Shown in pieces: positions 1 to 64,000 of a DNA stretch of 64,000 bases. The DNA is taken from contig NC_020134.1 of the NCBI RefSeq assembly GCF_000331995.1, positions 1,339,465-1,403,464 of the forward strand, in the 5' to 3' direction. How positions within the stretch are numbered: the stretch's first letter is position 1; each line of letters starts with the position of its first letter. Below the pieces are notes generated by a model. It was not told where the DNA came from. It ran no database searches and was given only the letters and a program-made list of their open reading frames with translations. This DNA comes from Thermoclostridium stercorarium subsp. stercorarium DSM 8532. GTDB lineage: Bacteria > Bacillota > Clostridia > DSM-8532. A program made the position numbers and the translations under genes.

Positions 1-488
1 AGGAAGAACTGGCTGACCGGTGCGAACTTACCAAGGGATATATTTCTCAGCTTGAAAGAGATTTAACATCCCCGTCCATTGCCACCCTTCAGGATATACT
101 GGAATGCCTCGGCAGCAGTATACCTGAATTTTTTAGTGAACAAAAAGCCGAACAGGTGGTTTTCAAGGAGAAGGATGTTTTTGTGAAAGAAGTTGAGGAA
201 AAGGGTTACCGGATAAAATGGATTGTTCCGAATGCGCAGAAGAAGGATATGGAGCCTATTATCCTTGAACTGAGTGAAAACGGGGAAACCGAAGAGGATG
301 ATCCCCATCAGGGTGAGGAATTCGGATATGTATTACAGGGTACTATAATTTTAACCCTTGGAAAAGAGCGTTACAAGGTAAAAAAAGGAGAGTGCTTCCA
401 TTATAAGGCAAACCAGCCCCACAGCATAAAAAACGGTGGAAAAAGGACAGCACAGGTACTCTGGATTTCGACTCCGCCGAGTTTCTGA
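1..488 (+). CDS. XRE-family HTH regulator with C-terminal cupin domain (5' end missing)
   Basis: Partial gene, open from base 3 to the TGA at 486-488; its start lies before the window. The first readable residues (EELADRCELTKGYISQLERD) are the second half of a lambda-repressor type helix-turn-helix. The C-terminal ~70 residues form a small cupin barrel, with an HQGEEFGYVLQG strand pair and a GECFHYKANQPHSI strand. Such HTH-cupin proteins (PuuR type) usually control uptake or breakdown of small molecules that bind the cupin. The gene is 22 bp upstream of potA in the same direction, so I infer that it senses polyamines and regulates the pot operon. The domain call is firm; the ligand is inference from context. 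Confidence 0.85.
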   Translation, partial: EELADRCELTKGYISQLERDLTSPSIATLQDILECLGSSIPEFFSEQKAEQVVFKEKDVFVKEVEEKGYRIKWIVPNAQKKDMEPIILELSENGETEEDDPHQGEEFGYVLQGTIILTLGKERYKVKKGECFHYKANQPHSIKNGGKRTAQVLWISTPPSF

Positions 489-510
489 ATATTGCAGGGA
501 GGTGGTTTGA

Positions 511-1551
511 ATGAGCAAAAAAATAATTGAGCTTGTGAATGTGACCAAAAGATATAACGGTGTTACGGCTGTAAAAAATATTAATCTTTACATCAGGGAA
601 AATGAGTTTGTTACCCTTTTAGGCCCAAGCGGCTGCGGGAAAACAACTACTCTGAGAATGATAGGCGGTTTCGAGGACCCTGATGAAGGAGACATTTACT
701 TTGACGGTGTGAGGATTAATGATGTACCTCCGTATAAAAGGAACATAAATACGGTGTTTCAGCGATATGCATTGTTTACTCATATGAATGTGTATGAGAA
801 TATAGCTTTTGGGTTGAGAATAAAAAAACTCCCGAAAGATGAAATAGACAGAAGAATAAAGCGCATGCTGAAACTTGTCGACCTTGAAGGATTTGAAAAC
901 AGACATGTGGATTCTTTAAGCGGCGGACAACAGCAGCGTGTTGCAATTGCCAGGGCTTTGGTCAATGAACCGAAAGTTCTTCTGCTGGATGAGCCGTTGG
1001 GTGCCCTGGATTTGAAGCTCCGTAAGGAAATGCAGATTGAGCTTATGGATATGCAGAAAAATGTGGGGATTACGTTTATTTATGTAACCCACGACCAGGA
1101 AGAAGCCCTGACGATGTCTGACACCGTTGTGGTAATGAATAACGGTGAAATACAGCAGGTGGGAACACCGGTGGATATATACAATGAGCCGGTAAACAGG
1201 TTTGTGGCTGACTTTATAGGGGAGAGCAACATCATTGAAGGCGTGATGATAGAGGATTATTTGGTGGAGTTTTCAGGGCGGAAGTTTAAATGCCTGGATA
1301 AGGGATTCGGCCACAATGAACCCGTGGATGTGGTTATAAGGCCCGAAGACATAGATATCACCGATCCGGATAAGGGGCTTATCCAGGGCGTGGTTACGTC
1401 GGTTGTGTTTAAAGGCGTTCATTATGAAATGCTTGTTGAAGGCGGCGGCTTTGAATATATGATTCAAAGTACCGATATGGCGCCGGTTGGTGCTAATGTA
1501 GGTTTAACTTTTAATCCGGAAGACATACATGTAATGAAAAGAGGGAGCTAA
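511..1551 (+). CDS. potA: Spermidine/putrescine ABC transporter, ATP-binding protein
   Basis: Cytoplasmic ATPase that powers polyamine import with PotB, PotC and PotD. Of 346 residues, Walker [10 protein letters not shown] is at 38-46, the signature LSGGQQQR at 136-143 and Walker B LLLDE at 157-161. The H-loop THDQEEA follows near 194, and a C-terminal TOBE-like regulatory domain begins near 270. The ATG is preceded by a GGGAGG site. It begins 22 bp after the regulator and its TAA directly abuts the potB start. Length and motif order are normal for PotA/CysA-type importers. The polyamine assignment comes mainly from the complete potABCD order and the PotD-type binding protein. Confidence 0.93.
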
Positions 1552-2397
1552 GTGAAAAATAAAGCAAGATTCCTTGCATATCCATATATGGTGTGGATGG
1601 TCATCTTCATTGTTGTTCCGCTGCTTTTGGTGCTGTTTTACAGTCTGACCGAAGGCAACATCAAGGACCCGTCTTCGCTCACTTTTTCGCTGAACAATTA
1701 TAAACGGGTTTTTGATGTTATGTATTTGAACGTAATATGGAAATCTTTCAAGCTGGCGATAATTTCGACTATATGCTGCCTTATCCTTGGCTATCCTGTG
1801 GCTCTTATAATATCGACCATTAAGGCCAAATATAAGAATATAGTGCTGATGTTTTTTCTGGTTCCGATTTGGATGAATTTTCTTTTGCGGACATATGCGT
1901 GGATGTCAATACTGTCGCCAAACGGTTTTATAAACAGACTTCTTTCGTGGATGGGATTACCCACGCTTTCGATAATGCCGGGGCAAACGGCGGTTATTTT
2001 GGGCATGATTTATAACTTCCTGCCGTTTATGGTGCTGCCGATTTATACTGTATTGTCAAAAATAGACAAAAGCGTTCTTGAAGCCGCGATGGACTTGGGA
2101 GCAAACAAATTGGTAACCTTTGTGAAGGTAATTCTCCCCCTGACGGTTCCTGGGATAATAAGCGGTATAACAATGGTTTTCATGCCCGCGGTGAGTACTT
2201 TCGTAATATCCCAGTTGCTCGGCGGAGGAAAGGAACTTCTGATAGGGAATTTGATTGAACAGCAGTTTACCGTTCAGCGTGACTGGCATTTCGGTTCGGC
2301 TTTGTCAATTATTCTGATGATAATGATACTGATATCCATGGCAATTATGTCGAAGGTTGAGAAGGACGACGGCAATGGAGGTGCACCGAGATGGTAA
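1552..2397 (+). CDS. potB: Spermidine/putrescine ABC transporter, permease
   Basis: Inner-membrane permease of the importer, 281 residues with about six hydrophobic segments. The first (FLAYPYMVWMVIFIVVPLLL) is near the N terminus. The EAA loop that docks on PotA reads EAAMDLGANKLVTFVKVILP, near residue 180. The start is GTG immediately after the potA stop, with the ribosome site GAGGGAG inside the end of potA, so the two are probably translationally coupled. It overlaps potC by 7 bp. Confidence 0.92.
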   Translation: MKNKARFLAYPYMVWMVIFIVVPLLLVLFYSLTEGNIKDPSSLTFSLNNYKRVFDVMYLNVIWKSFKLAIISTICCLILGYPVALIISTIKAKYKNIVLMFFLVPIWMNFLLRTYAWMSILSPNGFINRLLSWMGLPTLSIMPGQTAVILGMIYNFLPFMVLPIYTVLSKIDKSVLEAAMDLGANKLVTFVKVILPLTVPGIISGITMVFMPAVSTFVISQLLGGGKELLIGNLIEQQFTVQRDWHFGSALSIILMIMILISMAIMSKVEKDDGNGGAPRW

Positions 2398-3170
2398 AAT
2401 TTCTGAAAAGGTTTTATCTGACACTGATATTTATTTTTCTGTACGCTCCTATAGCGGTATTGATTGTCTACAGTTTTAACGAATCAAAATCCAGAGGATA
2501 TTGGGGCGGTTTTACCTTTAAATGGTATGCTGAACTTTTCCGTGACAGGGATATAATAAAGGCTCTTTATTACACCTTCTTGGTGGCTCTGCTGTCTTCG
2601 ATAATCTCAACCGTTATCGGAACCTTTTCGGCCATTGGGATTCACAATATGGGGCTTTTTGGAAAAAAGCTTGCCCTTAACATTAACTACCTCCCTGTTT
2701 TAAACCCAGACATCGTAACGGGTATAGCGCTGATGACGCTGTTTATATCGGTGAATATGAGGCTTGGATTTTTGACAATGCTAATATCTCATACGGTTTT
2801 TAACATACCGTATGTGATTTTGTCGGTTATGCCAAAGCTTAAACAGATGGACAAAAATATGACCGAAGCGGCGTTGGATCTGGGCGCCACTCCGTCGTAC
2901 GCGTTAAGAAAGGTAATAATACCTCAGATAATGCCTGGGGTGATTACAGGCGCACTTATAGCTTTTACGCTGTCGATTGATGATTTTGTCATAAGCTTTT
3001 TCACCACCGGTTCGGGTGTTACAAACCTGTCCATACTTGTTTACTCGATGGCAAAACGCGGTGTTAAGCCATCCATTAATGCGCTGACTACTTTAATGCT
3101 GCTGACAGTGGTAATACTGCTGCTGTTAATCAATAAAAGAACGACAAAAGGAGATGAGCTTATACCATGA
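2391..3170 (+). CDS. potC: Spermidine/putrescine ABC transporter, permease
   Basis: Second membrane subunit, 259 residues with about six predicted membrane spans. Its EAA-type coupling motif EAALDLGATPSYALRKVIIP matches the one in PotB. The motif SFNESKSRG in the first periplasmic loop is typical of PotC. The gene overlaps potB by 7 bp and potD by 4 bp (ATGA), the tight packing of an obligate operon. Confidence 0.92.
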   Translation: MVKFLKRFYLTLIFIFLYAPIAVLIVYSFNESKSRGYWGGFTFKWYAELFRDRDIIKALYYTFLVALLSSIISTVIGTFSAIGIHNMGLFGKKLALNINYLPVLNPDIVTGIALMTLFISVNMRLGFLTMLISHTVFNIPYVILSVMPKLKQMDKNMTEAALDLGATPSYALRKVIIPQIMPGVITGALIAFTLSIDDFVISFFTTGSGVTNLSILVYSMAKRGVKPSINALTTLMLLTVVILLLLINKRTTKGDELIP

Positions 3171-4225
3171 AAAGAAGAGCTGGAATATTGATTATAACAG
3201 GCCTGCTGATAATTTCAGGATTGCTGGTACTTCCGGGATGCGGCAAGGATAAGGTTGTTCTGCAGATATACAACTGGGGAGAATTCATAGATCCCGGCTT
3301 GCTGGAAAAATTTGAAAAGGAAACGGGAATAAAGGTTGAACTGGATTTGTATGAAACCAACGAACACATGCTGGCCAAACTGGAGGCCGGTGGTACCCAG
3401 TACGACGTGGTTTTTCCGTCGGACTATGTTATTGAGGAAATGATTAAAAAGGACATGCTTTATAAGATTGATTTTAACAATATTCCGAATTTCAAGTATG
3501 TAAGCGACAGATTTAAAAATCTGAACTATGACCCTACAAATGAATATTCGGTGCCTTATTTCTGGGGAACTCTGGGAATTTTGTACAATACCGAAATGGT
3601 TGATGAGGAAGTGGACAGCTGGGATATACTGTGGAACGAAAAATATGCAGGGAAAATTCTGATGCTTGACAGTATGAGGGATACCATAGGCGTGGCATTG
3701 AAAAAGCTGGGATATTCGCTTAACACCACCGACACCGAAAAGCTGGAACAGGCCAAACAGCTGTTAATACAGCAAAGACCGCTGGTTAACGGGTATTATG
3801 TTGATGAGATAAAGGATATGATGATAAACGGGGATGCCGCCATTGCGGTGGATTGGTCGGGTTCTGCAATGGATATTTACTGGGAAGGAATTGACTACAT
3901 TAAATATGTCGTGCCGAAAGAAGGCTCGAATTTATGGTTTGACTGCATGGTTATCCCTAAGACCAGCCAGCATAAAAAAGAAGCAGAGATGTTTATAAAC
4001 TTTATGCTGGACCCTGAAAACGCTTATCAGAACAGTTTATATGTGGGATATGCGTCGCCTGTTACCGAAGCATTTGAAAGAATTATGCAGGAAAACCCGG
4101 AAGTAGCCGAAATGGACGCTTACAACCCTTCTGAGGAAGTACTGGATAAATGTGAAGTATTCATCGACCTCGGAGATTCAAGATCATTATTCAGCAGGAT
4201 TTGGACAGAAATTAAAGTACAGTAA
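3167..4225 (+). CDS. potD: Spermidine/putrescine-binding lipoprotein
   Basis: Extracellular substrate-binding component, 352 residues. The lipoprotein signal ends in the lipobox LPGC with Cys25 as the lipidation site, as expected for a Gram-positive binding protein anchored in the membrane. The mature start (VVLQIYNWGEFIDPGLLEKF) is the PotD/PotF family hallmark. Further family features are YDVVFPSDYVIEEM near residue 78 and a VDWSGSAMDIYW region near 225. It is the last gene of the operon and is followed by a strong hairpin. PotD and PotF specificity (spermidine against putrescine) cannot be told apart by eye. Confidence 0.93.
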   Translation: MKRRAGILIITGLLIISGLLVLPGCGKDKVVLQIYNWGEFIDPGLLEKFEKETGIKVELDLYETNEHMLAKLEAGGTQYDVVFPSDYVIEEMIKKDMLYKIDFNNIPNFKYVSDRFKNLNYDPTNEYSVPYFWGTLGILYNTEMVDEEVDSWDILWNEKYAGKILMLDSMRDTIGVALKKLGYSLNTTDTEKLEQAKQLLIQQRPLVNGYYVDEIKDMMINGDAAIAVDWSGSAMDIYWEGIDYIKYVVPKEGSNLWFDCMVIPKTSQHKKEAEMFINFMLDPENAYQNSLYVGYASPVTEAFERIMQENPEVAEMDAYNPSEEVLDKCEVFIDLGDSRSLFSRIWTEIKVQ

Positions 4226-4234
4226 TGTTAAAAA

Positions 4235-4270
4235 CCCCTCGGATCAGTTTTATCAGTCCGGGGGGTAATT
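4235..4270. terminator. Bidirectional intrinsic terminator between potD and the cyclase gene
   Basis: Hairpin with arms CCCCTCGGA and TCCGGGGGG around an AT-rich loop. It lies between convergent genes. Read on the minus strand the stem is followed by TTTTT, so it should also stop the zwf-cyclase transcript. On the plus strand the tail is weaker (TAATTTATTTT). Confidence 0.7.
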
Positions 4271-4274
4271 TATT

Positions 4275-4895
4275 TTACATTTCAATAAGACATGCACGGA
4301 CGGGTGAGCCGTCCCCGCCTTTAATTTTCAGCGGTAATGCGCACAGGAGATATTCCCCTTCTTCGATATCCTTAAGCCTCAAGCCTTCGAGAATTACTAT
4401 GCCCTTTGATAGCAGGGCTTTATGTGTAGGATGACCTGCTTGCCCGCGTTCAATTCCGAGGCTGTCTATACCTACACCTTTTATTCCTAAACTTTGCAAA
4501 TATTCTGCTGCCTCACTGTCAAGGTATACAAAACCGAAATCAAAATCATCAGTGAATGAATTTTTTGTTTTTAAAAGAATGAAATCGTCTTTTTTTATGT
4601 TTTTCATCGTTAATTCATCTTTTGTAACTGAGCCCTCGACGTGGGTAAAATCCAGCACTCTGCATGGCGTTATGCATTTGAAAAGATCAATTTCCTCAAT
4701 AGTTTTACCGTTTTCCAGCGCGTGCCATTGCGCATCCATATGGGTTCCGGTATGTAGGTTTATGTGAAGCACCGATTCGTTAACCCCGTCCTTGCCGATA
4801 TATCGTGTCTGTTCCAGTGCGGGGCGCCTATGAGCCTGGTTTTTATACACCATCATGTCATTTTTTATTTCCATGCTGATGTCGTATATTTTCAT
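4275..4895 (-). CDS. Cyclase-family metal-dependent hydrolase (kynurenine formamidase-like)
   Basis: A 206-residue protein of the cyclase/arylformamidase superfamily. The diagnostic metal-binding motif HTGTHMDAQWH is at residues 47-57, and a GIDSLGIE segment near 142 matches the second conserved block. Members bind Zn or Mn and hydrolyse amides such as N-formylkynurenine, or cyclic esters. Many clostridial members have no known substrate, and no tryptophan-degradation gene lies nearby. It is 3 bp downstream of zwf on the same strand, hence co-transcribed. Family call firm, substrate unknown. Confidence 0.82.
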   Translation of the reverse strand: MKIYDISMEIKNDMMVYKNQAHRRPALEQTRYIGKDGVNESVLHINLHTGTHMDAQWHALENGKTIEEIDLFKCITPCRVLDFTHVEGSVTKDELTMKNIKKDDFILLKTKNSFTDDFDFGFVYLDSEAAEYLQSLGIKGVGIDSLGIERGQAGHPTHKALLSKGIVILEGLRLKDIEEGEYLLCALPLKIKGGDGSPVRACLIEM

Positions 4896-4898
4896 TTA

Positions 4899-6419
4899 TT
4901 AAATCCTCCTTGTGCAGAAATTAATGCTGTTATCCATATTCCACCATGCCCTTCCGTCGTTTTCCATTAACTTTACCGCCGCTTCGGGTCCCACACTGCC
5001 TGCGGGATACGGGTATACGGGAACGGAATTTCTGCTGAGTTTCATTTCAAGATCCTCAATATACCGCCATGAAACATTGAGTTCATCCCAGCTTGTAAAA
5101 AGGGAATTGTTTCCGCGTATTGCTTCCATTATAAGCCTTTCATAAGCCTCGGGAGAGTTGTTCCCATATTCCGCCGTCTGACAGTAGTCCATGTTTGCCT
5201 GCATCATCTCGTAATAATTTCCGGGTTTTTTGGCATTTAATTGGAAATAAAAACCTTCATAGGGTTGTATGCGGAAAACAAGAATGTTAGGCTTCGCGCA
5301 GGCGTAATCACTGTAAAGTTTTACTCCCGGAGATTCCTTAAACTGGATGGCAATCTCGGCATTTTTCCTGTTCAGGCGTTTCCCTGTAAGCAAATAAAAA
5401 GGGACACCCTGCCACCTGTAATTGTCTATCCAGAGTTTCAGCGCCGCAAAAGTAGGCGTTCTGGAATTCGGGTCAACTTTTTCTTCCTGCAGGTAACCGG
5501 GAACGGCTTTACCGTCTACAATGCCCTCGGTATATTGCCCCAGAACAATCTCGCTGTCTGAGAGATTGTCGGGGAAAGGCCTTAATGCGCGCATTACCCG
5601 GATTTTTTCAAATCTTATATGCTCGGCGTCGAGTTTGACGGGAGGTTCCATTGCTATAATGGCAAGTAACTGAAACATGTGGTTCTGAACCATGTCCTTA
5701 AGCACGCCGGTGCGGTCATAATAACTGCCGCGGCTGCCAATTCCAACGGTTTCGGGAATGCTTATCTGAACATGATCGATATGGAACCTGTTCCACAGTG
5801 GCTCAAATATGCTGTTGGAAAAACGTAACGTCAGGATGTTTTGGATCATTTCCTTACCAAGGTAATGATCAATACGGTATATTCTTTCCTCGGGAAGGGC
5901 GTCGGTGAGTATGTTATTTAGTTCGGAAGCCTTTTCCAGGTTTTCGCCGAACGGTTTTTCAATCATTACCCTTTTCCAGCCGTTGCCTTCGGAAAGAAGA
6001 TTGTTTTTCTTAAGCTCAATTATTATCGGTTCAAAAAGGTTTGGCGCCACGGCGAGAAAGAACAAATGATTATGGATTCCTTTCTCCGAAAATATGTCAA
6101 GATGCTTTTTCAGAAGCAAATATCCTTCCGGAGCGGAAAAATCAAATTTTATATATGTTATACGGCCCTTTATCCCGTTCCATACCTCTTTTTCAAAGTC
6201 CCTCTGGGAATAATCTTTAACGGCTTCTTCCATCAAATTCTGAAAAATTTCGGATGTATAATCCCTTCGGCCTATCGCAAGTATATAGAAATTATCGGGG
6301 AGGAGATTGTCGATGGCCAGTGCGTATATTGCAGGGATTAGCTTTCTCTTCGTAAGATCTCCCGTAGCGCCGAATATTACAAAAACGAAAGGTTTTTCAA
6401 CTTTCCAGCGGTTATTCAT
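4899..6419 (-). CDS. zwf: Glucose-6-phosphate 1-dehydrogenase
   Basis: Oxidises glucose 6-phosphate to 6-phosphogluconolactone with NADP(+), the entry to the oxidative pentose phosphate pathway. About 506 residues, normal for the family. The N-terminal Rossmann motif is FGATGDLTKRKL and the catalytic/substrate motif RIDHYLGKEM lies near residue 180. I place the start at the ATG at 6419 because GGAGGTG lies just upstream of it. An in-frame ATG at 6431 contains that ribosome site itself and is less likely. It forms a two-gene operon with the cyclase-family gene. Confidence 0.95.
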   Translation of the reverse strand: MNNRWKVEKPFVFVIFGATGDLTKRKLIPAIYALAIDNLLPDNFYILAIGRRDYTSEIFQNLMEEAVKDYSQRDFEKEVWNGIKGRITYIKFDFSAPEGYLLLKKHLDIFSEKGIHNHLFFLAVAPNLFEPIIIELKKNNLLSEGNGWKRVMIEKPFGENLEKASELNNILTDALPEERIYRIDHYLGKEMIQNILTLRFSNSIFEPLWNRFHIDHVQISIPETVGIGSRGSYYDRTGVLKDMVQNHMFQLLAIIAMEPPVKLDAEHIRFEKIRVMRALRPFPDNLSDSEIVLGQYTEGIVDGKAVPGYLQEEKVDPNSRTPTFAALKLWIDNYRWQGVPFYLLTGKRLNRKNAEIAIQFKESPGVKLYSDYACAKPNILVFRIQPYEGFYFQLNAKKPGNYYEMMQANMDYCQTAEYGNNSPEAYERLIMEAIRGNNSLFTSWDELNVSWRYIEDLEMKLSRNSVPVYPYPAGSVGPEAAVKLMENDGRAWWNMDNSINFCTRRI

Positions 6420-6445
6420 AAGCACCTCCATAAAATTTATCTTTT

Positions 6446-6473
6446 AATATATTACCCTTGATTTTCTTGTTAA
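6446..6473 (-). promoter_or_regulatory. Possible promoter for zwf
   Basis: On the minus strand TTAACA and TATATT are spaced by 16 bp, about 30 bp upstream of the zwf start. The match is moderate. Confidence 0.4.
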
Positions 6474-6528
6474 ATCTGATTTTAAAGAGGATTTTTAAAG
6501 TGAATGAAAAATATATGCGGTATCGTTC

Positions 6529-6557
6529 TTGCTTTTAGCCTGCCCACGACTTAAAAT
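6529..6557 (+). promoter_or_regulatory. Promoter for the decarboxylase-tmk operon
   Basis: TTGCTT and TAAAAT are separated by 17 bp and sit about 45 bp upstream of the decarboxylase start. This is a good sigma-A-type match. Confidence 0.6.
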
Positions 6558-6599
6558 ATCCTTAAATAAAGAAAATATGAAAAGTTGGGAAGGCAACAA

Positions 6600-8060
6600 A
6601 TGGGAAAACCATTGGATACACCGTTAATTGACGCTCTTAATAATTTTATTTCTGCGGGAAGAATTCCCATGCACATGCCCGGGCATAAGCAGGGTAAGGG
6701 TTTTGACGCGCGTTTTAAAGATAATCTTCTTGAGTTTGATTTGACCGAACTTCCGGGGCTGGACAATTTTCACAGACCCGAAGGGGCGATATCGGAAAGC
6801 ATGGATATTACAGCAAAGGTCTTCGGGGCAAGAAAGTCCTTTTTCCTTGTAAACGGTTCAACTTCCGGGATTCATGCCGCTTTCCTCTCATGCTTCAAGA
6901 GAGGGGATGAAGTACTTGTTAACAGAAACTGCCATATATCAGTTATTCATGCTTTGATGCTGTTTGGCATTAAACCGGTGTTTGTAATGCCCGAATACGA
7001 TGAAGAATACAATCTGGCACTCCCTTCGCGGCTGGTTTCATGGAAAAGGGCATTGGACGAACATCCTGATGTCAAGGGTGCCCTTGTGACCACTCCTGAC
7101 TATTATGGGATTTGTCAGCCTCTTGCCGAACTGGCCGGGCTTCTGCATGCAAACGGGAAAATACTTATAGTTGATGAAGCCCACGGCGCCCATTTCGCTT
7201 TTTCCGGGAAATTTCCCGAAACCGCACTGGAGCAGGGGGCCGATATATGCATTCAAAGTTTTCACAAGACTCTGAATGCTCTCACGCAAGCTGCGGTTCT
7301 GCATGTCGGAAGCGAGCGCGTAAACGTTGAGAAGCTTCGCAGAGCAATATCGATGATAACCACCACAAGCCCGTCGTATATCATTATGGCTTCAATGGAA
7401 TATGCGCGCAAAGTTGCTGTTGAAGAAGGTGCCGGTAGGTATGACGAGTTGATTAATCATCTGGAGAAAATGAAGACAAGGCTTTCCGGTATGGAAAATC
7501 TGAGGGTTGTTCCCGATGTTATCGGCAAGCTGAAAAGGGATCCGACAAGGATTGTGATAGATACGTCACTGACGAATATTACCGGGTATGAATTGTATGA
7601 CATGCTTTATAATGAATACCGAATTGCGGCTGAAATGTGCGATTATTGCCATGTGGTATTTATCGCAACCATCGCGGATACACCGGATGACTTATATAAA
7701 GTAACGCATGCTTTGTTAAAAATAGACAGAAGTTTAGGGAAGACAAGAAAAAAATCATTTGATTTCCCTTTCAAAACCGGTAAATGCAGTATACCAGAGC
7801 TTTATGATTTTCTTGATTCATCTGTAAAAGTCGGTTTAACTGATGCCGAAGGCATGACAAGCGCCGAACTGGTTACACCGTATCCTCCCGGTATACCGGT
7901 TTTATGCCCGGGTGAGGTGATAACAAGGGATCATATAAAATATCTGGATAGGTTAATCCGGTCAGGAGCCGAAATTAATGGGCTGAGTACCGACGAAAAA
8001 GGACAAAGAACAATAAGGGTAGTGAAAACGTACTCCAAAGAAGAAGGTGGATTTCAATGA
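6600..8060 (+). CDS. Orn/Lys/Arg decarboxylase-family PLP enzyme (YaaO/SpeA-like)
   Basis: PLP-dependent enzyme of the group III amino acid decarboxylase family, likely making agmatine, cadaverine or putrescine. 486 residues from the ATG at 6600, which has GGGAAGG just upstream; a TTG at 6585 is in frame but lacks a better site. Motifs are MHMPGHKQGKGF near the N terminus, VDEAHGAH with the PLP-binding Asp near 192, and SFHKTL with the Schiff-base Lys near 223. A C-terminal domain of the YaaO type follows. The stop overlaps the tmk start (ATGA), as in the Bacillus yaaO-tmk pairing. Substrate is undetermined. With the pot importer nearby, the organism seems able both to import and to make polyamines. 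Confidence 0.88.
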   Translation: MGKPLDTPLIDALNNFISAGRIPMHMPGHKQGKGFDARFKDNLLEFDLTELPGLDNFHRPEGAISESMDITAKVFGARKSFFLVNGSTSGIHAAFLSCFKRGDEVLVNRNCHISVIHALMLFGIKPVFVMPEYDEEYNLALPSRLVSWKRALDEHPDVKGALVTTPDYYGICQPLAELAGLLHANGKILIVDEAHGAHFAFSGKFPETALEQGADICIQSFHKTLNALTQAAVLHVGSERVNVEKLRRAISMITTTSPSYIIMASMEYARKVAVEEGAGRYDELINHLEKMKTRLSGMENLRVVPDVIGKLKRDPTRIVIDTSLTNITGYELYDMLYNEYRIAAEMCDYCHVVFIATIADTPDDLYKVTHALLKIDRSLGKTRKKSFDFPFKTGKCSIPELYDFLDSSVKVGLTDAEGMTSAELVTPYPPGIPVLCPGEVITRDHIKYLDRLIRSGAEINGLSTDEKGQRTIRVVKTYSKEEGGFQ

Positions 8061-8692
8061 AAAAAGGGCTTTTTATAACTTTTGAAGGCGGTGATGGCTC
8101 GGGTAAAACCACGCAGGTAAAACTGTTAAAGGAGTACATCGCCGGCAAAGGTATTGAAGTTGTCACTGTTCGCGAGCCGGGAGGTGTTCCGGTGAGTGAA
8201 AAAATACGGGAAATAATTCTTGACAGCAAAAACACAGAAATGGACAATATAACGGAAATGCTTTTATATGCCGCGTCGAGGGCACAGTTGGTTTCACAGG
8301 TTATAATACCGGCACTGGACAGCGGCAAATGTGTAATCTGCGACAGGTTTGTCGATTCAAGTTACGTTTATCAGGGAATTGCAAGGGGCATGGGAATGGA
8401 TATGGTTAAAGCCATAAACGATATTGCGACCCGGAAACTGGTTCCCGATATAACTTTTTTTATGGATGTAGAGCCGATGACTGCCTTAAAAAGACGGCTT
8501 GGCATATCTGAACCCGACAGGCTGGAACGGGAGGATATTTCCTTTCATGACAAGGTATATAGGGGCTATGTAATGATAGCAGACATGTATCCTGAAAGGA
8601 TAAAGCGAATAAACGGTTTATTGCCGCCAGAAGAAGTTTTTTTGCAAATAAAAAGGCATGTGGATGATTTAATTTGCCGATATAAAGATTAG
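8057..8692 (+). CDS. tmk: Thymidylate kinase
   Basis: Phosphorylates dTMP to dTDP for DNA synthesis. 211 residues, normal length. The P-loop FEGGDGSGKTTQ is at residues 9-20, the dTMP-binding CDRFVDSSYVYQG motif near 95 and a Lid segment with arginines (EPDRLERED) near 155. The start overlaps the decarboxylase stop by 4 bp. The gene order decarboxylase-tmk-yaaR-holB-ricT is a conserved Firmicutes block. The yaaQ/darA gene that usually follows tmk in Bacillus is absent here. Confidence 0.96.
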   Translation: MKKGLFITFEGGDGSGKTTQVKLLKEYIAGKGIEVVTVREPGGVPVSEKIREIILDSKNTEMDNITEMLLYAASRAQLVSQVIIPALDSGKCVICDRFVDSSYVYQGIARGMGMDMVKAINDIATRKLVPDITFFMDVEPMTALKRRLGISEPDRLEREDISFHDKVYRGYVMIADMYPERIKRINGLLPPEEVFLQIKRHVDDLICRYKD

Positions 8693-8721
8693 AAAAAATC
8701 TTGGGAAAACGGTGAAGTTTA

Positions 8722-9180
8722 ATGGAGCTTAAAATTGACAGTTCTAACAGAAGCCAAAGAAATATCATAGGAAGGGTAAATACAGAAGGAAGCAGGGTTG
8801 TCGGACAGAAACAAACTTCCTTTGAAACCCATCTTCAAAGGCATGAATCACAGAATCTGGATGAAACACTGAGGGAAATGGCAAATGAAATAATAAAGCA
8901 GGGCGAAAAGTTAAGTGAAAAAGTGGATATTGCAGAACTGAGGGTATATAAAAAGATGATATCCGAGTTTCTTGAAGAGGCCGTCCGTGGCTTTGCCAAG
9001 TTTTCAAAGGAAAGCTACCTGGACAGAAGAGGAAGGCACCGCATTTTCGCCATAGTTAAAAGGATTAACCAGAACCTCGAGGAACTGACACAGGAAGTAT
9101 TGAAAAAAGAACGGGATCATTTGAAAATTCTTGCCAGAATTGAAGATATACGTGGCCTGATTTTGGATATATTTATGTAG
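8722..9180 (+). CDS. YaaR-family (DUF327) protein
   Basis: A 152-residue, charged, mostly helical cytoplasmic protein. It has the YaaR family pattern of a disordered N terminus with SFETHLQR followed by VDIAELRVYKKMISEFLEEA and a long helical pair ending in ARIEDIRGLILDIF. Function unknown in the family. The position between tmk and holB is exactly that of yaaR in Bacillus, which supports the call. It starts 29 bp after tmk. Confidence 0.82.
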   Translation: MELKIDSSNRSQRNIIGRVNTEGSRVVGQKQTSFETHLQRHESQNLDETLREMANEIIKQGEKLSEKVDIAELRVYKKMISEFLEEAVRGFAKFSKESYLDRRGRHRIFAIVKRINQNLEELTQEVLKKERDHLKILARIEDIRGLILDIFM

Positions 9181-9287
9181 TAACGGCATATCTGATTGAT
9201 TATCAATTATTTATACGTAATCAGGTACATATGTTATAATGTAATTACAACACAACATCATATTGAAAAGACAGGGGATGTTAGCGG

Positions 9288-10256
9288 TTGGAACTGGATA
9301 AAATTATAGGGCAGAGCGAGTTGGTCGGATATCTGAAAAGACTGATAACTCATGATTTGGTGGGACATGCATATGCACTTTCAGGACCTGAAGGCATAGG
9401 AAAGAAGACGCTGGCCCGTGCATTTGCAAAGGACCTCTTGTGTCAGAATCCCAATTCATATAATTGTAACTGCATAAGCTGCCGGACGTTTAACAGCGGA
9501 ACCAATCCCGATTTCTTTCAGGTTGTAAGTGACAAAAAGTCGATAGGCGTTGATTCCATCCGTGAGTTGCAGGACCATGCCGCCCACAGACCCACCTATG
9601 GCAACAGAAAAGTGTATCTTATACCCGACGCGGAGCTTATGACACCTCAGGCTCAGAACTGTCTTCTAAAAACTCTCGAAGAGCCTCCGAAATATGTGAT
9701 TATAATTCTCCTGACCACCAATTTTGAAGCTCTGTTGCCTACAATCCAGTCCCGTACCGTTAATTTACGGATGACACCGTATTCCGATGAAGAAATGAGA
9801 ATGATTGTAGGTTCACGGCATAATATACCGAATGACCAGTGGGAGTTTATTTTAAGATTTTCCAGCGGAATTCCGCTTAACGCGATACGTATGATTGAGG
9901 AAGGGGCAATCACCGATCTTCGCGCCCAGGTATTTCAATTGTTTGAAAAATCAGATGATTTGAATTACATTGAAAATTTCCGCAAAACACTGCTGGATAA
10001 CAGGGAAAATATTCCGGCTGTTTTTGATATTCTGCTGTCGGTATACAGAGACTGCCTGGTGCTAAAACTTGGAATGGAAGACAGGTTGATCAATTCTGAT
10101 AAAAAAGGTATCATTAAACATATTGCTTCATCTTATCAAAAACATAACCTTTTTGAGAAGATAGCAAATCTTGAAAGAATGAGGCGCAATTTCAGCTACA
10201 ACATTAACTTGCAGCTGGGGATTGATACTTTATTGCTGGAAATTCAGGAGGTTTAA
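9288..10256 (+). CDS. holB: DNA polymerase III delta' subunit
   Basis: Clamp-loader subunit of the replicative polymerase, 322 residues. The AAA+ domain carries the P-loop variant SGPEGIGKKT at 32-41. A four-cysteine zinc module (C52, C60, C62, C65) follows it, as usual for gamma and delta' subunits, and LLKTLEEPP is near 127. The start is TTG at 9288 with GGGGATG upstream. A possible TATAAT at 9235-9240 lies ahead, so it may have its own promoter beside read-through from tmk-yaaR. ricT begins 3 bp after its stop. Confidence 0.93.
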   Translation: MELDKIIGQSELVGYLKRLITHDLVGHAYALSGPEGIGKKTLARAFAKDLLCQNPNSYNCNCISCRTFNSGTNPDFFQVVSDKKSIGVDSIRELQDHAAHRPTYGNRKVYLIPDAELMTPQAQNCLLKTLEEPPKYVIIILLTTNFEALLPTIQSRTVNLRMTPYSDEEMRMIVGSRHNIPNDQWEFILRFSSGIPLNAIRMIEEGAITDLRAQVFQLFEKSDDLNYIENFRKTLLDNRENIPAVFDILLSVYRDCLVLKLGMEDRLINSDKKGIIKHIASSYQKHNLFEKIANLERMRRNFSYNINLQLGIDTLLLEIQEV

Positions 10257-10259
10257 TAT

Positions 10260-11138
10260 ATGGTGAGTGTTATAGGTGTAAGGTTTCGTTACGCCGGTAA
10301 AATATATTATTTCGATCCTGCAGGGATTGACTTGAAACTCGGGGAAAAGGTAATAGTTGAAACCGCAAGGGGAATTGAATGCGGCGAGGTGGTTCAGACT
10401 TTAAGGGAAGTGGATGACAGCGAAGTGGTGGCTCCCCTGAAAAAAGTCATAAGAAAGGCGACCGAAGAGGATCTGCAACATGTGGAAGAAAATAAGCGTA
10501 AGGCAAAGGAAGCATTTGGCATTTGCCTTGAGAAAATAAAGAAACATAATCTTGAGATGAAATTAATTGACGTAGAGTATACTTTTGACAATAATAAAAT
10601 TCTTTTTTATTTCACTGCCGACGGCCGTGTGGATTTCAGGGAACTGGTGAAGGATCTTGCTGCGGTATTCCGCACAAGAATTGAGTTAAGGCAGATTGGC
10701 GTGCGTGACGAGGCAAAAATGATGGGCGGACTTGGTGTATGCGGAAGGTGTCTGTGTTGCTGCAATCATTTGACAGAATTTCAGCCCATATCGATAAAAA
10801 TGGCCAAGGAGCAAAGCCTGTCACTTAATCCGACAAAAATTTCGGGCATCTGCGGAAGACTTATGTGTTGTCTCAGGTATGAGCATGAAGTCTATGAGGA
10901 TCTTTTGAAACGTATTCCGAAGGTTAATGCGCTGGTACAGACCCCTGACGGGCCGGGGACGGTTGTGTACGTCAGCCTGCTTCAGGAGAAGGTAAAGGTC
11001 AAGCTGGACAACGACAACGAACCCGATTTGAAGGAATACCACGCCTCGGAAGTGAAACTTTTAAAGGATGCTGAAAAGGAATCAGAGGAGCAGTTGGACG
11101 AAGCCGATATGGAACTGCTGAAACAGCTTGAGGATTAA
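10260..11138 (+). CDS. ricT: PSP1-domain regulator RicT (YaaT)
   Basis: A 292-residue PSP1-domain protein. The cysteine clusters CGRCLCCCNHL (C161-C168) and CGRLMCCLRYE (C198-C204) are those of RicT. In Bacillus, RicT, RicA (YmcA) and RicF (YlbF) form an Fe-S complex that directs RNase Y mRNA processing and affects sporulation, biofilm and competence. The ATG follows an AGGAGG site 3 bp after holB. The C terminus is acidic. The family call is firm; that RicA and RicF partners exist elsewhere is assumed. Confidence 0.93.
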   Translation: MVSVIGVRFRYAGKIYYFDPAGIDLKLGEKVIVETARGIECGEVVQTLREVDDSEVVAPLKKVIRKATEEDLQHVEENKRKAKEAFGICLEKIKKHNLEMKLIDVEYTFDNNKILFYFTADGRVDFRELVKDLAAVFRTRIELRQIGVRDEAKMMGGLGVCGRCLCCCNHLTEFQPISIKMAKEQSLSLNPTKISGICGRLMCCLRYEHEVYEDLLKRIPKVNALVQTPDGPGTVVYVSLLQEKVKVKLDNDNEPDLKEYHASEVKLLKDAEKESEEQLDEADMELLKQLED

Positions 11139-11182
11139 CCTTTTTCGCCGATAGGCGTAAGAAAACTGTTATTTTGTTTCTA

Positions 11183-11211
11183 TTGACACGAATTATAATA
11201 TATTGTAGGAT
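11183..11211 (+). promoter_or_regulatory. Promoter for the ferredoxin gene
   Basis: A perfect TTGACA and a TAGGAT are spaced by 17 bp. A small hairpin (GGAAACC, 6-nt loop, GGTTTCC; 11218-11237) follows in the transcript, just ahead of the ribosome site. It may stabilise the short ferredoxin mRNA. Confidence 0.7.
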
Positions 11212-11262
11212 AACAGGGGAAACCGCAAAAGGTTTCCTATGATTTGGGAGGTGTACTTGATT

Positions 11263-11433
11263 ATGGCATATTACATCACAGACGATTGCATAAGCTGTGG
11301 AGCTTGTGAATCCGAATGCCCTGTCAGTTGCATTTCTGCTGGTGATACCAAATATGTTATTAATCCGGAAGAATGCATAGAATGCGGAGCTTGCGCCGAT
11401 GTATGCCCGGTTGACGCTCCGAAGCCGGAATAA
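11263..11433 (+). CDS. 2[4Fe-4S] ferredoxin, clostridial type
   Basis: A 56-residue small electron carrier. Two CxxCxxCxxxC clusters (CISCGACESEC and CIECGACADVC, each followed by P) bind two [4Fe-4S] centres. I chose the ATG at 11263, 9 bp after GGGAGGTG, giving the normal MAYYITDDC start; an upstream ATG at 11239 would add eight unlikely residues. It is flanked by its own promoter and terminator. Such ferredoxins accept electrons from 2-oxoacid oxidoreductases like the one at 13.6-16.2 kb. Confidence 0.95.
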   Translation: MAYYITDDCISCGACESECPVSCISAGDTKYVINPEECIECGACADVCPVDAPKPE

Positions 11434-11466
11434 TAATATATTATAAGGTTATTATCAGCCAGAGCC

Positions 11467-11496
11467 AGAGCCAGACGTTGAGTCCGGCTCTTTCTG
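11467..11496 (+). terminator. Terminator after ferredoxin
   Basis: Hairpin of AGAGCCAGAC and GTCCGGCTCT (one mismatch) followed by a short T run. Moderate quality. Confidence 0.55.
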
Positions 11497-11549
11497 TAAT
11501 ATTGTTTTTTCAGAAAACCCAAGCTGACTATATAGAAGGAGTTTTTTTA

Positions 11550-12272
11550 ATGGAACAGCCTTTCCTCAGAGAGGGAGAACGACTGGATGATCTTCAGTTA
11601 AACGGCTTAAAAATCATACAGAAGATTGATGGTTTTTGTTTTGGGATTGACGCTGTTCTGCTTTCTGATTACGTAAGAGTGGAAAAAGGTTCGAAAATCG
11701 TGGATTTGGGCACCGGGACTGGTATACTGCCGCTGCTTCTGTCGCAGAAAACAGAGGCATCACATATTACAGGAATTGAAATTCAGCCGGACATAGCCGA
11801 TATGGCAAAAAGAAGCGTTGAATACAATAACCTCGGTGATAAAGTTAAGATTATTGAAGGCGATTTTCTGAAAGCGGTGGAGTGGTTTGGTGTAGGCTAT
11901 TTTGACGCGGTTGTTACAAACCCTCCTTACAGGAAGGTTGGAACGGGTTTAATCAATCCTTCTGACAACAAAGCCGTTTCAAGACATGAAATTCATTGCA
12001 CGCTGGAGTCAATTATTTCGGTGTCTTCAAAACTTCTTAAGTATCACGGACGTTTTTTCATGGTTCACAGACCCGAAAGGCTTGTGGAGATTTTTTACTG
12101 GATGAGGGAATATAAAATTGAACCCAAGAGCATAAGAATGGTTTATCCTAAACCCGGAAAACCCGCCAATCTGGTATTGATTTACGGGCTGAAAGGCGGT
12201 AACCCGCAGCTTACAGTGGATGAGCCATTGTATACGATGAATTCTGTTCCGGAAAATGAGGGATATAGATGA
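11550..12272 (+). CDS. tRNA1(Val) (adenine-N6)-methyltransferase-like protein (YabB/TrmN6)
   Basis: SAM-dependent methyltransferase of 240 residues. The SAM-binding motif is DLGTGTG (52-58). The N6-adenine methyltransferase signature NPPYRK is at 124-129. GERLDDLQLNGLKIIQ near the N terminus is characteristic of the TrmN6/YabB group that modifies A37 of tRNA-Val. The start at 11550 follows AGAAGGAG. In Bacillus yabB lies a little downstream of yaaT, so gene order agrees. Its stop overlaps the next start (ATGA), an odd pairing with a fumarase subunit. Confidence 0.88.
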   Translation: MEQPFLREGERLDDLQLNGLKIIQKIDGFCFGIDAVLLSDYVRVEKGSKIVDLGTGTGILPLLLSQKTEASHITGIEIQPDIADMAKRSVEYNNLGDKVKIIEGDFLKAVEWFGVGYFDAVVTNPPYRKVGTGLINPSDNKAVSRHEIHCTLESIISVSSKLLKYHGRFFMVHRPERLVEIFYWMREYKIEPKSIRMVYPKPGKPANLVLIYGLKGGNPQLTVDEPLYTMNSVPENEGYR

Positions 12273-12820
12273 AACATAAAATAACTACGCCCCTTACAAA
12301 AGATAAAATAGAAATTCTTAAGGCAGGCGACGTGGTTGAATTATCCGGAACGGTATATACCGCAAGGGACGCTGCGCATAAAAGACTGTTTGAAATGATC
12401 CTTGCTGGTGAAAAGCTGCCTTTTGATTTATCAGACCAGGTTATATACTATATGGGGCCTTGTCCGGCACCGCCGGGAAGGGTTATAGGTTCGGCGGGGC
12501 CCACTACAAGCGGAAGAATGGATTACTATACGCCGAAACTTATTGAAATGGGAATTACCGGGATGATCGGCAAAGGGCAGAGAAGCAGGGAAGTAATTGA
12601 TGCAATGGTAAAGTACGGCGCGGTGTATTTCGGGGCCGTCGGAGGAGCCGGAGCCCTGATATCTAAATCTGTTCAGAGTCAGGAAATTATAGCTTTTGAG
12701 GATTTGGGGACCGAAGCGGTCAGAAAACTCTCCGTGGTGAATTTTCCGCTGATTGTGGTGATCGACCGTTACGGTAATAATATGTATGACATTGGGAGAA
12801 GCCGGTGGAAAGACATATGA
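12269..12820 (+). CDS. Fumarate hydratase (Fe-S type) beta subunit / tartrate dehydratase beta-like
   Basis: A 183-residue protein matching the C-terminal (beta) domain of class I fumarases and L-tartrate dehydratases. It has the motifs YYMGPCPAPPGRVIGSAGPT near 56-75, TTSGRMD and GKGQRS near 103, and FGAVGGAGAL near 121. In two-subunit enzymes it forms half the active site with an alpha subunit that carries the [4Fe-4S] cluster. No alpha-subunit gene is in this window, so the partner must be elsewhere or the protein acts differently. It overlaps trmN6 by 4 bp. Confidence 0.87.
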   Translation: MKHKITTPLTKDKIEILKAGDVVELSGTVYTARDAAHKRLFEMILAGEKLPFDLSDQVIYYMGPCPAPPGRVIGSAGPTTSGRMDYYTPKLIEMGITGMIGKGQRSREVIDAMVKYGAVYFGAVGGAGALISKSVQSQEIIAFEDLGTEAVRKLSVVNFPLIVVIDRYGNNMYDIGRSRWKDI

Positions 12821-12857
12821 TAATATATTTTGGTTAAATATAAATAAAGGGTAAAAA

Positions 12858-13547
12858 ATGTCGGAGAAAAGGATTCACATAATAACAGGCCATTATGGCG
12901 TTGGGAAATCTGAGATTTCTGTAAATCTGGCGATAAAAATGGCAGAGCAGGGAAAAAAGGTTGTCCTTGCCGATATGGATACCGTTAACCCATATTTCAG
13001 GAGCAGTTTGGCGCGATCCCAACTGGAAAGGCAAGGCATTAAAGTAATAGCGCCCAAATTTGCCAATACTAACGTTGACGTGCCTGCACTAACCGGAGAG
13101 TTCAGCAGGTACCTTATGGATAAAAGTTTTCAAATTGTAATGGATACGGGCGGGGACGACGCCGGAGCACTCGTAATCGGGCGTTACAGGCGCGAAATAC
13201 GGGATGACGAGGCTGTCCTCTATTTTGTTATTAACTGTTTTCGTCCTGAAACGTCAAACATTTCAGGGGTTTTGGAAATACTTGAAGAAATAAAAAAATC
13301 ATCAGGAATGGACGTCGATTTCCTTATCAACAATTCTCACTTGATGAATCACACAACTCCTGGCGACATTGTAAAAGGAATTGAGTTTGCGCACTCAATA
13401 AGCATGTCTGCAAATATTCCCATTGCTTTTCACGCGTTTATGACAAAAAACGATATTGTTGTCCATGATTTGAAAGAACCCGTGCTGTGGATGAAAAGGA
13501 TAATTAATTTCCCTGATATTGTAGAAATGGAAAATTTAATGATATAA
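12858..13547 (+). CDS. P-loop (MinD/CobB-like) ATP-binding protein
   Basis: 229 residues with a deviant Walker A GHYGVGKSE at 9-17. A switch-like VLADMDTVNPYFR at about 35-47 and VMDTGGDDAGA near 92 belong to SIMIBI-class ATPases related to MinD and CobQ/CobB. No membrane segment. It precedes the 2-oxoacid oxidoreductase genes by 66 bp and homologues are often seen beside such operons. I infer a possible role in enzyme maturation, but no function is established. Confidence 0.75.
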   Translation: MSEKRIHIITGHYGVGKSEISVNLAIKMAEQGKKVVLADMDTVNPYFRSSLARSQLERQGIKVIAPKFANTNVDVPALTGEFSRYLMDKSFQIVMDTGGDDAGALVIGRYRREIRDDEAVLYFVINCFRPETSNISGVLEILEEIKKSSGMDVDFLINNSHLMNHTTPGDIVKGIEFAHSISMSANIPIAFHAFMTKNDIVVHDLKEPVLWMKRIINFPDIVEMENLMI

Positions 13548-13613
13548 TGAAATAATACATAAACTTCTTAATTTGAATATAAATGGTTAAACCCGCAACC
13601 GGAGGGAATTTTA

Positions 13614-13820
13614 TTGGCAAGAGTTACGTTTATATCAGAAAAGTGTAAGGGATGCGAACTGTGTGTAAGTGTATGCCCAAGGCGCATTATAAGAATAAAT
13701 GAACAAAGTCTTAATGAAAAAGGTTATCATCCGGCGGAAATTACCGACATGACCGGATGTATCGGTTGTGCGTTTTGTGCTGTAATCTGCCCCGATTGTG
13801 CCATTGTGGTAGAAAAATGA
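13614..13820 (+). CDS. 2-oxoacid:ferredoxin oxidoreductase delta subunit (4Fe-4S)
   Basis: 68 residues with two [4Fe-4S] binding sets (CKGCELCVSVC and CIGCAFCAVIC, each followed by P). It passes electrons from the TPP subunit to soluble ferredoxin. The start is TTG at 13614 with GGAGGG upstream; there is no nearer in-frame ATG. It lies 11 bp ahead of the alpha gene in the usual delta-alpha-beta-gamma order (VorD/KorD position). Confidence 0.9.
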   Translation: MARVTFISEKCKGCELCVSVCPRRIIRINEQSLNEKGYHPAEITDMTGCIGCAFCAVICPDCAIVVEK

Positions 13821-13831
13821 AGGAGGCGCTT

Positions 13832-14905
13832 ATGGGTCGGAAACTGTTGATGAGAGGAAATGAAGCCATTGCTGAAGCCGCTATAAGGGCAGGATGCCTT
13901 TATTATTTCGGTTATCCCATTACGCCGCAGACCGAAATTGCCCACTATATGGCCAGAAAACTTCCAAAAGCGGGCGGTGTTTTTCTGCAGGCTGAAAGCG
14001 AAGTGGCAGCAATAAACATGGTTTACGGTGCAGGAAGTACCGGGGCAAGGGTAATGACCTCTTCTTCAAGCCCGGGGATAAGTTTGAAACAGGAAGGGCT
14101 TTCATATTTGGCCGGTGCTCAAGTTCCTGCGGTGGTGGTAAATATTATGCGGGCAGGCCCGGGTCTTGGAGGCATCCAACCGTCTCAAAGCGACTATTTC
14201 CAGGCATGTAAAGGCGGCGGGCATGGAGATTACCGTCAGATTGTTCTGGCTCCGTCCAGTGTTCAGGAACTTTATGAACTAACGGTTGAGGCATTTAATC
14301 TTGCCGACAAATACCGAATTGTCGTAATGATATTGGGCGACGGTATTCTCGGTCAGATGATGGAAGTGGTTGAGTTCAGGGACGAAGAACCCGTGGAACA
14401 TTATGAAAAGCCCTGGGCAGTAACAGGTCACGGCAATAACAGAAAGCAGAATATAATTACTTCAATACATCTGGATCCGGCAGTACTTGAAAAAATGAAC
14501 CGGGAACTGCAGAAAAAATATGAACTTATTAAACAGAAAGAGTGCCGTTATGAACTTTACAGACATGAGGAAGCCGAGCTGTTCATAGTTGCTTACGGAA
14601 CGGTGGCGAGAATTGCCAAAAGCGTAATAGAAATTGCCCGGCGTGAAGGTATAAAGGTTGGGCTTATAAGGCCAATAACCCTTTGGCCTTTTCCTGCAGA
14701 AGCTTTTGATAAGGTGATGGACATGGCAAAGGCCTTTCTGACGGTTGAGATGAGTTCAGGCCAGATGATCGAGGATGTGCTTCTGGCAGTAAACGGCAGA
14801 CGCAGGGTTTACTTTCACGGACGTATGGGAGGAATGGTTCCGGTCCGGGACGATATTCTGGAAATAATACGCCGGATGTATGACGAACATGTGAGGAAAG
14901 GTTGA
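13832..14905 (+). CDS. 2-oxoacid:ferredoxin oxidoreductase alpha subunit (VorB/KorA type)
   Basis: 357 residues from the ATG at 13832, which follows AAGGAGG; an ORF start at 13757 would overlap the delta gene and lacks a ribosome site. The core has GYPITPQTEIAHYM near 30, SEVAAINMVYGAGSTGAR, and TSSSSPGISLKQEGLSYLAG typical of VorB/KorA. The complex oxidatively decarboxylates a 2-oxoacid to acyl-CoA and reduces ferredoxin. The sequence style is nearest to 3-methyl-2-oxobutanoate (branched-chain) enzymes. 2-oxoglutarate remains possible. Confidence 0.9.
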   Translation: MGRKLLMRGNEAIAEAAIRAGCLYYFGYPITPQTEIAHYMARKLPKAGGVFLQAESEVAAINMVYGAGSTGARVMTSSSSPGISLKQEGLSYLAGAQVPAVVVNIMRAGPGLGGIQPSQSDYFQACKGGGHGDYRQIVLAPSSVQELYELTVEAFNLADKYRIVVMILGDGILGQMMEVVEFRDEEPVEHYEKPWAVTGHGNNRKQNIITSIHLDPAVLEKMNRELQKKYELIKQKECRYELYRHEEAELFIVAYGTVARIAKSVIEIARREGIKVGLIRPITLWPFPAEAFDKVMDMAKAFLTVEMSSGQMIEDVLLAVNGRRRVYFHGRMGGMVPVRDDILEIIRRMYDEHVRKG

Positions 14906-14954
14906 GAAAGAGTTGTATTAAAATTGACGCCCATGCGGAAACGGAGGGGAATGT

Positions 14955-15701
14955 ATGGCTGTAATTTTTCAAAGGCCTAACGCTTTAAAGGATGTGTCCA
15001 TGCACTATTGCCCGGGCTGCACACATGGCATTGCCCACCGACTTGTTGCGGAAGTCTTGGACGAACTGGGGATTGAGGGGAAAACGGTGGGTATATCCTC
15101 TGTCGGATGCTCATACAACAGCTATGATTATTTTTCCTGTGATATGATCCAGGCGCCCCATGGACGGGCTCCCGCAGTTGCAACAGGGGTTAAACGGTGT
15201 AAGCCCGACTGCGTTGTATTTACCTATCAGGGAGACGGGGATCTGGCGGCAATCGGAACGGCGGAAATTGTTCACGCGGCTGCCAGGGGCGAAAACATAA
15301 CGGTAATTTTTATTAATAATACGATATACGGAATGACTTCCGGCCAGATGGCTCCTACAACACTGTTAAATCAGTTCACAACCACGACACCTTACGGAAG
15401 GATTGCAGAATTACACGGCTTCCCGATAAACGTCTGTGAAATGCTTGCGACACTTCAGGGACCGACATACATTGAAAGAGCTTCACTTCATGATGTAAAA
15501 CATATTAAAAAGGCAAAGGAGGCAATAAAAAAAGCCTTTAAGGTACAGCTTGCAAAACTTGGTTTTTCGCTTGTGGAATTATTGTCGACATGCCCCACAA
15601 ACTGGGGACTTAGCCCTGTTGAATCCATGACACGGATTGAAAAAGAGATGATTCCCCAATACCCCATCGGAGTATTCAAAGGAGAAAACCTGGAGGTATG
15701 A
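14955..15701 (+). CDS. 2-oxoacid:ferredoxin oxidoreductase beta subunit (TPP-binding)
   Basis: 248 residues. Thiamine diphosphate binding is indicated by HYCPGCTHG near 12 and the GDGDLAAIGTAE motif near 95-106. VFINNTIYGMTSGQMAPTT then supplies the conserved Asn-containing metal site. It sits in the standard position after alpha, with GGAGGGG before the ATG. The gene ends only 3 bp before the gamma gene. Confidence 0.92.
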   Translation: MAVIFQRPNALKDVSMHYCPGCTHGIAHRLVAEVLDELGIEGKTVGISSVGCSYNSYDYFSCDMIQAPHGRAPAVATGVKRCKPDCVVFTYQGDGDLAAIGTAEIVHAAARGENITVIFINNTIYGMTSGQMAPTTLLNQFTTTTPYGRIAELHGFPINVCEMLATLQGPTYIERASLHDVKHIKKAKEAIKKAFKVQLAKLGFSLVELLSTCPTNWGLSPVESMTRIEKEMIPQYPIGVFKGENLEV

Positions 15702-15704
15702 GAA

Positions 15705-16238
15705 ATGGTTCATGAAATAATCCTGGCCGGTTTCGGAGGTCAGGGGATACTGATGGCAGGAAAACTTTTGGCATATGCCGGAATGCTGGACGGAAAACAT
15801 GTCTCATGGCTTCCTTCATATGGCCCTGAAATGCGTGGTGGAACGGCAAACAGCAGTGTGGTTATTTCTGACCGTCCCGTTGATTCGCCTGTTTTATACA
15901 GCTGTAACGAATTAATAGTGATGAACAGGCCGTCATTGGACAAATTTGAGAATCTTGTCGAGGAGGGAGGAGTTATAGTAATGGATTCGTCGATAGTGGA
16001 CAGGGATGTTAAGCGCGGCGACATTGAATCATTTAAGGTACCTGCCACTAAAATGGCGTCGGAGATGGGAAATATGGCTTTTGCTAATATAATTCTTCTT
16101 GGGAAGCTGATCAAGGAAAGAAAAACAGTAACGGTGGATAATCTCGAAAAGGCCCTTTATGAAGTTTTGCCCGAAAAAAAGCGTAATCTAATCCCGATGG
16201 AAATTAAAGCATTAAAAACAGGTATGGAATACATTTGA
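15705..16238 (+). CDS. 2-oxoacid:ferredoxin oxidoreductase gamma subunit
   Basis: 177 residues with the POR/KOR gamma hallmark GFGGQGILMAGKLLAYAG at the N terminus and SWLPSYGPEMRGGTANSSV near 45-62, which helps bind CoA. It completes the four-subunit enzyme and is followed by a strong terminator. Confidence 0.93.
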   Translation: MVHEIILAGFGGQGILMAGKLLAYAGMLDGKHVSWLPSYGPEMRGGTANSSVVISDRPVDSPVLYSCNELIVMNRPSLDKFENLVEEGGVIVMDSSIVDRDVKRGDIESFKVPATKMASEMGNMAFANIILLGKLIKERKTVTVDNLEKALYEVLPEKKRNLIPMEIKALKTGMEYI

Positions 16239-16239
16239 C

Positions 16240-16282
16240 AAACCGCAGGCTGCGTATATGTAAAAGAGGCCTGCGGTTTTTT
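16240..16282 (+). terminator. Terminator of the 2-oxoacid oxidoreductase operon
   Basis: AAACCGCAGGC and GCCTGCGGTTT form an 11-bp stem ending in TTTTTT. Strong intrinsic terminator lying between convergent genes. Confidence 0.85.
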
Positions 16283-16287
16283 GCGGT

Positions 16288-16770
16288 TTACCAATCTTTA
16301 AAATATTCTCCGAATCTTTTCGTCAGCAGCATAAGAAGCGGATAACCAAGAGCATAGCATGCCAGCAGCTCTCCAAGTCCTACCCAGCCCATACATGCAA
16401 GCAGCGGGGTGTCCTTAAAATACAGGAAATGTAAATAACCGCCCACAATTACGGCGTTAAATATAACAGGCGGAAGAGGAACAAGCCATGGATATTTTCT
16501 CAATTGCCTTGAAAAAATGGCAGCTATGAGTGTAGTGAGGCTGCCGAAAATTATATCTATCGGTCCGTAACCTCCTATAATATTTGAAACAAGACACCCG
16601 ACAAATAAACCCGGTATTGCTGAAGACATCACGGCTGGAAGCACTGTCATGGCTTCTGAAACGCGGAACTGAAATATGCCATAAGCGTAAGGCGCAACCA
16701 GAACGGTTACGACTGTGTAAATTGCGGCAATCAATGCCGCTCTGGCAATGTACAAGACTTTGTTGTTCAT
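16288..16770 (-). CDS. queT: QueT-family queuosine precursor transporter
   Basis: 160 residues, almost all hydrophobic, with about five or six membrane spans. It has the QueT (COG4708) features YGIFQFRVSEAMTVLP, GLFVGCLVSNIIGGYG and a conserved LGELLACYALGYPLL near the end. QueT is the substrate-binding S component of an ECF-type importer for preQ0/preQ1. The shared ECF energising genes are not in this window. The leader upstream looks like a preQ1 riboswitch, which supports the substrate. Transcribed alone. Confidence 0.87.
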   Translation of the reverse strand: MNNKVLYIARAALIAAIYTVVTVLVAPYAYGIFQFRVSEAMTVLPAVMSSAIPGLFVGCLVSNIIGGYGPIDIIFGSLTTLIAAIFSRQLRKYPWLVPLPPVIFNAVIVGGYLHFLYFKDTPLLACMGWVGLGELLACYALGYPLLMLLTKRFGEYFKDW

Positions 16771-16779
16771 AATAAAAAA

Positions 16780-16840
16780 CCTCCGTAGTTTTGTTTTGGC
16801 ACCATAAATGGGTGCCGCCCAGGATTTTGCGAACTGGACA
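16780..16840 (-). promoter_or_regulatory. Candidate preQ1-I-like riboswitch upstream of queT
   Basis: On the minus strand GTCCAG (16839-16834) and CTGGGC (16822-16817) form a 6-bp P1 stem around an 11-nt loop starting UUCGCA, as in preQ1 class I aptamers. After P1 comes an extra hairpin (GGCACC, 7-nt loop, GGUGCC), then an A-rich tail AAAACAAAACUA that runs into the GGAGG ribosome site of queT. Loop bases UCC could pair with the tail GGA, making the pseudoknot and hiding the ribosome site. The extra hairpin is atypical. Confidence 0.5.
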
Positions 16841-16848
16841 TGATATAT

Positions 16849-16877
16849 ATGCTACCATTTTAATCTGGTATTATCAA
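16849..16877 (-). promoter_or_regulatory. Promoter for queT
   Basis: On the minus strand TTGATA and TAGCAT are spaced by 17 bp. They place the transcription start just upstream of the candidate riboswitch. Confidence 0.5.
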
Positions 16878-16887
16878 GCAAAAATTA

Positions 16888-16918
16888 TTGCGGTAATAAC
16901 TTTTTCCTGTGTTATAAT
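16888..16918 (+). promoter_or_regulatory. Promoter for the HD-domain gene
   Basis: A perfect TATAAT at 16913-16918 with TTGCGG 19 bp upstream. It is divergent from the queT promoter. Confidence 0.5.
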
Positions 16919-16968
16919 GGAAGTTGTACGGCAGAGAATGTTTAGCGTTTTTAATCGGGGGGATAAAT

Positions 16969-17514
16969 ATGAACAGGAAAAGGGCGTTTGACGAATTAAA
17001 AGCAAGGCTGTCCGATGAGAAAAAAATACGGCACAGTCTGGCGGTGGAAGCCATTATGAGGGAACTGGCAGAGTTCTTGCATGAAGAAACCGAGGCTTGG
17101 GGGCTTACAGGGCTTCTTCATGACATTGATCTGGATATTGTAGAAGGGGATTTGGAAAAACACGGCCTGGTGGCTGCAGATATTCTGGAAGGCCTTAGTG
17201 TTGATCCCGCAATAATTTATTCCATCAAGTCCCACAATCCAAAGCTGGGGTTTCCGAGAAGGAGAAAGGTGGATAAGGCACTGTACTGCAGCGATCATTT
17301 GCCCCGCTTTATTGAAAAATGCGCTTCAGCCATTCCTGGCAGAAGTATTTCCGACCTGACAGTGGGTTATCTTATAAAAAAATTTAACGAAGAAGGATTT
17401 ATAAATAGGGAACATAAGGAACAGATATCAACATGTAATGAACTTGGCCTGTCGCTGGAGAAATTTTTCGAGATAGGCCTTAATGCGATGAAAAATATTA
17501 AATATGATATATAA
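16969..17514 (+). CDS. HD-domain protein (predicted metal-dependent phosphohydrolase)
   Basis: 181 residues from the ATG at 16969, which follows GGGGGGAT. The HD motif GLLHDIDLD lies near residue 48, with an upstream conserved RHSLAVEAIMRELA helix (first His) and KALYCSDHL (downstream Asp) near 100. It belongs to the small stand-alone HDIG-type hydrolases. The substrate is unknown, most likely a nucleotide. Confidence 0.8.
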   Translation: MNRKRAFDELKARLSDEKKIRHSLAVEAIMRELAEFLHEETEAWGLTGLLHDIDLDIVEGDLEKHGLVAADILEGLSVDPAIIYSIKSHNPKLGFPRRRKVDKALYCSDHLPRFIEKCASAIPGRSISDLTVGYLIKKFNEEGFINREHKEQISTCNELGLSLEKFFEIGLNAMKNIKYDI

Positions 17515-17626
17515 AGTAAAAATATTGTATATTTATATTTTTTATGTTAAATGATATTAATACATGGTATGAATAGCTGTATTAATAAATAAATGCGCCA
17601 AAGAAAAACGGAAAAGGGCTGATGTA

Positions 17627-19888
17627 ATGTTAGAGGAAAGAAAAGAGCGAATTAAGGGATTTATACACGATAGCTCATATCACCCATTGACATTTGAAGA
17701 GCTTGTTGTATCGCTTGACGTACCAAAGGAAGACATTGAGCTTTTCAGAAAATGCCTGGATGAGCTTGAACAGGAAGGGCATATATATAAAACCAAAAAG
17801 AACCGTTATGTTGCTCCCGAAAAAATCGGCCTTGTAACAGGAACTTTCCAGGGCCATGAGCGCGGGTTTGGCTTTGTGTTGCCTGACGAGCCCGATCAGA
17901 GTGATATATTCATACAAAGCGACAGAGTTAAGGGAGCTATGGACGGCGATCGGGTTATTGCCCGTATTGTAAAATTTTATAATGACGACAGGCATTCGGA
18001 AGGAGAAATTGTCAAAATCCTTTCCCGCGCCAACGATAAAATAGTCGGCACATTTGAAAAAAGCTATTCGGTAGGTTACGTTGTTCCCGATCACAGGAGA
18101 ATAAAGGGGCATATCATCGTACCCCTTGACAGGTCAATGGGTGCGAAACCGCATCAGAAAGTTGTTGTTCAAATAACCAGATACCCAGAACCCGAAAGAA
18201 ATGCAGAGGGTCAGATTATTGAGATACTTGGAGATGCGGATACGACGGACGTTGAAGCACTTTCAATCTTGAAAGCATATAAAATACCCGTCGAGTTTCC
18301 AGATGAGGTTTTACAGGAAGCCAGAAGCATACCGCAGGAATTAACTCCCAAAGACTACGCCGGCAGACGGGATTTACGTAATTTAACAATGGTTACCATT
18401 GACGGCGAAGATGCAAGGGATTTGGATGATGCTGTTTCCCTTGAAATTACCGGGAACGGGAACTATCTCCTCGGTGTTCATATAGCAGACGTATCCCATT
18501 ATGTCAAAGAAAACTCGCCACTGGACAAAGAAGCGTTAAAAAGGGGAACCAGCGTTTATTTCCCCGACAGGGTTATTCCTATGCTTCCAAAGGAGTTGTC
18601 AAACGGCATATGCAGCCTTAATCCCAAAGTTGACCGTCTTGCCTTTTCAGTTTTTATGGAAATTGACCCCTTAGGCCGTGTAATAAACCATGAGATCGTT
18701 GAAAGCGTAATTAACGTTAATGAACGGATGACATATACCGATGTGTATAAAATACTTGAAGAAAGGGATCAGGATTTAATTGAAAGATACAGGCCGCTGG
18801 TTCCGATGTTTGAAAAAATGAAGGAACTGGCCTTAATATTGATGAAAAGGCGCAGCCTGAGAGGTGCTATTGATTTTGACTTTGAAGAAACAAAGATTAC
18901 CGTGGATGAAAACGGCAAGCCGGTAAATATAGGAAAATATGAAATTACAATTGCAAACAAGATAATCGAAGAATTCATGCTGCTGTGCAACGAAACGGTT
19001 TCCGAACATTTTTACTGGGCCGACATACCGTTTGTTTACCGTATTCACGAAGATCCCGATCCCGATAAGATCAAAAGGCTGAATGAGTTTTTGTTTAATT
19101 TCGGAGTCAGAATTAAAGGCAGCGGCCATGTGCATCCGAGAGCTTTGCAGGATGTTCTTGACAAAGTTAAAGGAACGCCGCAGGAAAGAATTATCAGTAC
19201 AATGATGTTGAGAAGCTTACAGAAGGCAAAGTACAGCGATGAGCATACGTGGCATTTCGGCCTTGCCGCGGATTATTACTCCCATTTTACATCACCGATA
19301 AGAAGGTATCCTGATCTGATAATACACAGAATAATGAAGGAGTATCTGCACGGAAAATTCGACGAACAAAGAAACGAACATTACTCGGCTATTCTTCCTG
19401 ATGTTACTAAACACTGTTCAGAAAGGGAAAGAAGCGCAGAGGAGGCCGAAAGGGAATATGAAGCGAAGCTGAAAGCCGTATATATGCAGGAGCATATAGG
19501 GGAAACCTTCACCGGAATTGTTTCGGGCATAACCTCATTTGGCATGTTTGTAGAGCTTGAGAATACCGTAGAAGGTTTGATACGGCTTACCAGCATGGAC
19601 GATGATTTCTATGAGTATGATGAAAAAATGCAGGTTCTCATTGGAGTAAGGACAGGCAGGATATACCGTATAGGTGATACTGTCGAAGTTGTGGTTACAA
19701 ATGCCGATCCGAAAACAAGACAGGTGGATTTTGTACTGACAGTGAACGCACGTGAGGCAGATCCTTACGCGGAAGATTCAAATGGCAATGGCATGAAAAA
19801 ACGGGGCAAGTCAGGCAAAAAGAAAAAGAACACGGATAATAAAGTTTTGGAACACATAAACGGGAAAAAGAAAAAACGAAAGAAATAA
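17627..19888 (+). CDS. rnr: Ribonuclease R
   Basis: A 753-residue 3'-to-5' exoribonuclease that degrades structured RNA. Order of parts: N-terminal winged helix, cold-shock-like OB domains, the RNB catalytic domain with the Asp cluster GEDARDLDDAVSL (about 263-275), YADISHY-like IADVSHYV, HYWADIPFVYRIHE and SPIRRYPDLIIHR. A C-terminal S1 domain (GETFTGIVSGITSFGMFVEL) and a Lys-rich tail follow. All active-site acidic residues are visible. In many Firmicutes smpB follows; here a terminator and tRNA genes do. Confidence 0.96.
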   Translation: MLEERKERIKGFIHDSSYHPLTFEELVVSLDVPKEDIELFRKCLDELEQEGHIYKTKKNRYVAPEKIGLVTGTFQGHERGFGFVLPDEPDQSDIFIQSDRVKGAMDGDRVIARIVKFYNDDRHSEGEIVKILSRANDKIVGTFEKSYSVGYVVPDHRRIKGHIIVPLDRSMGAKPHQKVVVQITRYPEPERNAEGQIIEILGDADTTDVEALSILKAYKIPVEFPDEVLQEARSIPQELTPKDYAGRRDLRNLTMVTIDGEDARDLDDAVSLEITGNGNYLLGVHIADVSHYVKENSPLDKEALKRGTSVYFPDRVIPMLPKELSNGICSLNPKVDRLAFSVFMEIDPLGRVINHEIVESVINVNERMTYTDVYKILEERDQDLIERYRPLVPMFEKMKELALILMKRRSLRGAIDFDFEETKITVDENGKPVNIGKYEITIANKIIEEFMLLCNETVSEHFYWADIPFVYRIHEDPDPDKIKRLNEFLFNFGVRIKGSGHVHPRALQDVLDKVKGTPQERIISTMMLRSLQKAKYSDEHTWHFGLAADYYSHFTSPIRRYPDLIIHRIMKEYLHGKFDEQRNEHYSAILPDVTKHCSERERSAEEAEREYEAKLKAVYMQEHIGETFTGIVSGITSFGMFVELENTVEGLIRLTSMDDDFYEYDEKMQVLIGVRTGRIYRIGDTVEVVVTNADPKTRQVDFVLTVNAREADPYAEDSNGNGMKKRGKSGKKKKNTDNKVLEHINGKKKKRKK

Positions 19889-19890
19889 GA

Positions 19891-19928
19891 ATGCAGCCTC
19901 TCTTCAGCTTTGGGCTGCATTTGTTTTT
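19891..19928 (+). terminator. Terminator of rnr
   Basis: ATGCAGCC and GGCTGCAT arms followed by TTGTTTTT. Confidence 0.8.
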
Positions 19929-19975
19929 CCAATTAGCATTTATTTGTTGTAACAAAAATATCATAAAATTTATGC

Positions 19976-20004
19976 TTGACTTTTATAGCGTCAGCAGTTA
20001 AAAT
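19976..20004 (+). promoter_or_regulatory. Promoter of the tRNA cluster
   Basis: TTGACT and TAAAAT spaced by exactly 17 bp, about 20 bp ahead of the first tRNA. Confidence 0.7.
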
Positions 20005-20024
20005 AATATTCGTCAGTCTTCTGG

Positions 20025-20099
20025 GGCCCATTGGTCAAGTGGTTAAGACATCGCCCTTTCACGGCGGTAACGGGGGTTCGAGTCCCCCATGGGTCACCA
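20025..20099 (+). tRNA. tRNA-Glu (anticodon TTC)
   Basis: Complete cloverleaf with acceptor arms GGCCCAT and ATGGGTC, anticodon loop CTTTCAC, T-loop GTTCGAG and an encoded CCA. Confidence 0.95.
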
Positions 20100-20109
20100 T
20101 TTTAAAACT

Positions 20110-20186
20110 GGCCCAGTAGTTCAGCCGGTTAGAACGCTAGCCTGTCACGCTAGAGGTCGAGGGTTCGAGTCCCTTCTGGGTCGCCA
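20110..20186 (+). tRNA. tRNA-Asp (anticodon GTC)
   Basis: Acceptor arms GGCCCAG and CTGGGTC, anticodon loop CTGTCAC, discriminator G and an encoded CCA. Ten bases after tRNA-Glu. Confidence 0.95.
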
Positions 20187-20197
20187 TTTAGTGATAT

Positions 20198-20273
20198 GCT
20201 GGTGTAGCTCAGCCGGTAGAGCAGCTGACTTGTAATCAGCAGGTCGGGGGTTCGAGTCCGCCCACCAGCTCCA
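20198..20273 (+). tRNA. tRNA-Thr (anticodon TGT)
   Basis: Acceptor arms GCTGGTG and CACCAGC, anticodon loop CTTGTAA, CCA encoded. The T stem pairs GGGGG with CCGCC and so has a central G-G mismatch, unusual for a functional tRNA; the rest is normal. Confidence 0.92.
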
Positions 20274-20277
20274 AATA

Positions 20278-20312
20278 AAACCCGCTAACAGCAAAGGTTA
20301 GCGGGTTTTGTT
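20278..20312 (+). terminator. Terminator of the tRNA cluster
   Basis: AAACCCGCTAAC and GTTAGCGGGTTTT arms around a 7-nt loop. Strong. Confidence 0.85.
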
Positions 20313-20726
20313 GTTTAGAAGCGAATTGAATGTTAATTAAGTTGTTTACCTTTTGCCTACTATAGATATAATTTTGCAAAACTTTTAAGGTTGGTATTAT
20401 ATTAATAACAGCTGAAAGAGATCTAATCCGGAGTTTTCAGCCACACCATAAGATGTTGCGGCTATTGTTTACAGAAATAAATTCAAATTCATGCTGCGAC
20501 AAGTTAAAAATACCCCGGGCGTTATTCATTTATAAGCATAAATTGAAATAGAAAAAATATATGGTAAATTGATTTATGGAATAATTCTGTCGATGGCCAG
20601 TAGCTTATAAAAGCAAGGGATCGGCAGATGTAAAAATCGAGCAGTATCAAATATTTACGGGTTTTAATGCTTAAAAACTTGTAAACTGCAATTTTATAAA
20701 AGCGGCTTTTTATGCCAGGTTTTAGG
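20313..20726 (+). other. AT-rich stretch without a supported gene
   Basis: About 410 bp between the tRNA terminator and the CRISPR remnant. I see no coding region with a ribosome site and no clear RNA. In this repeat orientation the CRISPR leader would lie here, but I cannot define one. Confidence 0.5.
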
Positions 20727-20990
20727 GTTTGAAGTTTACCTATAAGGAATTGAAACTCACCGTTTTTAGCGAAGGCTTGTCTTTCCAAAAAAGATTTAAG
20801 TTTACCTGTAAGGAATTAAAACAATCCTAGCTGGCCATATTCATTATATCCACAACGGTTTTAAAGTTTACCTATAAGGATTGAAAGGTGCGAAAGTAAC
20901 GCCTGACGCCGGCGGCGGTTGGTTAGAAGTTTTTACCTGCAAAGATTGAAATGCCCTATGTTTTTGAGTTTACCTATGAGGAGTTGAAAC
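20727..20990 (+). CRISPR. Degenerate orphan CRISPR array (five decayed repeats)
   Basis: Five imperfect repeats of 30-31 nt at 20727-20756, 20793-20822, 20858-20887, about 20921-20951 and 20960-20990. Each holds the core AGTTTACCTATAAGG (with variations) and ends in a form of ATTGAAAC, the 3' end of type I-B-like clostridial repeats. The first three spacers are 36, 35 and about 33 nt. Only 8 nt separate the last two repeats, so part of the array has been lost. Every repeat differs from the others, which active arrays do not show. No cas gene is in the window. Confidence 0.72.
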
Positions 20991-21879
20991 TGTCTCTTTT
21001 TTATTTGTTCTGAGAATCTTAATGCATGCAATTTAAAACTATATGTTTGAGTCTGTCTGGATAGTGTCTTGTCAAGTGGTGTAAAATGATTTCTACTTTA
21101 TCATTTTTTCACCTCATTTATGTAATAAAGCTACTGGCGTCAATGTAAATTCATTTATCGATGTAATCTTTGACATTGATTCCAAACTGAAATAACGCCG
21201 CCCTACTTTCCATTCATCATTTTGTTCCATGAGCATTGCTCCTACCAATCGGATTACCGCCTCACGATTTGGAAATATGCAAACAACATCCGTTCGACGG
21301 CGAATTTCACGGTTAAGTCTCTCCAGCGGATTGGTAGAGTGTATCTGTGCCCAATGCTCACGAGGAAAAGCCATATATGCCAGGATTTCTTCTTCTGCTT
21401 CTTCAAGAATTTTCATTGCTTTTGGAAAACGATTTTTAAGCTCATCTACTACATGCCTTAACTGTTCCCTCGCAGATTCCTGATCATTCTGGGCAAATAT
21501 TGTCCGTATTATCGATGATACCATCCCCTGATAATGCTTTGGTACCTGGCTTAATACATTTCTCATAAAATGTACACGGCATCTTTGCCATGCACTTCCC
21601 GTTAAAATCTTCTTTATTGCAGCCTTCAGCCCTTCATGTGCATCACTGATTACAAGCCTTACACCTTTTAGACCCCTTGCTACCAGCCTTCTTAAAAACT
21701 CCTCCCAAAAAGCCCCGTCTTCACTCATCCCTACATCAAAACCTAATATTTCCCGTTCACCTTGTTGATTAACTCCTACTGCTATAACTAGTGCCATACT
21801 GCATACCCTGCCTCCTTCCCGAACCTTGGGGAAAGTGGCATCAAGCCAAAGGTAAGGATATTCTCCTTCCAGTCTACGG

Positions 21880-23173
21880 GGGTGTTAAAATAAAATTGTG
21901 TCTGGTGTATAATAAAATCACAAAGGAGGCTGGTAATTATGGATAAAAATACCTATTATGAAACAGTCAAAAATATGGCGGTTGAAAAAGTATTAAACCA
22001 GTATTGCTCTGATTCAGATCCATCACGCCCTGCCCTCAAAAAGTTGCTGGAGGATTTGCTCGACTGGTTTATGTTGTCTGAACGCCAAATCTATCTCTTG
22101 AAAAACGAGAACGACAAAGGCAACGGCTTTTATGATAGAAAACTTGGTACACCTATGGGTAACCTGGACATCTCTGTCCCAAGAACTCGCACTGGCGATT
22201 TCAGACCCCACATCCTACCTGAACCGTATAAAAGGGTGGATGAATCCTATACAGACCTTCTTATGTCCCTTGTTGTCAACGGTTATTCAGAATCTTCTCT
22301 CTTAAATACCCTCAAAAGCCTCAACCTTCCTTACTCTGATGATGAACTCAACAAAATCAAAGATGACCTAAAAAGTGAATTAGACCTTTTCAAACAACGG
22401 GAATTACCCGAATCGGTGTTTGCTTTATTAATCGATGCTTATCATTGTGAGATAAAAGACGGCTCAAAAGTGAAGAAAGCCGCATGCTACATAATCCTTG
22501 GCGTTGATATGGAAGGTAAGAAAGACATCTTTGGCCTTTACACCTTCTTCGGCAAAGAAAACAGAGCCGATTGGAACAAGGTCTTTGAAGACTTGATAAA
22601 CCGCGGTCTTAAACGAGTTTTAGTGGTTGTAAGTGATGATTTCCCAGGTATTATCGAGACCGTCAAAGCTGTATATCCATATGCTGATCATCAGCTCTGT
22701 TTTGTACACCTTCAGAGAAATATCCGCAAATACATGACCAAAGCTGATGCCGCAGAATTCAATAAAGAACTCGATAAAATAAAATTTGCTTCTTCCTTTG
22801 ATGAAGCTGTTCAAAAGTTTTATGACCTTTGCAGTAAATTTAAGAGTAAATATAGCCGATATATGAACATTCTCATGGAGAAAGCAGAACATTATATGGC
22901 TTTCATTAAATACCCCGAATCCTTGAGGAAGCATGTTTATACTACCAACAGTGTAGAGAGTATCAACAGTCTAGTTGAAAAAATTCGGATAAGATCGGGT
23001 GGTTACTTTAACTCTGTCGAAGTATTGGAAATTAACATATATTTACAGAGGGAGAACTTGAGGCGGACAAAATGGAAAAAAGCGGTACCAATGATAAATG
23101 CTCACATTTATGAAATACAACAAATTTTCCAGTTACGTTACTTTAATCAGACACAAAATTCTTGACAACTCTC
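21880..23173 (+). mobile_element. Second IS256-family element, nested in copy 1
   Basis: 1294 bp. The ends are related inverted repeats sharing TTGTGTCTG (left GGGTGTTAAAATAAAATTG, right, read inverted, GAGAGTTGTCAAGAATTTTG). The 8-bp duplication GTCTACGG at 21872-21879 and 23174-23181 falls inside the first transposase gene. Removing element plus one duplication restores that gene exactly. No other copy is in the window. Confidence 0.92.
21939..23165 (+). CDS. IS256-family (Mutator-like) transposase
   Basis: 408 residues. DDE transposase with LIDAYHCEIKDG (first Asp, about 166), VVVSDDFPGIIETVK (second Asp) and TNSVESINSLVEKIR (catalytic Glu) plus the CxxH-type CFVHLQRNIRKY. It is clearly of a different subgroup from the transposase it interrupts. 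The start follows an AAAGGAGG site, and the gene appears intact. Confidence 0.93.
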   Translation: MDKNTYYETVKNMAVEKVLNQYCSDSDPSRPALKKLLEDLLDWFMLSERQIYLLKNENDKGNGFYDRKLGTPMGNLDISVPRTRTGDFRPHILPEPYKRVDESYTDLLMSLVVNGYSESSLLNTLKSLNLPYSDDELNKIKDDLKSELDLFKQRELPESVFALLIDAYHCEIKDGSKVKKAACYIILGVDMEGKKDIFGLYTFFGKENRADWNKVFEDLINRGLKRVLVVVSDDFPGIIETVKAVYPYADHQLCFVHLQRNIRKYMTKADAAEFNKELDKIKFASSFDEAVQKFYDLCSKFKSKYSRYMNILMEKAEHYMAFIKYPESLRKHVYTTNSVESINSLVEKIRIRSGGYFNSVEVLEINIYLQRENLRRTKWKKAVPMINAHIYEIQQIFQLRYFNQTQNS

Positions 23174-23765
23174 GTCTACGGTTTTTAAATTCTTCTACAA
23201 ATTCATCCAGTTGCTTACTGATTCTTGATACTTCGCTTTTATCAATCCCTTTCATTCCAAGAGCTTCTACAAGTTCATCCACCTTCCTGGTACTTACTCC
23301 ATGAACATAGGCTTCCTGAACTACATTCAATAATGCTTTCTCTGACATTTTCCTCGGTTCTAAAAGACTTGGAAAATAACTTCCGTGACGTAACTTGGGA
23401 ATGCTTAACTGTAATGTTCCTACTCGAGTATCCCATTCTCTTAGGCGATATCCATTGCGATAGTTGTTTCTACTATCATTTCTTTCATACTTTTCAGCAC
23501 CTATTATTGATGTAACTTCCGCATCCATTAGGGCATTAATGAGTAATGTTAATGCTTCTTTTAAAAAATCTTTATCTTTTTCAACAACATACTTGCTAAG
23601 TTGTTCTAAAAGTGCCATTCTATTATTAGTAGCCACGGTATGACCTCCTCTACTTTATTTGTTTTTGTTTTGTTTCCCTAATAAAGTAGAAATCATATCG
23701 TGGTTACTTTTGTCAATTAGCTTCCACGAAATTTACACCACTACTTAAGACTATAACTCTGTCTG

Positions 23766-24159
23766 AAATACCATCAGCTGTTTTTTCTTACATAAAACTT
23801 CTCAATAAACCCAAATTTGTTTTGTCGGGGTTCTGCCAGAAATTTTATTAGATTTAACAATTTAAAACATATTAATCGCAAAGCATTTCAGTAATTCAAT
23901 GCTGTTCCGCAAAATTACACTAAAATATACTTTTTGTCCGCTGTGAATTTTTACGTTAACCTTATCTGATAATTTAGCATTCATGTATTCAAATTAGTTA
24001 TTTTACACATTATAACAGTTTTAACCGGGCTGAAGGGAACACAGGTAGCATCAGGGACGTAATATAACCAATATGATGTGCATTGTGGCGTATAAACATG
24101 CCCTTTTTTTATTTGTATGTTATAATTGTTTACATAAATAGTTAGGGGAGGGTAAAGTA
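23766..24159 (+). other. Intergenic stretch with a promoter near its end
   Basis: About 390 bp after the IS without a supported gene. Near the end TGTTATAAT (24118-24126) is an extended -10 box that probably drives the hydrolase gene at 24160. A GGGGAGGG ribosome site follows. No -35 is clear. Confidence 0.45.
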
Positions 24160-25764
24160 ATGATAATAAATATCATTGCCATATTAGTGTATTTTTTCTT
24201 GGCATACGCCACATATTACAGGTCGCAGAAATATAATGCAAATCCGTATTTATGGTTTTTGATAGGTCTGTTTCTGCCCTACTTTGGTTATCTGGTTGCT
24301 TTGCTGTATTTTCGCAGAAAAAATGCGGTTAATAAAAATCCTACCATGTTACCTCTTGGTTTTAGAAGCAAAAGGCCGTGGAAGATGGCTTTGGCGTCAT
24401 TGTTTTATTGTCTTCTTATATTATCGGCCTGCGCCGCTGTAATTACAGAAAACACCGGCAGTCAGCTGATAAAGGACGCTGGTAATACTGTTTCGGTCAA
24501 TACCCATGATAATCAGATAAGTTTGGAATTTTCAAATACCGTTGATAACAACGTTACTGCTCAGAACGATGCGGAATTGTCATCGCCCGGAATTAATGCC
24601 GGAAACAATTCAGAGTCTGAAAAAGCGGCTGACGGATCTCCGGTAAGCGGCTCTGAAGCAACTGAAACAACGGAAACGGGTACAGATTCAACAAAAGATG
24701 CCAATGGCCAGAAGGCAACGGATAATGTTTACGGAACGCTAAAAGTCCATTTTATCGATGTGGGACAGGCGGACTGTATTTTTGTTCAGGCGCCTGAGAA
24801 GAATATGTTAATTGATGCAGGAAACAATGCAGATGGCGACCTGATTACAGCTTATTTAAAAAATCTGGGCATAAACAAGATTGATGTAGTGGTCGGTACT
24901 CATCCGCATGAAGACCATATAGGAGCATTGGATACGGTTATAAACACCTTTGAAGTCGGAAAAGTGTATATGCCCAAAATTAGTCACAATACGAAAACAT
25001 ATGAAGATGTGCTTCTTGCCATACAGAAAAAAGGGCTTAAAGTAAATACTGCAACGGCAGGGGGAGCTTTAGATTTAGGGAAAAACGTGAATGCTGAAAT
25101 ACTTGCTCCGAACAGTGACAATTATGATGATTTGAATAATTATTCCGTCGTTATAAAACTTACTTTTGGGGAAACATCTTTTCTTTTCACAGGGGATGCT
25201 GAGAAAGTATCCGAGGATGAAATGCTGAATAAAAATTACGACCTGAAAGCTGATGTGCTGAAAGTTGGGCATCATGGCAGCAGCAGTTCTACAAGTCCTG
25301 CATTTTTAAAGGCCGTTTCACCGAAGTATGCGGTAATCAGTGTGGGAAAGGATAATCAGTACGGGCATCCGGACAGTATTATTCTGAACAGACTGAAAGT
25401 GGCCGGTGTGAAGACATACAGAACCGATGAAGCCGGAACGGTTATAATGGAAAGTGACGGCAACAATATTAAGATTAATACTGAAAAAGGAAGAATTCTG
25501 CAAAATCCCACACTGACACCTGCACCGACACCTGCTGCAAAGGCAACAGGTACGCCGACACCTTCACCGGTACCTTCGACATCTGCTTCAACACAGCAAA
25601 AAGCGTCGGAAACCAAAAACGTAACCGTATATATAACGAAAACGGGTTCGAAATACCATTCTGATAATTGTAGATATCTTTCAGAATCTAAAATACCGAT
25701 ATCTCTGAAGGATGCGAAGGAAAAAGGCTATAGTCCGTGCAGTGTATGTAAACCGCCGCAGTAA
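24160..25764 (+). CDS. ComEC/Rec2-like metallo-beta-lactamase protein with Ada-like zinc tail
   Basis: 534 residues. The N terminus has two membrane spans (1-52) and a third hydrophobic segment near 80-90. A linker rich in Ser, Thr and Asn leads to a metallo-beta-lactamase domain (about 195-445) with FIDVGQADCIFVQ, THPHEDHIGALD, LFTGDAEK and GHHGSSSSTS. This is the ComEC hydrolase type, without ComEC channel segments. A Pro-Thr linker (about 448-475) then leads to a C-terminal domain, YHSDNCRYL...CSVC, with spacing like the metal-binding domain of Ada. Likely a surface or exported nuclease or phosphodiesterase. The role is unproven. Confidence 0.83.
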   Translation: MIINIIAILVYFFLAYATYYRSQKYNANPYLWFLIGLFLPYFGYLVALLYFRRKNAVNKNPTMLPLGFRSKRPWKMALASLFYCLLILSACAAVITENTGSQLIKDAGNTVSVNTHDNQISLEFSNTVDNNVTAQNDAELSSPGINAGNNSESEKAADGSPVSGSEATETTETGTDSTKDANGQKATDNVYGTLKVHFIDVGQADCIFVQAPEKNMLIDAGNNADGDLITAYLKNLGINKIDVVVGTHPHEDHIGALDTVINTFEVGKVYMPKISHNTKTYEDVLLAIQKKGLKVNTATAGGALDLGKNVNAEILAPNSDNYDDLNNYSVVIKLTFGETSFLFTGDAEKVSEDEMLNKNYDLKADVLKVGHHGSSSSTSPAFLKAVSPKYAVISVGKDNQYGHPDSIILNRLKVAGVKTYRTDEAGTVIMESDGNNIKINTEKGRILQNPTLTPAPTPAAKATGTPTPSPVPSTSASTQQKASETKNVTVYITKTGSKYHSDNCRYLSESKIPISLKDAKEKGYSPCSVCKPPQ

Positions 25765-25775
25765 AGGAGGGTAAT

Positions 25776-25988
25776 ATGCAGGTAATAATTGATCGTTTTG
25801 AAGGTGAATACGCAGTATGCGAAACTGAGGAAAGAAGGATAATTAATATTCATAAATCCCACCTTCCGCCAGAAGCCAGGGAAGGAGATGTACTGAGCAT
25901 AACGGATGAACATATTACAATTGACATTGAGAAGACAAAAGAGCGTAAAGAGAGAATTGAGAAATTGATAAGGGATTTATGGGAGTAG
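25776..25988 (+). CDS. DUF3006-family small protein
   Basis: 70 residues: MQVIIDRFEGEYAVCE at the start, then HLPPEAREGDVLSI, then a charged helix. This is the DUF3006 pattern, a small beta-rich domain commonly encoded next to ComEC-like hydrolases. It starts 11 bp after the hydrolase with an AAAGGAGG site, so the two are one operon. Function unknown. Confidence 0.8.
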   Translation: MQVIIDRFEGEYAVCETEERRIINIHKSHLPPEAREGDVLSITDEHITIDIEKTKERKERIEKLIRDLWE

Positions 25989-26054
25989 ATGAAAGCCGAA
26001 ATTACAATTGAAAGGAATTTAAATTATCGTAAACATCACCTTACAACGAATTTA

Positions 26055-26088
26055 AGCAAACCCGCTGAATTCAGTAAGCGGGTTTTTG
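26055..26088 (+). terminator. Terminator after the DUF3006 gene
   Basis: AAACCCGCT and AGCGGGTTT arms, an internal CTGAATTCAG palindrome, then TTTTT. The 355-bp gap 25989-26343 otherwise holds only the tRNA-Gln promoter. Confidence 0.8.
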
Positions 26089-26297
26089 CTTTAGTTTTAA
26101 AAAGAAAAATACACAACGTACTTAAGCGAATACTCTATTATGCCAATATCTTAGATAATAGTTTTTCTAACAACTGAAATACTAATTTAAGAACTGTTAA
26201 AGGTAACAGATAAAAGCTAAATACTAAATAGCGAATTGATTAACTTTTGTAATCCAAATATTGCAACTGTAGTAAAAATATTTCATATAAAAAACTC

Positions 26298-26326
26298 TTG
26301 CATAAATCAAAAACATGTATTATAAT
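26298..26326 (+). promoter_or_regulatory. Promoter of tRNA-Gln
   Basis: TTGCAT and a perfect TATAAT separated by 17 bp, ending 18 bp ahead of the tRNA. Confidence 0.75.
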
Positions 26327-26343
26327 ATGAAGTGCGAAAGCGA

Positions 26344-26417
26344 TGCGGACTGGTGTAATGGTAGCACAAATGACTCTGGCTCATTTGGTTAGGGTTCGAA
26401 TCCTTAGTCCGCAGCCA
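26344..26417 (+). tRNA. tRNA-Gln (anticodon CTG)
   Basis: Acceptor arms TGCGGAC and GTCCGCA, anticodon stem AATGA/TCATT with loop CTCTGGC, and an encoded CCA. A single-gene unit with its own promoter and terminator. Confidence 0.93.
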
Positions 26418-26420
26418 AAA

Positions 26421-26456
26421 GAAAGCCGGCTTCTTAATGAAGCCGGCTTTCTTGTT
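26421..26456 (+). terminator. Terminator of tRNA-Gln
   Basis: Perfect 13-bp stem GAAAGCCGGCTTC / GAAGCCGGCTTTC with a 5-nt loop, then TTGTTG. Confidence 0.85.
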
Positions 26457-26513
26457 GTGTATCTGGCATGGGCTGTAGCCAGAAAGTGTGAGAATCGTAC
26501 ATATTTACGGTGA

Positions 26514-26550
26514 TAGAAAAGGAGGCCATTCAAATAACGAACAGCCTCCT
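26514..26550 (-). terminator. Terminator of the MATE gene
   Basis: On the minus strand AGGAGGC and GCCTCCT arms are followed by TTTTCT. It lies about 20 bp past the MATE stop. Confidence 0.6.
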
Positions 26551-26569
26551 ACTCATTTTGTATTCAAAC

Positions 26570-27952
26570 TTAATTCTCCTCAGTAACATTGTTGTTCTTT
26601 ATAATTATCCTTTTGTGCTCCCAGTTGGATTTGTGGTAATAGATAACAAGCAGAATACTGCATACAAGCCATCCTGCAGGGTAAGCAAACAGTATGGGAT
26701 AGAAATTGTCCCTGAATATGTTCGAGACAACATAAAGATAAATCTGACGGAAGGCTACGAAGGAGCTCAGCATTATTATCATAGGCGCGCGGGTATCTCC
26801 CGAACCGCGGAGTGCTCCGGCATAAACCTGATTAATGCAGCTCAGCAGATAAAACGGAGAGACAAAGCGCATATACAGTGTGCCGTAATATATTACGTCA
26901 GGTTCGCTGTTGAAAAGCATGATTGCCTGCTCGGCAAATATAATTAAAGGTATAAGAAGAATAACGGTAAACACCATTGATAATATCAGAGATATGTTTA
27001 TTCCCTTTTTTGCCCGTTTGATTTTACCCGCTCCGATGTTCTGTCCGACAAATGTCGTGCAACCCATTGCAATAGCCTGCATTGGCAGAAGTGCGATGGC
27101 GTCTATTTTTCCGTATGCCGAATACCCCGCCATGAACGCAGACCCGAATTTATTTATGTATCCCTGGACGAAAACATTTGAAAATGCGGTAATACCCTGC
27201 TGCACGGAGGATGGTAAACCAATTTTTATTATACTTTCCAGCATGGGTTTGTTAAGTTTTAACTTATTCCAGTAAATTCTGTACGGACCCGACGTACGTG
27301 AAAGCACAATAAGCACCAGTATGGCGCTTAAAACCTGTGAAATTACCGTCGCCCATGCCACGCCTGCAACTCCCATCTTAAAATTAATAACAAATACTAA
27401 ATCCAACACGGTATTTGCGACCGCTGAAAAAATAAGAAAATAAAGCGGACGTTTTGAATCTCCGACAGCGCGTAGTATTCCTGATCCCATATTGTAAAAT
27501 ACCAGTCCTGTTGCACCGGCAAAATAGATTTCCAGGTAAACCGATGCTTCATGAATTACATCATCCGGGGTGTCCATCAGATTGAGCATAATCGGAGCCG
27601 ATGCTATTCCAATTACCGTTATGATAATCGAAAAGAAAAAAGACATAATTATTGATGTGTGTACGGCATCGTGTACCGATTTTTCATCATTGGCTCCATA
27701 GTATTGAGAAACTATTACATTTGCCCCCATGGAAAAACCTGTGAAAATACCGATAAGGGTATTAATTATCGGTGTGGTGCTGCCAACGGCGGCAAGTGCT
27801 TCTTTTCCTACAAAATTTCCAACAACGAGAGTGTCAACCGTATTATACAGTTGCTGAAAAATAAGACCTAAAAGAAGCGGAACTGAAAATTCAATAAGTC
27901 CCCCCAAAATAGAACCTTTTGTCAAATCTTTGTCTTTGCCTTTGTTAGCCAT
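26570..27952 (-). CDS. MATE-family multidrug/Na+ antiporter
   Basis: 460 residues with about twelve membrane spans. FSVPLLLGLIFQQLYNTVDTL at the N terminus is typical of the NorM/DinF-like MatE group, with its repeat at GLPSSVQQGITAFSNVF near 240. Such proteins export cationic drugs or metabolites driven by Na+ or H+ gradients. Transcribed alone from a clear minus-strand promoter. Substrate unknown. Confidence 0.92.
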   Translation of the reverse strand: MANKGKDKDLTKGSILGGLIEFSVPLLLGLIFQQLYNTVDTLVVGNFVGKEALAAVGSTTPIINTLIGIFTGFSMGANVIVSQYYGANDEKSVHDAVHTSIIMSFFFSIIITVIGIASAPIMLNLMDTPDDVIHEASVYLEIYFAGATGLVFYNMGSGILRAVGDSKRPLYFLIFSAVANTVLDLVFVINFKMGVAGVAWATVISQVLSAILVLIVLSRTSGPYRIYWNKLKLNKPMLESIIKIGLPSSVQQGITAFSNVFVQGYINKFGSAFMAGYSAYGKIDAIALLPMQAIAMGCTTFVGQNIGAGKIKRAKKGINISLILSMVFTVILLIPLIIFAEQAIMLFNSEPDVIYYGTLYMRFVSPFYLLSCINQVYAGALRGSGDTRAPMIIMLSSFVAFRQIYLYVVSNIFRDNFYPILFAYPAGWLVCSILLVIYYHKSNWEHKRIIIKNNNVTEEN

Positions 27953-28009
27953 ACCAATCTGCCTTTTCTTTAAATTCTTTAAATATTTAAGCTTTATGTT
28001 TACTGTTCA

Positions 28010-28038
28010 ATTATACGTTAATTTCCGGCTAAATGCAA
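28010..28038 (-). promoter_or_regulatory. Promoter of the MATE gene
   Basis: On the minus strand TTGCAT and TATAAT are spaced by 17 bp, about 58 bp upstream of the start codon. Confidence 0.65.
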
Positions 28039-28073
28039 ACTTCGACTTTTTTCGTTAATAAAAAATATAAACA

Positions 28074-28102
28074 TTGATAAAATAAAGGGTTGTTAACATA
28101 AT
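28074..28102 (+). promoter_or_regulatory. Promoter of the pilus operon
   Basis: TTGATA and CATAAT are spaced by 17 bp. It would give a leader of about 170 nt before pilB. Confidence 0.5.
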
Positions 28103-28279
28103 TTATTTTTAATTACAAAAAAAATATAGACATAAAGTCCTATGTTAAATTAGTAAAAGTTTCCTAATTAAATAAGTTTAAAGCCTTATAGGATTTATAT
28201 TCCACAGAAAATATAATTAAAGTACAGAAAATCCCAATAAAAGATATGATTTTATAAATTATATAAGGTGATAAAAATA
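28103..28279 (+). other. AT-rich leader region ahead of pilB
   Basis: No coding region. Small hairpins are possible (ACATA...TATGT at 28130-28145; AATTAG...CTAATT at 28147-28168). I do not see the conserved blocks of a c-di-GMP-I or -II riboswitch. Confidence 0.4.
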
Positions 28280-30436
28280 ATGTCTGTAACTGTAAAAATT
28301 GATGGTTACGACAACATAACAGTAGAAAAAAGTAAACTGCTCAGGTTTTTGGCTGAGACGGAAGGTTATGAATTTCTCGATCTTTCGGAATACACCATAC
28401 CTGATAAAAGTATTCCGTACCTGATTGGGGAAAAACTGTCGAGAAAATTCGAAATGCTTGCCCTTGAAAAGAGAGACAATACATTACTCCTGGCGATGAA
28501 AGATCCCAAAAACATTTTCGCCATCGACAGTGCGTCTTTGATAACCAGCCTTGACATAAAACCTGTGATGGTTGATCCCGACCTTCTGAGGGATTTAATT
28601 GACAAAGTTTTTACGGTACAGGAACCAGAAATAAAGGAAACCAGCCCGGTTCAACCGGAAGAAAAAATAGAGAAAAAGGAACAGGAAAGTTCCGAAAACA
28701 AAGCAACAATCTATAAGCAAAAACTGGGAAGTATTCTTCTTTCCCAGGGATTGGTTGACAACGAACAGCTGAGAAAAGCTCTTGAAATTCAGAAAGAAAC
28801 AGGAGAAATGCTGGGTTCAATATTGGTCCGGGAAGGCTTTATAACAAAGGAACAGTTATACCAGGCACTGGAAGAACAGCTTGGGGTTCAGTACACAGAT
28901 CTTAAAGATGTGGAGATTCAGGAAGAAATTGTAAAGCTGGTTGATAAAAAACTTGCAAAATCGTATAACCTTATACCGCTGAAGGTAGAGGGTGAATCCC
29001 TCTACGTGGCGATGAGCGACCCGGCCAATATATATGCTATAGATGATGTAAGGCTTGCAACGGGCTATGAAGTAATACCTCTTCTTGCTGACGGCGACAT
29101 TATTAATGAAAAGATTGAGGTTTACTATAAAGAGGAAGAGAAAATTGAAGAGCCTGCGGAAGAAGAGGAAACAGAAGTAATTGATATTGAAAGCGAACTT
29201 GAGAAGGTAAAAGAAGAAATAGAAATAGAGGTAAAGAAAGAGGAACAGATTGAAAAAACAATAGATATAAGCGACGTTGAAAACGCTCCGATAGTACGGC
29301 TTGTAAATATGATCTTCAAAAGCGCCGTTGACAAAGGAGCCAGCGACATTCATATCGAAGCATATGAAGACTGTGTAATGATACGTTTCAGAATCGACGG
29401 AAAACTTACCGAGTTTATGAGACAGGACAAAAAAATCCAGCAGATACTGATAGCACGCATAAAGATAATAAGCGGACTTAACATTGCCGAAAAGAGGGTT
29501 CCCCAGGATGGAAGAGTTGCATTGAAAATTAATAACAAGAACTATGATTTCCGTGTGTCGACACTTCCTACCGTTTTCGGTGAAAAAGTCGTTATCCGTA
29601 TCCTCGATAAGGAAGGGTTCAACAGAACAAAGGACGAACTGGGAATGTTTGATGACGACATAGAGAAATTTGACAGTATTCTTTCCCATCCCCATGGGAT
29701 AGTGCTTGTTACGGGTCCGACGGGAAGCGGTAAGTCCACCACTTTGTATACTGCGTTGAGAGAGTTAAGCAAGCCAACCGTCAACATTCTGACCGTTGAG
29801 GATCCGGTGGAAGCCACAATCAGGGGCATAAACCAGGTTCAGGTGAATGTTAAGGCGGGGATGACCTTTGCAAGTGCGCTTCGCGCTTTCTTAAGACAGG
29901 ACCCGGACATTATCATGGTGGGAGAGATACGCGACAGGGAGACTGCAGAAATAGCAATACGCGCAGCTATTACAGGTCACCTGGTATTAAGCACGCTCCA
30001 CACCAACGATTCGGTAAGTTCCATAACAAGGCTTATGGATATGGGTATCGAACCGTTCCTTATAGCTTCATCCCTTGTCGGAGTTCTGGCCCAAAGGCTT
30101 GTAAGAAGGCTGTGTAATGCCTGCAAGGAGGAATACGTAGCCAAACCTCACGAAATGAAAATACTGAATGTAAATGAGGAAACAAAGCTGTACAAGCCTG
30201 TAGGATGTCCGGAATGCAACGGCACGGGATACAAGGGGCGAATTGCGGCTTACGAAATTCTGACGATAAATTCTGAAATGCGGGATTTGATTTCGCGCCG
30301 CGCCACCAACGAAGAATTGATGCATGTGGCATTAAAAAACGGAATGCGGACACTTAAAGACAGCTGTGCCCGCCTCGTTTTATCAGGAGTTACGTCGCTT
30401 GAAGAAATGTTAAGCGTAGTTTCAATAAATGATTAG
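28280..30436 (+). CDS. pilB: Type IV pilus assembly ATPase PilB with MshEN domain
   Basis: Cytoplasmic motor that polymerises pili. 718 residues from the ATG at 28280, which has AAGGTG 9 bp upstream; the in-frame GTG at 28268 overlaps that site. First a GspE N-like domain (about 1-120), then a MshEN repeat pair (about 145-205: KLGSILLSQGLVDNEQLRKA and LGSILVREGFITKEQLYQAL), a fold known to bind c-di-GMP. A Glu/Lys-rich linker (about 285-335) leads to the ATPase with Walker A GPTGSGKSTT, Walker B-type DPDIIMVGEIRD and a tetracysteine zinc site (CNAC...CPEC). First gene of the pilus operon. Confidence 0.95.
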   Translation: MSVTVKIDGYDNITVEKSKLLRFLAETEGYEFLDLSEYTIPDKSIPYLIGEKLSRKFEMLALEKRDNTLLLAMKDPKNIFAIDSASLITSLDIKPVMVDPDLLRDLIDKVFTVQEPEIKETSPVQPEEKIEKKEQESSENKATIYKQKLGSILLSQGLVDNEQLRKALEIQKETGEMLGSILVREGFITKEQLYQALEEQLGVQYTDLKDVEIQEEIVKLVDKKLAKSYNLIPLKVEGESLYVAMSDPANIYAIDDVRLATGYEVIPLLADGDIINEKIEVYYKEEEKIEEPAEEEETEVIDIESELEKVKEEIEIEVKKEEQIEKTIDISDVENAPIVRLVNMIFKSAVDKGASDIHIEAYEDCVMIRFRIDGKLTEFMRQDKKIQQILIARIKIISGLNIAEKRVPQDGRVALKINNKNYDFRVSTLPTVFGEKVVIRILDKEGFNRTKDELGMFDDDIEKFDSILSHPHGIVLVTGPTGSGKSTTLYTALRELSKPTVNILTVEDPVEATIRGINQVQVNVKAGMTFASALRAFLRQDPDIIMVGEIRDRETAEIAIRAAITGHLVLSTLHTNDSVSSITRLMDMGIEPFLIASSLVGVLAQRLVRRLCNACKEEYVAKPHEMKILNVNEETKLYKPVGCPECNGTGYKGRIAAYEILTINSEMRDLISRRATNEELMHVALKNGMRTLKDSCARLVLSGVTSLEEMLSVVSIND

Positions 30437-30447
30437 GGTGTAATTTT

Positions 30448-31506
30448 ATGAATATCAACGAATACTTGCAAAAAGCCGTAGAGATGGATGCTTCAGACCT
30501 TCATATTTGTGCAGGTTTACCGGTGGTCATAAGAAAACACGGCTCGCTGTTTTTTGTCGATGACCACATACTTACAGGAGAAGATTGCCTGAGTTTGGTG
30601 AAGCAGTTGTTGAACGACTCGCAGTTCGCGTTTCTTGAAGAAGAAGGAGAAATTGACTTTGCTTATATGCTCTCCGGTGTCGGAAGATTCAGGGTCAATG
30701 CTTTCAGGCAAAGAGGAACTTATGCCATAGCCATAAGGGTTATTCCGTCGAGAGTACCGAAAATCAGTGAATTGGGGCTTCCGAATATCCTTTATTCACT
30801 GGCGGAAAGGCAGAGAGGCCTTGTCCTTATAACAGGGCCTACCGGAAGCGGTAAATCCACAACCCTTGCCGCAATGATAGATCATATTAACAGTACAAAA
30901 AGATGCCACATTGTAACCATTGAAGATCCTATCGAATATTTGCATAAACACAACAAAAGCGTGATAAATCAGCGTGAAATAGGCTCGGATACTAAAAGTT
31001 ACAGCAACGCATTGAGAGCAGTGTTAAGAGAAGATCCCGACGTTATTCTGATTGGTGAGATGAGAGATTTGGAGACAATTTCCATTGCGTTAACCGCTGC
31101 TGAAACGGGACATCTGGTTCTGTCAACACTGCATACATTGGGAGCGGCCAAGACTGTTGACAGAATTATAGACGTATTCCCTCCGCATCAGCAAGGGCAG
31201 GTACGCAGCCAGCTGTCGACGGTGCTACAGGGGATTGTTTCGCAGCAGTTGATAAAGAAAGCTGATAATGCGGGAAGAGTGGTCGCTACAGAGGTCATGA
31301 TAGTAACTCCTGCGATAGCAAACATGATAAGGGAGTCGAGGACGTATCAGATCAACAGCAGCATTCATACGGGCGGAGAATACGGCATGCATTCCATGGA
31401 TGCGTGCATAGCTTCTTTATATAAACGCGGTTTGATTACTTATGAAAATGCATGCCAGTATGCCATGGACCCTGTGGCAATGAAAAAGTTAATAGCGCTG
31501 GAATAA
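30448..31506 (+). CDS. pilT: Type IV pilus retraction ATPase PilT
   Basis: 352 residues, normal PilT length. It has Walker A GPTGSGKSTT near 131, an Asp box ITIEDPIEYLH, Walker B DPDVILIGEMRD and the AIRVIPSRVP linker. In Gram-negatives the C-terminal AIRNLIRE motif marks PilT; here IANMIRESRTYQINSSIHTG fits. Its presence implies retractable pili and hence possible twitching or DNA uptake. It follows pilB by 11 bp. Confidence 0.94.
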   Translation: MNINEYLQKAVEMDASDLHICAGLPVVIRKHGSLFFVDDHILTGEDCLSLVKQLLNDSQFAFLEEEGEIDFAYMLSGVGRFRVNAFRQRGTYAIAIRVIPSRVPKISELGLPNILYSLAERQRGLVLITGPTGSGKSTTLAAMIDHINSTKRCHIVTIEDPIEYLHKHNKSVINQREIGSDTKSYSNALRAVLREDPDVILIGEMRDLETISIALTAAETGHLVLSTLHTLGAAKTVDRIIDVFPPHQQGQVRSQLSTVLQGIVSQQLIKKADNAGRVVATEVMIVTPAIANMIRESRTYQINSSIHTGGEYGMHSMDACIASLYKRGLITYENACQYAMDPVAMKKLIALE

Positions 31507-31536
31507 AAAAATTAAATAAGAAAGGAGGGAGTAAAA

Positions 31537-32634
31537 ATGGCAGTGGTGGATCTTTTCTCCAACAATTTTATAACAATTGATATTGGCTTTCGGTATATCA
31601 AAATCGTGCAGGTCAAAAAGAGCAAAAACAATGTATTATCGGTGCTTAATTATGGTATCGGAGATACACCGAAAGGCTGCATAAAAAACGGAGCAATAAA
31701 GGATAAGGACGCTGTTGTTGCGGAAATAAGTCGTGTCCTGAGAGAGCATAACATCAACTCTAAAGAAGCCAAGATAGTTATGTCGGGCACCAACATCATA
31801 TCCAGGGTAATTATGATTGATAAAGTGCCTGAAAGCGAAGTTGACAAAAAAATATGGGAAGAGATTCGGGACACAATTCCTGTGGACATGAATTCCAACA
31901 GGATTGACTATAAACTTCTCGGCGAAACAGTCGTGGACGGGCAGAAGAAGATAAAAGTATTTGTAACCGTTGTATCCAAGAAAATTATAGATAATTACAT
32001 AAATATCCTGAACCAGCTGAAGCTGAAGCCTATAGCGGTTGATATTCCGTCCAACAGTGTATCGAAGTTTTTCAAGCTCGACATAGACACAGGGCATGAT
32101 CTTAAAAAGCCGCTGAATCCAAGACATGACAACAACACATGCATCGTGTTTGATTTGGGTTCGGAAACCACTATTATTAACATACTGAAGGACAAGACTC
32201 CCGAGTTCAATCGGGTAATCCTCAAAGGCAGCAGCAAAATTGACGAGGAGATTATCAAGGAACTGGACCTGCAGCCTCATGAATATCACAAAGCCGAACT
32301 TTACAAGAAAATGTACGGTTTGTCCACCATTTTGACGCCGTGCAACGAGTATCTTTGCTCCAAAGCCGCAATGAGAGTAATGGATTCAATAATTAAGGAC
32401 ATCAAGATGTGCATAGACTTCTATCTTACGCGCTGTAACGGTGAACATCCAAGCAAAATTTTCCTTATAGGCGGAGGTTCACAGATGAAAGGCATCGAGG
32501 AATATTTCGAAGAAAACCTCGGATTGCCTGCTTACAGGATAAATGTTGCCAAAATCGGCGGTTTGGAATTCAGTCCGTCTCTTGACAAGGACAGGCTTAA
32601 TTATCTTGTTAATGCGTTGGGAGTAGCATTATAA
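31537..32634 (+). CDS. pilM: Type IV pilus assembly protein PilM (actin-like ATPase)
   Basis: 365 residues with the FtsA/actin-like fold. The phosphate-1 motif ITIDIGFRYIKIVQV is near 12, the phosphate-2 motif VFDLGSETTIINI near 205 and the adenosine motif IFLIGGGSQMKGI near 308. It forms the cytoplasmic ring that links the motor to PilN and PilO. Ribosome site AAAGGAGGG. In normal synteny between pilT and pilC. Confidence 0.92.
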   Translation: MAVVDLFSNNFITIDIGFRYIKIVQVKKSKNNVLSVLNYGIGDTPKGCIKNGAIKDKDAVVAEISRVLREHNINSKEAKIVMSGTNIISRVIMIDKVPESEVDKKIWEEIRDTIPVDMNSNRIDYKLLGETVVDGQKKIKVFVTVVSKKIIDNYINILNQLKLKPIAVDIPSNSVSKFFKLDIDTGHDLKKPLNPRHDNNTCIVFDLGSETTIINILKDKTPEFNRVILKGSSKIDEEIIKELDLQPHEYHKAELYKKMYGLSTILTPCNEYLCSKAAMRVMDSIIKDIKMCIDFYLTRCNGEHPSKIFLIGGGSQMKGIEEYFEENLGLPAYRINVAKIGGLEFSPSLDKDRLNYLVNALGVAL

Positions 32635-32646
32635 CAGGAGGTTTAT

Positions 32647-33864
32647 ATGCCGGTATATACTTATAAGGTAAAAAACAGCGAAGGGGAAATTTTCACAGGT
32701 GAAACAAAGGTTGAGAGCAAGGAAGTGTTGCTTGACCTTTTCAACAAGCATGGGTATAAGCCCCTGGAAATTACTGAAAAAAATTTTGTCAACGACGTAA
32801 CGCAGCTTAAAATTTTCAGAAAGAAGGTTAAAATAGCGGACCTTGCTCAGTTCTGCCGCCAGTTTGCGATTATGCTTGAAGCAGGCATATCCATTGCCGG
32901 TGCGCTGGACGTTCTTAGATATCAGACCGAAAACCCGACACTCAGGGAATGCCTTAACGATGTCTACAATAACATACAGAAGGGTATTTCGCTGTCAAAT
33001 GTCATGCGCAGCTTTCCAGATATCTTTCCGCCAATACTGTTAAGCATGGTTGAAGCCGGAGAGGTCAGCGGACAGCTGGACAAAGTGTTTGTGAAAATGG
33101 CCGAACATTTTGAAAAGGAACATAAACATCAACAGAAACTGAAAGGTGCAATGACGTATCCTATAATAGTGTTGACCGTTGCGGTTATTGTGGTGGCGGT
33201 TTTGGTTTTAAAGGTGATTCCCACCTTTGGCGAGGCATTACGGGGAATGGATGTGGATCTTCCGGCATTAACCCAGACATTGCTGAACATAAGCTATTTT
33301 TGTAGCTCATACTGGTATATTATTCTATTTGGAACAGCATTGCTTATTTATGGAATAAAAACCATGTCTAAAACAGACCGTGGAAAGAGAATTCTGGATA
33401 AAGTAACCCTTAAGCTCCCGATTGTTAAGGATGTAATTCAGACGATACTTACCGCAAGGTTCAGCAGGGCATTGTCCACGTTGCTTTCGAGCGGCGTGCT
33501 GCTTATTGAATCCCTTCAGATTACAAAAAGGATAATCAGCAATTCATTAATTCAGGAAAGAATGGAGAAAGCCATTGAAACCCTAAAACAGGGAAGAACG
33601 TTGACGCAGTCAATCACTGAAATGCAGTATTTTCCGCCGCTGGTGCTGTCAATGATAAAAACGGGCGAAGAGGCGGGAAATCTGGATGAAACACTTCAGA
33701 AAGCGGCTGACTTTTATGAGGATCAGACCGAAGAAAAGCTGCAGAGGCTTATGACATTCCTTGAACCGTTAATAATGATAGTTTTGGGCGGAATAGTTGC
33801 ATTTATACTGTTCAGCGTATTGTATCCGATGCTCAGCGTTTACCAGAATTTGAGCACCTACTGA
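32647..33864 (+). CDS. pilC: Type IV pilus inner-membrane platform protein PilC
   Basis: 405 residues with two T2SSF domains. The first begins LAQFCRQFAIMLEAGISI near 64 and the second ARFSRALSTLLSSGVLLI near 270. Each carries a variant of the EAGEVSGQLD / TGEEAGNLDE motif, and three membrane spans are seen. It transmits motor action to the growing pilus base. Ribosome site ACAGGAGG, 12 bp after pilM. Confidence 0.95.
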   Translation: MPVYTYKVKNSEGEIFTGETKVESKEVLLDLFNKHGYKPLEITEKNFVNDVTQLKIFRKKVKIADLAQFCRQFAIMLEAGISIAGALDVLRYQTENPTLRECLNDVYNNIQKGISLSNVMRSFPDIFPPILLSMVEAGEVSGQLDKVFVKMAEHFEKEHKHQQKLKGAMTYPIIVLTVAVIVVAVLVLKVIPTFGEALRGMDVDLPALTQTLLNISYFCSSYWYIILFGTALLIYGIKTMSKTDRGKRILDKVTLKLPIVKDVIQTILTARFSRALSTLLSSGVLLIESLQITKRIISNSLIQERMEKAIETLKQGRTLTQSITEMQYFPPLVLSMIKTGEEAGNLDETLQKAADFYEDQTEEKLQRLMTFLEPLIMIVLGGIVAFILFSVLYPMLSVYQNLSTY

Positions 33865-33923
33865 TTATAAAAACTGCCTTTATCCTGATTAAAACAGGAA
33901 TTTATTTAAAAGCGTGAGGCCTA

Positions 33924-33943
33924 TTAAGCATTTTTATGCTTAA
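33924..33943 (+). other. Hairpin ahead of the pilin gene
   Basis: TTAAGCAT and ATGCTTAA form a perfect 8-bp stem with a 4-T loop, 15 bp before the pilin ribosome site. It has A-rich rather than T-rich sequence after it, so it is not a standard terminator. It could mark a processing site or a weak attenuator between pilC and pilin. Confidence 0.45.
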
Positions 33944-33970
33944 AATAAAAAAATTTTAGGAGGTTTGAGA

Positions 33971-34525
33971 ATGATGAAAAAACTGCTAAAACAAAACAAA
34001 GGTTTTTCGCTCGTTGAGCTGCTTGTGGCAATACTCATCATGGCTGTTATCGCAGCCACGGCGATTATGCTCTTCGGAGGAGTGCTTAATTCCAGCAAGA
34101 CAAGAGCAGACGCCGAGACCGCGGAAAATATCAAGAGGGCAATTTTAACGTACATGAATCTTACTAATGACACTGATCTGAGCTGTCTGGACGTGGACAA
34201 AGAAAATCCCGATGATCTTATACAGAAATTGTCTTGTATAATTAAAATTGATGAAAAGAATGGAGTAACATTTACAAAACCAAGCAATGCTGCGTTTGAA
34301 GGAGATCTAAGTACTGTAGACGCGGAGAAGATTGATGGTACTGATATACCAGGCGAATATGGGCCCTTTTTGGACGGTTCTAAAGATATGAAGCCACAAG
34401 CACCTGACAAAGTGGGTTGGAAAATAAATGTCGATGTAAAAACGCAAGTAGTTACTGTTGAGGCTGTTAAAGGAGGAACGGAAGAGGAAGAGGAAAAGCC
34501 AGGAGTTACAATAAAAACTGACTGA
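33971..34525 (+). CDS. Type IV pilin (probable major subunit)
   Basis: 184 residues. The short leader MMKKLLKQNKG ends at a prepilin peptidase site followed by FSLVELLVAILIMAVIAATA, with Glu at +5 and the long hydrophobic helix of a class IIIa pilin. The rest is acidic and soluble, probably variable between strains. The start at 33971 is 7 bp after AGGAGG, a very strong site. With the strong hairpins around it, this suggests it is the most highly expressed pilin. No prepilin peptidase gene is in the window. Confidence 0.92.
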   Translation: MMKKLLKQNKGFSLVELLVAILIMAVIAATAIMLFGGVLNSSKTRADAETAENIKRAILTYMNLTNDTDLSCLDVDKENPDDLIQKLSCIIKIDEKNGVTFTKPSNAAFEGDLSTVDAEKIDGTDIPGEYGPFLDGSKDMKPQAPDKVGWKINVDVKTQVVTVEAVKGGTEEEEEKPGVTIKTD

Positions 34526-34554
34526 AAAAGAAGAACCGTAAAAGATTTAATTAT

Positions 34555-34583
34555 TGCACTCCCATCTTTTGGATGGGAGTGCA
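34555..34583 (+). other. Strong intercistronic hairpin after the pilin gene
   Basis: A perfect 12-bp stem TGCACTCCCATC / GATGGGAGTGCA with a 5-nt loop. No T run follows on either strand. It probably protects or separates the pilin mRNA from the rest of the operon. Confidence 0.7.
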
Positions 34584-34609
34584 CAAAAAATATTCCGGAG
34601 GGGATTAAC

Positions 34610-35089
34610 ATTAAAAACAATAAAGGTTTTACATTTCCAGAGCTTTTACTGGCGCTTCTGCTTGTTGTTATGATATCCGCGATACTGACCGAGCTTATGG
34701 TTTTCAGCACAAATTCAACTGCGGCGTATTCCAGGTTCGGAAGACAGCAGTTTACGGTCCAGGACGCCTTTTCACGGCTTAACCGCGATATAGAAGGCGC
34801 CGAGAAGATATCCTTTGAAGATTGTATTGCAGGCAATGAGTACAAAACTATCAGTCTGACGATTAACGGTGAGTTAAGAAAGTGGAAGTTTGACGGTGGG
34901 AAACTTTATTTTGATTCCACTGTTGTGGTTGAAGGTCTCACTGATGAAAGCAAATTTGTTTATAACTTAACCGAAAAAAACCTTACCGTGATATTAATGC
35001 CGGAGTCCACGAATGAAGGCAGATTCAGGTTTAACCTGAAAAAACCCGTTGTTTCCCAATACAGCCTGTTTTATAAAAATGTGAATTAG
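34610..35089 (+). CDS. Type IV pseudopilin with apparent ATT start codon
   Basis: The protein must begin upstream of the first ATG (34670), because the in-frame codons from 34610 give a complete prepilin signal. That is (M)KNNKG followed by FTFPELLLALLLVVMISAIL, with Glu at +5. GGAGGGG lies at 34597-34603 and the codon at the right distance, 34610, is ATT. No ATG, GTG or TTG lies in frame between the upstream hairpin and 34670. So the start appears to be ATT, a rare initiator known from infC. 159 residues; the soluble part resembles PilW/GspJ-like minor pilins (VQDAFSRLNRDIEGAEKISF). Confidence 0.8.
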   Translation: MKNNKGFTFPELLLALLLVVMISAILTELMVFSTNSTAAYSRFGRQQFTVQDAFSRLNRDIEGAEKISFEDCIAGNEYKTISLTINGELRKWKFDGGKLYFDSTVVVEGLTDESKFVYNLTEKNLTVILMPESTNEGRFRFNLKKPVVSQYSLFYKNVN

Positions 35090-35090
35090 T

Positions 35091-35142
35091 CATTGCTTTA
35101 ATGAGTGCGTACAAACGGGGCTATGCATTGATTAAAGCAATG
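35091..35142 (+). other. 12-bp inverted repeat between pseudopilin and pilN
   Basis: CATTGCTTTAAT and ATTAAAGCAATG are perfect complements separated by 28 nt. No T run follows. Second large intercistronic structure flanking the early pilin genes. Confidence 0.55.
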
Positions 35143-35184
35143 AATGCTTACCCATGACAAAGCTTCATTGAGGGAGGAATTTTA

Positions 35185-35745
35185 ATGAAGGATATAAATT
35201 TTCTGGTGGAAGAGACTCCGTTTGAGGAAGGATTAAAAAAAGAGAAAAAAAGTATCCCCATGGCAAAAGTAATGGTAATGGCTCTGGTTATTGCCATCGG
35301 GATTGCCGTTTTGCTTACGCCGGGTATTTATGTCCGGATACTCGAAGGCAGGGCCGCGGCGCTTGAAAAAAAACTTAGTGATGAAAAATACAATGAAGTG
35401 CGCGCTGTAAAGGCGCAGCTTGCTTCAATAACAGGCAAGGTAAGCAGCAAAAAGGCGATTATAAACGCTATTGAGACCCAAAACGTGCCAGCTTCACAGA
35501 TACTTTTAACCGTTCAAAATGCGCTGCCTTCCGGGTGTTTTCTGAACTCGGTCAATTACAACGGAAAGTCTGTCACAATAAAAGGCATTGCCGAAAGCAG
35601 TTTTATAGCGGTGGATTATATGGCTAATCTGGGAAGACTTAAAATTTTTGATACGGTTAACTACAGTCTTTCAATAGAAGAGAGCCAGAGCGATGTAGAG
35701 TTCACACTTAACTATACGCTTAAAAGTCAGGGAGGTGCAAACTGA
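35185..35745 (+). CDS. pilN: PilN-like type IV pilus alignment protein
   Basis: 186 residues. A cytoplasmic N terminus (MKDINFLVEETPFEEG) matches the INLLP-type motif that binds PilM. A single membrane span (about 28-52), a coiled coil (LEKKLSDEKYNEVRAVKAQL) and a ferredoxin-like domain with VQNALPSGCFLNSV and VTIKGIAESS follow. It links cytoplasmic PilM to PilO. Its stop overlaps the pilO start. Confidence 0.87.
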   Translation: MKDINFLVEETPFEEGLKKEKKSIPMAKVMVMALVIAIGIAVLLTPGIYVRILEGRAAALEKKLSDEKYNEVRAVKAQLASITGKVSSKKAIINAIETQNVPASQILLTVQNALPSGCFLNSVNYNGKSVTIKGIAESSFIAVDYMANLGRLKIFDTVNYSLSIEESQSDVEFTLNYTLKSQGGAN

Positions 35746-36929
35746 TGACCCTGACTAAGAAAGAGAAAGCAATGCTGATTATTCTTGCCGTTCTGGTATA
35801 CATATTTGTATTCGTCAAGTTTGTGTTATTGTCTTCAATGCAGAAAATAAAAGAGGCAAAAAACAGGATACAAACGGTACAGACTCAGCTTGACGCCCTT
35901 GAAAGGGATTACAGTAACATTGAAACATTTAAAAAACAGATTAAAGAAAATGAAATAATAGATGAGCGGCTCGGCGAATATCTTATGGACAATGCAGGTT
36001 TTGCCGACAGTGTTAAATTCGTAGAAAATCTGGCGCTTCTAATCGGGACAAGGCTGAAAGGCATATCCTTGGGCAGTCCGATTGAACTGACCGAAGAAAA
36101 TGCCACATACTACGCTTTCCCGGTAAGTTTTAAGACGATATTGACTGAAGAAGGGATTAATGAGCTTTTGAAGTTTGTTGAGGGCGGAAGCAGAAAAGTT
36201 AGCGTAAACAGTCTTAACATCACCCCAGCCGGCGACGAAACCGCATCTGAGTTCGGACTTACAAGCTCAAATGAACAGTTATTTGATGTAAATGTAAGCA
36301 TATACTTTTATTCCATTGACAAAGATGCTGCCGATAACCTTGCCAGGTTTACCAGAGCCGCGTTTGAAAGATTTATTGAGAATAATGATTTGCCGGTTTT
36401 CATAGAAGATACGGACAAGGTTGATATAGCATTTCCCTCCAGAAACACGCAGGCTTTTGAAAACACCGGTATCCGGAACGCAGGCAGTTCATCAGAAATC
36501 ACGTTGATGAATGCCGATTTCAAAATTTTTCACAGAGGGTACCTGTTTGCAGGGTACAATTTTGAAACCTATTCCCAATTCAACAGAAGTGAAAGAATAC
36601 GTTACCATGTGGGCGTGCCTGTGGACGTAACGCTTATACTGGGAAAGAGCCAGTATACTATAGAATATGCTGATGCCAACGGCTATAACGAAAAATTAAC
36701 CGGCAGTCTGCCTGAAAATGAAAACAGGGATTATACCTTTTTCATTCAATCCAACATAGCAAACGATGTTAAGGAAAATGAAAACATATGGGTCAATGTC
36801 TACATCAGAAACGATTCCGGAAGAAACTTAATAATAAAACGCGAACAGACGGGTGACAGGGTCAGAATAATGGATAGGGACGGAAATATCATAGAAAGAA
36901 AAAGCGATAAGGAGAAAGTGTATATCTGA
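35745..36929 (+). CDS. pilO: PilO-like protein with a long C-terminal extension
   Basis: 394 residues, about twice the usual PilO length. The first ~195 residues are PilO-like: a membrane span at 9-29, a coiled coil (KIKEAKNRIQTVQTQLDALE) and a ferredoxin-like fold. Residues ~200-394 are an extra domain, probably beta-rich and extracytoplasmic, with GVPVDVTLILGKSQYTIEYA and NIWVNVYIRNDSGRNLIIKR. I do not recognise this domain. It sits where PilP or minor pilins would be encoded, so it may replace a separate partner. Overlaps pilN by 1 bp. Confidence 0.78.
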   Translation: MTLTKKEKAMLIILAVLVYIFVFVKFVLLSSMQKIKEAKNRIQTVQTQLDALERDYSNIETFKKQIKENEIIDERLGEYLMDNAGFADSVKFVENLALLIGTRLKGISLGSPIELTEENATYYAFPVSFKTILTEEGINELLKFVEGGSRKVSVNSLNITPAGDETASEFGLTSSNEQLFDVNVSIYFYSIDKDAADNLARFTRAAFERFIENNDLPVFIEDTDKVDIAFPSRNTQAFENTGIRNAGSSSEITLMNADFKIFHRGYLFAGYNFETYSQFNRSERIRYHVGVPVDVTLILGKSQYTIEYADANGYNEKLTGSLPENENRDYTFFIQSNIANDVKENENIWVNVYIRNDSGRNLIIKREQTGDRVRIMDRDGNIIERKSDKEKVYI

Positions 36930-36930
36930 T

Positions 36931-37404
36931 ATGAATGGTAAGAGACTGAGTAGGAATCTGCCGAAATACGCCTGTTTCCGGATTTGTAAAGACGGCTTTA
37001 CACTGATTGAAGCCGTTGTTTCGATAGCCATTGTTGCAATTTTGTCGGTTGTTATCTATTCGCTGTTCTTCTCAATGTCGAAAATATCAAAATATTCTGA
37101 AGAACAGCTGAAAAGGTATGCGGTAATCAGGGTCATTAAGGAGAATGTCGCATATTCTGTACGGAACGACGCCGAAATTACCGGCACCAACAAAAAAGCG
37201 CTGAATTTAAATCGCGCTGGAGCAGGCAAATTTGAATACTTGCCAGTAAAGGATCTGGCCGGCAATGAGTACCCGGAATATGTTTTTGATTTGGAATATA
37301 TGGGTACTGCGGGTATAAACGTATACCGATATAAGGTGGCTTTAAAGCCTGTTATCAATGAGTCAGACAAATTCGAATTTATGTTTGAGGTGTACAGGCC
37401 TTGA
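36931..37404 (+). CDS. Minor pseudopilin
   Basis: 157 residues. A longer leader ends in CKDG followed by FTLIEAVVSIAIVAILSVVI, with Glu at +5: a clear prepilin peptidase substrate. The body is short and basic, and ends in a strand pair FEFMFEVYRP. It begins 1 bp after pilO and overlaps the next gene. Likely one of the minor pilins that prime assembly. Confidence 0.85.
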   Translation: MNGKRLSRNLPKYACFRICKDGFTLIEAVVSIAIVAILSVVIYSLFFSMSKISKYSEEQLKRYAVIRVIKENVAYSVRNDAEITGTNKKALNLNRAGAGKFEYLPVKDLAGNEYPEYVFDLEYMGTAGINVYRYKVALKPVINESDKFEFMFEVYRP

Positions 37405-39629
37405 AAAAGATGGAAAAAATGAGGGGGATTTTAAAAAACAAAACGGGAAACACAATTCCCACAGTTTTAATGGTAATGCTTGTGGTTATGCTTGTCGGAG
37501 GTGCCGTAGCCTATTCCACCGTTCGGCTGTTTAATATAGTCAGAAGCGAAGAACATAACCAGATGGCATATATTGCTGCGGAGTCAGCACTGGAAAGAAC
37601 CATTTCCAACCTTGATCAGTACCTGCCGAGTGAGGATTTCGCCGCCAAAAGGGGAATTGTTTTTACGGGCGAGGAGCAGTTTATAAACGACATAATTGAA
37701 AGGTTAAACGCAGGAGACAGTGAAGTCATAAACAGTTACAGTATCCCTGTATATGCGGATCCCTCGATGAATGAAGCGAGCGTAAAAGTGTCTTATTCAT
37801 GGTATGGCGGTGAATTTGAACGTATTGGCAATAAGCTGAAATTCCCGCTGGAGATTACGGCTGAAGCCCAGATGGAAAACGGAATGTTCAGGTCTTACGG
37901 GAGAAAGGTAGTTGCGGTTAAGGAATATGAAGTTTGGCTTTATAAGCCGTTTGTTTTGAACGGTGCGGTGTATACTTTGGGAGATCTTGTGGCAAAAGGC
38001 GACGGCGTCTCAACAATAAACGGTGATGTGTATGTTTTTGGAACCGGACTTGATAAGCCTAACCGGATGGAACAGTATTACATGGGCGGTATATGCGCGG
38101 TAGAAAATGCAATTCTTCACATTCAGAAAGGAAGTGCCTTTACAAACAATCTGCTTCGCGTAGGGACGTTTGACGAAACGGCGGGCCAGCAGTGCGCCAT
38201 TGTTGTGGATTACGATGTGGTTGCAGAGGGAATCCAGGCTTTCGGATATGATGACAGTATAGTAATTATACGGGATGCGTATACCTTCGACGATATAGAA
38301 ATGAACGGAGCAAATTCGTATATAGCGATTAACGGTAATTATTTCGGGTTAAGTTACGGAGACGGGTATTTCCACGACACGTCCAGCGCGGTATTGAATA
38401 TAGCTCCGATGTATTCCGGAGGTTTTAACAATGATTTTATCCGCTCCAGGATTGTCATTAACGGCTATGCGTTTGTCAATGGTTCGACTTTCGTGATGGA
38501 AGTGGAAAGAGGCAGAACAATGTATCAGCTGGAAGATGTGGCTTTGGCGTGGAGAGGCAACAGACCTGTATATCTTTCAGGAGGGTTTGACAATACCGCG
38601 GAGTATATCGAAGATTTAAAGAAAAACGGCGGAAACGGTTTTTCGGTTATACTCGGAGATGTCGGCTGGACTCAGAACAGAAACCTGACTGCTAATTGGG
38701 AGACGTGGACGAACTGGATACAGGAAATACGCAGCAGAGTAACGCCGTGGTCGAACAATATTCACGTTCCTTCGAAAATCACCGGCTTATGCCACAAGGC
38801 CATTGCTGCAAATAACAGGATTTATTTTGCGGGCAATGATATCGAGATACCTGCATCTGTGGTATGCAGAATAGGTGACACCGTGGAAGGGCTTGAGCCC
38901 GGATTGCTTAACAGGTTTATACATTATGACTGGGATGAATACAGCGATATGTTTTCCGGAATGCCCAAAGGGCTGGAAATACTTATGAGTTATCTGAAAG
39001 GCCAAGTACAAGTATTCGCAAGGAAGGACTACCCGGCTTCGCAGGACAGTGAAGTAAGCTATAAATTTACTCCCGGCATGCATGAGCCGTGGAATTTGGG
39101 TGCTACAACCGAATTTCTGAGAATTAGGGATGCACTTGATGAAATTGACGCAAACCGGTGGGAATCCGTAATCAAATTTGAAGGTGGCAACAACGAACCA
39201 GTGGATCTGGTTCAATACATCGAAGATAATTATTCAGATACTTCAAAATACTATTTAATTATAAATCTGAATCCTGAAAAGGAATTGATTATAAGCAGGG
39301 ATACGGTAAACGGAATAATTTTTACAATGGGCAAGGTTACGGTTGAAAACGGTGCCACGCTGAACGGGGCGATTATCGCCGCGGGCAGGGGCTACGATCC
39401 CCGAAATAAAGTCGGGGGGTCTGCCGCGGAGTTTGACAGTTACGGAAATCCAAGGCTTCCGAGAATTGTAGGCAATACAAACGTTGAAAATTTCAGAAAC
39501 TGGGATTATGCGGCTGTTGTATTAAATTCAGGAAATGTAATTTTCCCGGGAAGGGAAGAATTGTTTGACAGATTTACCGAAGAAGTTGACGGAATAAAAT
39601 TTTCGGATATTCTAAGAGGAATACTCTGA
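37401..39629 (+). CDS. Large PilX-like pilus-associated protein
   Basis: 742 residues. The N terminus has a short basic stretch, then GNTIPTVLMVMLVVMLVGGA and AYIAAESALERTISNL, the layout of PilX-type minor pilins, though without a canonical G-F/E+5 site. The remaining ~680 residues look exported and beta-rich. Short repeated strands such as STINGDVYVFG, NGAVYTLGDLV and VNGIIFTMGKVTVENGATLN suggest a beta-helix. I choose TTG at 37401 because TGAGGTG lies 8 bp upstream; an ATG at 37410 is an alternative. The great length is unusual for the class. Confidence 0.7.
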   Translation: MKKMEKMRGILKNKTGNTIPTVLMVMLVVMLVGGAVAYSTVRLFNIVRSEEHNQMAYIAAESALERTISNLDQYLPSEDFAAKRGIVFTGEEQFINDIIERLNAGDSEVINSYSIPVYADPSMNEASVKVSYSWYGGEFERIGNKLKFPLEITAEAQMENGMFRSYGRKVVAVKEYEVWLYKPFVLNGAVYTLGDLVAKGDGVSTINGDVYVFGTGLDKPNRMEQYYMGGICAVENAILHIQKGSAFTNNLLRVGTFDETAGQQCAIVVDYDVVAEGIQAFGYDDSIVIIRDAYTFDDIEMNGANSYIAINGNYFGLSYGDGYFHDTSSAVLNIAPMYSGGFNNDFIRSRIVINGYAFVNGSTFVMEVERGRTMYQLEDVALAWRGNRPVYLSGGFDNTAEYIEDLKKNGGNGFSVILGDVGWTQNRNLTANWETWTNWIQEIRSRVTPWSNNIHVPSKITGLCHKAIAANNRIYFAGNDIEIPASVVCRIGDTVEGLEPGLLNRFIHYDWDEYSDMFSGMPKGLEILMSYLKGQVQVFARKDYPASQDSEVSYKFTPGMHEPWNLGATTEFLRIRDALDEIDANRWESVIKFEGGNNEPVDLVQYIEDNYSDTSKYYLIINLNPEKELIISRDTVNGIIFTMGKVTVENGATLNGAIIAAGRGYDPRNKVGGSAAEFDSYGNPRLPRIVGNTNVENFRNWDYAAVVLNSGNVIFPGREELFDRFTEEVDGIKFSDILRGIL

Positions 39630-39639
39630 GGTGAGATAT

Positions 39640-40878
39640 ATGAAAAAATTAGGTATTGTCTTATTGATTGCTTCTGTTTTAATATTCGGGACAAGTTGCG
39701 GTGTTATGCAACCCGCTTCTGTTACCGTGAATGAAGGAGGAGTGGGAGAAAAGCCGGCTACGGCAACAATATCCGCTGATGACGACTTAAAGGCGAAGAA
39801 AGTTATTTCCGAATATTTTACCGCTTTATATGCCGATACATCTGTGGACAGCTACAATGAGTATTCAAGAACGGGCATAATTCCCGACAATATTCGGGGT
39901 TATATTGCCGACAAAACCATAAAAGAGGGGGATGGTAATCCGGAGGTAGGAATTCATCTTCCAAGATATGTTAGTGTAAACGGAATGACAATTATAGGGT
40001 ATAATGTGGAAATTCTGAAGTCCGGAAACGGAGAGGATACTCCTAATATAGTGTCCGAGTTTGTTTCCAAAAACGGCGACAATTATCTCTACTTTACAAA
40101 GGTTTACTGCAAGGCGAAGGCAATACCCGATGACGTGTTTTCGTCGAGCTACCGGAAGAATGAAGACAATACTTATACGAAAATGAGAGATATTGGGCCG
40201 GAAAATATTGATCTAATGAGAGTGGAAATAAGGTACGACGTTGAACTGACGAAAAGCGACGTTGGTTTCAGCATCCTCAGAGCCACAGAATCAAACATAA
40301 AGCCGGGCATGAAAAACAGGCTGTTTGTATTTAATAATGACAATATTACAAGGCTTTCCTATCTCGACCTGACCAAAAATGATGACGGCAGCTACAGGAA
40401 TCCTTCCGACGGAGAAATCTACGAAACCGAAAAAGCAGTTGTTACAAAGTTTTTTTCAAGGTTTACCGAACTTGACCGGGAAAGAATGAATTTGCTGTCT
40501 TACAGATGGAAGCAGGGAACAAAACAGGTATCCGAGTTCCTGAACGTTCTTGGTGTTACAACTGACGAAGAAGGAGTCAAATTAATAGAATTAAACGATA
40601 ATTACGGCGAAAATTATCCGCTAAACTCTTTCCCGCTCAGAAACAACATGGAGAGAATTGTGGAAATCAAAAACTTTACCGTTACTCCGCATCCTGCTTA
40701 TTCGGATAAAATAAAACTTTACTACGTGAATTTCGATGCCACTGTTCAAAGGACAAACGGCATAACCGACGAATATTTTACATATCGTTACGACTATATC
40801 GTGTCTCTTGCAAAGGCCGAAAATTCGGTTTATATTGAGAAATTCAGACTGAATGAGTATTATAATGTTTCAAATTAA
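39640..40878 (+). CDS. Lipoprotein of the pilus locus
   Basis: 412 residues from the ATG at 39640 (GAGGTGAG upstream). The signal MKKLGIVLLIASVLIFGTSC ends in a lipobox Cys at 20. The mature part holds two blocks starting with KKVISEYFTALYADTSVDSY and KAVVTKFFSRFTELDRERMN, each followed by beta strands, suggesting a duplicated NTF2-like or cystatin-like fold. Gram-positive lipoproteins face the wall side of the membrane. By position it may serve the role that PilP or pilotins play in Gram-negatives; this is inference. Confidence 0.7.
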   Translation: MKKLGIVLLIASVLIFGTSCGVMQPASVTVNEGGVGEKPATATISADDDLKAKKVISEYFTALYADTSVDSYNEYSRTGIIPDNIRGYIADKTIKEGDGNPEVGIHLPRYVSVNGMTIIGYNVEILKSGNGEDTPNIVSEFVSKNGDNYLYFTKVYCKAKAIPDDVFSSSYRKNEDNTYTKMRDIGPENIDLMRVEIRYDVELTKSDVGFSILRATESNIKPGMKNRLFVFNNDNITRLSYLDLTKNDDGSYRNPSDGEIYETEKAVVTKFFSRFTELDRERMNLLSYRWKQGTKQVSEFLNVLGVTTDEEGVKLIELNDNYGENYPLNSFPLRNNMERIVEIKNFTVTPHPAYSDKIKLYYVNFDATVQRTNGITDEYFTYRYDYIVSLAKAENSVYIEKFRLNEYYNVSN

Positions 40879-40894
40879 AAAGAGGTGATTAAGC

Positions 40895-42037
40895 GTGTCC
40901 AGGTTTAAGAAAATCATTGTGTCAGCAATAGCGGGCATGGTGTTTTTTGCAACAGTTAATGTAAATGCATTGGCACAGGCATCTACCGATACAAAGAGCC
41001 AACCAAGCCACTGGGCTGAAGAGGAAATTTCCGAGGCCATTGCTAAAGGCCTTGTTCCGGAAGAACTTCAGACAAATTACCAGAGCAATATAAAAAGATA
41101 CGAATATGTTCTGCTGGCTTTGAAAGTGTTTGATAAAACAGGAAAGCAGGTCAATACCGAAAATGAAAAACCCTTTAATGATGTTTTGAATCATAAATAC
41201 GAGCAGGAAATTGTCAGGGCATATAATGCCGGCATTATAAAAGGCGACGGAAAAGGTAATTTCTTTCCGGATAATTATATAACAAGGCAGGAGATAGCCT
41301 CTTTGGTTGTTAATTTGCTGATGCGTATTTCGCCTGAAAAGGATTTTTCCGTAAAAAACAGCTATGAATACAGTGATGAATCTGAAATAAGCGACTGGGC
41401 AAAATACTATATTGATTACTGTTTTGAAAACAAGATTCTCACCGGTTACGGCAACAATGTTATAGATCCGAAGGGCAATGCCACCATTGAACAATCCATT
41501 GCGCTGCTTTACAGACTTGCCAAAAATGAAGGGATCATTGACGAACAGGCCGAAGAGTCTGAAAAAGTGGAAGGAATTCGCGGACCGGTAAAGATTGAGG
41601 AGCTGAGCCAGGAAAGAATAGAAGCTTTTGTCGGCGAATACAATGCCGAAACATTCGATATAATCAAAAAAACAGCCGAAAATGAGAATGTAGAAATAAC
41701 AAGTTTCTGGGACAAGAGCGCGACGCTGCTCGTTAAGGAAAATACCATATCCCTGAACAGCCCGGATTTTGAGAAAAATATTTTTGCCCTTGTTCATGAC
41801 ATAAATGACGAACTCTTTCTTGAAACATTTAAGAAACTCATAAAGGCCAACTTCATCAACGGCGAAAAAGGAGTTACGCTGTTAGAGCAGCATTTGAATG
41901 AGATGAAGAGAGGGGAACTTGTTGATGTATATGAAGAAATAAGCGAAAATGAAAGATTTGTTATTGAATCGCTGAAGGACGATGTTGACAACAGTGTAAG
42001 TTACCTGATGGCTTTTATCCAAAAGAAGATGAAATAA
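40895..42037 (+). CDS. S-layer homology (SLH) domain protein of the pilus locus
   Basis: 380 residues, GTG start with AGAGGTGATT upstream. A signal peptide ends near NALAQA (about 29). Three SLH repeats follow (about 38-210): SHWAEEEISEAIAKGLV, EIVRAYNAGIIKGDGKGNFF with TRQEIASLVVNLL, and DWAKYYIDYCFENKILTGYG. SLH triplets bind pyruvylated wall polysaccharide, so this is a wall-anchored protein. The C-terminal ~165 residues are charged and helical and unrecognised. It may dock the pilus or the following VWA protein at the wall. Confidence 0.82.
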   Translation: MSRFKKIIVSAIAGMVFFATVNVNALAQASTDTKSQPSHWAEEEISEAIAKGLVPEELQTNYQSNIKRYEYVLLALKVFDKTGKQVNTENEKPFNDVLNHKYEQEIVRAYNAGIIKGDGKGNFFPDNYITRQEIASLVVNLLMRISPEKDFSVKNSYEYSDESEISDWAKYYIDYCFENKILTGYGNNVIDPKGNATIEQSIALLYRLAKNEGIIDEQAEESEKVEGIRGPVKIEELSQERIEAFVGEYNAETFDIIKKTAENENVEITSFWDKSATLLVKENTISLNSPDFEKNIFALVHDINDELFLETFKKLIKANFINGEKGVTLLEQHLNEMKRGELVDVYEEISENERFVIESLKDDVDNSVSYLMAFIQKKMK

Positions 42038-42065
42038 AAAATTAGAATGAAAGGAGATGATAACA

Positions 42066-44051
42066 ATGCTTTCAGGTAAGAAAAAAGTATTTTCAAAAAT
42101 TATGGTATTCGCTGTTGTGCTTACATTGTTGTTGGGGTTATGGACAAGCTCTGCAGCTGGCGCGGTAACACTTGAACCCAATACCAAAGCCGTCCTTGAG
42201 CTTTCAAGGGAAATCAGCAGATCAAAAATACTTTTGGATGAAGAAATCACCGTTACTTACCGGATAAAGCCCAATCCGATACCGGCAACGGCGGTGAGGC
42301 AGCCTCAAAGAGAAATATATCTTGTTATAGACACTTCCGGAAGTATGAATTTTAACCTGGCGGGTCAGACAATTCAGGCAAGAAGCAGAGAAAAATCGAG
42401 GCTGGATATTGTAAAGGAAGCCGCGCTGAAATTTCTTGACAACCTCAGTGGCAAAAGCGGAGTTAAGGTGGGGCTTATTACCTATGACGATGTAGCCAGA
42501 ATAGTGCAATCTCTTACAACCAATCTCAATTCGGTGAAATCCAGAGTTAACGCTCTTGAGGCTAACGGCGGAACCAACATCGGTGACGGTTTAAGACGCG
42601 CCTATTACAGATTAACGGACACAAGAAGCACTAACGAAAATCCGATAGAAAAATACCTTATTCTTTTGACCGACGGTGAACCGACATACCACAGCACTTA
42701 CAGAACGTATCCGTATAATTTCTATTTTGAGGACGGAAATGCTCCTCATTTCAGGGGCGGCGGAAGCTATGCATGGCCTGAGGACAAACAATACTGCTAT
42801 GATGTGGCCGAAAGGTTTATAAAACAAAGCGGTATAAAATCGTACATGATTGCATTTACCGAAGGTTCAAATGCAAATGTGCTGAGTGAAGTGGCAACAA
42901 AGGCCGGAGGCGTATATAAGCGGGCTGTTACTTCCGATGCCCTTGACAGGGTTTATGAAGAAATTTACCTGGATATAGTGACTGATTTCAGTGTTGAAGA
43001 TGTTTCATTCGAAGAAACGTTCCCTGCCGGCGTAGAGATTGTCTCGGTTCCTGCGGGATTTACGGTTAACGGACAGAAAGTAAAAGGCAGCCTCGGCAAC
43101 ATTAATTATACATACAATTCCTCTTCCAGGCTTTACGAGGCAAACCCGATTGAGTTTACAATCAGGCTTAAGGGGAGCGTAAGCGGAAATTATACGCTCA
43201 ATTCGGCAAAAATTTCGTATAAGGACATTGATAATAATACCGAAACAAAGAATTTCGAGAATAAAACAATTGAAGTAATAGCATTGCAGGCACCAATCCG
43301 TGTTGACAGGACCATAAACGGCGATGAATTTCTTATGGACGAGGAAATTGTTGTAAACTACACCGTAACGCCGGAAGAATTCAGTATTGATCCCGGTTTG
43401 GTACCCCCGAGCGAGCTTATTGTAAAGAACGTCAGTTTTTCGGAGGAATTCCCCGAAGGTCTGCAGGTTGTATCGGTATCAACAGATGCGTTAAACGTAG
43501 CTGCGGGTAAAGTAACAGGAAATTTAGGAGACATAGTTTACAGATATGACAGCACAAGCAGAAAATATAAGGCATCGCCCGTAAACTTCAGTATCATCTT
43601 AAAGGGAACAATAGGTGAATATATTATAGGTGAAGGCAACTCTTCAAAGGTAAGCTACTTTGACCTGGACAAGGTAACAAAGGAAAAGAGTTTCCCTGAA
43701 CTGAACGCCAGAGTGGTAAAATTCGGGCAGCCCGGACTTGAAGTTGTAAATATTGTGAAAAAAGGCGAAGTTGTTGATGTTACGCTGAAAATAACCTTGC
43801 CCAAACGTACGCGGTACGGTGAGCTGAGAATACCGGTTATTAATGATGACGGAAGTCTGGGTAAGGTCAGAAGCAGCGACACGCTTATCACGACGGTAGG
43901 CGGAAGTTCTGATGTGACTGTAACCGAGCATACAATCAGGAATTTGTCTATCTATAAAACCCACAGGGCGTGGCTGTTTGCCGAAAGCGTTTCGGGCGAA
44001 ACCAGTGAAACCGATGTCATTACCATCTTTGAGGGTGTAAATGTTAACTGA
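42066..44051 (+). CDS. VWA-domain surface protein, possible pilus tip adhesin
   Basis: 661 residues from the ATG at 42066, 9 bp after AAAGGAG; the ATG at 42057 abuts that site. Signal peptide to about 31. The von Willebrand A domain (about 80-295) has the full MIDAS: DTSGSMN, GGTNIGDGL and LLTDGEP. It lies between the first strands of a repeat module (SREISRSKILLDEEITVTYR) and the module's rest. A second module, starting DRTINGDEFLMDEEIVVNYT, follows. Both carry FPAGVEIVSV / FPEGLQVVSV-type DUF11-like strands. PilY1 of Gram-negative pili and RrgA of sortase pili also place VWA domains at the tip. Last gene of the locus. Confidence 0.82.
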   Translation: MLSGKKKVFSKIMVFAVVLTLLLGLWTSSAAGAVTLEPNTKAVLELSREISRSKILLDEEITVTYRIKPNPIPATAVRQPQREIYLVIDTSGSMNFNLAGQTIQARSREKSRLDIVKEAALKFLDNLSGKSGVKVGLITYDDVARIVQSLTTNLNSVKSRVNALEANGGTNIGDGLRRAYYRLTDTRSTNENPIEKYLILLTDGEPTYHSTYRTYPYNFYFEDGNAPHFRGGGSYAWPEDKQYCYDVAERFIKQSGIKSYMIAFTEGSNANVLSEVATKAGGVYKRAVTSDALDRVYEEIYLDIVTDFSVEDVSFEETFPAGVEIVSVPAGFTVNGQKVKGSLGNINYTYNSSSRLYEANPIEFTIRLKGSVSGNYTLNSAKISYKDIDNNTETKNFENKTIEVIALQAPIRVDRTINGDEFLMDEEIVVNYTVTPEEFSIDPGLVPPSELIVKNVSFSEEFPEGLQVVSVSTDALNVAAGKVTGNLGDIVYRYDSTSRKYKASPVNFSIILKGTIGEYIIGEGNSSKVSYFDLDKVTKEKSFPELNARVVKFGQPGLEVVNIVKKGEVVDVTLKITLPKRTRYGELRIPVINDDGSLGKVRSSDTLITTVGGSSDVTVTEHTIRNLSIYKTHRAWLFAESVSGETSETDVITIFEGVNVN

Positions 44052-44069
44052 ACGTGTTGACTGAACAAA

Positions 44070-44098
44070 TTAAAAAGGCAGGTCGCATGACCTGCCTT
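44070..44098 (-). terminator. Terminator of ilvE, probably also acting on the pilus operon
   Basis: AAGGCAGGTC and GACCTGCCTT form a 10-bp stem with a 4-nt loop. On the minus strand TTTTTAATTT follows. On the plus strand there is no T run. Confidence 0.7.
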
Positions 44099-44111
44099 GT
44101 AATATGTTTAA

Positions 44112-45173
44112 CTACACTTTTTCAATCCAGCCAAACTCATCGGGGAGTTTTCCGTACTGAATGCCGGTGAGCGTGTCGTACAGGCGCTGGGAGATAGGCC
44201 CTGTTTTTCCGTTGTTTATTGTTATAACATTGCCGTTCCAGCACAATTCACCCACAGGCGAAATAACCGCAGCAGTACCTGTTCCGAATACTTCTTTCAG
44301 AAGACCTTTTTCGTGGGCTTCATAAACTTCCTGAATGGAAATTCTGCGTTCATTCATGTTATATCCCCAGTGTCTGAGAAGTTCAATACAGGATTTTCTT
44401 GTTATACCCGGCAGAATGCTCCCGCTAAGTTCAGGCGTAACAATCTCGTCGCCGATTATAAAGAATACGTTCATTGTTCCGACTTCTTCTATGTATTTTT
44501 TCTCTACGCCGTCAAGCCAAAGGACCTGAGTATAGCCTTTTTCATTGGCTTCAACCTGAGCTTTAAGGCTTGCGGCATAGTTGGCGGATGCTTTGATTTC
44601 ACCGAGGCCGCCTCTGACCGCACGGACATAGTTGGGCTCAACGTAGATTTTGACCGGATTAATTCCCTCTTTGTAATAAGCTCCGACGGGACCGGTTATT
44701 ATAACAAAGCTGTACGTCGTTGAAGGCCTTACGCCTATGTGGGGTTCGGTTGCGAAGATAAACGGGCGGATATACAATGATGTTCCGTCTCCTTCGGGGA
44801 TCCAGTCCCTGTCAACATCGACCAGTTTTTTGATAGCCGTCAGGGCAAATTCTTCGTCAACCGTGGGTATGCAAAGACGCCTGCATGATGCGTTTAACCT
44901 TTTGATATTTTCGCGGGGTCTGAAGAGATTTACGTGCCCGTCCTTGGTTTTATAAGCCTTTAAGCCTTCAAAGATGCTTTGAGCGTAATGAAGTGTCATT
45001 GTGGAGGGATCTATACTGAGGTTCTGATAGGGTACGATGCGTGCGTTATGCCAGCCTTTGTCGGGAGAATAATCGCATATGAACATATGATCCGAAAATA
45101 CTTTCCCGAAAACCAGTTGGTCAGTGCCGGGCTTCTGTTTCGGCGTTTTCGTTCGTTCAACAGAAATAGTCAT
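44112..45173 (-). CDS. ilvE: Branched-chain amino acid aminotransferase
   Basis: 353 residues, long (type II, eukaryote-like) BCAT. It has [13 protein letters not shown] near 61, the PLP-Lys motif [16 protein letters not shown] near 190-205, VGTMNVFFI and [12 protein letters not shown] near 300. It transfers amino groups between glutamate and Leu, Ile or Val. With the VorB-like enzyme at 13.8 kb it could provide branched acyl-CoAs, but the genes are far apart. Ribosome site AAAGGAGTG. Transcribed alone. Confidence 0.94.
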
Positions 45174-45281
45174 ATGTTACACACTCCTTTTATGTATTCG
45201 TAAAGGCTTAACCATATTAAATTATGCTTTCCTGTTTCACAGTATTTTATCACAATAAATAATGCACTGTAAACTAAATTG

Positions 45282-45310
45282 TTGCGCGGGAACGGGAAGT
45301 TTGGTATCAT
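45282..45310 (+). promoter_or_regulatory. Possible promoter of the yqeG-aroE operon
   Basis: TTGCGC and TATCAT spaced by 17 bp, about 20 bp before the yqeG start. Confidence 0.45.
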
Positions 45311-45330
45311 AAACCGGAAGGAGGATGGTA

Positions 45331-45828
45331 ATGGGCAAAGGGCTAAAGCCGGATTTGTACATTAAGTCAGTATTCGATCTTGACGTTAATTGGCTGAAAG
45401 AGCGTGGAATCAAAGGAGTTTTACTGGATATAGACAATACCCTTGTAACCCATAAACAAAAAATTCCCGACGAGAAAGTAGTGGAATTGATAAAGCGTTT
45501 TCAGGAAAACGGCATTAAAGCTGCAATTGTGTCCAATGCCAGGAAGAAAAGGGTTGCGGTATTTAATGAAAAATTAGGCCTGTACGCGAAACACCGGGCG
45601 TTCAAGCCGTCAAACAGAGGATTTCTGAAAGCCATGTCTGACCTTAACCTCGCTCCGGAAGAAACCGCCGTAATCGGAGATCAGCTGTTTACCGATATAC
45701 GGGGCGGAAATAGGATTGGGCTTACAACAATTCTCGTTGATCCGCTGGACAAAAATGAACCCGCTACAGTCAGAATAAAAAGAATTTTTGAAAAACTTTT
45801 TCTTAAAAGAAAACCATGGCATGATTAG
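45331..45828 (+). CDS. YqeG-family HAD phosphatase
   Basis: 165 residues. HAD motif I DIDNTLV follows GVLL near 31-37. Motif II AAIVSNA and motif IV VIGDQLFTDIRGGNRIG are also present. YqeG (HAD IIIA) sits next to yqeH and aroE in Bacillus; here aroE-like follows directly. The start at 45331 has AAGGAGG at a good distance; the ATG two codons earlier overlaps it. Substrate unknown. Confidence 0.88.
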   Translation: MGKGLKPDLYIKSVFDLDVNWLKERGIKGVLLDIDNTLVTHKQKIPDEKVVELIKRFQENGIKAAIVSNARKKRVAVFNEKLGLYAKHRAFKPSNRGFLKAMSDLNLAPEETAVIGDQLFTDIRGGNRIGLTTILVDPLDKNEPATVRIKRIFEKLFLKRKPWHD

Positions 45829-45852
45829 CAATGGTTTTTCCGGAGGAATAGT

Positions 45853-46740
45853 ATGGCAAGAATTAAAGTTGACGGGAACACATCCATATACGCACTGGCA
45901 GGAAAATATATAAGTTTTTCTCCTGTTCCCGAATTCTTTAATCAGATAAGCAGTTTCACAGGTTACAATTCGGTTATGATTCCTGTCAGTACCGAGCGTT
46001 ACGGAATAAAACCAATTCTTGACTCATTAATAAAAACAAACTGCAGAGGTGTTTTGATTGATACGCCTCACCGCTGCGAGCTGAATGATTGGCTGACGTC
46101 TGTTTCCGATGAAGCAAATAATTGCGGTGCGGTCAATATTGTGAGGATTGAAGAAGACGGAAGTATTCACGGTCATAATACCGAGATTTCGGCTTTCAGA
46201 AGGGCATTTCCGAAAATAACCAGCGAAGAGTTAAGAGAAAAAAAGATTTTTATCTTCGGTACAGGAGGCATAGCGCGGGCGGTAGCCTTTGCATGCGCTC
46301 TTGAAAAGTGCGCGGGAATTACAATAGCAAATCATAACCCGCATAAAGCCCGGCAGCTTTGCGCGCTGCTGAACGATAAATTCGGCAACATTGCCATGGC
46401 TGCCGATTTTAACGCTCCTGAAACCATACATGGCTTTTATAATGCCGATATCATAATCCAGGCAACTTCGGTTGGCATGTTTCCCAAGTTTGACGTTCAA
46501 CCCCTTCCAGAGCATTTTAATTTTATGTCTCATCACATTGTTTTCGATACGATATATAATCCCCCTCAGACAAAGCTTATGTACATGGCCGAAAAAAGAG
46601 GCTGCAGGGTATATAACGGCATGGATATCATGTTTTACAACTGTTTTGAGGCTTTCCGGTGGTGGACCGGTATAAAGGTTGATGAGGAAAATGAAAAAAA
46701 ATTATTTAATATTTGGAAAGACCTGATTTATAATATATAG
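45853..46740 (+). CDS. Shikimate dehydrogenase-like protein lacking canonical catalytic residues
   Basis: 295 residues with AroE architecture: an N-terminal substrate domain, then an NADP Rossmann motif FGTGGIARAVAFAC near 136 and QATSVGMFPK near 212. In ordinary AroE the substrate domain has a PHK-type Lys and NTDxxG Asp that form the catalytic dyad. Here the aligned places read DTPHRCEL and HNTEISAF, so Lys is Arg and Asp is Glu. The start SFSPVPEFFN also departs from the usual HSxSPxxHN. YqeG linkage supports an aroE origin. Activity as shikimate dehydrogenase is doubtful. A quinate or other polyol dehydrogenase, or a regulator, is possible. Confidence 0.8.
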   Translation: MARIKVDGNTSIYALAGKYISFSPVPEFFNQISSFTGYNSVMIPVSTERYGIKPILDSLIKTNCRGVLIDTPHRCELNDWLTSVSDEANNCGAVNIVRIEEDGSIHGHNTEISAFRRAFPKITSEELREKKIFIFGTGGIARAVAFACALEKCAGITIANHNPHKARQLCALLNDKFGNIAMAADFNAPETIHGFYNADIIIQATSVGMFPKFDVQPLPEHFNFMSHHIVFDTIYNPPQTKLMYMAEKRGCRVYNGMDIMFYNCFEAFRWWTGIKVDEENEKKLFNIWKDLIYNI

Positions 46741-46788
46741 TAACATAAAACAGACAGGCTTTCTGCTGCCTGGGAAGGGGGTCATAAC

Positions 46789-47058
46789 ATGGAACTTAAA
46801 AATTATATGGAAGAAATTGTATTCAATTTCATTGATGATGTTTTAAAAGATATTGACATGTGCAAATGTGATATCTGTAAGCTTGACGTTGCGGCTAAAG
46901 CATTGAATGAATTACCCCCGCAGTATTTTGTGACAGAAAAGGGCGAGGTCTATTCCAAGATCAATAATTTGAGGCTGCAGTTTGAGGTTGATGTTATTTC
47001 GGCCATCACCAGGGCGGCTGAGGTGGTAAGAAAGAAACCAAGGCATGATATAAAATAA
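46789..47058 (+). CDS. comFB: ComFB-family protein
   Basis: 89 residues. YMEEIVFNFIDDVLKDIDMC, then CKCDICKLDVAAKALNELPP and YFVTEKGEVYSKIN are the ComFB pattern; three Cys (MCKCDIC) may bind metal. ComFB lies in the late competence comF operon of Bacillus, and cyanobacterial homologues bind c-di-GMP and affect pili and DNA uptake. Here it stands outside a com operon and is followed by a terminator. The ribosome site is GGAAGGGGG. Confidence 0.85.
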   Translation: MELKNYMEEIVFNFIDDVLKDIDMCKCDICKLDVAAKALNELPPQYFVTEKGEVYSKINNLRLQFEVDVISAITRAAEVVRKKPRHDIK

Positions 47059-47081
47059 TGATAAGGCTGAATGACATTTAT

Positions 47082-47110
47082 AGCCTTCCTGAAGTCAGGA
47101 AGGCTTTTAT
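47082..47110 (+). terminator. Terminator after comFB
   Basis: AGCCTTCCTG and CAGGAAGGCT arms with a very short loop, then TTTATT. Confidence 0.8.
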
Positions 47111-47192
47111 TATGCCCGTTGTGGTCTGACGTAAGTAACCCGGAAAAAACATAATGCATATACTGTCAGTGTATCAGAATGGGGGGATTTGG

Positions 47193-47960
47193 TTGGTAGC
47201 GGCCGTAGCTGTTGAAAACATTTCAAAACGATATCATACCGTTGACGGCGAAATATCTGCTCTGGAGAATGTTTCCCTTGAAGTTTCGGAGGGCGAGTTT
47301 GTAGGAATAGTCGGTCCAAGCGGTTGCGGAAAGTCAACCCTTTTATCTATAATTGCTGGTTTAATAAAACCTTCATCCGGACAAGTATATGTGTTCGGCG
47401 AAAAAGTAACCGGGGTTAACCCCAGAATAGGTTATATGCTGCAACGGGACAGTCTGTTTGAATGGCGTACCATTTATAAAAACGTGATCCTGGGGCTGGA
47501 AATTCAAAATCAGGTAACACCTGAAAGAATTAGGCATGTGGAGTATTTGCTTGAAAAATACGGCTTGATAAATTTCAGAAATCACCATCCGTCTCAGCTT
47601 TCCGGGGGAATGAGGCAAAGGGCGGCACTAATACGAACACTGGCGGTGAACCCCGATATTCTTTTACTGGATGAAGCGTTTTCTGCGCTGGATTATCAGA
47701 CAAGACTGGCAGTTAATGACGACATCTATAAAATTATCAAAAAAGAAGGCAAAACGGCTATAATGGTTACCCATGATATTTCGGAAGCGATAAGTATGTC
47801 AGAACGTCTTTACGTTATGTCAAAAAGACCGGGAACAATAAAAATGGTGATTGATGTCAAGTTTGACATGGAAAACAGAACGCCGCTTTCTTCAAGGGAG
47901 GCTCCTGAATTCAGGAAGTATTTCAACATGGTATGGAAGGAGCTGGATGTACATGTATAG
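47193..47960 (+). CDS. SsuB/TauB-type ABC transporter ATP-binding protein
   Basis: About 255 residues from the TTG at 47193, which follows GGGGGGAT; the longer reading from 47154 has no ribosome site. Walker A GPSGCGKST, signature LSGGMRQRAALIRTL, Walker B ILLLDEAFSALD and an H-loop THDISEA. The group imports aliphatic sulfonates, taurine, nitrate or pyrimidine/thiamine precursors. Overlaps the permease gene by 8 bp. Confidence 0.9.
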   Translation: MVAAVAVENISKRYHTVDGEISALENVSLEVSEGEFVGIVGPSGCGKSTLLSIIAGLIKPSSGQVYVFGEKVTGVNPRIGYMLQRDSLFEWRTIYKNVILGLEIQNQVTPERIRHVEYLLEKYGLINFRNHHPSQLSGGMRQRAALIRTLAVNPDILLLDEAFSALDYQTRLAVNDDIYKIIKKEGKTAIMVTHDISEAISMSERLYVMSKRPGTIKMVIDVKFDMENRTPLSSREAPEFRKYFNMVWKELDVHV

Positions 47961-48753
47961 TCATGAATCTGCCGAGCAAAAGGAATTTTTACGTAAGCTG
48001 AGGGCAAAGAAGCGGATTATTGCGGCACTCAGAGTTTTGCTGCTGGTATTTATTATTGCGTCATGGGAGGCGGTTACAAGGCTTAACTGGCTTGATCCGT
48101 TTATTTTCAGCAGTCCGAGCAGGATTGTTAAAACCTTTATCCGCCTTTATAACGAAGGAACTTTGTTTTCCCATGTTTTCACCACGCTTTGGGAAACGGT
48201 TGTGGGATTTTTGCTGGGAACGGTTCTGGGTATAGTTATTGCTATCGTGTTGTGGCTTTCCGAAACATGTTCGCGGGTACTGGAACCGTATCTTGTGGTT
48301 CTGAATGCCCTTCCCAAAATAGCGCTTGGACCTGTTTTTATCGTATGGATGGGAGCCGGACCGGTTGCGATAATAACCGTGGCGGTTACCGTATCTTTAA
48401 TAGTGACGGTCCTGGAAGTATATACCGGTTTCCTTGAGACAGATTCCGAAAAAATAAGGCTTGTTCAGAGTTTCGGAGCAAATAGGAAACAGATTCTTAC
48501 AAAAGTGGTTTTGCCTTCGTCATTCCCTGTTATGATGAATGCATTGAAAGTAAACGTGGGAATGTCATGGGTAGGAGTAATTGTCGGCGAATTTCTCGTT
48601 TCAAGGGCAGGACTGGGATATTTGATTGTTTACGGCGGGCAGGTTTTTCAGCTTGACCTGGTTATGACCAGTGTTTTAATCCTTTCAGTGCTGGCAGCTC
48701 TTATGTATTTCGGCGTCCAGCTTCTTGGTAAATGGATATCTGCAAAATATTAA
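47953..48753 (+). CDS. SsuC/TauC-type ABC transporter permease
   Basis: About 266 residues from the ATG at 47953; an ATG at 47947 is also possible, since AAGGAG lies 10 and 4 bp upstream respectively. About six membrane spans. The EAA loop is SEKIRLVQSFGANRKQILTK. SWEAVTRLNWLDPFIFSSPS at the N terminus is typical of the SsuC/TauC family. An upstream open frame from 47851 runs antisense to nothing but overlaps the ATPase and is not used. Confidence 0.88.
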   Translation: MYSHESAEQKEFLRKLRAKKRIIAALRVLLLVFIIASWEAVTRLNWLDPFIFSSPSRIVKTFIRLYNEGTLFSHVFTTLWETVVGFLLGTVLGIVIAIVLWLSETCSRVLEPYLVVLNALPKIALGPVFIVWMGAGPVAIITVAVTVSLIVTVLEVYTGFLETDSEKIRLVQSFGANRKQILTKVVLPSSFPVMMNALKVNVGMSWVGVIVGEFLVSRAGLGYLIVYGGQVFQLDLVMTSVLILSVLAALMYFGVQLLGKWISAKY

Positions 48754-48771
48754 CACGGAAGGTGATGTGTA

Positions 48772-49767
48772 ATGAAAATTATGCGTTGTCTTGTTTTGCT
48801 TTCAATGGTCACAATGCTGATTTTATCGGGCTGTGGTACGAAAGAAGTTAAGGAAATTACGTTAAACGAAGTCACTCATTCGATATTTTACGCACCGCAG
48901 TATGTGGCGATAAACAAGGGATTTTTTGAGGAAGAAGGTCTGAAAATCACACTTGTAAACGGTGCAGGTGCGGACAAGGTTATGACTGCCGTGCTGTCTG
49001 GCCAGGCAGATATCGGTTTTTCCGGGCCTGAAGCCTGCATCTATGTATACAACGAAGGAAAGGAAGACTATGCGGTGGTTTTCGCTCAGCTTACTAAAAG
49101 AGACGGTTCGTTCCTTGTGGCAAGAGAACCGATGCCTGACTTCAAATGGGATGACGTAAGAGGCAAAATGATAATAGGCGGAAGAAAAGGGGGCGTACCG
49201 TTGATGACCCTTGAGTATGTATTGAAACAGCATAATATAATTCCCGGGAAAGACGTGGAAATAGATACTTCGGTTCAGTTTGCACTTATGGGCGGAGCAT
49301 TCTTGTCGGGAATGGGGGATTTTGTTACGCTGTTTGAACCCGTAGCATCCAGCTTTGAAAAAGAAGGCACCGGGTACATAGTGGCGTCTATGGGTGAAGC
49401 AAGCGGCGAGATCCCGTATACGGCCTATTACGCGAAAAAGAGCTATATTGAAAAAAATCCGGAAATTATACAGGCATTTACAAATGCAATTTATAAGGCT
49501 CAACTGTGGATTGAAAGAAGCTCGGACAGGGAAGTGGCCGAAGCCATAGCGGAATCATTTCCCGATACCAATCTGGAACTGCTTGAGACAGTTGTAAGAA
49601 GGTACAAGGAACAGGATACATGGAACAAAACACCGGTTATGAAGGAAGAAGCCTTTAACCGTTTGCAGGAAGTAATGAAAGAAGCAGGAGAACTTGCTGA
49701 ATTTGCGCCGTTTGACAAACTGGTGGATAATTCATTCGCGGAAAATGCAGTGAAAACCATAAAATAA
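48772..49767 (+). CDS. SsuA/THI5-like substrate-binding lipoprotein
   Basis: 331 residues. Lipoprotein signal with lipobox LSGC (Cys near 23). The mature region VTHSIFYAPQYVAINKGFFE and VMTAVLSGQADIGFSGPEA is the NMT1/SsuA-like pattern. It captures the ligand outside the cell for the two preceding gene products. The ligand cannot be decided by eye. THI5-like pyrimidine, sulfonate or riboflavin precursors are options, and no riboswitch upstream helps. Confidence 0.87.
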   Translation: MKIMRCLVLLSMVTMLILSGCGTKEVKEITLNEVTHSIFYAPQYVAINKGFFEEEGLKITLVNGAGADKVMTAVLSGQADIGFSGPEACIYVYNEGKEDYAVVFAQLTKRDGSFLVAREPMPDFKWDDVRGKMIIGGRKGGVPLMTLEYVLKQHNIIPGKDVEIDTSVQFALMGGAFLSGMGDFVTLFEPVASSFEKEGTGYIVASMGEASGEIPYTAYYAKKSYIEKNPEIIQAFTNAIYKAQLWIERSSDREVAEAIAESFPDTNLELLETVVRRYKEQDTWNKTPVMKEEAFNRLQEVMKEAGELAEFAPFDKLVDNSFAENAVKTIK

Positions 49768-49789
49768 TTAAGTTTTTTTACCAGTCCGT

Positions 49790-49830
49790 AAAAATCACCT
49801 TTCTTAACTTGCAGAAAGGTGATTTTTTTA
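49790..49830. terminator. Bidirectional terminator between the ABC operon and the DUF445 gene
   Basis: AAATCACCTTTCT and AGAAAGGTGATTT form a 13-bp stem with an 8-nt loop. TTTTT follows on both strands. Confidence 0.85.
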
Positions 49831-49831
49831 C

Positions 49832-50434
49832 TTAAAACAAAAGAGCAACCGTCCCCTGAATAAGGCCTATAATAAAACCCAAAACACCACCGAGATATTC
49901 GATATGTTTAAGTTCCTTATTTACCACGCTCAGTACAATGGATTCAAACGTAACAAGATCCAAAGCATTTATTTTTTCAGTAACCATTTCGGATATGGTT
50001 ATTTTCTCCGCGGCATGCCTTACAATGTTGTTTATCATTTCGCGTATATAGCGGTCGCCGTCCTTTTCCATAAAGTCTTCAAGGTGTTTTTTTACGGTCC
50101 TGTCGGTGAAACCATGCAAAAAGCCCGGAAGTTTGTCCTTCAATATGTTAATTACATTTGTTACGATGGCTTCCTTAAGATAGTTTATATCTTTTTCGGA
50201 TACCAGTTTGTTTATGATCTCCTCCGGCGATAAAAGCTGTTTTTCTATTACATTTCCGATTGATACGGCAAGTTCGGGTTTTCGCGCAGGTATTACCCCC
50301 TGGATCTTGTAGCCGAACAAAAGTTTCACCGGTTTAAACGGCCTGAATAGTAGCTTTATTGCGATATAATTTGTTATCCATCCTATGAAACCTCCTATAA
50401 CTGCCAACATCAAAAGCTTTGTTACGTATTCCAT
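49832..50434 (-). CDS. DUF445 family membrane protein
   Basis: 200 residues. The N-terminal membrane span with IGGFIGWITNYIAIKLLFRP is the DUF445 hallmark. A helical middle section (KDINYLKEAIVTNVINILKD) and a C-terminal membrane span with EYLGGVLGFIIGLIQGTVAL complete it. It resembles YheB/YtaF-neighbourhood proteins of sporulating Firmicutes. Function unknown. Transcribed alone. Confidence 0.85.
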   Translation of the reverse strand: MEYVTKLLMLAVIGGFIGWITNYIAIKLLFRPFKPVKLLFGYKIQGVIPARKPELAVSIGNVIEKQLLSPEEIINKLVSEKDINYLKEAIVTNVINILKDKLPGFLHGFTDRTVKKHLEDFMEKDGDRYIREMINNIVRHAAEKITISEMVTEKINALDLVTFESIVLSVVNKELKHIEYLGGVLGFIIGLIQGTVALLF

Positions 50435-50684
50435 ATATCCTCCGTTTATTATGCTAAAATGTTATTTATCAATATTAACACAATTTAGTTTTGTTTAACA
50501 GCCGAAAGCGCCAAATACCGGCTTTATATTTTTTAATACGGTGACTTTAAATAAAAAGTTACTAAACCACCGTATCTTATGATATATTAAATATGTTCCC
50601 GAATATGGACCGGAACAACAAAAGGCTGAGCCTGAGTAATTTGTGACAGGACATGAATTTTACCGGATTATAAAGGGTTGTGAA

Positions 50685-51620
50685 ATGCTGTATTATAAAT
50701 TTTCGGACTATCTTGTGAAAAAGTATAATGAAAAAGTTTATAAAATTCCTGTGAACATTCCGGTTACCTGTCCGAACAGGGACGGTTTACTGGGCGGCAA
50801 AGGATGTATTTTCTGCGGCGAAGAGGGGGCAGGCTTTGAGACCCTTGAACCTGCCCGGTCGGTAAAGGAACAGTTGAGTAAAAATATAGAATATATAGGC
50901 AAGAGATACAAGGCCAGAAAATATATAGCCTATTTTCAGAACTATTCAAATACGTATCTACCGGTAAGTGATTTTGGTTTTTATGTTGAAGAGGCAATAC
51001 GACCAGATGTGGTTGCAATTTACATTTCAACAAGACCCGACTGTTTAAATGACGAATACTTTGAAGTGATGCGTGAAATAAAGGAAAAATACCGGGTGGA
51101 CATCGTTGTGGAAATAGGGCTGCAGACCGTTAATTACCATACGTTAAAAATCCTGAACCGTGGTCATGGTCTTGCCGAGTTTATAGACAGCGTGATAAGG
51201 TCAAAAAAATACGGCATTGAAACCTGTGCGCATATGATAGTCGATCTTCCGATGGATGATATGGACGACGTTGTGGAAAGTGCCAGGATCCTCTCCGCCG
51301 TAGGCGTGAATCAGGTAAAATGCCATTCTCTTTATATTTTGAAGAACACAGTACTGGGAGATTTATACCTGAAGGGTGAAATCAAGCCGGTAACAATGGA
51401 TGAGTATATTGAAAGGATAGTAACGTTTCTTGAGTATCTTTCGCCGGATATTGTGATTCAGCGTCTGATTGGCCGTGCTCCCAGTGAAAGAAGCCTGTTC
51501 TGCAACTGGGACACAAGCTGGTGGAAAATTGTTGACCGGATAGAGGAAAAAATGCAACTGGAAAACAGATATCAGGGGAAAAAGTTTAATTACTTAAACG
51601 GCCTTGTTTGTTTAAAATAA
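50685..51620 (+). CDS. TIGR01212-family radical SAM protein (YtqA-like)
   Basis: 311 residues from the ATG at 50685 (AAAGGG 7 bp upstream); the in-frame GTG at 50643 has no site. The opening YLVKKYNEKVYKIPVNIPVT is typical. The cysteine set CPNRDGLLGGKGCIFC matches the family's CxxxxxxxxxxxCxxC iron-sulfur motif rather than CxxxCxxC. STRPDCL and VEIGLQTVNYHTLKILNRGH follow. The family is related to MnmL-type tRNA-modifying partners; the role here is uncertain. Confidence 0.88.
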   Translation: MLYYKFSDYLVKKYNEKVYKIPVNIPVTCPNRDGLLGGKGCIFCGEEGAGFETLEPARSVKEQLSKNIEYIGKRYKARKYIAYFQNYSNTYLPVSDFGFYVEEAIRPDVVAIYISTRPDCLNDEYFEVMREIKEKYRVDIVVEIGLQTVNYHTLKILNRGHGLAEFIDSVIRSKKYGIETCAHMIVDLPMDDMDDVVESARILSAVGVNQVKCHSLYILKNTVLGDLYLKGEIKPVTMDEYIERIVTFLEYLSPDIVIQRLIGRAPSERSLFCNWDTSWWKIVDRIEEKMQLENRYQGKKFNYLNGLVCLK

Positions 51621-51683
51621 TTAATCACTGTTTTGTCACGACTGAAAAAAGTCAGATATTTCAGGAAAGGAACGGGTTGTTAC

Positions 51684-53012
51684 GTGGAACAGGTAATAAA
51701 TGTTATCGGTGCCGGGCTTGCGGGTTGTGAAGCAGCCTGGCAGATTGCAAAACGGGGCGGGTATGTGCGCATTTATGAAATGAAACCTCATAAGAAAACC
51801 CCGGCCCATCATCTTGACACTTTCGCAGAGCTGGTGTGCTCAAACTCGTTAAAATCGAACCAGCTGGAAAATGCTGCAGGGCTTTTGAAGGAAGAGCTGA
51901 GAAGAATGGGTTCGCTGATAATGGAATGTGCGGACAGCAATGCAGTGCCTGCAGGCGGTGCTCTGGCTGTGGACAGGGAAGACTTTTCAAGGTGTGTAAC
52001 TGAGAAAATCAAAAATCATCCGAATATAGAAGTTATAGAGCAGGAATGTTCAAAAATCGATGACGAAAATATAACAATAATTGCGACAGGTCCCCTGACT
52101 TCCGAGGCTTTAATCGCTGAGATAGCCAGAATTACCGGCGATGGTTTCCTGTCTTTTTTTGATGCTGCGGCTCCGATTGTAAAAGCCGACAGCATAAATA
52201 TGGAAAAGGCTTTTATCGCATCCCGGTATGACAGGGGTGAGGCGGACTATATAAACTGCCCAATGACGAAAGAAGAATATGCTGCATTTTATGAAGCGCT
52301 GATTAATGCTGAAAAGGCAGAGGTGAAAGATTTTGAGAAACATCTTGTATTCGAGGGCTGCATGCCCATTGAAGTCATGGCGGAAAGAGGCCCTGACACT
52401 CTTAGGTTTGGGCCTTTGAAACCGGTCGGCCTTACCGATCCGAGAACCGGCAAAATGCCCTATGCAGTGGTACAGCTCAGAAGAGACAATAAAGAAGGAA
52501 CGCTATATAATATGGTGGGCTTTCAGACGCGCCTGAAATGGGGGGAGCAGAAGAGAGTGTTTTCAATGATTCCGGGGCTGGAGAACGCTGAATTTGTAAG
52601 ATACGGAGTAATGCACCGCAATACGTTTATTAATTCCCCCCGGCTGCTGTTGCCGTCTTACCGAATGAAAAAAAGAAGAAATCTTTTCTTCGCAGGTCAG
52701 ATCACCGGGGTGGAAGGATATGTGGAATCCACCGCTTCAGGACTGGTTGCCGGAATCAACGCGTTCAGGCTTTTAAAAGGCATGGATGAGATATATTTTC
52801 CGAAATCAACCGCTCTTGGCGCGTTGGCTCATTATATTTCCACATCTTCTGTCGGCACTTTCCAGCCGATGAATATAAACTTCGGGCTGATTGAGGATTT
52901 AAAACCCACAGATTCGGACGGTAAGCCTTTAAAGATAAAGGACAAACGGCTTAAAAACCGGATGATATCCGAAAGGGCATTAAGGGTTATAGAAAGCATG
53001 AAAGATATCTGA
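51684..53012 (+). CDS. trmFO: Methylenetetrahydrofolate-tRNA-(uracil-5-)-methyltransferase
   Basis: About 442 residues. Makes m5U54 (ribothymidine) in tRNA with folate and FAD. The dinucleotide motif [15 protein letters not shown] begins right after the start. [20 protein letters not shown] and [11 protein letters not shown], then [17 protein letters not shown] near 365, are TrmFO-specific. The GTG at 51684 gives the family's usual N terminus. The longer frame from 51633 adds 17 basic residues not expected. The ribosome site AACGGG is weak. Confidence 0.94.
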
Positions 53013-53023
53013 GAGGAAAAGGA

Positions 53024-53125
53024 ATGGAAGATTTTATAGCTTTGGCCCGGTTAATTAAAGATACGAAGTTTGTGAAATGCCGTGAACAGTTTAAACAGAC
53101 ATTATATCAAAGAAAGAAGTTATGA
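53024..53125 (+). CDS. Small ORF of 33 residues, unknown
   Basis: ATG at 53024 with AAAAGG directly upstream, ending TGA at 53125. The peptide begins MEDFIALARLIKDTKFVKC and is basic and probably helical. It lies 11 bp after trmFO and 33 bp before the AAA gene, in the same direction. It could be a real micro-protein or a chance frame. Confidence 0.35.
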   Translation: MEDFIALARLIKDTKFVKCREQFKQTLYQRKKL

Positions 53126-53158
53126 GTACCTTCCTGAAAGTAAACGGGGTGTGAGTTT

Positions 53159-55015
53159 ATGGACAATAAAAACCGATTCTTAAGCAGCGTATACTATGAC
53201 CTTTACCATAGAAAACCTTCCCGAATTTCCGAAAACAATGCTACGGACAGTAATTCCGTTTCGGGAAATTCGCCTGAGCAGGAGCTTAAGTCGATAATAG
53301 ATGACTTCTACAGAAAAGAAGGGTTTGAAAAAAGCGAAAACAACGAAACAACCCCATTCAAACCCGAGGAAATCCGGGCAGAAATAGAAAAACTTGTAGG
53401 TCTTACAAATGTAAAGGAAGACATTGAAGCGCTGATGGATTTTGTAAAAGTGCAGAAATTAAGAAGGGAACATGGTTTAAGCGGAAGCAGCATTTCCCTG
53501 CACACCGCTTTCTTGGGCAATCCGGGTACCGGAAAAACAACGGTTGCAAGGCTTATGGGAGAATATTTTAAAGCACTGGGGGTTCTTAAAAAAGGGCATA
53601 TTGTTGAAGTTACACGTGCGGATTTGGTTGCGGAGTATGTAGGAGGTACTGCGGTCAAAACAAATAAAGTGATAGACAAAGCCATTGACGGTATTCTTTT
53701 CATTGACGAAGCCTATTCGCTTGCCGAAGGAGGGGAAAATGATTTCGGAAAGGAAGCGATAAACATTCTTGTTGACCGTATGGAAAAAGAACGGGATCGC
53801 CTTGCGGTTTTTCTTGCAGGTTATACCGACAGAATGGAAGCGTTTCTGAAATCCAATCCCGGTCTTTCGTCCAGGGTATCCAGAAAATTTTATTTTAAGG
53901 ATTATACGGGTCCCGAGCTTTTACAGATTTTCGAAATGCTTCTCGAAAAAAATCAATATACGATGGACGGAGAATGTCTCCGTAAAATGGAACAGTATTT
54001 TAACTACCTGTACGAAACGCGGGACGAACATTTCGGCAACGGGCGTGCGGTCCGCAATACACTGGAAAAATTAATAAAGGCTCAGTCCGACAGGCTCGCC
54101 GAAGAAAAAGACGTTACCGTCGAAATGCTTAAAACCATTACGATGGAAGATATCGAAAAGGCGCTCCGGGTAAAGGAGATAACTGTAACGTCGGACAAAC
54201 TTGAATCTATATTGCAAGAGCTTGATGAATTTGTTGGTTTAAAAAACATTAAGGGACACATAAAAACATTGGTGAATTTAATCAGGACAAATCAGAAAAG
54301 GGAAGAACTGGGGCTGCCGGTTAAACCTATGTCCTATCACGCCATTTTCTGCGGATCACCCGGTACAGGCAAAACCTCTATAGCGAGGATCCTGGGAAGA
54401 ATTTATCAAAGCCTTGGAATATTAAAGAAAGGCCATGTTATTGAAGTGGACAGAAGCGGGCTAGTGGCAGGGTATGTAGGGCAGACCGAGGAAAAGACTA
54501 ATAAAGTCCTGGATCAGGCAATGGACGGCATTCTGTTTATTGACGAGGCTTATGCCCTTGTGGGCGGGCCGAATGATTTCGGACGTCACGCCATAGACAC
54601 AATACTCAAACGTATGGATGACTGCAGGGACAGACTGGTGGTCATAGCCGCAGGATATACCGACAGGATGAAGACCTTTATAAATTCAAATCCGGGGCTA
54701 AAGGACCGTTTCAGTTGGGTGTTCGAATTTGAAGACTACAACGCAGAGGAACTTTTTGAGATATTCTTAAGTTTTGCCAGAAAACAGCAGTATGTTTTGG
54801 ACGAAGAAGCCGAAAAGCAGCTGAAGAAACATTTTGAGGCACTAACGGATATAAAGCCTGAACACTTCGGAAACGGAAGGTATGTAAGAAATCTGTTCGA
54901 AAAAATTGTTATTGAGCAGTCAAATCGGATAGGTCAGAAGATTGACAGCATGAAAAAGGAAGATTTGTCCACAATAACCGCGGAAGATGTGTCAAATGCT
55001 CTGCTGCTTATGTAA
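53159..55015 (+). CDS. Tandem AAA ATPase of the CbxX/SpoVK type
   Basis: 618 residues with two similar CbxX/CfqX-type AAA modules. Module 1 (about 75-335): Walker A GNPGTGKTTVAR near 122, Walker B GILFIDEAYSLAEGG. Module 2 (about 355-610): Walker A GSPGTGKTSIAR, Walker B GILFIDEAYALVGG. Both have LAGYTDRME / AAGYTDRMK and a SRVSRKF / DRFSWVF arginine-finger region, so both should bind ATP. SpoVK and CbbX have one module. An N-terminal tail of ~70 polar residues precedes. The target protein is unknown; a spore or remodelling role is only inference. Confidence 0.85.
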   Translation: MDNKNRFLSSVYYDLYHRKPSRISENNATDSNSVSGNSPEQELKSIIDDFYRKEGFEKSENNETTPFKPEEIRAEIEKLVGLTNVKEDIEALMDFVKVQKLRREHGLSGSSISLHTAFLGNPGTGKTTVARLMGEYFKALGVLKKGHIVEVTRADLVAEYVGGTAVKTNKVIDKAIDGILFIDEAYSLAEGGENDFGKEAINILVDRMEKERDRLAVFLAGYTDRMEAFLKSNPGLSSRVSRKFYFKDYTGPELLQIFEMLLEKNQYTMDGECLRKMEQYFNYLYETRDEHFGNGRAVRNTLEKLIKAQSDRLAEEKDVTVEMLKTITMEDIEKALRVKEITVTSDKLESILQELDEFVGLKNIKGHIKTLVNLIRTNQKREELGLPVKPMSYHAIFCGSPGTGKTSIARILGRIYQSLGILKKGHVIEVDRSGLVAGYVGQTEEKTNKVLDQAMDGILFIDEAYALVGGPNDFGRHAIDTILKRMDDCRDRLVVIAAGYTDRMKTFINSNPGLKDRFSWVFEFEDYNAEELFEIFLSFARKQQYVLDEEAEKQLKKHFEALTDIKPEHFGNGRYVRNLFEKIVIEQSNRIGQKIDSMKKEDLSTITAEDVSNALLLM

Positions 55016-55060
55016 TAATCATTATTTTTAGTATATTATTGTCACATTTTTAATTTTTAC

Positions 55061-55089
55061 TTGTATACAAAAAACATTTGCGTTATAAT
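55061..55089 (+). promoter_or_regulatory. Promoter of pta-ackA
   Basis: TTGTAT and TATAAT spaced by 17 bp. It leaves a leader of roughly 200 nt before pta. The leader holds a small stem (AAGCCC...GGGTTT, 55136-55162) and no known riboswitch that I recognise. Confidence 0.6.
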
Positions 55090-55265
55090 TGTAATGGCTT
55101 TAAAATGGCTCAGTTTGGCTTATTGAAAAAGCAATAAAAGCCCGTTTTTATTTTTGGGTTTATGTAAATAATAAAATCAAGACAGATTATAAACCTGCCG
55201 ATGTAATCGGGGGTTAAAAAATAAAAATACCAAAATGCAACATGGACCGTTAAAAACTTAACTAA

Positions 55266-56294
<1,029 letters not shown>

Positions 56295-56351
56295 ATTAAA
56301 CCGAAAATCGCACAAGAGTTGAGTTAAAAAGGAATTTTGGGGGTTAAATCA

Positions 56352-57548
56352 ATGAAAATATTGGTTATAAACTCAGGGAGTTCTTCGTTGAAATATCAGT
56401 TATTTGATATGGAAAAAGAACAGGTGCTGGCAAAAGGAGTATGTGACAGAATTGGAATTCCGAATTCTTTCATTAGGCATATATACAATGGCAATGAATT
56501 CAGAAAAGAAGTGGAATTAAAGGATCATAACGATGCCATCAGAGAAGTACTTAATGCCTTGACCGATAAGGAACACGGCGTGATTAAGAGCATGGATGAA
56601 ATTACGTCGGTCGGACACCGTGTTGTTCACGGCGGAGAGAAATTCTACAGGTCGGTTATAATCGACGACGAAGTTCTGAAAACAATTGAGGAATGCATTG
56701 AACTTGCACCGCTGCATAATGGTCCGAACATGATCGGTATAAAAGCGTGCATGAAACTGATGCCTAATACTCCGATGGTGGCCGTGTTTGATACCGCTTT
56801 CCACCAGACCATGCCCAAAAAGGCATATATGTATGCTTTGCCTTATTCGTTGTATGAGAAAAACGGAATCCGCCGTTATGGTTTTCACGGCACATCGCAT
56901 AAGTATGTGGCTGAAAGGGCCGCGGCGTTGCTCAACAGGCCTATCGAAGAATTAAAGATTGTAACATGCCACCTTGGAAACGGGTCCAGTATTTGCGCCG
57001 TCAAAAACGGTAAATCGGTGGATACCAGCATGGGGTATACACCGCTTGCAGGCGTTCCTATGGGAACACGCAGCGGCGATATAGATCCCGCAATTCTTAT
57101 TTCACTTATCGAAAGGGATAAATACGATTCTACAATGCTTAACGAACTATTAAACAAGAAATCGGGTGTACTTGGAATTTCAGGCATAAGCAGCGATTTC
57201 AGGGATCTGGATGAAGCCGCTGAAAAAGGCGACGAAAAAGCGGAACTTGCTCTTGAAATTTTCGCATACCAGGTTAAGAAATATATCGGCGCATATGCTG
57301 CCGCTATGGGCGGGATAGACGTTCTTGTTTTCACCGCCGGAATTGGTGAAAACAATCCCGGTATGAGAAAAAGAATAGTGTCCGGTCTTGAGTTCCTTGG
57401 AATTGAAATTGATGACGAAAAGAACATGCAAAAAGGAGAGGAAAGAGATATAAGTACCCCTCATGCAAAAGTGAAAACATTTGTAATTCCTACCAATGAA
57501 GAACTTGCCATTGCAAGAGAAACGATGAGATTAGTAAGCAGTAATTAA
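56352..57548 (+). CDS. ackA: Acetate kinase
   Basis: Transfers phosphate from acetyl phosphate to ADP. 398 residues from the ATG at 56352, which has GGGGG 8 bp upstream; a TTG five codons earlier is part of that site. Motifs are [15 protein letters not shown] at the N terminus, [19 protein letters not shown] near 142, [15 protein letters not shown] and [13 protein letters not shown] near 230. Complete and normal. Last gene before a terminator. Confidence 0.97.
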
Positions 57549-57585
57549 AATTATTGACATTGACATAATTAACATGTAATTTTAT

Positions 57586-57624
57586 AAGGTGAAGAGATAA
57601 AGCTCTTCACCTTTAATTTTTATA
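57586..57624 (+). terminator. Terminator of pta-ackA
   Basis: AAGGTGAAGAG and CTCTTCACCTT arms with a 6-nt loop, then TAATTTTTAT. Confidence 0.85.
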
Positions 57625-57709
57625 AAAAGGATCTTTCACTGGCGTTTTAAGGCACGGCTTTATCACGTCAGGAATATTTTATATATATAAATGATGATGG
57701 AGGTTTCCG

Positions 57710-59065
57710 ATGAAGGTTTGTAAATTTGGAGGGACATCGCTTGCGTCGGCCGAGCAGGTGAAAAAGGTTTTCGACATTGTCACGTCGGATCCGGAACGCC
57801 GGGTGGTAGTTGTTTCCGCTCCGGGAAAAGAGAATGATGCGGACACGAAAGTCACCGATATGCTCATAAAAATGGCAGAAAAATACATTAATACCGGCAA
57901 TTGCGAAGAAGAATTGCGCGCTGTTGTGAACAGGTTTGCCAAAATAGCGGAAGGGCTGAACTTAGGTGTTGAAATAATAAAGGATATTGAAAACAACTTA
58001 AGAACAAGGATATCTTTAGGGTATGACAGCAAGGAAAAATTTATTGACAGAATTAAAGCCGCAGGCGAAGACAATTGTGCACGGCTGGTAGCGAAGTACT
58101 TTAACAGCCGTGGGGTTTATGCCCAGTACATAAATCCAAAGGATGCAGGCCTGTATTTAAGCGATGAATACGGCAACGCCAGAGTTTTACCCCAGTCGTA
58201 CAAGAATTTGGCTAAGCTTAAGGACATGGAGGGAATTCTGATTTTCCCCGGATTTTTCGGATATTCTCTTTCAGGCGAAGTGGTTACGTTCCCAAGAGGA
58301 GGTTCGGATATAACGGGAGCAATCCTTGCAGTTGCCGTTGAGGCTGACGTGTATGAGAATTTTACCGATGTGGATTCGGTTTTTGCTGCAAACCCGAAAA
58401 TAGTAGAAAATCCAAAGCCCATTCCGATACTGACATACCGCGAAATGCGCGAGCTTTCGTATGCGGGTTTCTCGGTGCTGCATGAAGAAACACTTGCTCC
58501 GCTTGTCAAGAAAGGAATTCCGGTAAATATAAGAAATACCAACAAACCTGAGGCTCCCGGCACAATGATAGTAACCACGAGGGAGGTCAAAGACTATCCC
58601 GTTGTGGGTATTGCCGGGGCGGGTGGATTTGTGACTATAAATATTCATAAATATATGATGAACCGGGAAATCGGTTTTGGAAGAAAAGTGATGTGGATTC
58701 TTGAAGAGGAAGCGGTTCCTTTTGAACACATTCCGTCAGGTATTGACGATATTTCGATTATTATTAAGAAACAATATCTGGACGAAGACAAGAAATCACG
58801 AATTATGGAACGTATTGCCCATGATTTGGCGGTAGACAGTGTCAGCATAGGTTATAATCTTGCCCTTGTAATGATAGTAGGCGAAGGAATGCTCCGGCGT
58901 GTGGGCGTGGCAAGCAGGGCAACCACTGCGCTCGCAAAAAGCGGAATAAACATTCAGATGATTAACCAGGGTTCCTCTGAAGTAAGTATTATGTTCGGAA
59001 TTGAAGAAAAAGACCTCGATAAGGCAATAATAGCGCTTTATAATGAATTTTTCGAAAAGGATTGA
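57710..59065 (+). CDS. lysC: Aspartate kinase
   Basis: Phosphorylates aspartate, the first step to lysine, threonine and methionine. 451 residues. CKFGGTSLASAEQV at the N terminus is the kinase signature. FPGFFGYSLSGEVVTFPRGG near 183, then DVDSVFAANPKIVENPKPIP, complete the catalytic domain. Two C-terminal ACT domains (VTINIHKYMMNREIGFG and ALVMIVGEGMLRRVGVASRA) give feedback control. The length resembles the ThrA/YclM-type class of single-chain enzymes. No lysine riboswitch lies upstream. Confidence 0.93.
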   Translation: MKVCKFGGTSLASAEQVKKVFDIVTSDPERRVVVVSAPGKENDADTKVTDMLIKMAEKYINTGNCEEELRAVVNRFAKIAEGLNLGVEIIKDIENNLRTRISLGYDSKEKFIDRIKAAGEDNCARLVAKYFNSRGVYAQYINPKDAGLYLSDEYGNARVLPQSYKNLAKLKDMEGILIFPGFFGYSLSGEVVTFPRGGSDITGAILAVAVEADVYENFTDVDSVFAANPKIVENPKPIPILTYREMRELSYAGFSVLHEETLAPLVKKGIPVNIRNTNKPEAPGTMIVTTREVKDYPVVGIAGAGGFVTINIHKYMMNREIGFGRKVMWILEEEAVPFEHIPSGIDDISIIIKKQYLDEDKKSRIMERIAHDLAVDSVSIGYNLALVMIVGEGMLRRVGVASRATTALAKSGINIQMINQGSSEVSIMFGIEEKDLDKAIIALYNEFFEKD

Positions 59066-59088
59066 CTTTTTAACGTCAATCCTTTTTG
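59055..59088 (+). terminator. Terminator of the aspartate kinase gene
   Basis: AAAAGGATTGAC and GTCAATCCTTTT arms, with TTTTTG after. The stem overlaps the stop codon of the gene. Confidence 0.85.
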
Positions 59089-59245
59089 TATCTACAGATG
59101 TAGAGATACAGGCATTATACCGTCATAAGTATTAACCCGCCGAACTCTGCCACACCATAGACGGTGTTTTCATTTTCAGCGCGCAGTATGCCTTTTGCAA
59201 AAAACAACTGCATTGTTCAAAACGAAACAAAAGGCAATGCGGATT

Positions 59246-59491
59246 TTATATTAAATTTAAAAGTTTTTTTGCGCGCTCAATTGAAATGTGAATTCTGTCA
59301 TATTTTTTTACACTTTCGGGCACATGGACTTCCACCGGCCTTAACGGTAAATCCTTTCTGCTGGCAATTTTTTTCAGATCCTCAAGTGTTAACTTGTCTT
59401 TACATTCCTTAAGCTTTTTAGATTCTTCAAATTTATATACATACGGAAGTTTTTTATTTAATTTATATTTCACTACTCTCACCCACACCAC
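59246..59491 (-). CDS. Small hypothetical protein downstream of the interrupted gene
   Basis: Up to 81 residues if the GTG at 59491 is used; a GTG six codons later has GGGTGAG nearby and is also plausible. The sequence is basic and has a coherent helix-strand pattern (EESKKLKECKDKLTLEDLKK, then PLRPVEVHVPESVKKYDRIH). No family recognised. It lies 45 bp downstream of the IS-interrupted membrane-protein gene on the same strand, so the two were probably an operon. Confidence 0.45.
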   Translation of the reverse strand: MVWVRVVKYKLNKKLPYVYKFEESKKLKECKDKLTLEDLKKIASRKDLPLRPVEVHVPESVKKYDRIHISIERAKKLLNLI

Positions 59492-59950
59492 ATTATGAAA
59501 ACTTATTTTATTTCTTAATACATTATATCAATCTGTTCAGTTATTTTGCAACACATCCAGTAAGTCATCAGTAAATTTTGTCAGTAAATTACATATAATA
59601 TTTTTTTCAGCCCCTACGATAATGGGGTTATGTGATTCCAGTAAAATATATACCGGTTTTCCGTCGTTAATAAGTTCCAGCTTGTAGCAAAACGGTATAA
59701 AAAGGTAATAGTTTTTATCTATTTGTGTGCTGTATAATTCCCAGTGATTTAACTGATATTTTATAATGTCTATTTCTCTGCTTTTTAATTTGAATTCCTT
59801 TAATATATTATTGTCCAAATTCGGTAAAACAAAAACTTTAACTTTTTCGTTAAGGTTAGAAAAGTATTCCGTTAACAAAATTTGGTACTCTATATCTTTT
59901 AAAATAAATCCGTCTCTGATTAATTTGTCTTTTACCTTTACACAATATTC

Positions 59951-61346
59951 GTTATAGTCTTAAGTAGTGGTGTAAATTTCGTGGAAGCTAATTGACAAAA
60001 GTAACCACGATATGATTTCTACTTTATTAGGGAAACAAAACAAAAACAAATAAAGTAGAGGAGGTCATACCGTGGCTACTAATAATAGAATGGCACTTTT
60101 AGAACAACTTAGCAAGTATGTTGTTGAAAAAGATAAAGATTTTTTAAAAGAAGCATTAACATTACTCATTAATGCCCTAATGGATGCGGAAGTTACATCA
60201 ATAATAGGTGCTGAAAAGTATGAAAGAAATGATAGTAGAAACAACTATCGCAATGGATATCGCCTAAGAGAATGGGATACTCGAGTAGGAACATTACAGT
60301 TAAGCATTCCCAAGTTACGTCACGGAAGTTATTTTCCAAGTCTTTTAGAACCGAGGAAAATGTCAGAGAAAGCATTATTGAATGTAGTTCAGGAAGCCTA
60401 TGTTCATGGAGTAAGTACCAGGAAGGTGGATGAACTTGTAGAAGCTCTTGGAATGAAAGGGATTGATAAAAGCGAAGTATCAAGAATCAGTAAGCAACTG
60501 GATGAATTTGTAGAAGAATTTAAAAACCGTAGACTGGAAGGAGAATATCCTTACCTTTGGCTTGATGCCACTTTCCCCAAGGTTCGGGAAGGAGGCAGGG
60601 TATGCAGTATGGCACTAGTTATAGCAGTAGGAGTTAATCAACAAGGTGAACGGGAAATATTAGGTTTTGATGTAGGGATGAGTGAAGACGGGGCTTTTTG
60701 GGAGGAGTTTTTAAGAAGGCTGGTAGCAAGGGGTCTAAAAGGTGTAAGGCTTGTAATCAGTGATGCACATGAAGGGCTGAAGGCTGCAATAAAGAAGATT
60801 TTAACGGGAAGTGCATGGCAAAGATGCCGTGTACATTTTATGAGAAATGTATTAAGCCAGGTACCAAAGCATTATCAGGGGATGGTATCATCGATAATAC
60901 GGACAATATTTGCCCAGAATGATCAGGAATCTGCGAGGGAACAGTTAAGGCATGTAGTAGATGAGCTTAAAAATCGTTTTCCAAAAGCAATGAAAATTCT
61001 TGAAGAAGCAGAAGAAGAAATCCTGGCATATATGGCTTTTCCTCGTGAGCATTGGGCACAGATACACTCTACCAATCCGCTGGAGAGACTTAACCGTGAA
61101 ATTCGCCGTCGAACGGATGTTGTTTGCATATTTCCAAATCGTGAGGCGGTAATCCGATTGGTAGGAGCAATGCTCATGGAACAAAATGATGAATGGAAAG
61201 TAGGGCGGCGTTATTTCAGTTTGGAATCAATGTCAAAGATTACATCGATAAATGAATTTACATTGACGCCAGTAGCTTTATTACATAAATGAGGTGAAAA
61301 AATGATAAAGTAGAAATCATTTTACACCACTTGACAAGACACTATC
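59951..61346 (+). mobile_element. IS256-family element, copy 2, intact
   Basis: 1396 bp with imperfect 26-bp terminal inverted repeats (shared inner part GTGGTGTAAA) and an 8-bp target duplication CAATATTC at 59943-59950 and 61347-61354. It matches copy 1 (21060-23757, inverted, itself interrupted) in all parts I compared. Both boundaries could be fixed by aligning the two copies. Confidence 0.94.
60072..61292 (+). CDS. IS256-family (Mutator-like) transposase, intact
   Basis: 406 residues, GTG start after a GGAGGTCATACC ribosome site. DDE residues are in WLDATFPKVREGG (about 171), LVISDAHEGLKAAI (about 236) and HSTNPLERLNREIRRR (about 340). The CRVHFMRNVL segment is typical. N-terminal zinc/HTH-like region RNNYRNGYRLREWDTRVG. 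Full-length and apparently functional; may act in trans on copy 1. Confidence 0.95.
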   Translation: MATNNRMALLEQLSKYVVEKDKDFLKEALTLLINALMDAEVTSIIGAEKYERNDSRNNYRNGYRLREWDTRVGTLQLSIPKLRHGSYFPSLLEPRKMSEKALLNVVQEAYVHGVSTRKVDELVEALGMKGIDKSEVSRISKQLDEFVEEFKNRRLEGEYPYLWLDATFPKVREGGRVCSMALVIAVGVNQQGEREILGFDVGMSEDGAFWEEFLRRLVARGLKGVRLVISDAHEGLKAAIKKILTGSAWQRCRVHFMRNVLSQVPKHYQGMVSSIIRTIFAQNDQESAREQLRHVVDELKNRFPKAMKILEEAEEEILAYMAFPREHWAQIHSTNPLERLNREIRRRTDVVCIFPNREAVIRLVGAMLMEQNDEWKVGRRYFSLESMSKITSINEFTLTPVALLHK

Positions 61347-61894
61347 CAATATTCACTCATTTTGGACAGCATTTTGTTTTCTATGTTGAATTTTTCCAGT
61401 AAATATTTAACATTCTTTACCTGATTGTTGATTTCTTCATTATATTTTTCCTTCAACAAGGATATTTTTGCATTTCCTAACGAAATTTGCAAAATTGAAA
61501 TATGTAAGTTAGAAAATATAAAAACATATATTACATATGCAGCAACGAGAAAAAATATACATGTGGAAATTGTGGCGTTCAGGTTCAGAATTCCGCCATC
61601 ACCCTGCCATATCCTGAACTTATCAATTTCAGAGGAAATATACATTATAAAAAAATATGTCTGCACAAAATACATCTTCCAAACAAACTTATCCTTATCC
61701 TTCGCATTAAAATAATTTACATGGGTGTATACCAGAAGGACGAAACCTATTATGTAGAAAATCCAGTATTCAAAAATAAATTTTCTTTGTCTTTTTACAA
61801 AGAGGGGCTTTACTGAAGCAAAGACAGGAAACAGGTAAAAAAGCGCCTGAAAAAGAATTTGTTTGACTTTATTAAAATTTGTTTTTGCTTCCAC

Positions 61895-62238
61895 ATATAT
61901 GCCTCCTTGTAAATAAAATACAATCGCTTACCATAATTATAAATTATAAAATATCAGCTTTCAAATTTATTGCTTGGTAAGGTAATAATTTCCGACGGTG
62001 CCATTCGGTTAGATTAAAAAGCCGTTAAAAGTACTCTTTAACAGGCATGAAACCGTATGGGGAAGAAAGGCAAGCGTAAATTCCTCAGGTTAACGATGCC
62101 GTTATAATGCCTTTTCTTTGGATTAAAATGAAAGAAATATGATATTTTTAAAAGTTTAGAAGTTAAATATATACTCATATATTTGGACAAAATATACAGT
62201 TATGTTAACATAAAATGTGTTAGCTTAAAAAATAGATA
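61895..62238 (+). other. Intergenic region upstream of the aro promoter
   Basis: About 340 bp, AT-rich, between the divergent membrane-protein gene and the aroF promoter. No supported gene or RNA seen. Confidence 0.4.
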
Positions 62239-62268
62239 TTGACAGATTACCATTATTATGCATATAAT
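62239..62268 (+). promoter_or_regulatory. Promoter of the aro operon and its leader
   Basis: A perfect TTGACA and a perfect TATAAT with an 18-bp spacer. Transcription would start near 62275, just before the leader peptide ribosome site. Confidence 0.75.
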
Positions 62269-62299
62269 ATTTAAAACCCAATGGAGGACAAAAACAGAT

Positions 62300-62404
62300 A
62301 TGGTTAGCATGCTCAGTGTGATTGTTGCTTTTATATTTTTTTACTTTTACTTTAGCCAGGCTTTTTACTTTTGGTACGGAAGCCCGGTTAAGTTAATATT
62401 GTAA
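62300..62404 (+). CDS. Aromatic-rich leader peptide of the aro operon (candidate)
   Basis: 34 codons from ATG at 62300 to TAA at 62402-62404. Residues 11-26 (FIFFYFYFSQAFYFWY) contain seven Phe, four Tyr and one Trp. This is the composition of an attenuation leader peptide such as the pheA leader, and the gene downstream makes the first aromatic precursor. GGAGG lies at 62283-62287, 12 bp upstream, somewhat far. A hydrophobic micro-protein is the alternative. The close promoter, the position and the RNA structures that follow favour the leader role. Confidence 0.62.
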   Translation: MVSMLSVIVAFIFFYFYFSQAFYFWYGSPVKLIL

Positions 62405-62416
62405 AAAAATATAAAA

Positions 62417-62490
62417 CACAATCGCTGAGTACAATCCAATACAGGAAAGATATAACAGAGGCTCCGATTGTGAACCTCTTATTTTTTATA
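62417..62490 (+). promoter_or_regulatory. Candidate transcription attenuator of aroF
   Basis: Segment 2 (CACAATCG, 62417-62424) pairs perfectly with segment 3 (CGATTGTG, 62465-62472). Segment 3 also closes the terminator stem AGAGGCTC / GAACCTCT (62457-62479, one mismatch), followed by TATTTTTTAT. Segment 2 with CTGAG (62418-62429) can instead pair with CTCAG and GATTGT inside the leader ORF (62312-62325, 11 bp). So 1:2 and 3:4 (off) compete with 2:3 (on), the scheme of ribosome-mediated attenuation. Not tested by folding software. Confidence 0.6.
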
Positions 62491-62518
62491 CGGATCAAAA
62501 ATTAAAAGGAGGGGTAAT

Positions 62519-63538
62519 ATGGTGGTAGTATTGAAACCAAATACGCCTGTTGAGAAAAGAAACACGCTTATAGCCGAGCTCGAGTCGATGGGTGTTAAGG
62601 TTCAGGTCAGCGAAGGAACCGAAACAACCGTTCTCGGCCTGATTGGGGACACTTCCCATATAAATCAGGACAGAATTTTGTCCAACGAAATTGTTGCGAA
62701 TGTATTGAGGGTACAGGAGCCTTTCAAAAAGGCAAACAGGATGTTCAAACCTGAAAGCACGGTTGTCGAGGTTAACGGACGGAAAATAGGGGAAGGATAT
62801 TTCTGCGTAATAACCGGACCGTGTTCTGTGGAAAGCGAGGAGCAGATACTGACCATCGCCGAGGAGGTGAAAAAAAACGGAGCAACATTTCTCCGCGGAG
62901 GGGCATATAAACCCAGAACATCGCCTTATTCCTTCCAGGGGCTTGGGCTGGAAGGTCTTGAATACCTGAAACATGCCAGGGAAAAGACCGGTCTTCCGAT
63001 TGTATCGGAAATTATGTCTCCAGATATGGTGGAAAAGTTTGTTGAAGATGTAGACATAATTCAAGTGGGCGCAAGAAACATGCAGAATTTCGTTTTGCTT
63101 AAAGAGCTTGGTAAAACGAGGAAACCAATACTTCTCAAACGCGGGCTTGCGGCAACGATTGAAGAATGGCTGATGTCTGCTGAATACATTCTGAACGAAG
63201 GGAACCCGAACGTTATTCTTTGCGAGAGGGGTATTAGAACTTTTGAGACATATACGCGGAACACTCTTGATTTAAGCGCCGTGGTGGCAGTCAAAAAGCT
63301 GAGTCATCTTCCGGTGATAGTAGACCCGAGCCATGGTACCGGAAAGGCGTGGATGGTTGAGGCGATGTCGAAGGCCGCTGCTGTTGCCGGAGCAGACGGG
63401 CTGATTATTGAAGTCCATAACAATCCGAAAAAAGCACTGTGTGACGGTCAGCAGTCAATTACTCCCAACGAGTTTTCCAGATTGATGGAAAAACTTAGAA
63501 AACTTCTCGAAATTGAAGGCAAAAAGCTGGAGGGCTGA
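62519..63538 (+). CDS. aroF: 3-deoxy-7-phosphoheptulonate (DAHP) synthase, type I-beta
   Basis: Joins phosphoenolpyruvate and erythrose 4-phosphate, the first step to chorismate and the aromatic amino acids. 339 residues. The N-terminal ~75 residues are a ferredoxin-like regulatory domain, as in the Thermotoga enzyme, where Tyr and Phe inhibit. The catalytic barrel has VITGPCSVES near 99, FLRGGAYKPRTSPYSFQGLG near 125, ILLKRGLAATIEEW and the metal His in DPSHGTGK. Ribosome site GGAGGGG. So the gene seems controlled both by leader attenuation and by enzyme feedback. Confidence 0.96.
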   Translation: MVVVLKPNTPVEKRNTLIAELESMGVKVQVSEGTETTVLGLIGDTSHINQDRILSNEIVANVLRVQEPFKKANRMFKPESTVVEVNGRKIGEGYFCVITGPCSVESEEQILTIAEEVKKNGATFLRGGAYKPRTSPYSFQGLGLEGLEYLKHAREKTGLPIVSEIMSPDMVEKFVEDVDIIQVGARNMQNFVLLKELGKTRKPILLKRGLAATIEEWLMSAEYILNEGNPNVILCERGIRTFETYTRNTLDLSAVVAVKKLSHLPVIVDPSHGTGKAWMVEAMSKAAAVAGADGLIIEVHNNPKKALCDGQQSITPNEFSRLMEKLRKLLEIEGKKLEG

Positions 63539-63540
63539 AA

Positions 63541-64000
63541 ATGCGGGAGATTCAGGTAAACACCCAGACGAAAAAATATTCGCTGAAGATCGGGAATGGC
63601 GTATTTGACGAAGAAAGTTCATATATTGCGTTAAAAGACAGAAAAAGCGTAATAGTAGCCGACAGCAATGTGGCGCCGCTGTACGGGGAAAAACTGATGG
63701 AAAAGCTGCGGAGTATGGGCATTGAGGCAGAACTTTACGTTTTCCCCGCAGGCGAGAGCAGCAAAAGCCATGAAGAACTGATAAAGCTTTATAATTTTCT
63801 GAGTGACGCAAATATCACAAGAAACGATTATATAATTGCCGTTGGTGGGGGTGTAACCGGTGATTTGGCCGGTTTTGCGGCTTCCACCTATCTGCGCGGA
63901 GTAAATCTGGTACAGGTACCCACTTCCCTGCTGGCAATGGTGGATTCAAGCATTGGCGGAAAGGTTGCCGTAAATCTGCCTGCAGGGAAAAACCTTGTGG
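63541..64000 (+). CDS. aroB: 3-dehydroquinate synthase (3' end beyond the window)
   Basis: Partial, 153 residues visible from the ATG at 63541, 2 bp after aroF. It converts DAHP to 3-dehydroquinate with NAD and a metal. VVADSNVAPLYGEKL-like IVADSNVAPLYGEKL near 40, FPAGESSKSHEEL, AVGGGVTGDLAGFAA near 100-114, and QVPTSLLAMVDSSIGGKVAV near 126-145 are AroB signatures. It shows that the aro operon continues past the window. Confidence 0.95.
   Translation, partial: MREIQVNTQTKKYSLKIGNGVFDEESSYIALKDRKSVIVADSNVAPLYGEKLMEKLRSMGIEAELYVFPAGESSKSHEELIKLYNFLSDANITRNDYIIAVGGGVTGDLAGFAASTYLRGVNLVQVPTSLLAMVDSSIGGKVAVNLPAGKNLV

Follow-up and report, generated by a model that had tools for sequence, protein, structure and literature searches.

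Architecture of the queT leader

The window analyzed here is a stretch of 64,000 nucleotides from Thermoclostridium stercorarium subsp. stercorarium DSM 8532 (contig NC_020134.1, positions 1,339,465 to 1,403,464), and coordinates below are positions within it. Its minus strand carries queT (16288..16770, start codon at 16770-16768), which encodes a queuosine-precursor transporter of 160 amino acids; the match to PF06177 (E 2.4e-45) agrees with the identity proposed for this gene in the first-pass annotation. An HD-domain gene on the plus strand (16970-17514) runs divergently from queT across a shared short intergenic region.

Reading the minus-strand sequence of the queT leader reveals an element at 16780-16839, extending from a first helix, P1, to the Shine-Dalgarno sequence. 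The 5' strand of P1, GUCCAG (16834..16839), and its 3' strand, CUGGGC (16817..16822), enclose an 11-nt aptamer loop, UUCGCAAAAUC (16823..16833), which is near-invariant in 27 leaders of the same family; the outer P1 pairs covary in relatives. Flush against P1 stands an inserted hairpin composed of a 5' arm GGCACC (16811..16816), a loop CAUUUAU (16804..16810) that is unconserved among the family leaders, and a 3' arm GGUGCC (16798..16803), with covariation between the arms. Next come the 9-nt A-rich segment L3, AAAACAAAA (16789..16797), and CUAC, the 3' strand of the expected helix P2 (16785..16788; CUA at 16788-16786, C at 16785). The Shine-Dalgarno sequence GGAGG (16780..16784) lies directly 3' of CUAC, and CUACGGAGG ends 9 nt upstream of the queT start codon. 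The first-pass annotation had described a 6-bp P1, a loop, an A-rich tail running into GGAGG and an extra hairpin, and every one of these parts is as it stated. Its span of 16780-16877 contains the element at 16780-16839, and its upper limit also takes in the promoter.

The promoter-like sequence, TTGATA-17-TAGCAT with a TG before the second hexamer, occupies 16849..16877 on the minus strand. A scan of the region found two such sites vs. 1.8 expected, so support for this one comes not from the scan but from the sister leaders L001, L007, and L028, in which TTGATA...TAnnAT recurs at equal spacing. A transcript from this site would begin a few bases before P1.

Both P1 and the hairpin are present in the minimum-energy fold of the leader (z = -2.0), although an equally good fold is reached by 9 of 200 shuffled sequences, so that energy alone says little. 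The combination of a 6-bp P1 around UUCGCANNNUC and, within 70 nt, a following AAAACUANGG has a single occurrence in the window and none in 200 shuffles of it by two-base blocks. It is conservation and covariation in relatives that settle that the element is beyond chance.

Elsewhere in the window (20725-20982), four degenerate CRISPR-like repeat copies with spacings of 66, 66, and 102 lie beside a tRNA cluster. One of the four is matched by the Rfam model CRISPR-DR2, and the group looks like a decayed array.

Conservation and covariation within the family

QueT is present in 30 of the 32 genomes of the window's family, and 27 of the 30 QueT leaders contain the full element in the order P1, UUCGCAAWAUC, P1', insert, AAACUACG. 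The exceptions are L022, which has no element, and L008 and L023, whose elements look decayed. The core is nearly invariant throughout the family, and the insert ranges from a 3-bp to a 17-bp stem.

Covariation was scored in two alignments. For 21 of the 27 family elements (alignment A1, which leaves out the long inserts of L002, L004, L005, L006, L010, and L024), 90.0% of the cells in the two stems are paired, and the covariation score is 0.369, compared to 0.155 for shuffles and at most 0.117 for slid registers. For 19 leaders from five families (alignment A3, comprising 13 of the 27 family elements and 6 of 7 from outside, with L117 left out), the score is 0.680 vs. 0.187 shuffled and at most 0.173 slid, and all six hairpin pairs have changed on both sides. 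The GGCACC/GGUGCC hairpin that had been proposed between P1 and the tail is real, and the aligned leaders conserve P1 and the loop, with the hairpin covarying. A mixed alignment of hairpin-bearing and hairpin-less forms (A2) was dropped because, in the short forms, MAFFT placed the bases of the P1 3' strand on the wrong side of the insert; no count given here depends on it.

Shuffle tests of the flush stem in individual sequences gave uneven results: many leaders taken singly are not significant (among them L006 0.90, L010 0.94, L025 0.82, and L003 0.54), chiefly where the flush stem is bulged or very short. As evidence for the flush stem, we relied on the pooled and between-sequence tests only.

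Proposed assignment to preQ1-I type I

In two published accounts, a type I preQ1-I aptamer is marked by a loop that opens with UU, next to the 5' strand of P1, and closes with UC, next to the 3' strand (PMC11625349), and by an A-rich L3 ending in CUA (PMC8752633). The window loop UUCGCAAAAUC has the UU and UC, and AAAACAAAACUA is an A-rich L3 running into CUA. GUCCAG/CUGGGC, covarying in relatives, corresponds to the type I P1 of 5–6 bp with a G-C pair on top, and the downstream gene, queT (PF06177), belongs to queuosine metabolism, as expected for genes under type I control. The roles of loop and tail positions are described in PMC8752633. Equivalents of U6, U7, C8, G9, C10, A11, A12, U16, C17, A30, C31, U32, and A33 (Can numbering) are all present, the last A of L3 being the equivalent of A30 and the CUA those of C31, U32, and A33, so that every nucleotide reported as a ligand contact in the type I preQ1-I crystal structure has its counterpart in the window element. 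This mapping to Can numbering was made in the present analysis, and the window loop is one base shorter (11 nt vs. 12 nt in the crystallized Can aptamer); leaders with the same 11-nt loop and no hairpin exist in other families. The loop and tail bases of P2 are the same as those making the contacts in the solved type I structure, but since they do not vary, P2 is without covariation support.

Type I aptamers are otherwise minimal H-type pseudoknots in which the tail follows directly after P1. In the window a 19-nt hairpin intervenes, and the element is for this reason a variant of type I and not a plain member. We consider it highly probable that the element is a preQ1-I type I aptamer carrying an inserted hairpin module at the P1/L3 turn, and we infer, by analogy with relatives, that this RNA binds preQ1. 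Riboswitch class specificity can shift with few changes, and given that the ligand is assigned by analogy, the element could instead sense another deazapurine or a different ligand, with the hairpin as the mark of a specificity change. This is very improbable in our judgment, given pocket bases equal to those of ordinary type I aptamers, a hairpin on the far end of P1 as seen from the pocket, and the same transporter genes downstream.

Searches with Rfam models recognize the core but not the hairpin-bearing form. No preQ1 model reached gathering level anywhere in the window, no Rfam model of any kind matched the leader at E 10, and the three preQ1 models named in the first-pass annotation (RF00522, RF01054, and RF02680) failed to match the element even at E=10. 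That annotation had treated the absence of any model match, if joined to an absence of conservation, as grounds against its reading; the former is what we found, and the latter clearly is not. RF00522 found nothing in the 2.97-Mb genome, and the Bacillus subtilis control was matched. Among the 17 hairpin-less relatives tested, RF00522 aligned to 11 (7/13 and 4/4) at 20.5–31.5 bits, below its curated gathering cut-off of 39 bits, in contrast to none of 58 hairpin-bearing loci (0/15 and 0/7 at E 10, 0/16 at E 1, and 0/20 at gathering level only). The short clostridial leaders thus tie the hairpin-bearing forms to RF00522 through the shared core. The suspected likeness to preQ1 class I holds on both counts: loop and tail fit type I, and the hairpin-less core is matched below cut-off by RF00522. 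The current Rfam model accordingly misses hairpin-bearing switches in many clostridial queT leaders.

Membership in preQ1-II or preQ1-III was considered because of the same gene and, as described in PMC11625349, a similar topology with a hairpin in the pseudoknot loop. It was rejected, and we give it practically no credence: RF01054 and RF02680 found nothing at E 10 in the window element or in 15 family loci, and every base of the core corresponds to class I type I.

Position and geometry of the hairpin

To describe how the hairpin sits, we used 143 distinct elements, 60 without a hairpin and 83 with one, a convenience set of what was fetched. The distance from P1 to CUA is 10 nt in 57 of the 60 hairpin-less elements (6, 8, and 11 nt in the others) and 17–58 nt in those with a hairpin; no element falls at 12–16 nt. 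In 77 of the 83 hairpin-bearing elements the basal stem has 3 bp or more, and in the remaining 6 the simple flush stem falls short of 3 bp. Within the 77, the stem starts flush with P1 in 68 and one base off in 9, and 8–10 nt are left between hairpin and CUA in 75. From these spacings, the hairpin is an insert at a single point, with the length of L3 kept minus about one base.

Pairing of the insert is far better within than between sequences. Stems average 5.43 bp with their own arms vs. 2.95 bp when 5' and 3' arms are swapped among sequences (at most 3.33 over 1000 swaps; 83 elements), and at every one of the first five stem positions at least five kinds of base pair occur. Sequence and length of the hairpin (3 to 17 bp) are free, and pairing is kept. 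At the base of P1, a G-C or C-G pair is found in 49/83 elements with a hairpin vs. 11/60 without (Fisher p 1e-6, ignoring kinship), an excess that fits stacking of the hairpin on P1, though it is confounded by ancestry.

One group within family f66 (L199, L203, L208, L211, L214, L217, and L220) has an inserted hairpin with a common apical YY-RAUA-RR, and several of its members precede terminator-like stems; elsewhere the hairpin sequence is free. The apical motif is a possible recognition site.

Distribution among Clostridia

With a model of the element (R1), matches were obtained in 27 of the 33 genomes of the order, in 60/391 genomes of the class, and in 15/398 genomes of the phylum. Of the class matches, 43 lie outside the family, 36 without the insert (40–42 nt) and 7 with it; the phylum search returned 14 besides the window's own, all short forms. 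Beyond the family, the element grades into ordinary 40–42-nt type I leaders that RF00522 weakly recognizes. In the order of genome G323, an insert-bearing pattern that covers 12-nt loops only was found in 7 of 28 genomes, namely 7/7 of genus g184 and 0/21 of the others.

A second model (R2) was trained on hairpin-bearing forms and is hence biased towards them. With it, hairpin-bearing forms made up 3/8 matches in f18 (16 genomes), 3/20 in f17 (38 genomes), and 49/112 in f66 (200 genomes), and among the matches listed for f41 (194 genomes) there was one, in G254. The f66 figure derives from 51 matches of at least 50 nt, of which L228 is hairpin-less and L230 is unrecognizable as an element. Genera g151 (f18) and g222 (f17) each contain both forms. 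The structural variant that had been suggested as possibly new is thus a variant of preQ1-I type I whose hairpin-bearing form recurs in relatives.

When hairpin presence is mapped onto a quickly built tree of 66 QueT proteins, at least 10 changes are required, and well-supported branches force 3. Transfer of leaders along with their genes could reduce the number of true origins. The 10 changes compare to 19.8 for shuffled labels, although near relatives alone make labels cluster.

These distributions bear on whether the hairpin matters at all. It could be neutral decoration of an ordinary type I switch, tolerated at the P1/L3 turn and persisting as a hairpin since the pseudoknot would be upset by an insert that does not pair. 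The unconstrained length (3 to 17 bp) and sequence agree with this, as does the fact that close genomes can be without a hairpin, and the RF00522 alignments show that the turn of ordinary members already takes 3–4 extra bases. Neutrality sits less easily with a hairpin that is fixed both in the window's family (27/27 intact elements) and, within a different family, in one genus (7/7), with pairing kept over very diverged sequences, and with the clustering of the hairpin label on the QueT tree. We regard it as a plausible but rather doubtful account.

Ten hairpin-bearing loci from other families were examined for gene context: six precede QueT, three precede Vut_1 (which we take to be the YhhQ-type family), and the remaining one lies before a frame that Pfam does not match. 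Among the matches listed for f41, the single element with a hairpin is L093 (G254:C1:1137200-1138300); instead of a transporter it precedes a frame that contains CIYKKCTFCDYY, has no Pfam match, and is perhaps a radical-SAM protein.

Some f66 leaders (L100, L101, L114, L222, and L236) have a 10-nt loop opening on a single U (UCGC...), and so are without one of the two U bases of type I. They may bind one ligand only.

Proposed mechanism

In the scheme that follows, sequence, pairing, position, conservation, and gene context come from the present analysis, and ligand, stoichiometry, and translational repression from the literature on relatives. P1 would form first. Upon preQ1 binding, the loop UUCGCAAAAUC and the tail CUAC(GG) would pair as P2, with L3 lying along the minor groove of P1; the ligand in type I is probably two stacked preQ1 molecules. 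GGAGG, directly after CUAC, would then lose accessibility, and queT translation would drop when preQ1 is plentiful. Translational repression is suggested by the placement of the Shine-Dalgarno sequence directly after CUAC with the start codon 9 nt on, and the Listeria monocytogenes queT type 1 switch binds two preQ1 and represses translation (PMC12519234). This simple masking scheme misfits 18 of the 27 family leaders, whose real Shine-Dalgarno sequence lies far downstream.

As for the source of the ligand, TGT is present in the genome, and the sole match to the QueC model is a 524-codon frame that we take to be GMP synthase. With TGT kept and no other QueC-model match, preQ1 is likely obtained by uptake, for which QueT would serve.

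The inserted hairpin, here called P3, would be a module added exactly at the turn between the P1 3' strand and the A-rich L3, on the P1 end that is remote from the pocket. It would stack flush on the open end of P1 or branch there, leaving L3 at its normal length and the pocket untouched, and might hold the P1/L3 turn and delay or steer closure of the pseudoknot. A hairpin with free sequence and length but preserved pairing points to action by shape and folding kinetics; that it tunes folding in this way, like P4 of class II, is a tentative proposal, to which we give somewhat less than an even chance.

The hairpin might alternatively be part of the expression platform, its co-transcriptional folding pausing the polymerase or setting the timing so that the aptamer samples preQ1 before the Shine-Dalgarno sequence or a terminator emerges. 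Since it lies between the halves of P2, it always forms before P2 can close, and it precedes Shine-Dalgarno sites and terminators alike (by a rough pattern count over the 83 elements, 65 Shine-Dalgarno/start, 15 terminator-like stem plus T run, and 11 both); one group also shares the apical YY-RAUA-RR, several of them with terminator-like stems. We nevertheless think this unlikely, as no U tract follows the hairpin in the window, no conserved alternative pairing of its arms was seen, and the arm sequence varies freely.

Relation to known riboswitches

Compared to preQ1-I type I (RF00522; Carnobacterium antarcticum and Listeria monocytogenes queT), the window element shares the G-C-ended P1, UU...UC loop, A-rich L3, and CUA tail, the Shine-Dalgarno sequence directly after the tail, and queT downstream. 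It differs in the hairpin between P1 and L3 (59 nt vs. about 41), in its 11-nt loop, which also occurs in hairpin-less relatives, and in being missed by RF00522. The closest parallel is P4 of preQ1 class II (RF01054), where an additional hairpin likewise separates the core helix from the 3' strand of the pseudoknot in a queT switch. P4 is orthogonal to the stack; its deletion barely alters binding, yet kinetics depend critically on it (PMC11625349). Class II has another core fold, pocket, and ligand-binding mode, and its hairpin is part of the class consensus, whereas that of the window is an optional add-on to class I. A PNAS study from 2013 reportedly addressed the extra stem-loop of preQ1-II.

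Class III (RF02680) is also found in clostridial queT leaders and is also a pseudoknot with further helices, but it measures about 100 nt, has another consensus, and pairs its P4 loop with the Shine-Dalgarno sequence, for which nothing in the window element speaks. Three-stemmed pseudoknots likewise have a third stem in the loop between stems 1 and 2, possibly coaxial; those in the consulted part of PMC11262651 are frameshift elements or other riboswitches, with no class I preQ1 case among them.

Within the titles and opening lines of abstracts covered in the literature, none describes an inserted hairpin in preQ1-I; the type I–III consensus of McCown 2014 is outside that scope. Subject to that consensus, the element, which combines a type I preQ1-I core with a third helix that is optional, is new as a variant. 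A broader reading, for which we see a nearly even chance, is that Clostridia hold a large, unlisted three-stemmed subtype of class I preQ1 riboswitches, in which the P1/L3 turn has repeatedly gained, and at times lost, a third helix that alters folding kinetics or dynamic range. If so, a minimal H-type pseudoknot has been converted to a class II-like topology, and nature provides pairs with and without the hairpin for testing why preQ1 switches keep acquiring one. PreQ1-I is the standard minimal riboswitch of folding studies, its single pseudoknot treated as about the smallest; here, dozens of versions carry one more helix, free in sequence and constant in position, beside versions without it, sometimes in the same genus. 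Why preQ1-II has an extra stem-loop, and how this stem-loop tunes switching, become directly testable in the best-characterized system.

A second pseudoknot in relatives

In the 18 family leaders mentioned above, which belong to genera g2 and g7 and not to the genus of the window, a compact H-type pseudoknot comes directly after CUACG, with S1 GAGY/RCUC, S2 CCGGY/RCCGG, and a short A-rich loop; next come a hairpin and only then the real Shine-Dalgarno sequence. Carriers are L002-L006, L010-L013, L015-L017, L019-L021, L026, L027, and L029; in L011 the structure is at L011:1414-1482. No Rfam model matched seven such loci at E 10. Its covariation score is 0.301 vs. 0.185 shuffled and at most 0.115 slid in 17 of the 18 leaders (alignment A4; L010 was left out, as its segment is identical to that of L006). 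This pseudoknot may serve those relatives as their expression platform, or it may be a second domain or tandem element.

Follow-up and report, generated by a model that had tools for sequence, protein, structure and literature searches.

Type IVa pili of monoderm Firmicutes have been described in Clostridium perfringens, Clostridioides difficile and Streptococcus sanguinis (PMC6916266), where PilB, PilT, PilC, PilM, PilN, PilO and the major and minor prepilins are encoded in loci that lack a secretin. The field has yet to explain how such pili cross the thick wall of Gram-positive cells and hold on to it (PMC6916266). VWA domains are also known within type IV pilus systems, both in the modular pilin PilB of S. 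sanguinis (7b7p; PMC8179133) and in the PilY1/PilC1 tip adhesin, a separate large Sec-exported protein whose gene accompanies those of minor pilins and of a PilX-like protein (PMC7541494, PMC8179133). In clostridial operons, stem-loops set stoichiometry through RNA processing, as in the selective RNA processing and stabilization (SRPS) operons of Clostridium (PMC4423207, PMC8219983); neither of these two papers mentions pili.

The locus described here lies in a stretch of 64,000 nucleotides (the window) from Thermoclostridium stercorarium subsp. stercorarium DSM 8532, whose genome is a single contig of 2.97 Mb. It shares the above components (in the case of PilO, probably) and the lack of a secretin gene in the locus with the known Firmicutes systems. 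It differs in encoding three further proteins, namely a lipoprotein, an SLH protein and a VWA protein exported by Sec; its PilO has a long C-terminal extension, and pilD is unlinked. The pil loci of two sister families (G245, G364, G115 and others; G313) resemble it in the order from pilB to pilX, in the lipoprotein and in a hairpin that follows the gene of the major pilin, but they have no SLH or VWA gene, and those of the larger family also lack pilM between pilT and pilC. Unlike S. sanguinis PilB, the VWA protein bears a Sec signal and, in place of a pilin module, a C-terminal domain of its own, and unlike PilY1/PilC1 it has no beta-propeller, homology being detected in the VWA domain alone. 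The likeness to the SRPS operons is a stable stem-loop at the 3' end of that gene whose product should be the most abundant one, whereas the AUU-type start discussed below is outside that model, and cleavage at the pilus locus would be a supposition. The locus appears to represent a new form of the type IVa pilus of monoderms, distinguished by an orphan lipoprotein that is conserved, by a wall protein and putative adhesin specific to one family, and by a probable control of stoichiometry.

The pilus locus and its core machinery

The open reading frames and domain searches delimit a pilus block of 13 co-directional genes at 28268-44051 (Table 1), in the order pilB, pilT, pilM, pilC, major pilin, minor pilin, pilN, extended pilO, minor pilin, PilX-like giant, lipoprotein, SLH protein and VWA protein. 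The initial annotation of this DNA had given the same genes on one strand, and it was confirmed on both counts, all 13 lying on the plus strand with domains that match their description. Its starting point, 28074, is not the first start codon, which is at 28268; the position does correspond to a sigma-70-like promoter match 194 nt upstream, which is not significant by itself, since 47 such sites were found against 38 expected in shuffled sequences. Intergenic distances range from -4 to 30 nt, apart from three wider ones of about 85-106 nt around the genes of the major pilin and the first minor pilin. The neighbouring genes, for MATE efflux upstream and ilvE downstream, are on the opposite strand, and the 10-bp hairpin between the end of the VWA gene and ilvE is probably a terminator common to both. 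From the gene layout, the 13 genes are predicted to form one operon. Between the first minor pilin gene and pilN, a 13-nt inverted repeat (TCATTGCTTTAAT) was observed at window positions 35090-35102 and 35131-35143. Elsewhere in the window (20723-21001), four decayed CRISPR-like repeats, spaced by 66, 66 and 102 and including one Rfam CRISPR-DR2 match, lie downstream of three tRNA genes.

Table 1. Features of the pilus locus (window coordinates)
Feature	Position	Strand	Evidence and remarks
Promoter-like site upstream of pilB, weak	28074..28102	+	TTGATA-17-CATAAT, 10 of 12
pilB, extension ATPase, two MshEN-type domains (c-di-GMP binding type)	28268..30436	+	TIGR02538 684.7 bits; NF053729; MshEN 6.6e-30
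pilT, retraction ATPase	30448..31506	+	TIGR01420 488 bits, cut-off 319.1
pilM	31537..32634	+	TIGR01175 141 bits, cut-off 133; PF11104 5.9e-35
pilC, platform protein	32647..33864	+	PF00482 2.9e-64
Major pilin candidate (KG/FSLVE cleavage motif)	33971..34525	+	N_methyl 4.6e-8; TIGR02532 over cut-off; GGAGG ribosome site upstream
Hairpin between major and first minor pilin genes	34556..34582	+	no T tract; z -4.6
Ribosome-binding site GGAGGGG	34597..34603	+	6 nt ahead of ATT start
Minor pilin pp2, non-canonical ATT start (KG/FTFPE)	34610..35089	+	N_methyl 4e-4
pilN	35185..35745	+	PF05137 2.6e-9
Probable pilO, extra C-terminal region (about residues 215-394)	35745..36929	+	PF04350 0.009, residues 35-168
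Minor pilin pp3 (DG/FTLIE)	36931..37404	+	N_methyl 6.8e-7
PilX/GspK-like giant pilin	37401..39629	+	NF038301 (HpsA) N-terminal match 2e-4
Lipoprotein	39631..40878	+	lipobox Cys23; adjoins pilX
Secreted SLH protein, unique C-terminal domain (about residues 214-380)	40895..42037	+	SLH 4.4e-18
Sec-exported VWA protein, BatD-like repeats, unique C-terminal domain	42057..44051	+	VWA 4.4e-19
10-bp hairpin between VWA gene end and opposite-strand ilvE	44075..44098	.	probable shared terminator

The locus holds a complete monoderm type IVa pilus gene set with the exception of the prepilin peptidase, which is encoded elsewhere in the genome. PilB passes both the type IV-A equivalog TIGR02538 (cut-off 675.65) and the c-di-GMP motif model NF053729 (67.9 against a cut-off of 38), and PilT scores far above its cut-off; the retractable pilus of the initial annotation is supported, as one of type IVa. 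PilB, PilT, PilC, PilM, PilN and class III prepilins, together with a prepilin peptidase in the genome, are the features that place it in this class. There is one PilB/PilT pair in the genome, and the sole further T2SSE-type ATPase over cut-off lies about 100 kb away. Neither a secretin gene nor a competence gene was found in the locus. The reported lack of a prepilin peptidase holds for the locus and for the window, though not for the genome, which codes for a complete PilD of 271 aa (PF06750 and PF01478) at about 1446.2-1447.0 kb of C1, some 63 kb beyond the VWA gene; a second, shorter peptidase of the Tad type lies beside TadE-like genes. An Rfam search yielded no riboswitch, so control by c-di-GMP through a known riboswitch is unsupported.

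The product of 35745..36929 is probably PilO: its PF04350 match is under the cut-off and the profile match to PilO 2rjz is weak (0.4), while its position and topology fit. Its full length, the C-terminal extension included, is kept across three families. Pfam gave no match, and the PDB no significant one, for the C-terminal half (about residues 215-394), and the gene should therefore be termed an extended pilO and not a fused one, as it had first been labelled. Orphan copies of PilM, 41-47% identical to that of the window and apart from other pil genes, were observed in relatives (L144:7321-8355, L147:7565-8722, L150:5001-6128, L151:10355-11452 and L152:5153-6253). G115 has three of them and a pil locus without pilM, and in G012 and G016 the orphan lies 3' of a surface protein gene, which in G012 codes for an SLH protein.

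Three canonical prepilins are encoded in the block, namely the major pilin candidate, pp2 and pp3. The PilX-like protein has no acidic residue at +5; among nine orthologues the cleavage glycine G16 is invariant, while no acidic residue is conserved at +5, a pattern also known from GspK and PilX. A profile search of this protein against the PDB gave nothing significant, and its gene holds the identical position in all the loci compared. Two genomes apparently contain two major-pilin-like genes each, G001 (L138:58-612 and L139:4167-4760) and G205 (L183:7357-7854 and 7941-8399), which are probably tandem copies.

Lipoprotein, SLH protein and VWA protein

The three genes at the end of the block were compared across related genomes. 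The lipoprotein was searched for in two sets, 119 relatives and 391 genomes of the class, and strong scores were obtained in 16 genomes from three families, in every one of which (16/16) its gene directly follows pilX. The lipobox Cys23 after the signal sequence, the mark of a bacterial lipoprotein, is invariant in 14 of 14 sequences. Profile searches gave no Pfam, NCBIfam or significant PDB match, and there was no match in the phage collection. Six weak class-wide matches (E 4e-5 to 8e-4), which covered the N-terminal part only, were judged probably fortuitous and disregarded. The AlphaFold model, built from a two-row alignment, was unusable (pLDDT 36); a tandem NTF2-like fold, considered from its helix-then-sheet halves, was dropped, as a profile comparison of the halves found no repeat. 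Judged from these sequence comparisons, the lipoprotein is an old core part of the pilus locus, occupying the same slot in three families.

The distribution of the SLH and VWA genes is narrower. In the genomes searched, their C-terminal domains occur as single copies, at the pilus locus only and in one family. The succession pilX-lipoprotein-SLH-VWA is found on one contig in five genomes, the source genome included, and contig pieces in G001, G002, G016 and G017 agree with it; the full order of 13 genes is repeated in G008 and G013, and the contig pieces of other relatives fit. An apparently unlinked VWA copy in G003 was rejected, since the end of the VWA gene at a contig end beside ilvE represents the same site. 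In two other families, all 8 loci have the lipoprotein along with the pilus core, but SLH and VWA are missing. The lipoprotein gene is there usually followed by tepA-ylzJ-spoIIIE-like genes, and in G313 by pilD (L184:5670-6461) and a secreted DUF5057 protein of 1066 aa (L184:2346-5543) in the SLH/VWA slot.

The linkage of the last three genes to the pilus, as initially proposed, therefore survived the comparison across related genomes, where they were not seen mostly apart from pilus genes. The further proposal that the three jointly replace a secretin did not, because the lipoprotein stands without the other two in 8/8 loci of two other families. The lipoprotein, SLH protein and VWA protein are thus not one module and have two histories; SLH and VWA are no general substitute for a secretin, and an SLH anchor and a VWA tip would be optional extras, unneeded for the pilus as such. 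By their distribution among the genomes, the SLH and VWA genes are a family-specific addition to the pilus locus.

The SLH domains score over cut-off, and the genome, which holds many SLH proteins, codes for the pyruvyl transferase CsaB. CsaB prepares the wall polymer for SLH binding. The SLH protein thus probably binds pyruvylated wall polymer; what it holds there could equally be the VWA protein, or it could act alone, as readily as it could anchor the pilus. In the VWA protein, the metal-site motifs DxSxS, T and D are kept in the aligned orthologues, and the best PDB sequence match is 7b7p, the S. sanguinis pilus protein PilB (1.9e-18). Profile searches of the C-terminal domains of both proteins against the PDB gave nothing significant. 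The VWA protein has no N_methyl match, which sets it apart from the class III prepilin signal of modular pilins, and no Pfam match to the PilY1 C-terminal beta-propeller, only VWA and sub-threshold matches being found. Having neither propeller nor pilin signal, it falls outside the PilY1 family and outside the modular pilins, and its docking on the pilus tip is accordingly an argument by analogy.

Following the published logic for PilY1 and modular pilins (PMC8179133), the best reading of the VWA protein is that of a plausible tip or fibre adhesin. This agrees with the tip adhesin suggested at the outset, which gains plausibility from the nearest solved sequence being a type IV pilus VWA adhesin and from VWA genes in type IV pilus loci of two other clostridial families, as a Sec-exported protein in f41 and as a VWA pilin in f47. 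A VWA modular pilin was seen in G094 (L157:9327-10862), and a Sec-exported VWA protein after minor pilins in G098 (L156:14933-17929).

The SLH and VWA proteins may instead form a stand-alone pair of wall adhesins, in which the SLH protein holds the VWA protein and both are co-transcribed with the pilus for joint regulation, neither being part of it. The ordinary Sec-type signals of both, their common absence from the 8/8 sister loci that keep pilus core and lipoprotein, and their confinement to the same single family are in line with such a pair. However, the two genes were never seen apart from the pilus locus, VWA modules are a repeated feature of type IV pilus adhesins, and VWA is present in the pilus loci of other clostridial families, so that this explanation is considered unlikely, if the most credible of the alternatives.

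Start codon and hairpin at the first minor pilin

The gene for pp2 is longer than its ATG/GTG/TTG reading frame, which begins at 34670. In the window, the reading frame from the upstream stop to the prepilin motif contains no ATG, GTG or TTG, and the motif is readable solely from the ATT at 34610. Gene callers limited to ATG, GTG and TTG would begin pp2 at an internal codon and drop the pilin signal. The first minor pilin starts with ATT, ATA or ATC, 6 nt after GGAGG, in six genomes (the window and L016, L017, L018, L021 and L139). In G000, G008, G013 and G017 the codon is ATT or ATA, and no ATG, GTG or TTG could include the prepilin motif; G001 (ATC) and G006 (ATT) have a like arrangement, yet an in-frame GTG or TTG is also present upstream. 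The start is ATG in G007, and an ATG is available in other families. No paper on AUU starts in pilins was found in a literature search.

The hairpin between the major and first minor pilin genes is present in 15/15 loci examined (the window and 14 others), with stems of 9-20 bp and z of -3 to -5.5 against shuffles, and a T tract is lacking throughout. Between families the pairing of these stems is intact and their sequences largely differ. A built-in control of pilin stoichiometry is proposed because the AUU-type start and the hairpin recur across relatives, and the two elements probably set the ratio of the pilins.

In the sister family, the gap between pilC and the pilin gene was also observed to contain a long conserved RNA stem whose loop has a run of 7-8 G (L180:8128-8230, L181:13390-13521, L182:13430-13541, L024:8923-9057, L185:7810-7960 and L186:13850-13955). 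This stem has z of -3 to -7, and compensatory changes affect four of its pairs; Rfam gave no match in the loci scanned.

Proposed mechanism and significance

The reading preferred here, to which a probability of about one half is given, is that of a type IVa pilus which responds to c-di-GMP, with the lipoprotein acting in assembly, the VWA protein as an adhesin exported by Sec, the SLH protein docking at the wall, and the hairpin and AUU-type start controlling stoichiometry. PilB would extend the fibre, gated by c-di-GMP at its MshEN domains, and PilT would retract it, while the minor pilins and the PilX-like protein would prime and cap it. The lipoprotein, tethered to the membrane, may serve in assembly on its outer face, where diderms have PilP. 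After Sec export, the VWA protein would attach to the minor-pilin cap by way of its unique C-terminal domain and act as a PilY1-like adhesin, and the SLH protein, bound to pyruvylated wall polymer, would dock either the machine or the adhesin within the thick wall. The hairpin after the major pilin gene, together with the AUU-type start of the next gene, would hold the minor pilin far below the major one.

The lipoprotein, the SLH protein and the extended PilO might alternatively build a conduit or collar across the wall, by which the fibre would be led through the peptidoglycan and which would functionally replace a secretin. Their position in the operon and the combination of a lipid anchor with a wall-binding domain are consistent with this, and a review that names peptidoglycan passage as open points to the unusual PilO of monoderms (PMC6916266). 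A conduit that includes the SLH protein could not be general, however, as this protein is absent from the sister families that share the core, and the proposal is held to be distinctly improbable. Still more doubtful is the joint claim that a collar of lipoprotein and SLH protein carries the machine and fibre through the Gram-positive wall and that the RNA hairpin and an IF3-sensitive AUU-type start of the first minor pilin set composition; neither the collar nor the control by hairpin and AUU start is described for type IV pili in the literature searched. A pseudopilus that serves DNA uptake or protein export, in place of a long adhesive pilus, would share the several minor pilins and the PilX/GspK-like protein, but it is very improbable given a PilT far above cut-off, a PilB that passes the T4aP equivalog, a locus without secretin or competence genes, and a major pilin candidate with its own ribosome site and 3' hairpin.

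The locus offers named candidates for crossing and anchoring in the wall, namely the lipoprotein, kept with pilX in three families, and the family-specific pair of SLH and VWA proteins. Because SLH and VWA are naturally present or absent among sister loci, a clean comparison is possible. The conserved AUU, AUA or AUC start and the hairpin, for their part, suggest a testable route by which the major pilin may be made in large excess over the minor pilin within one operon.
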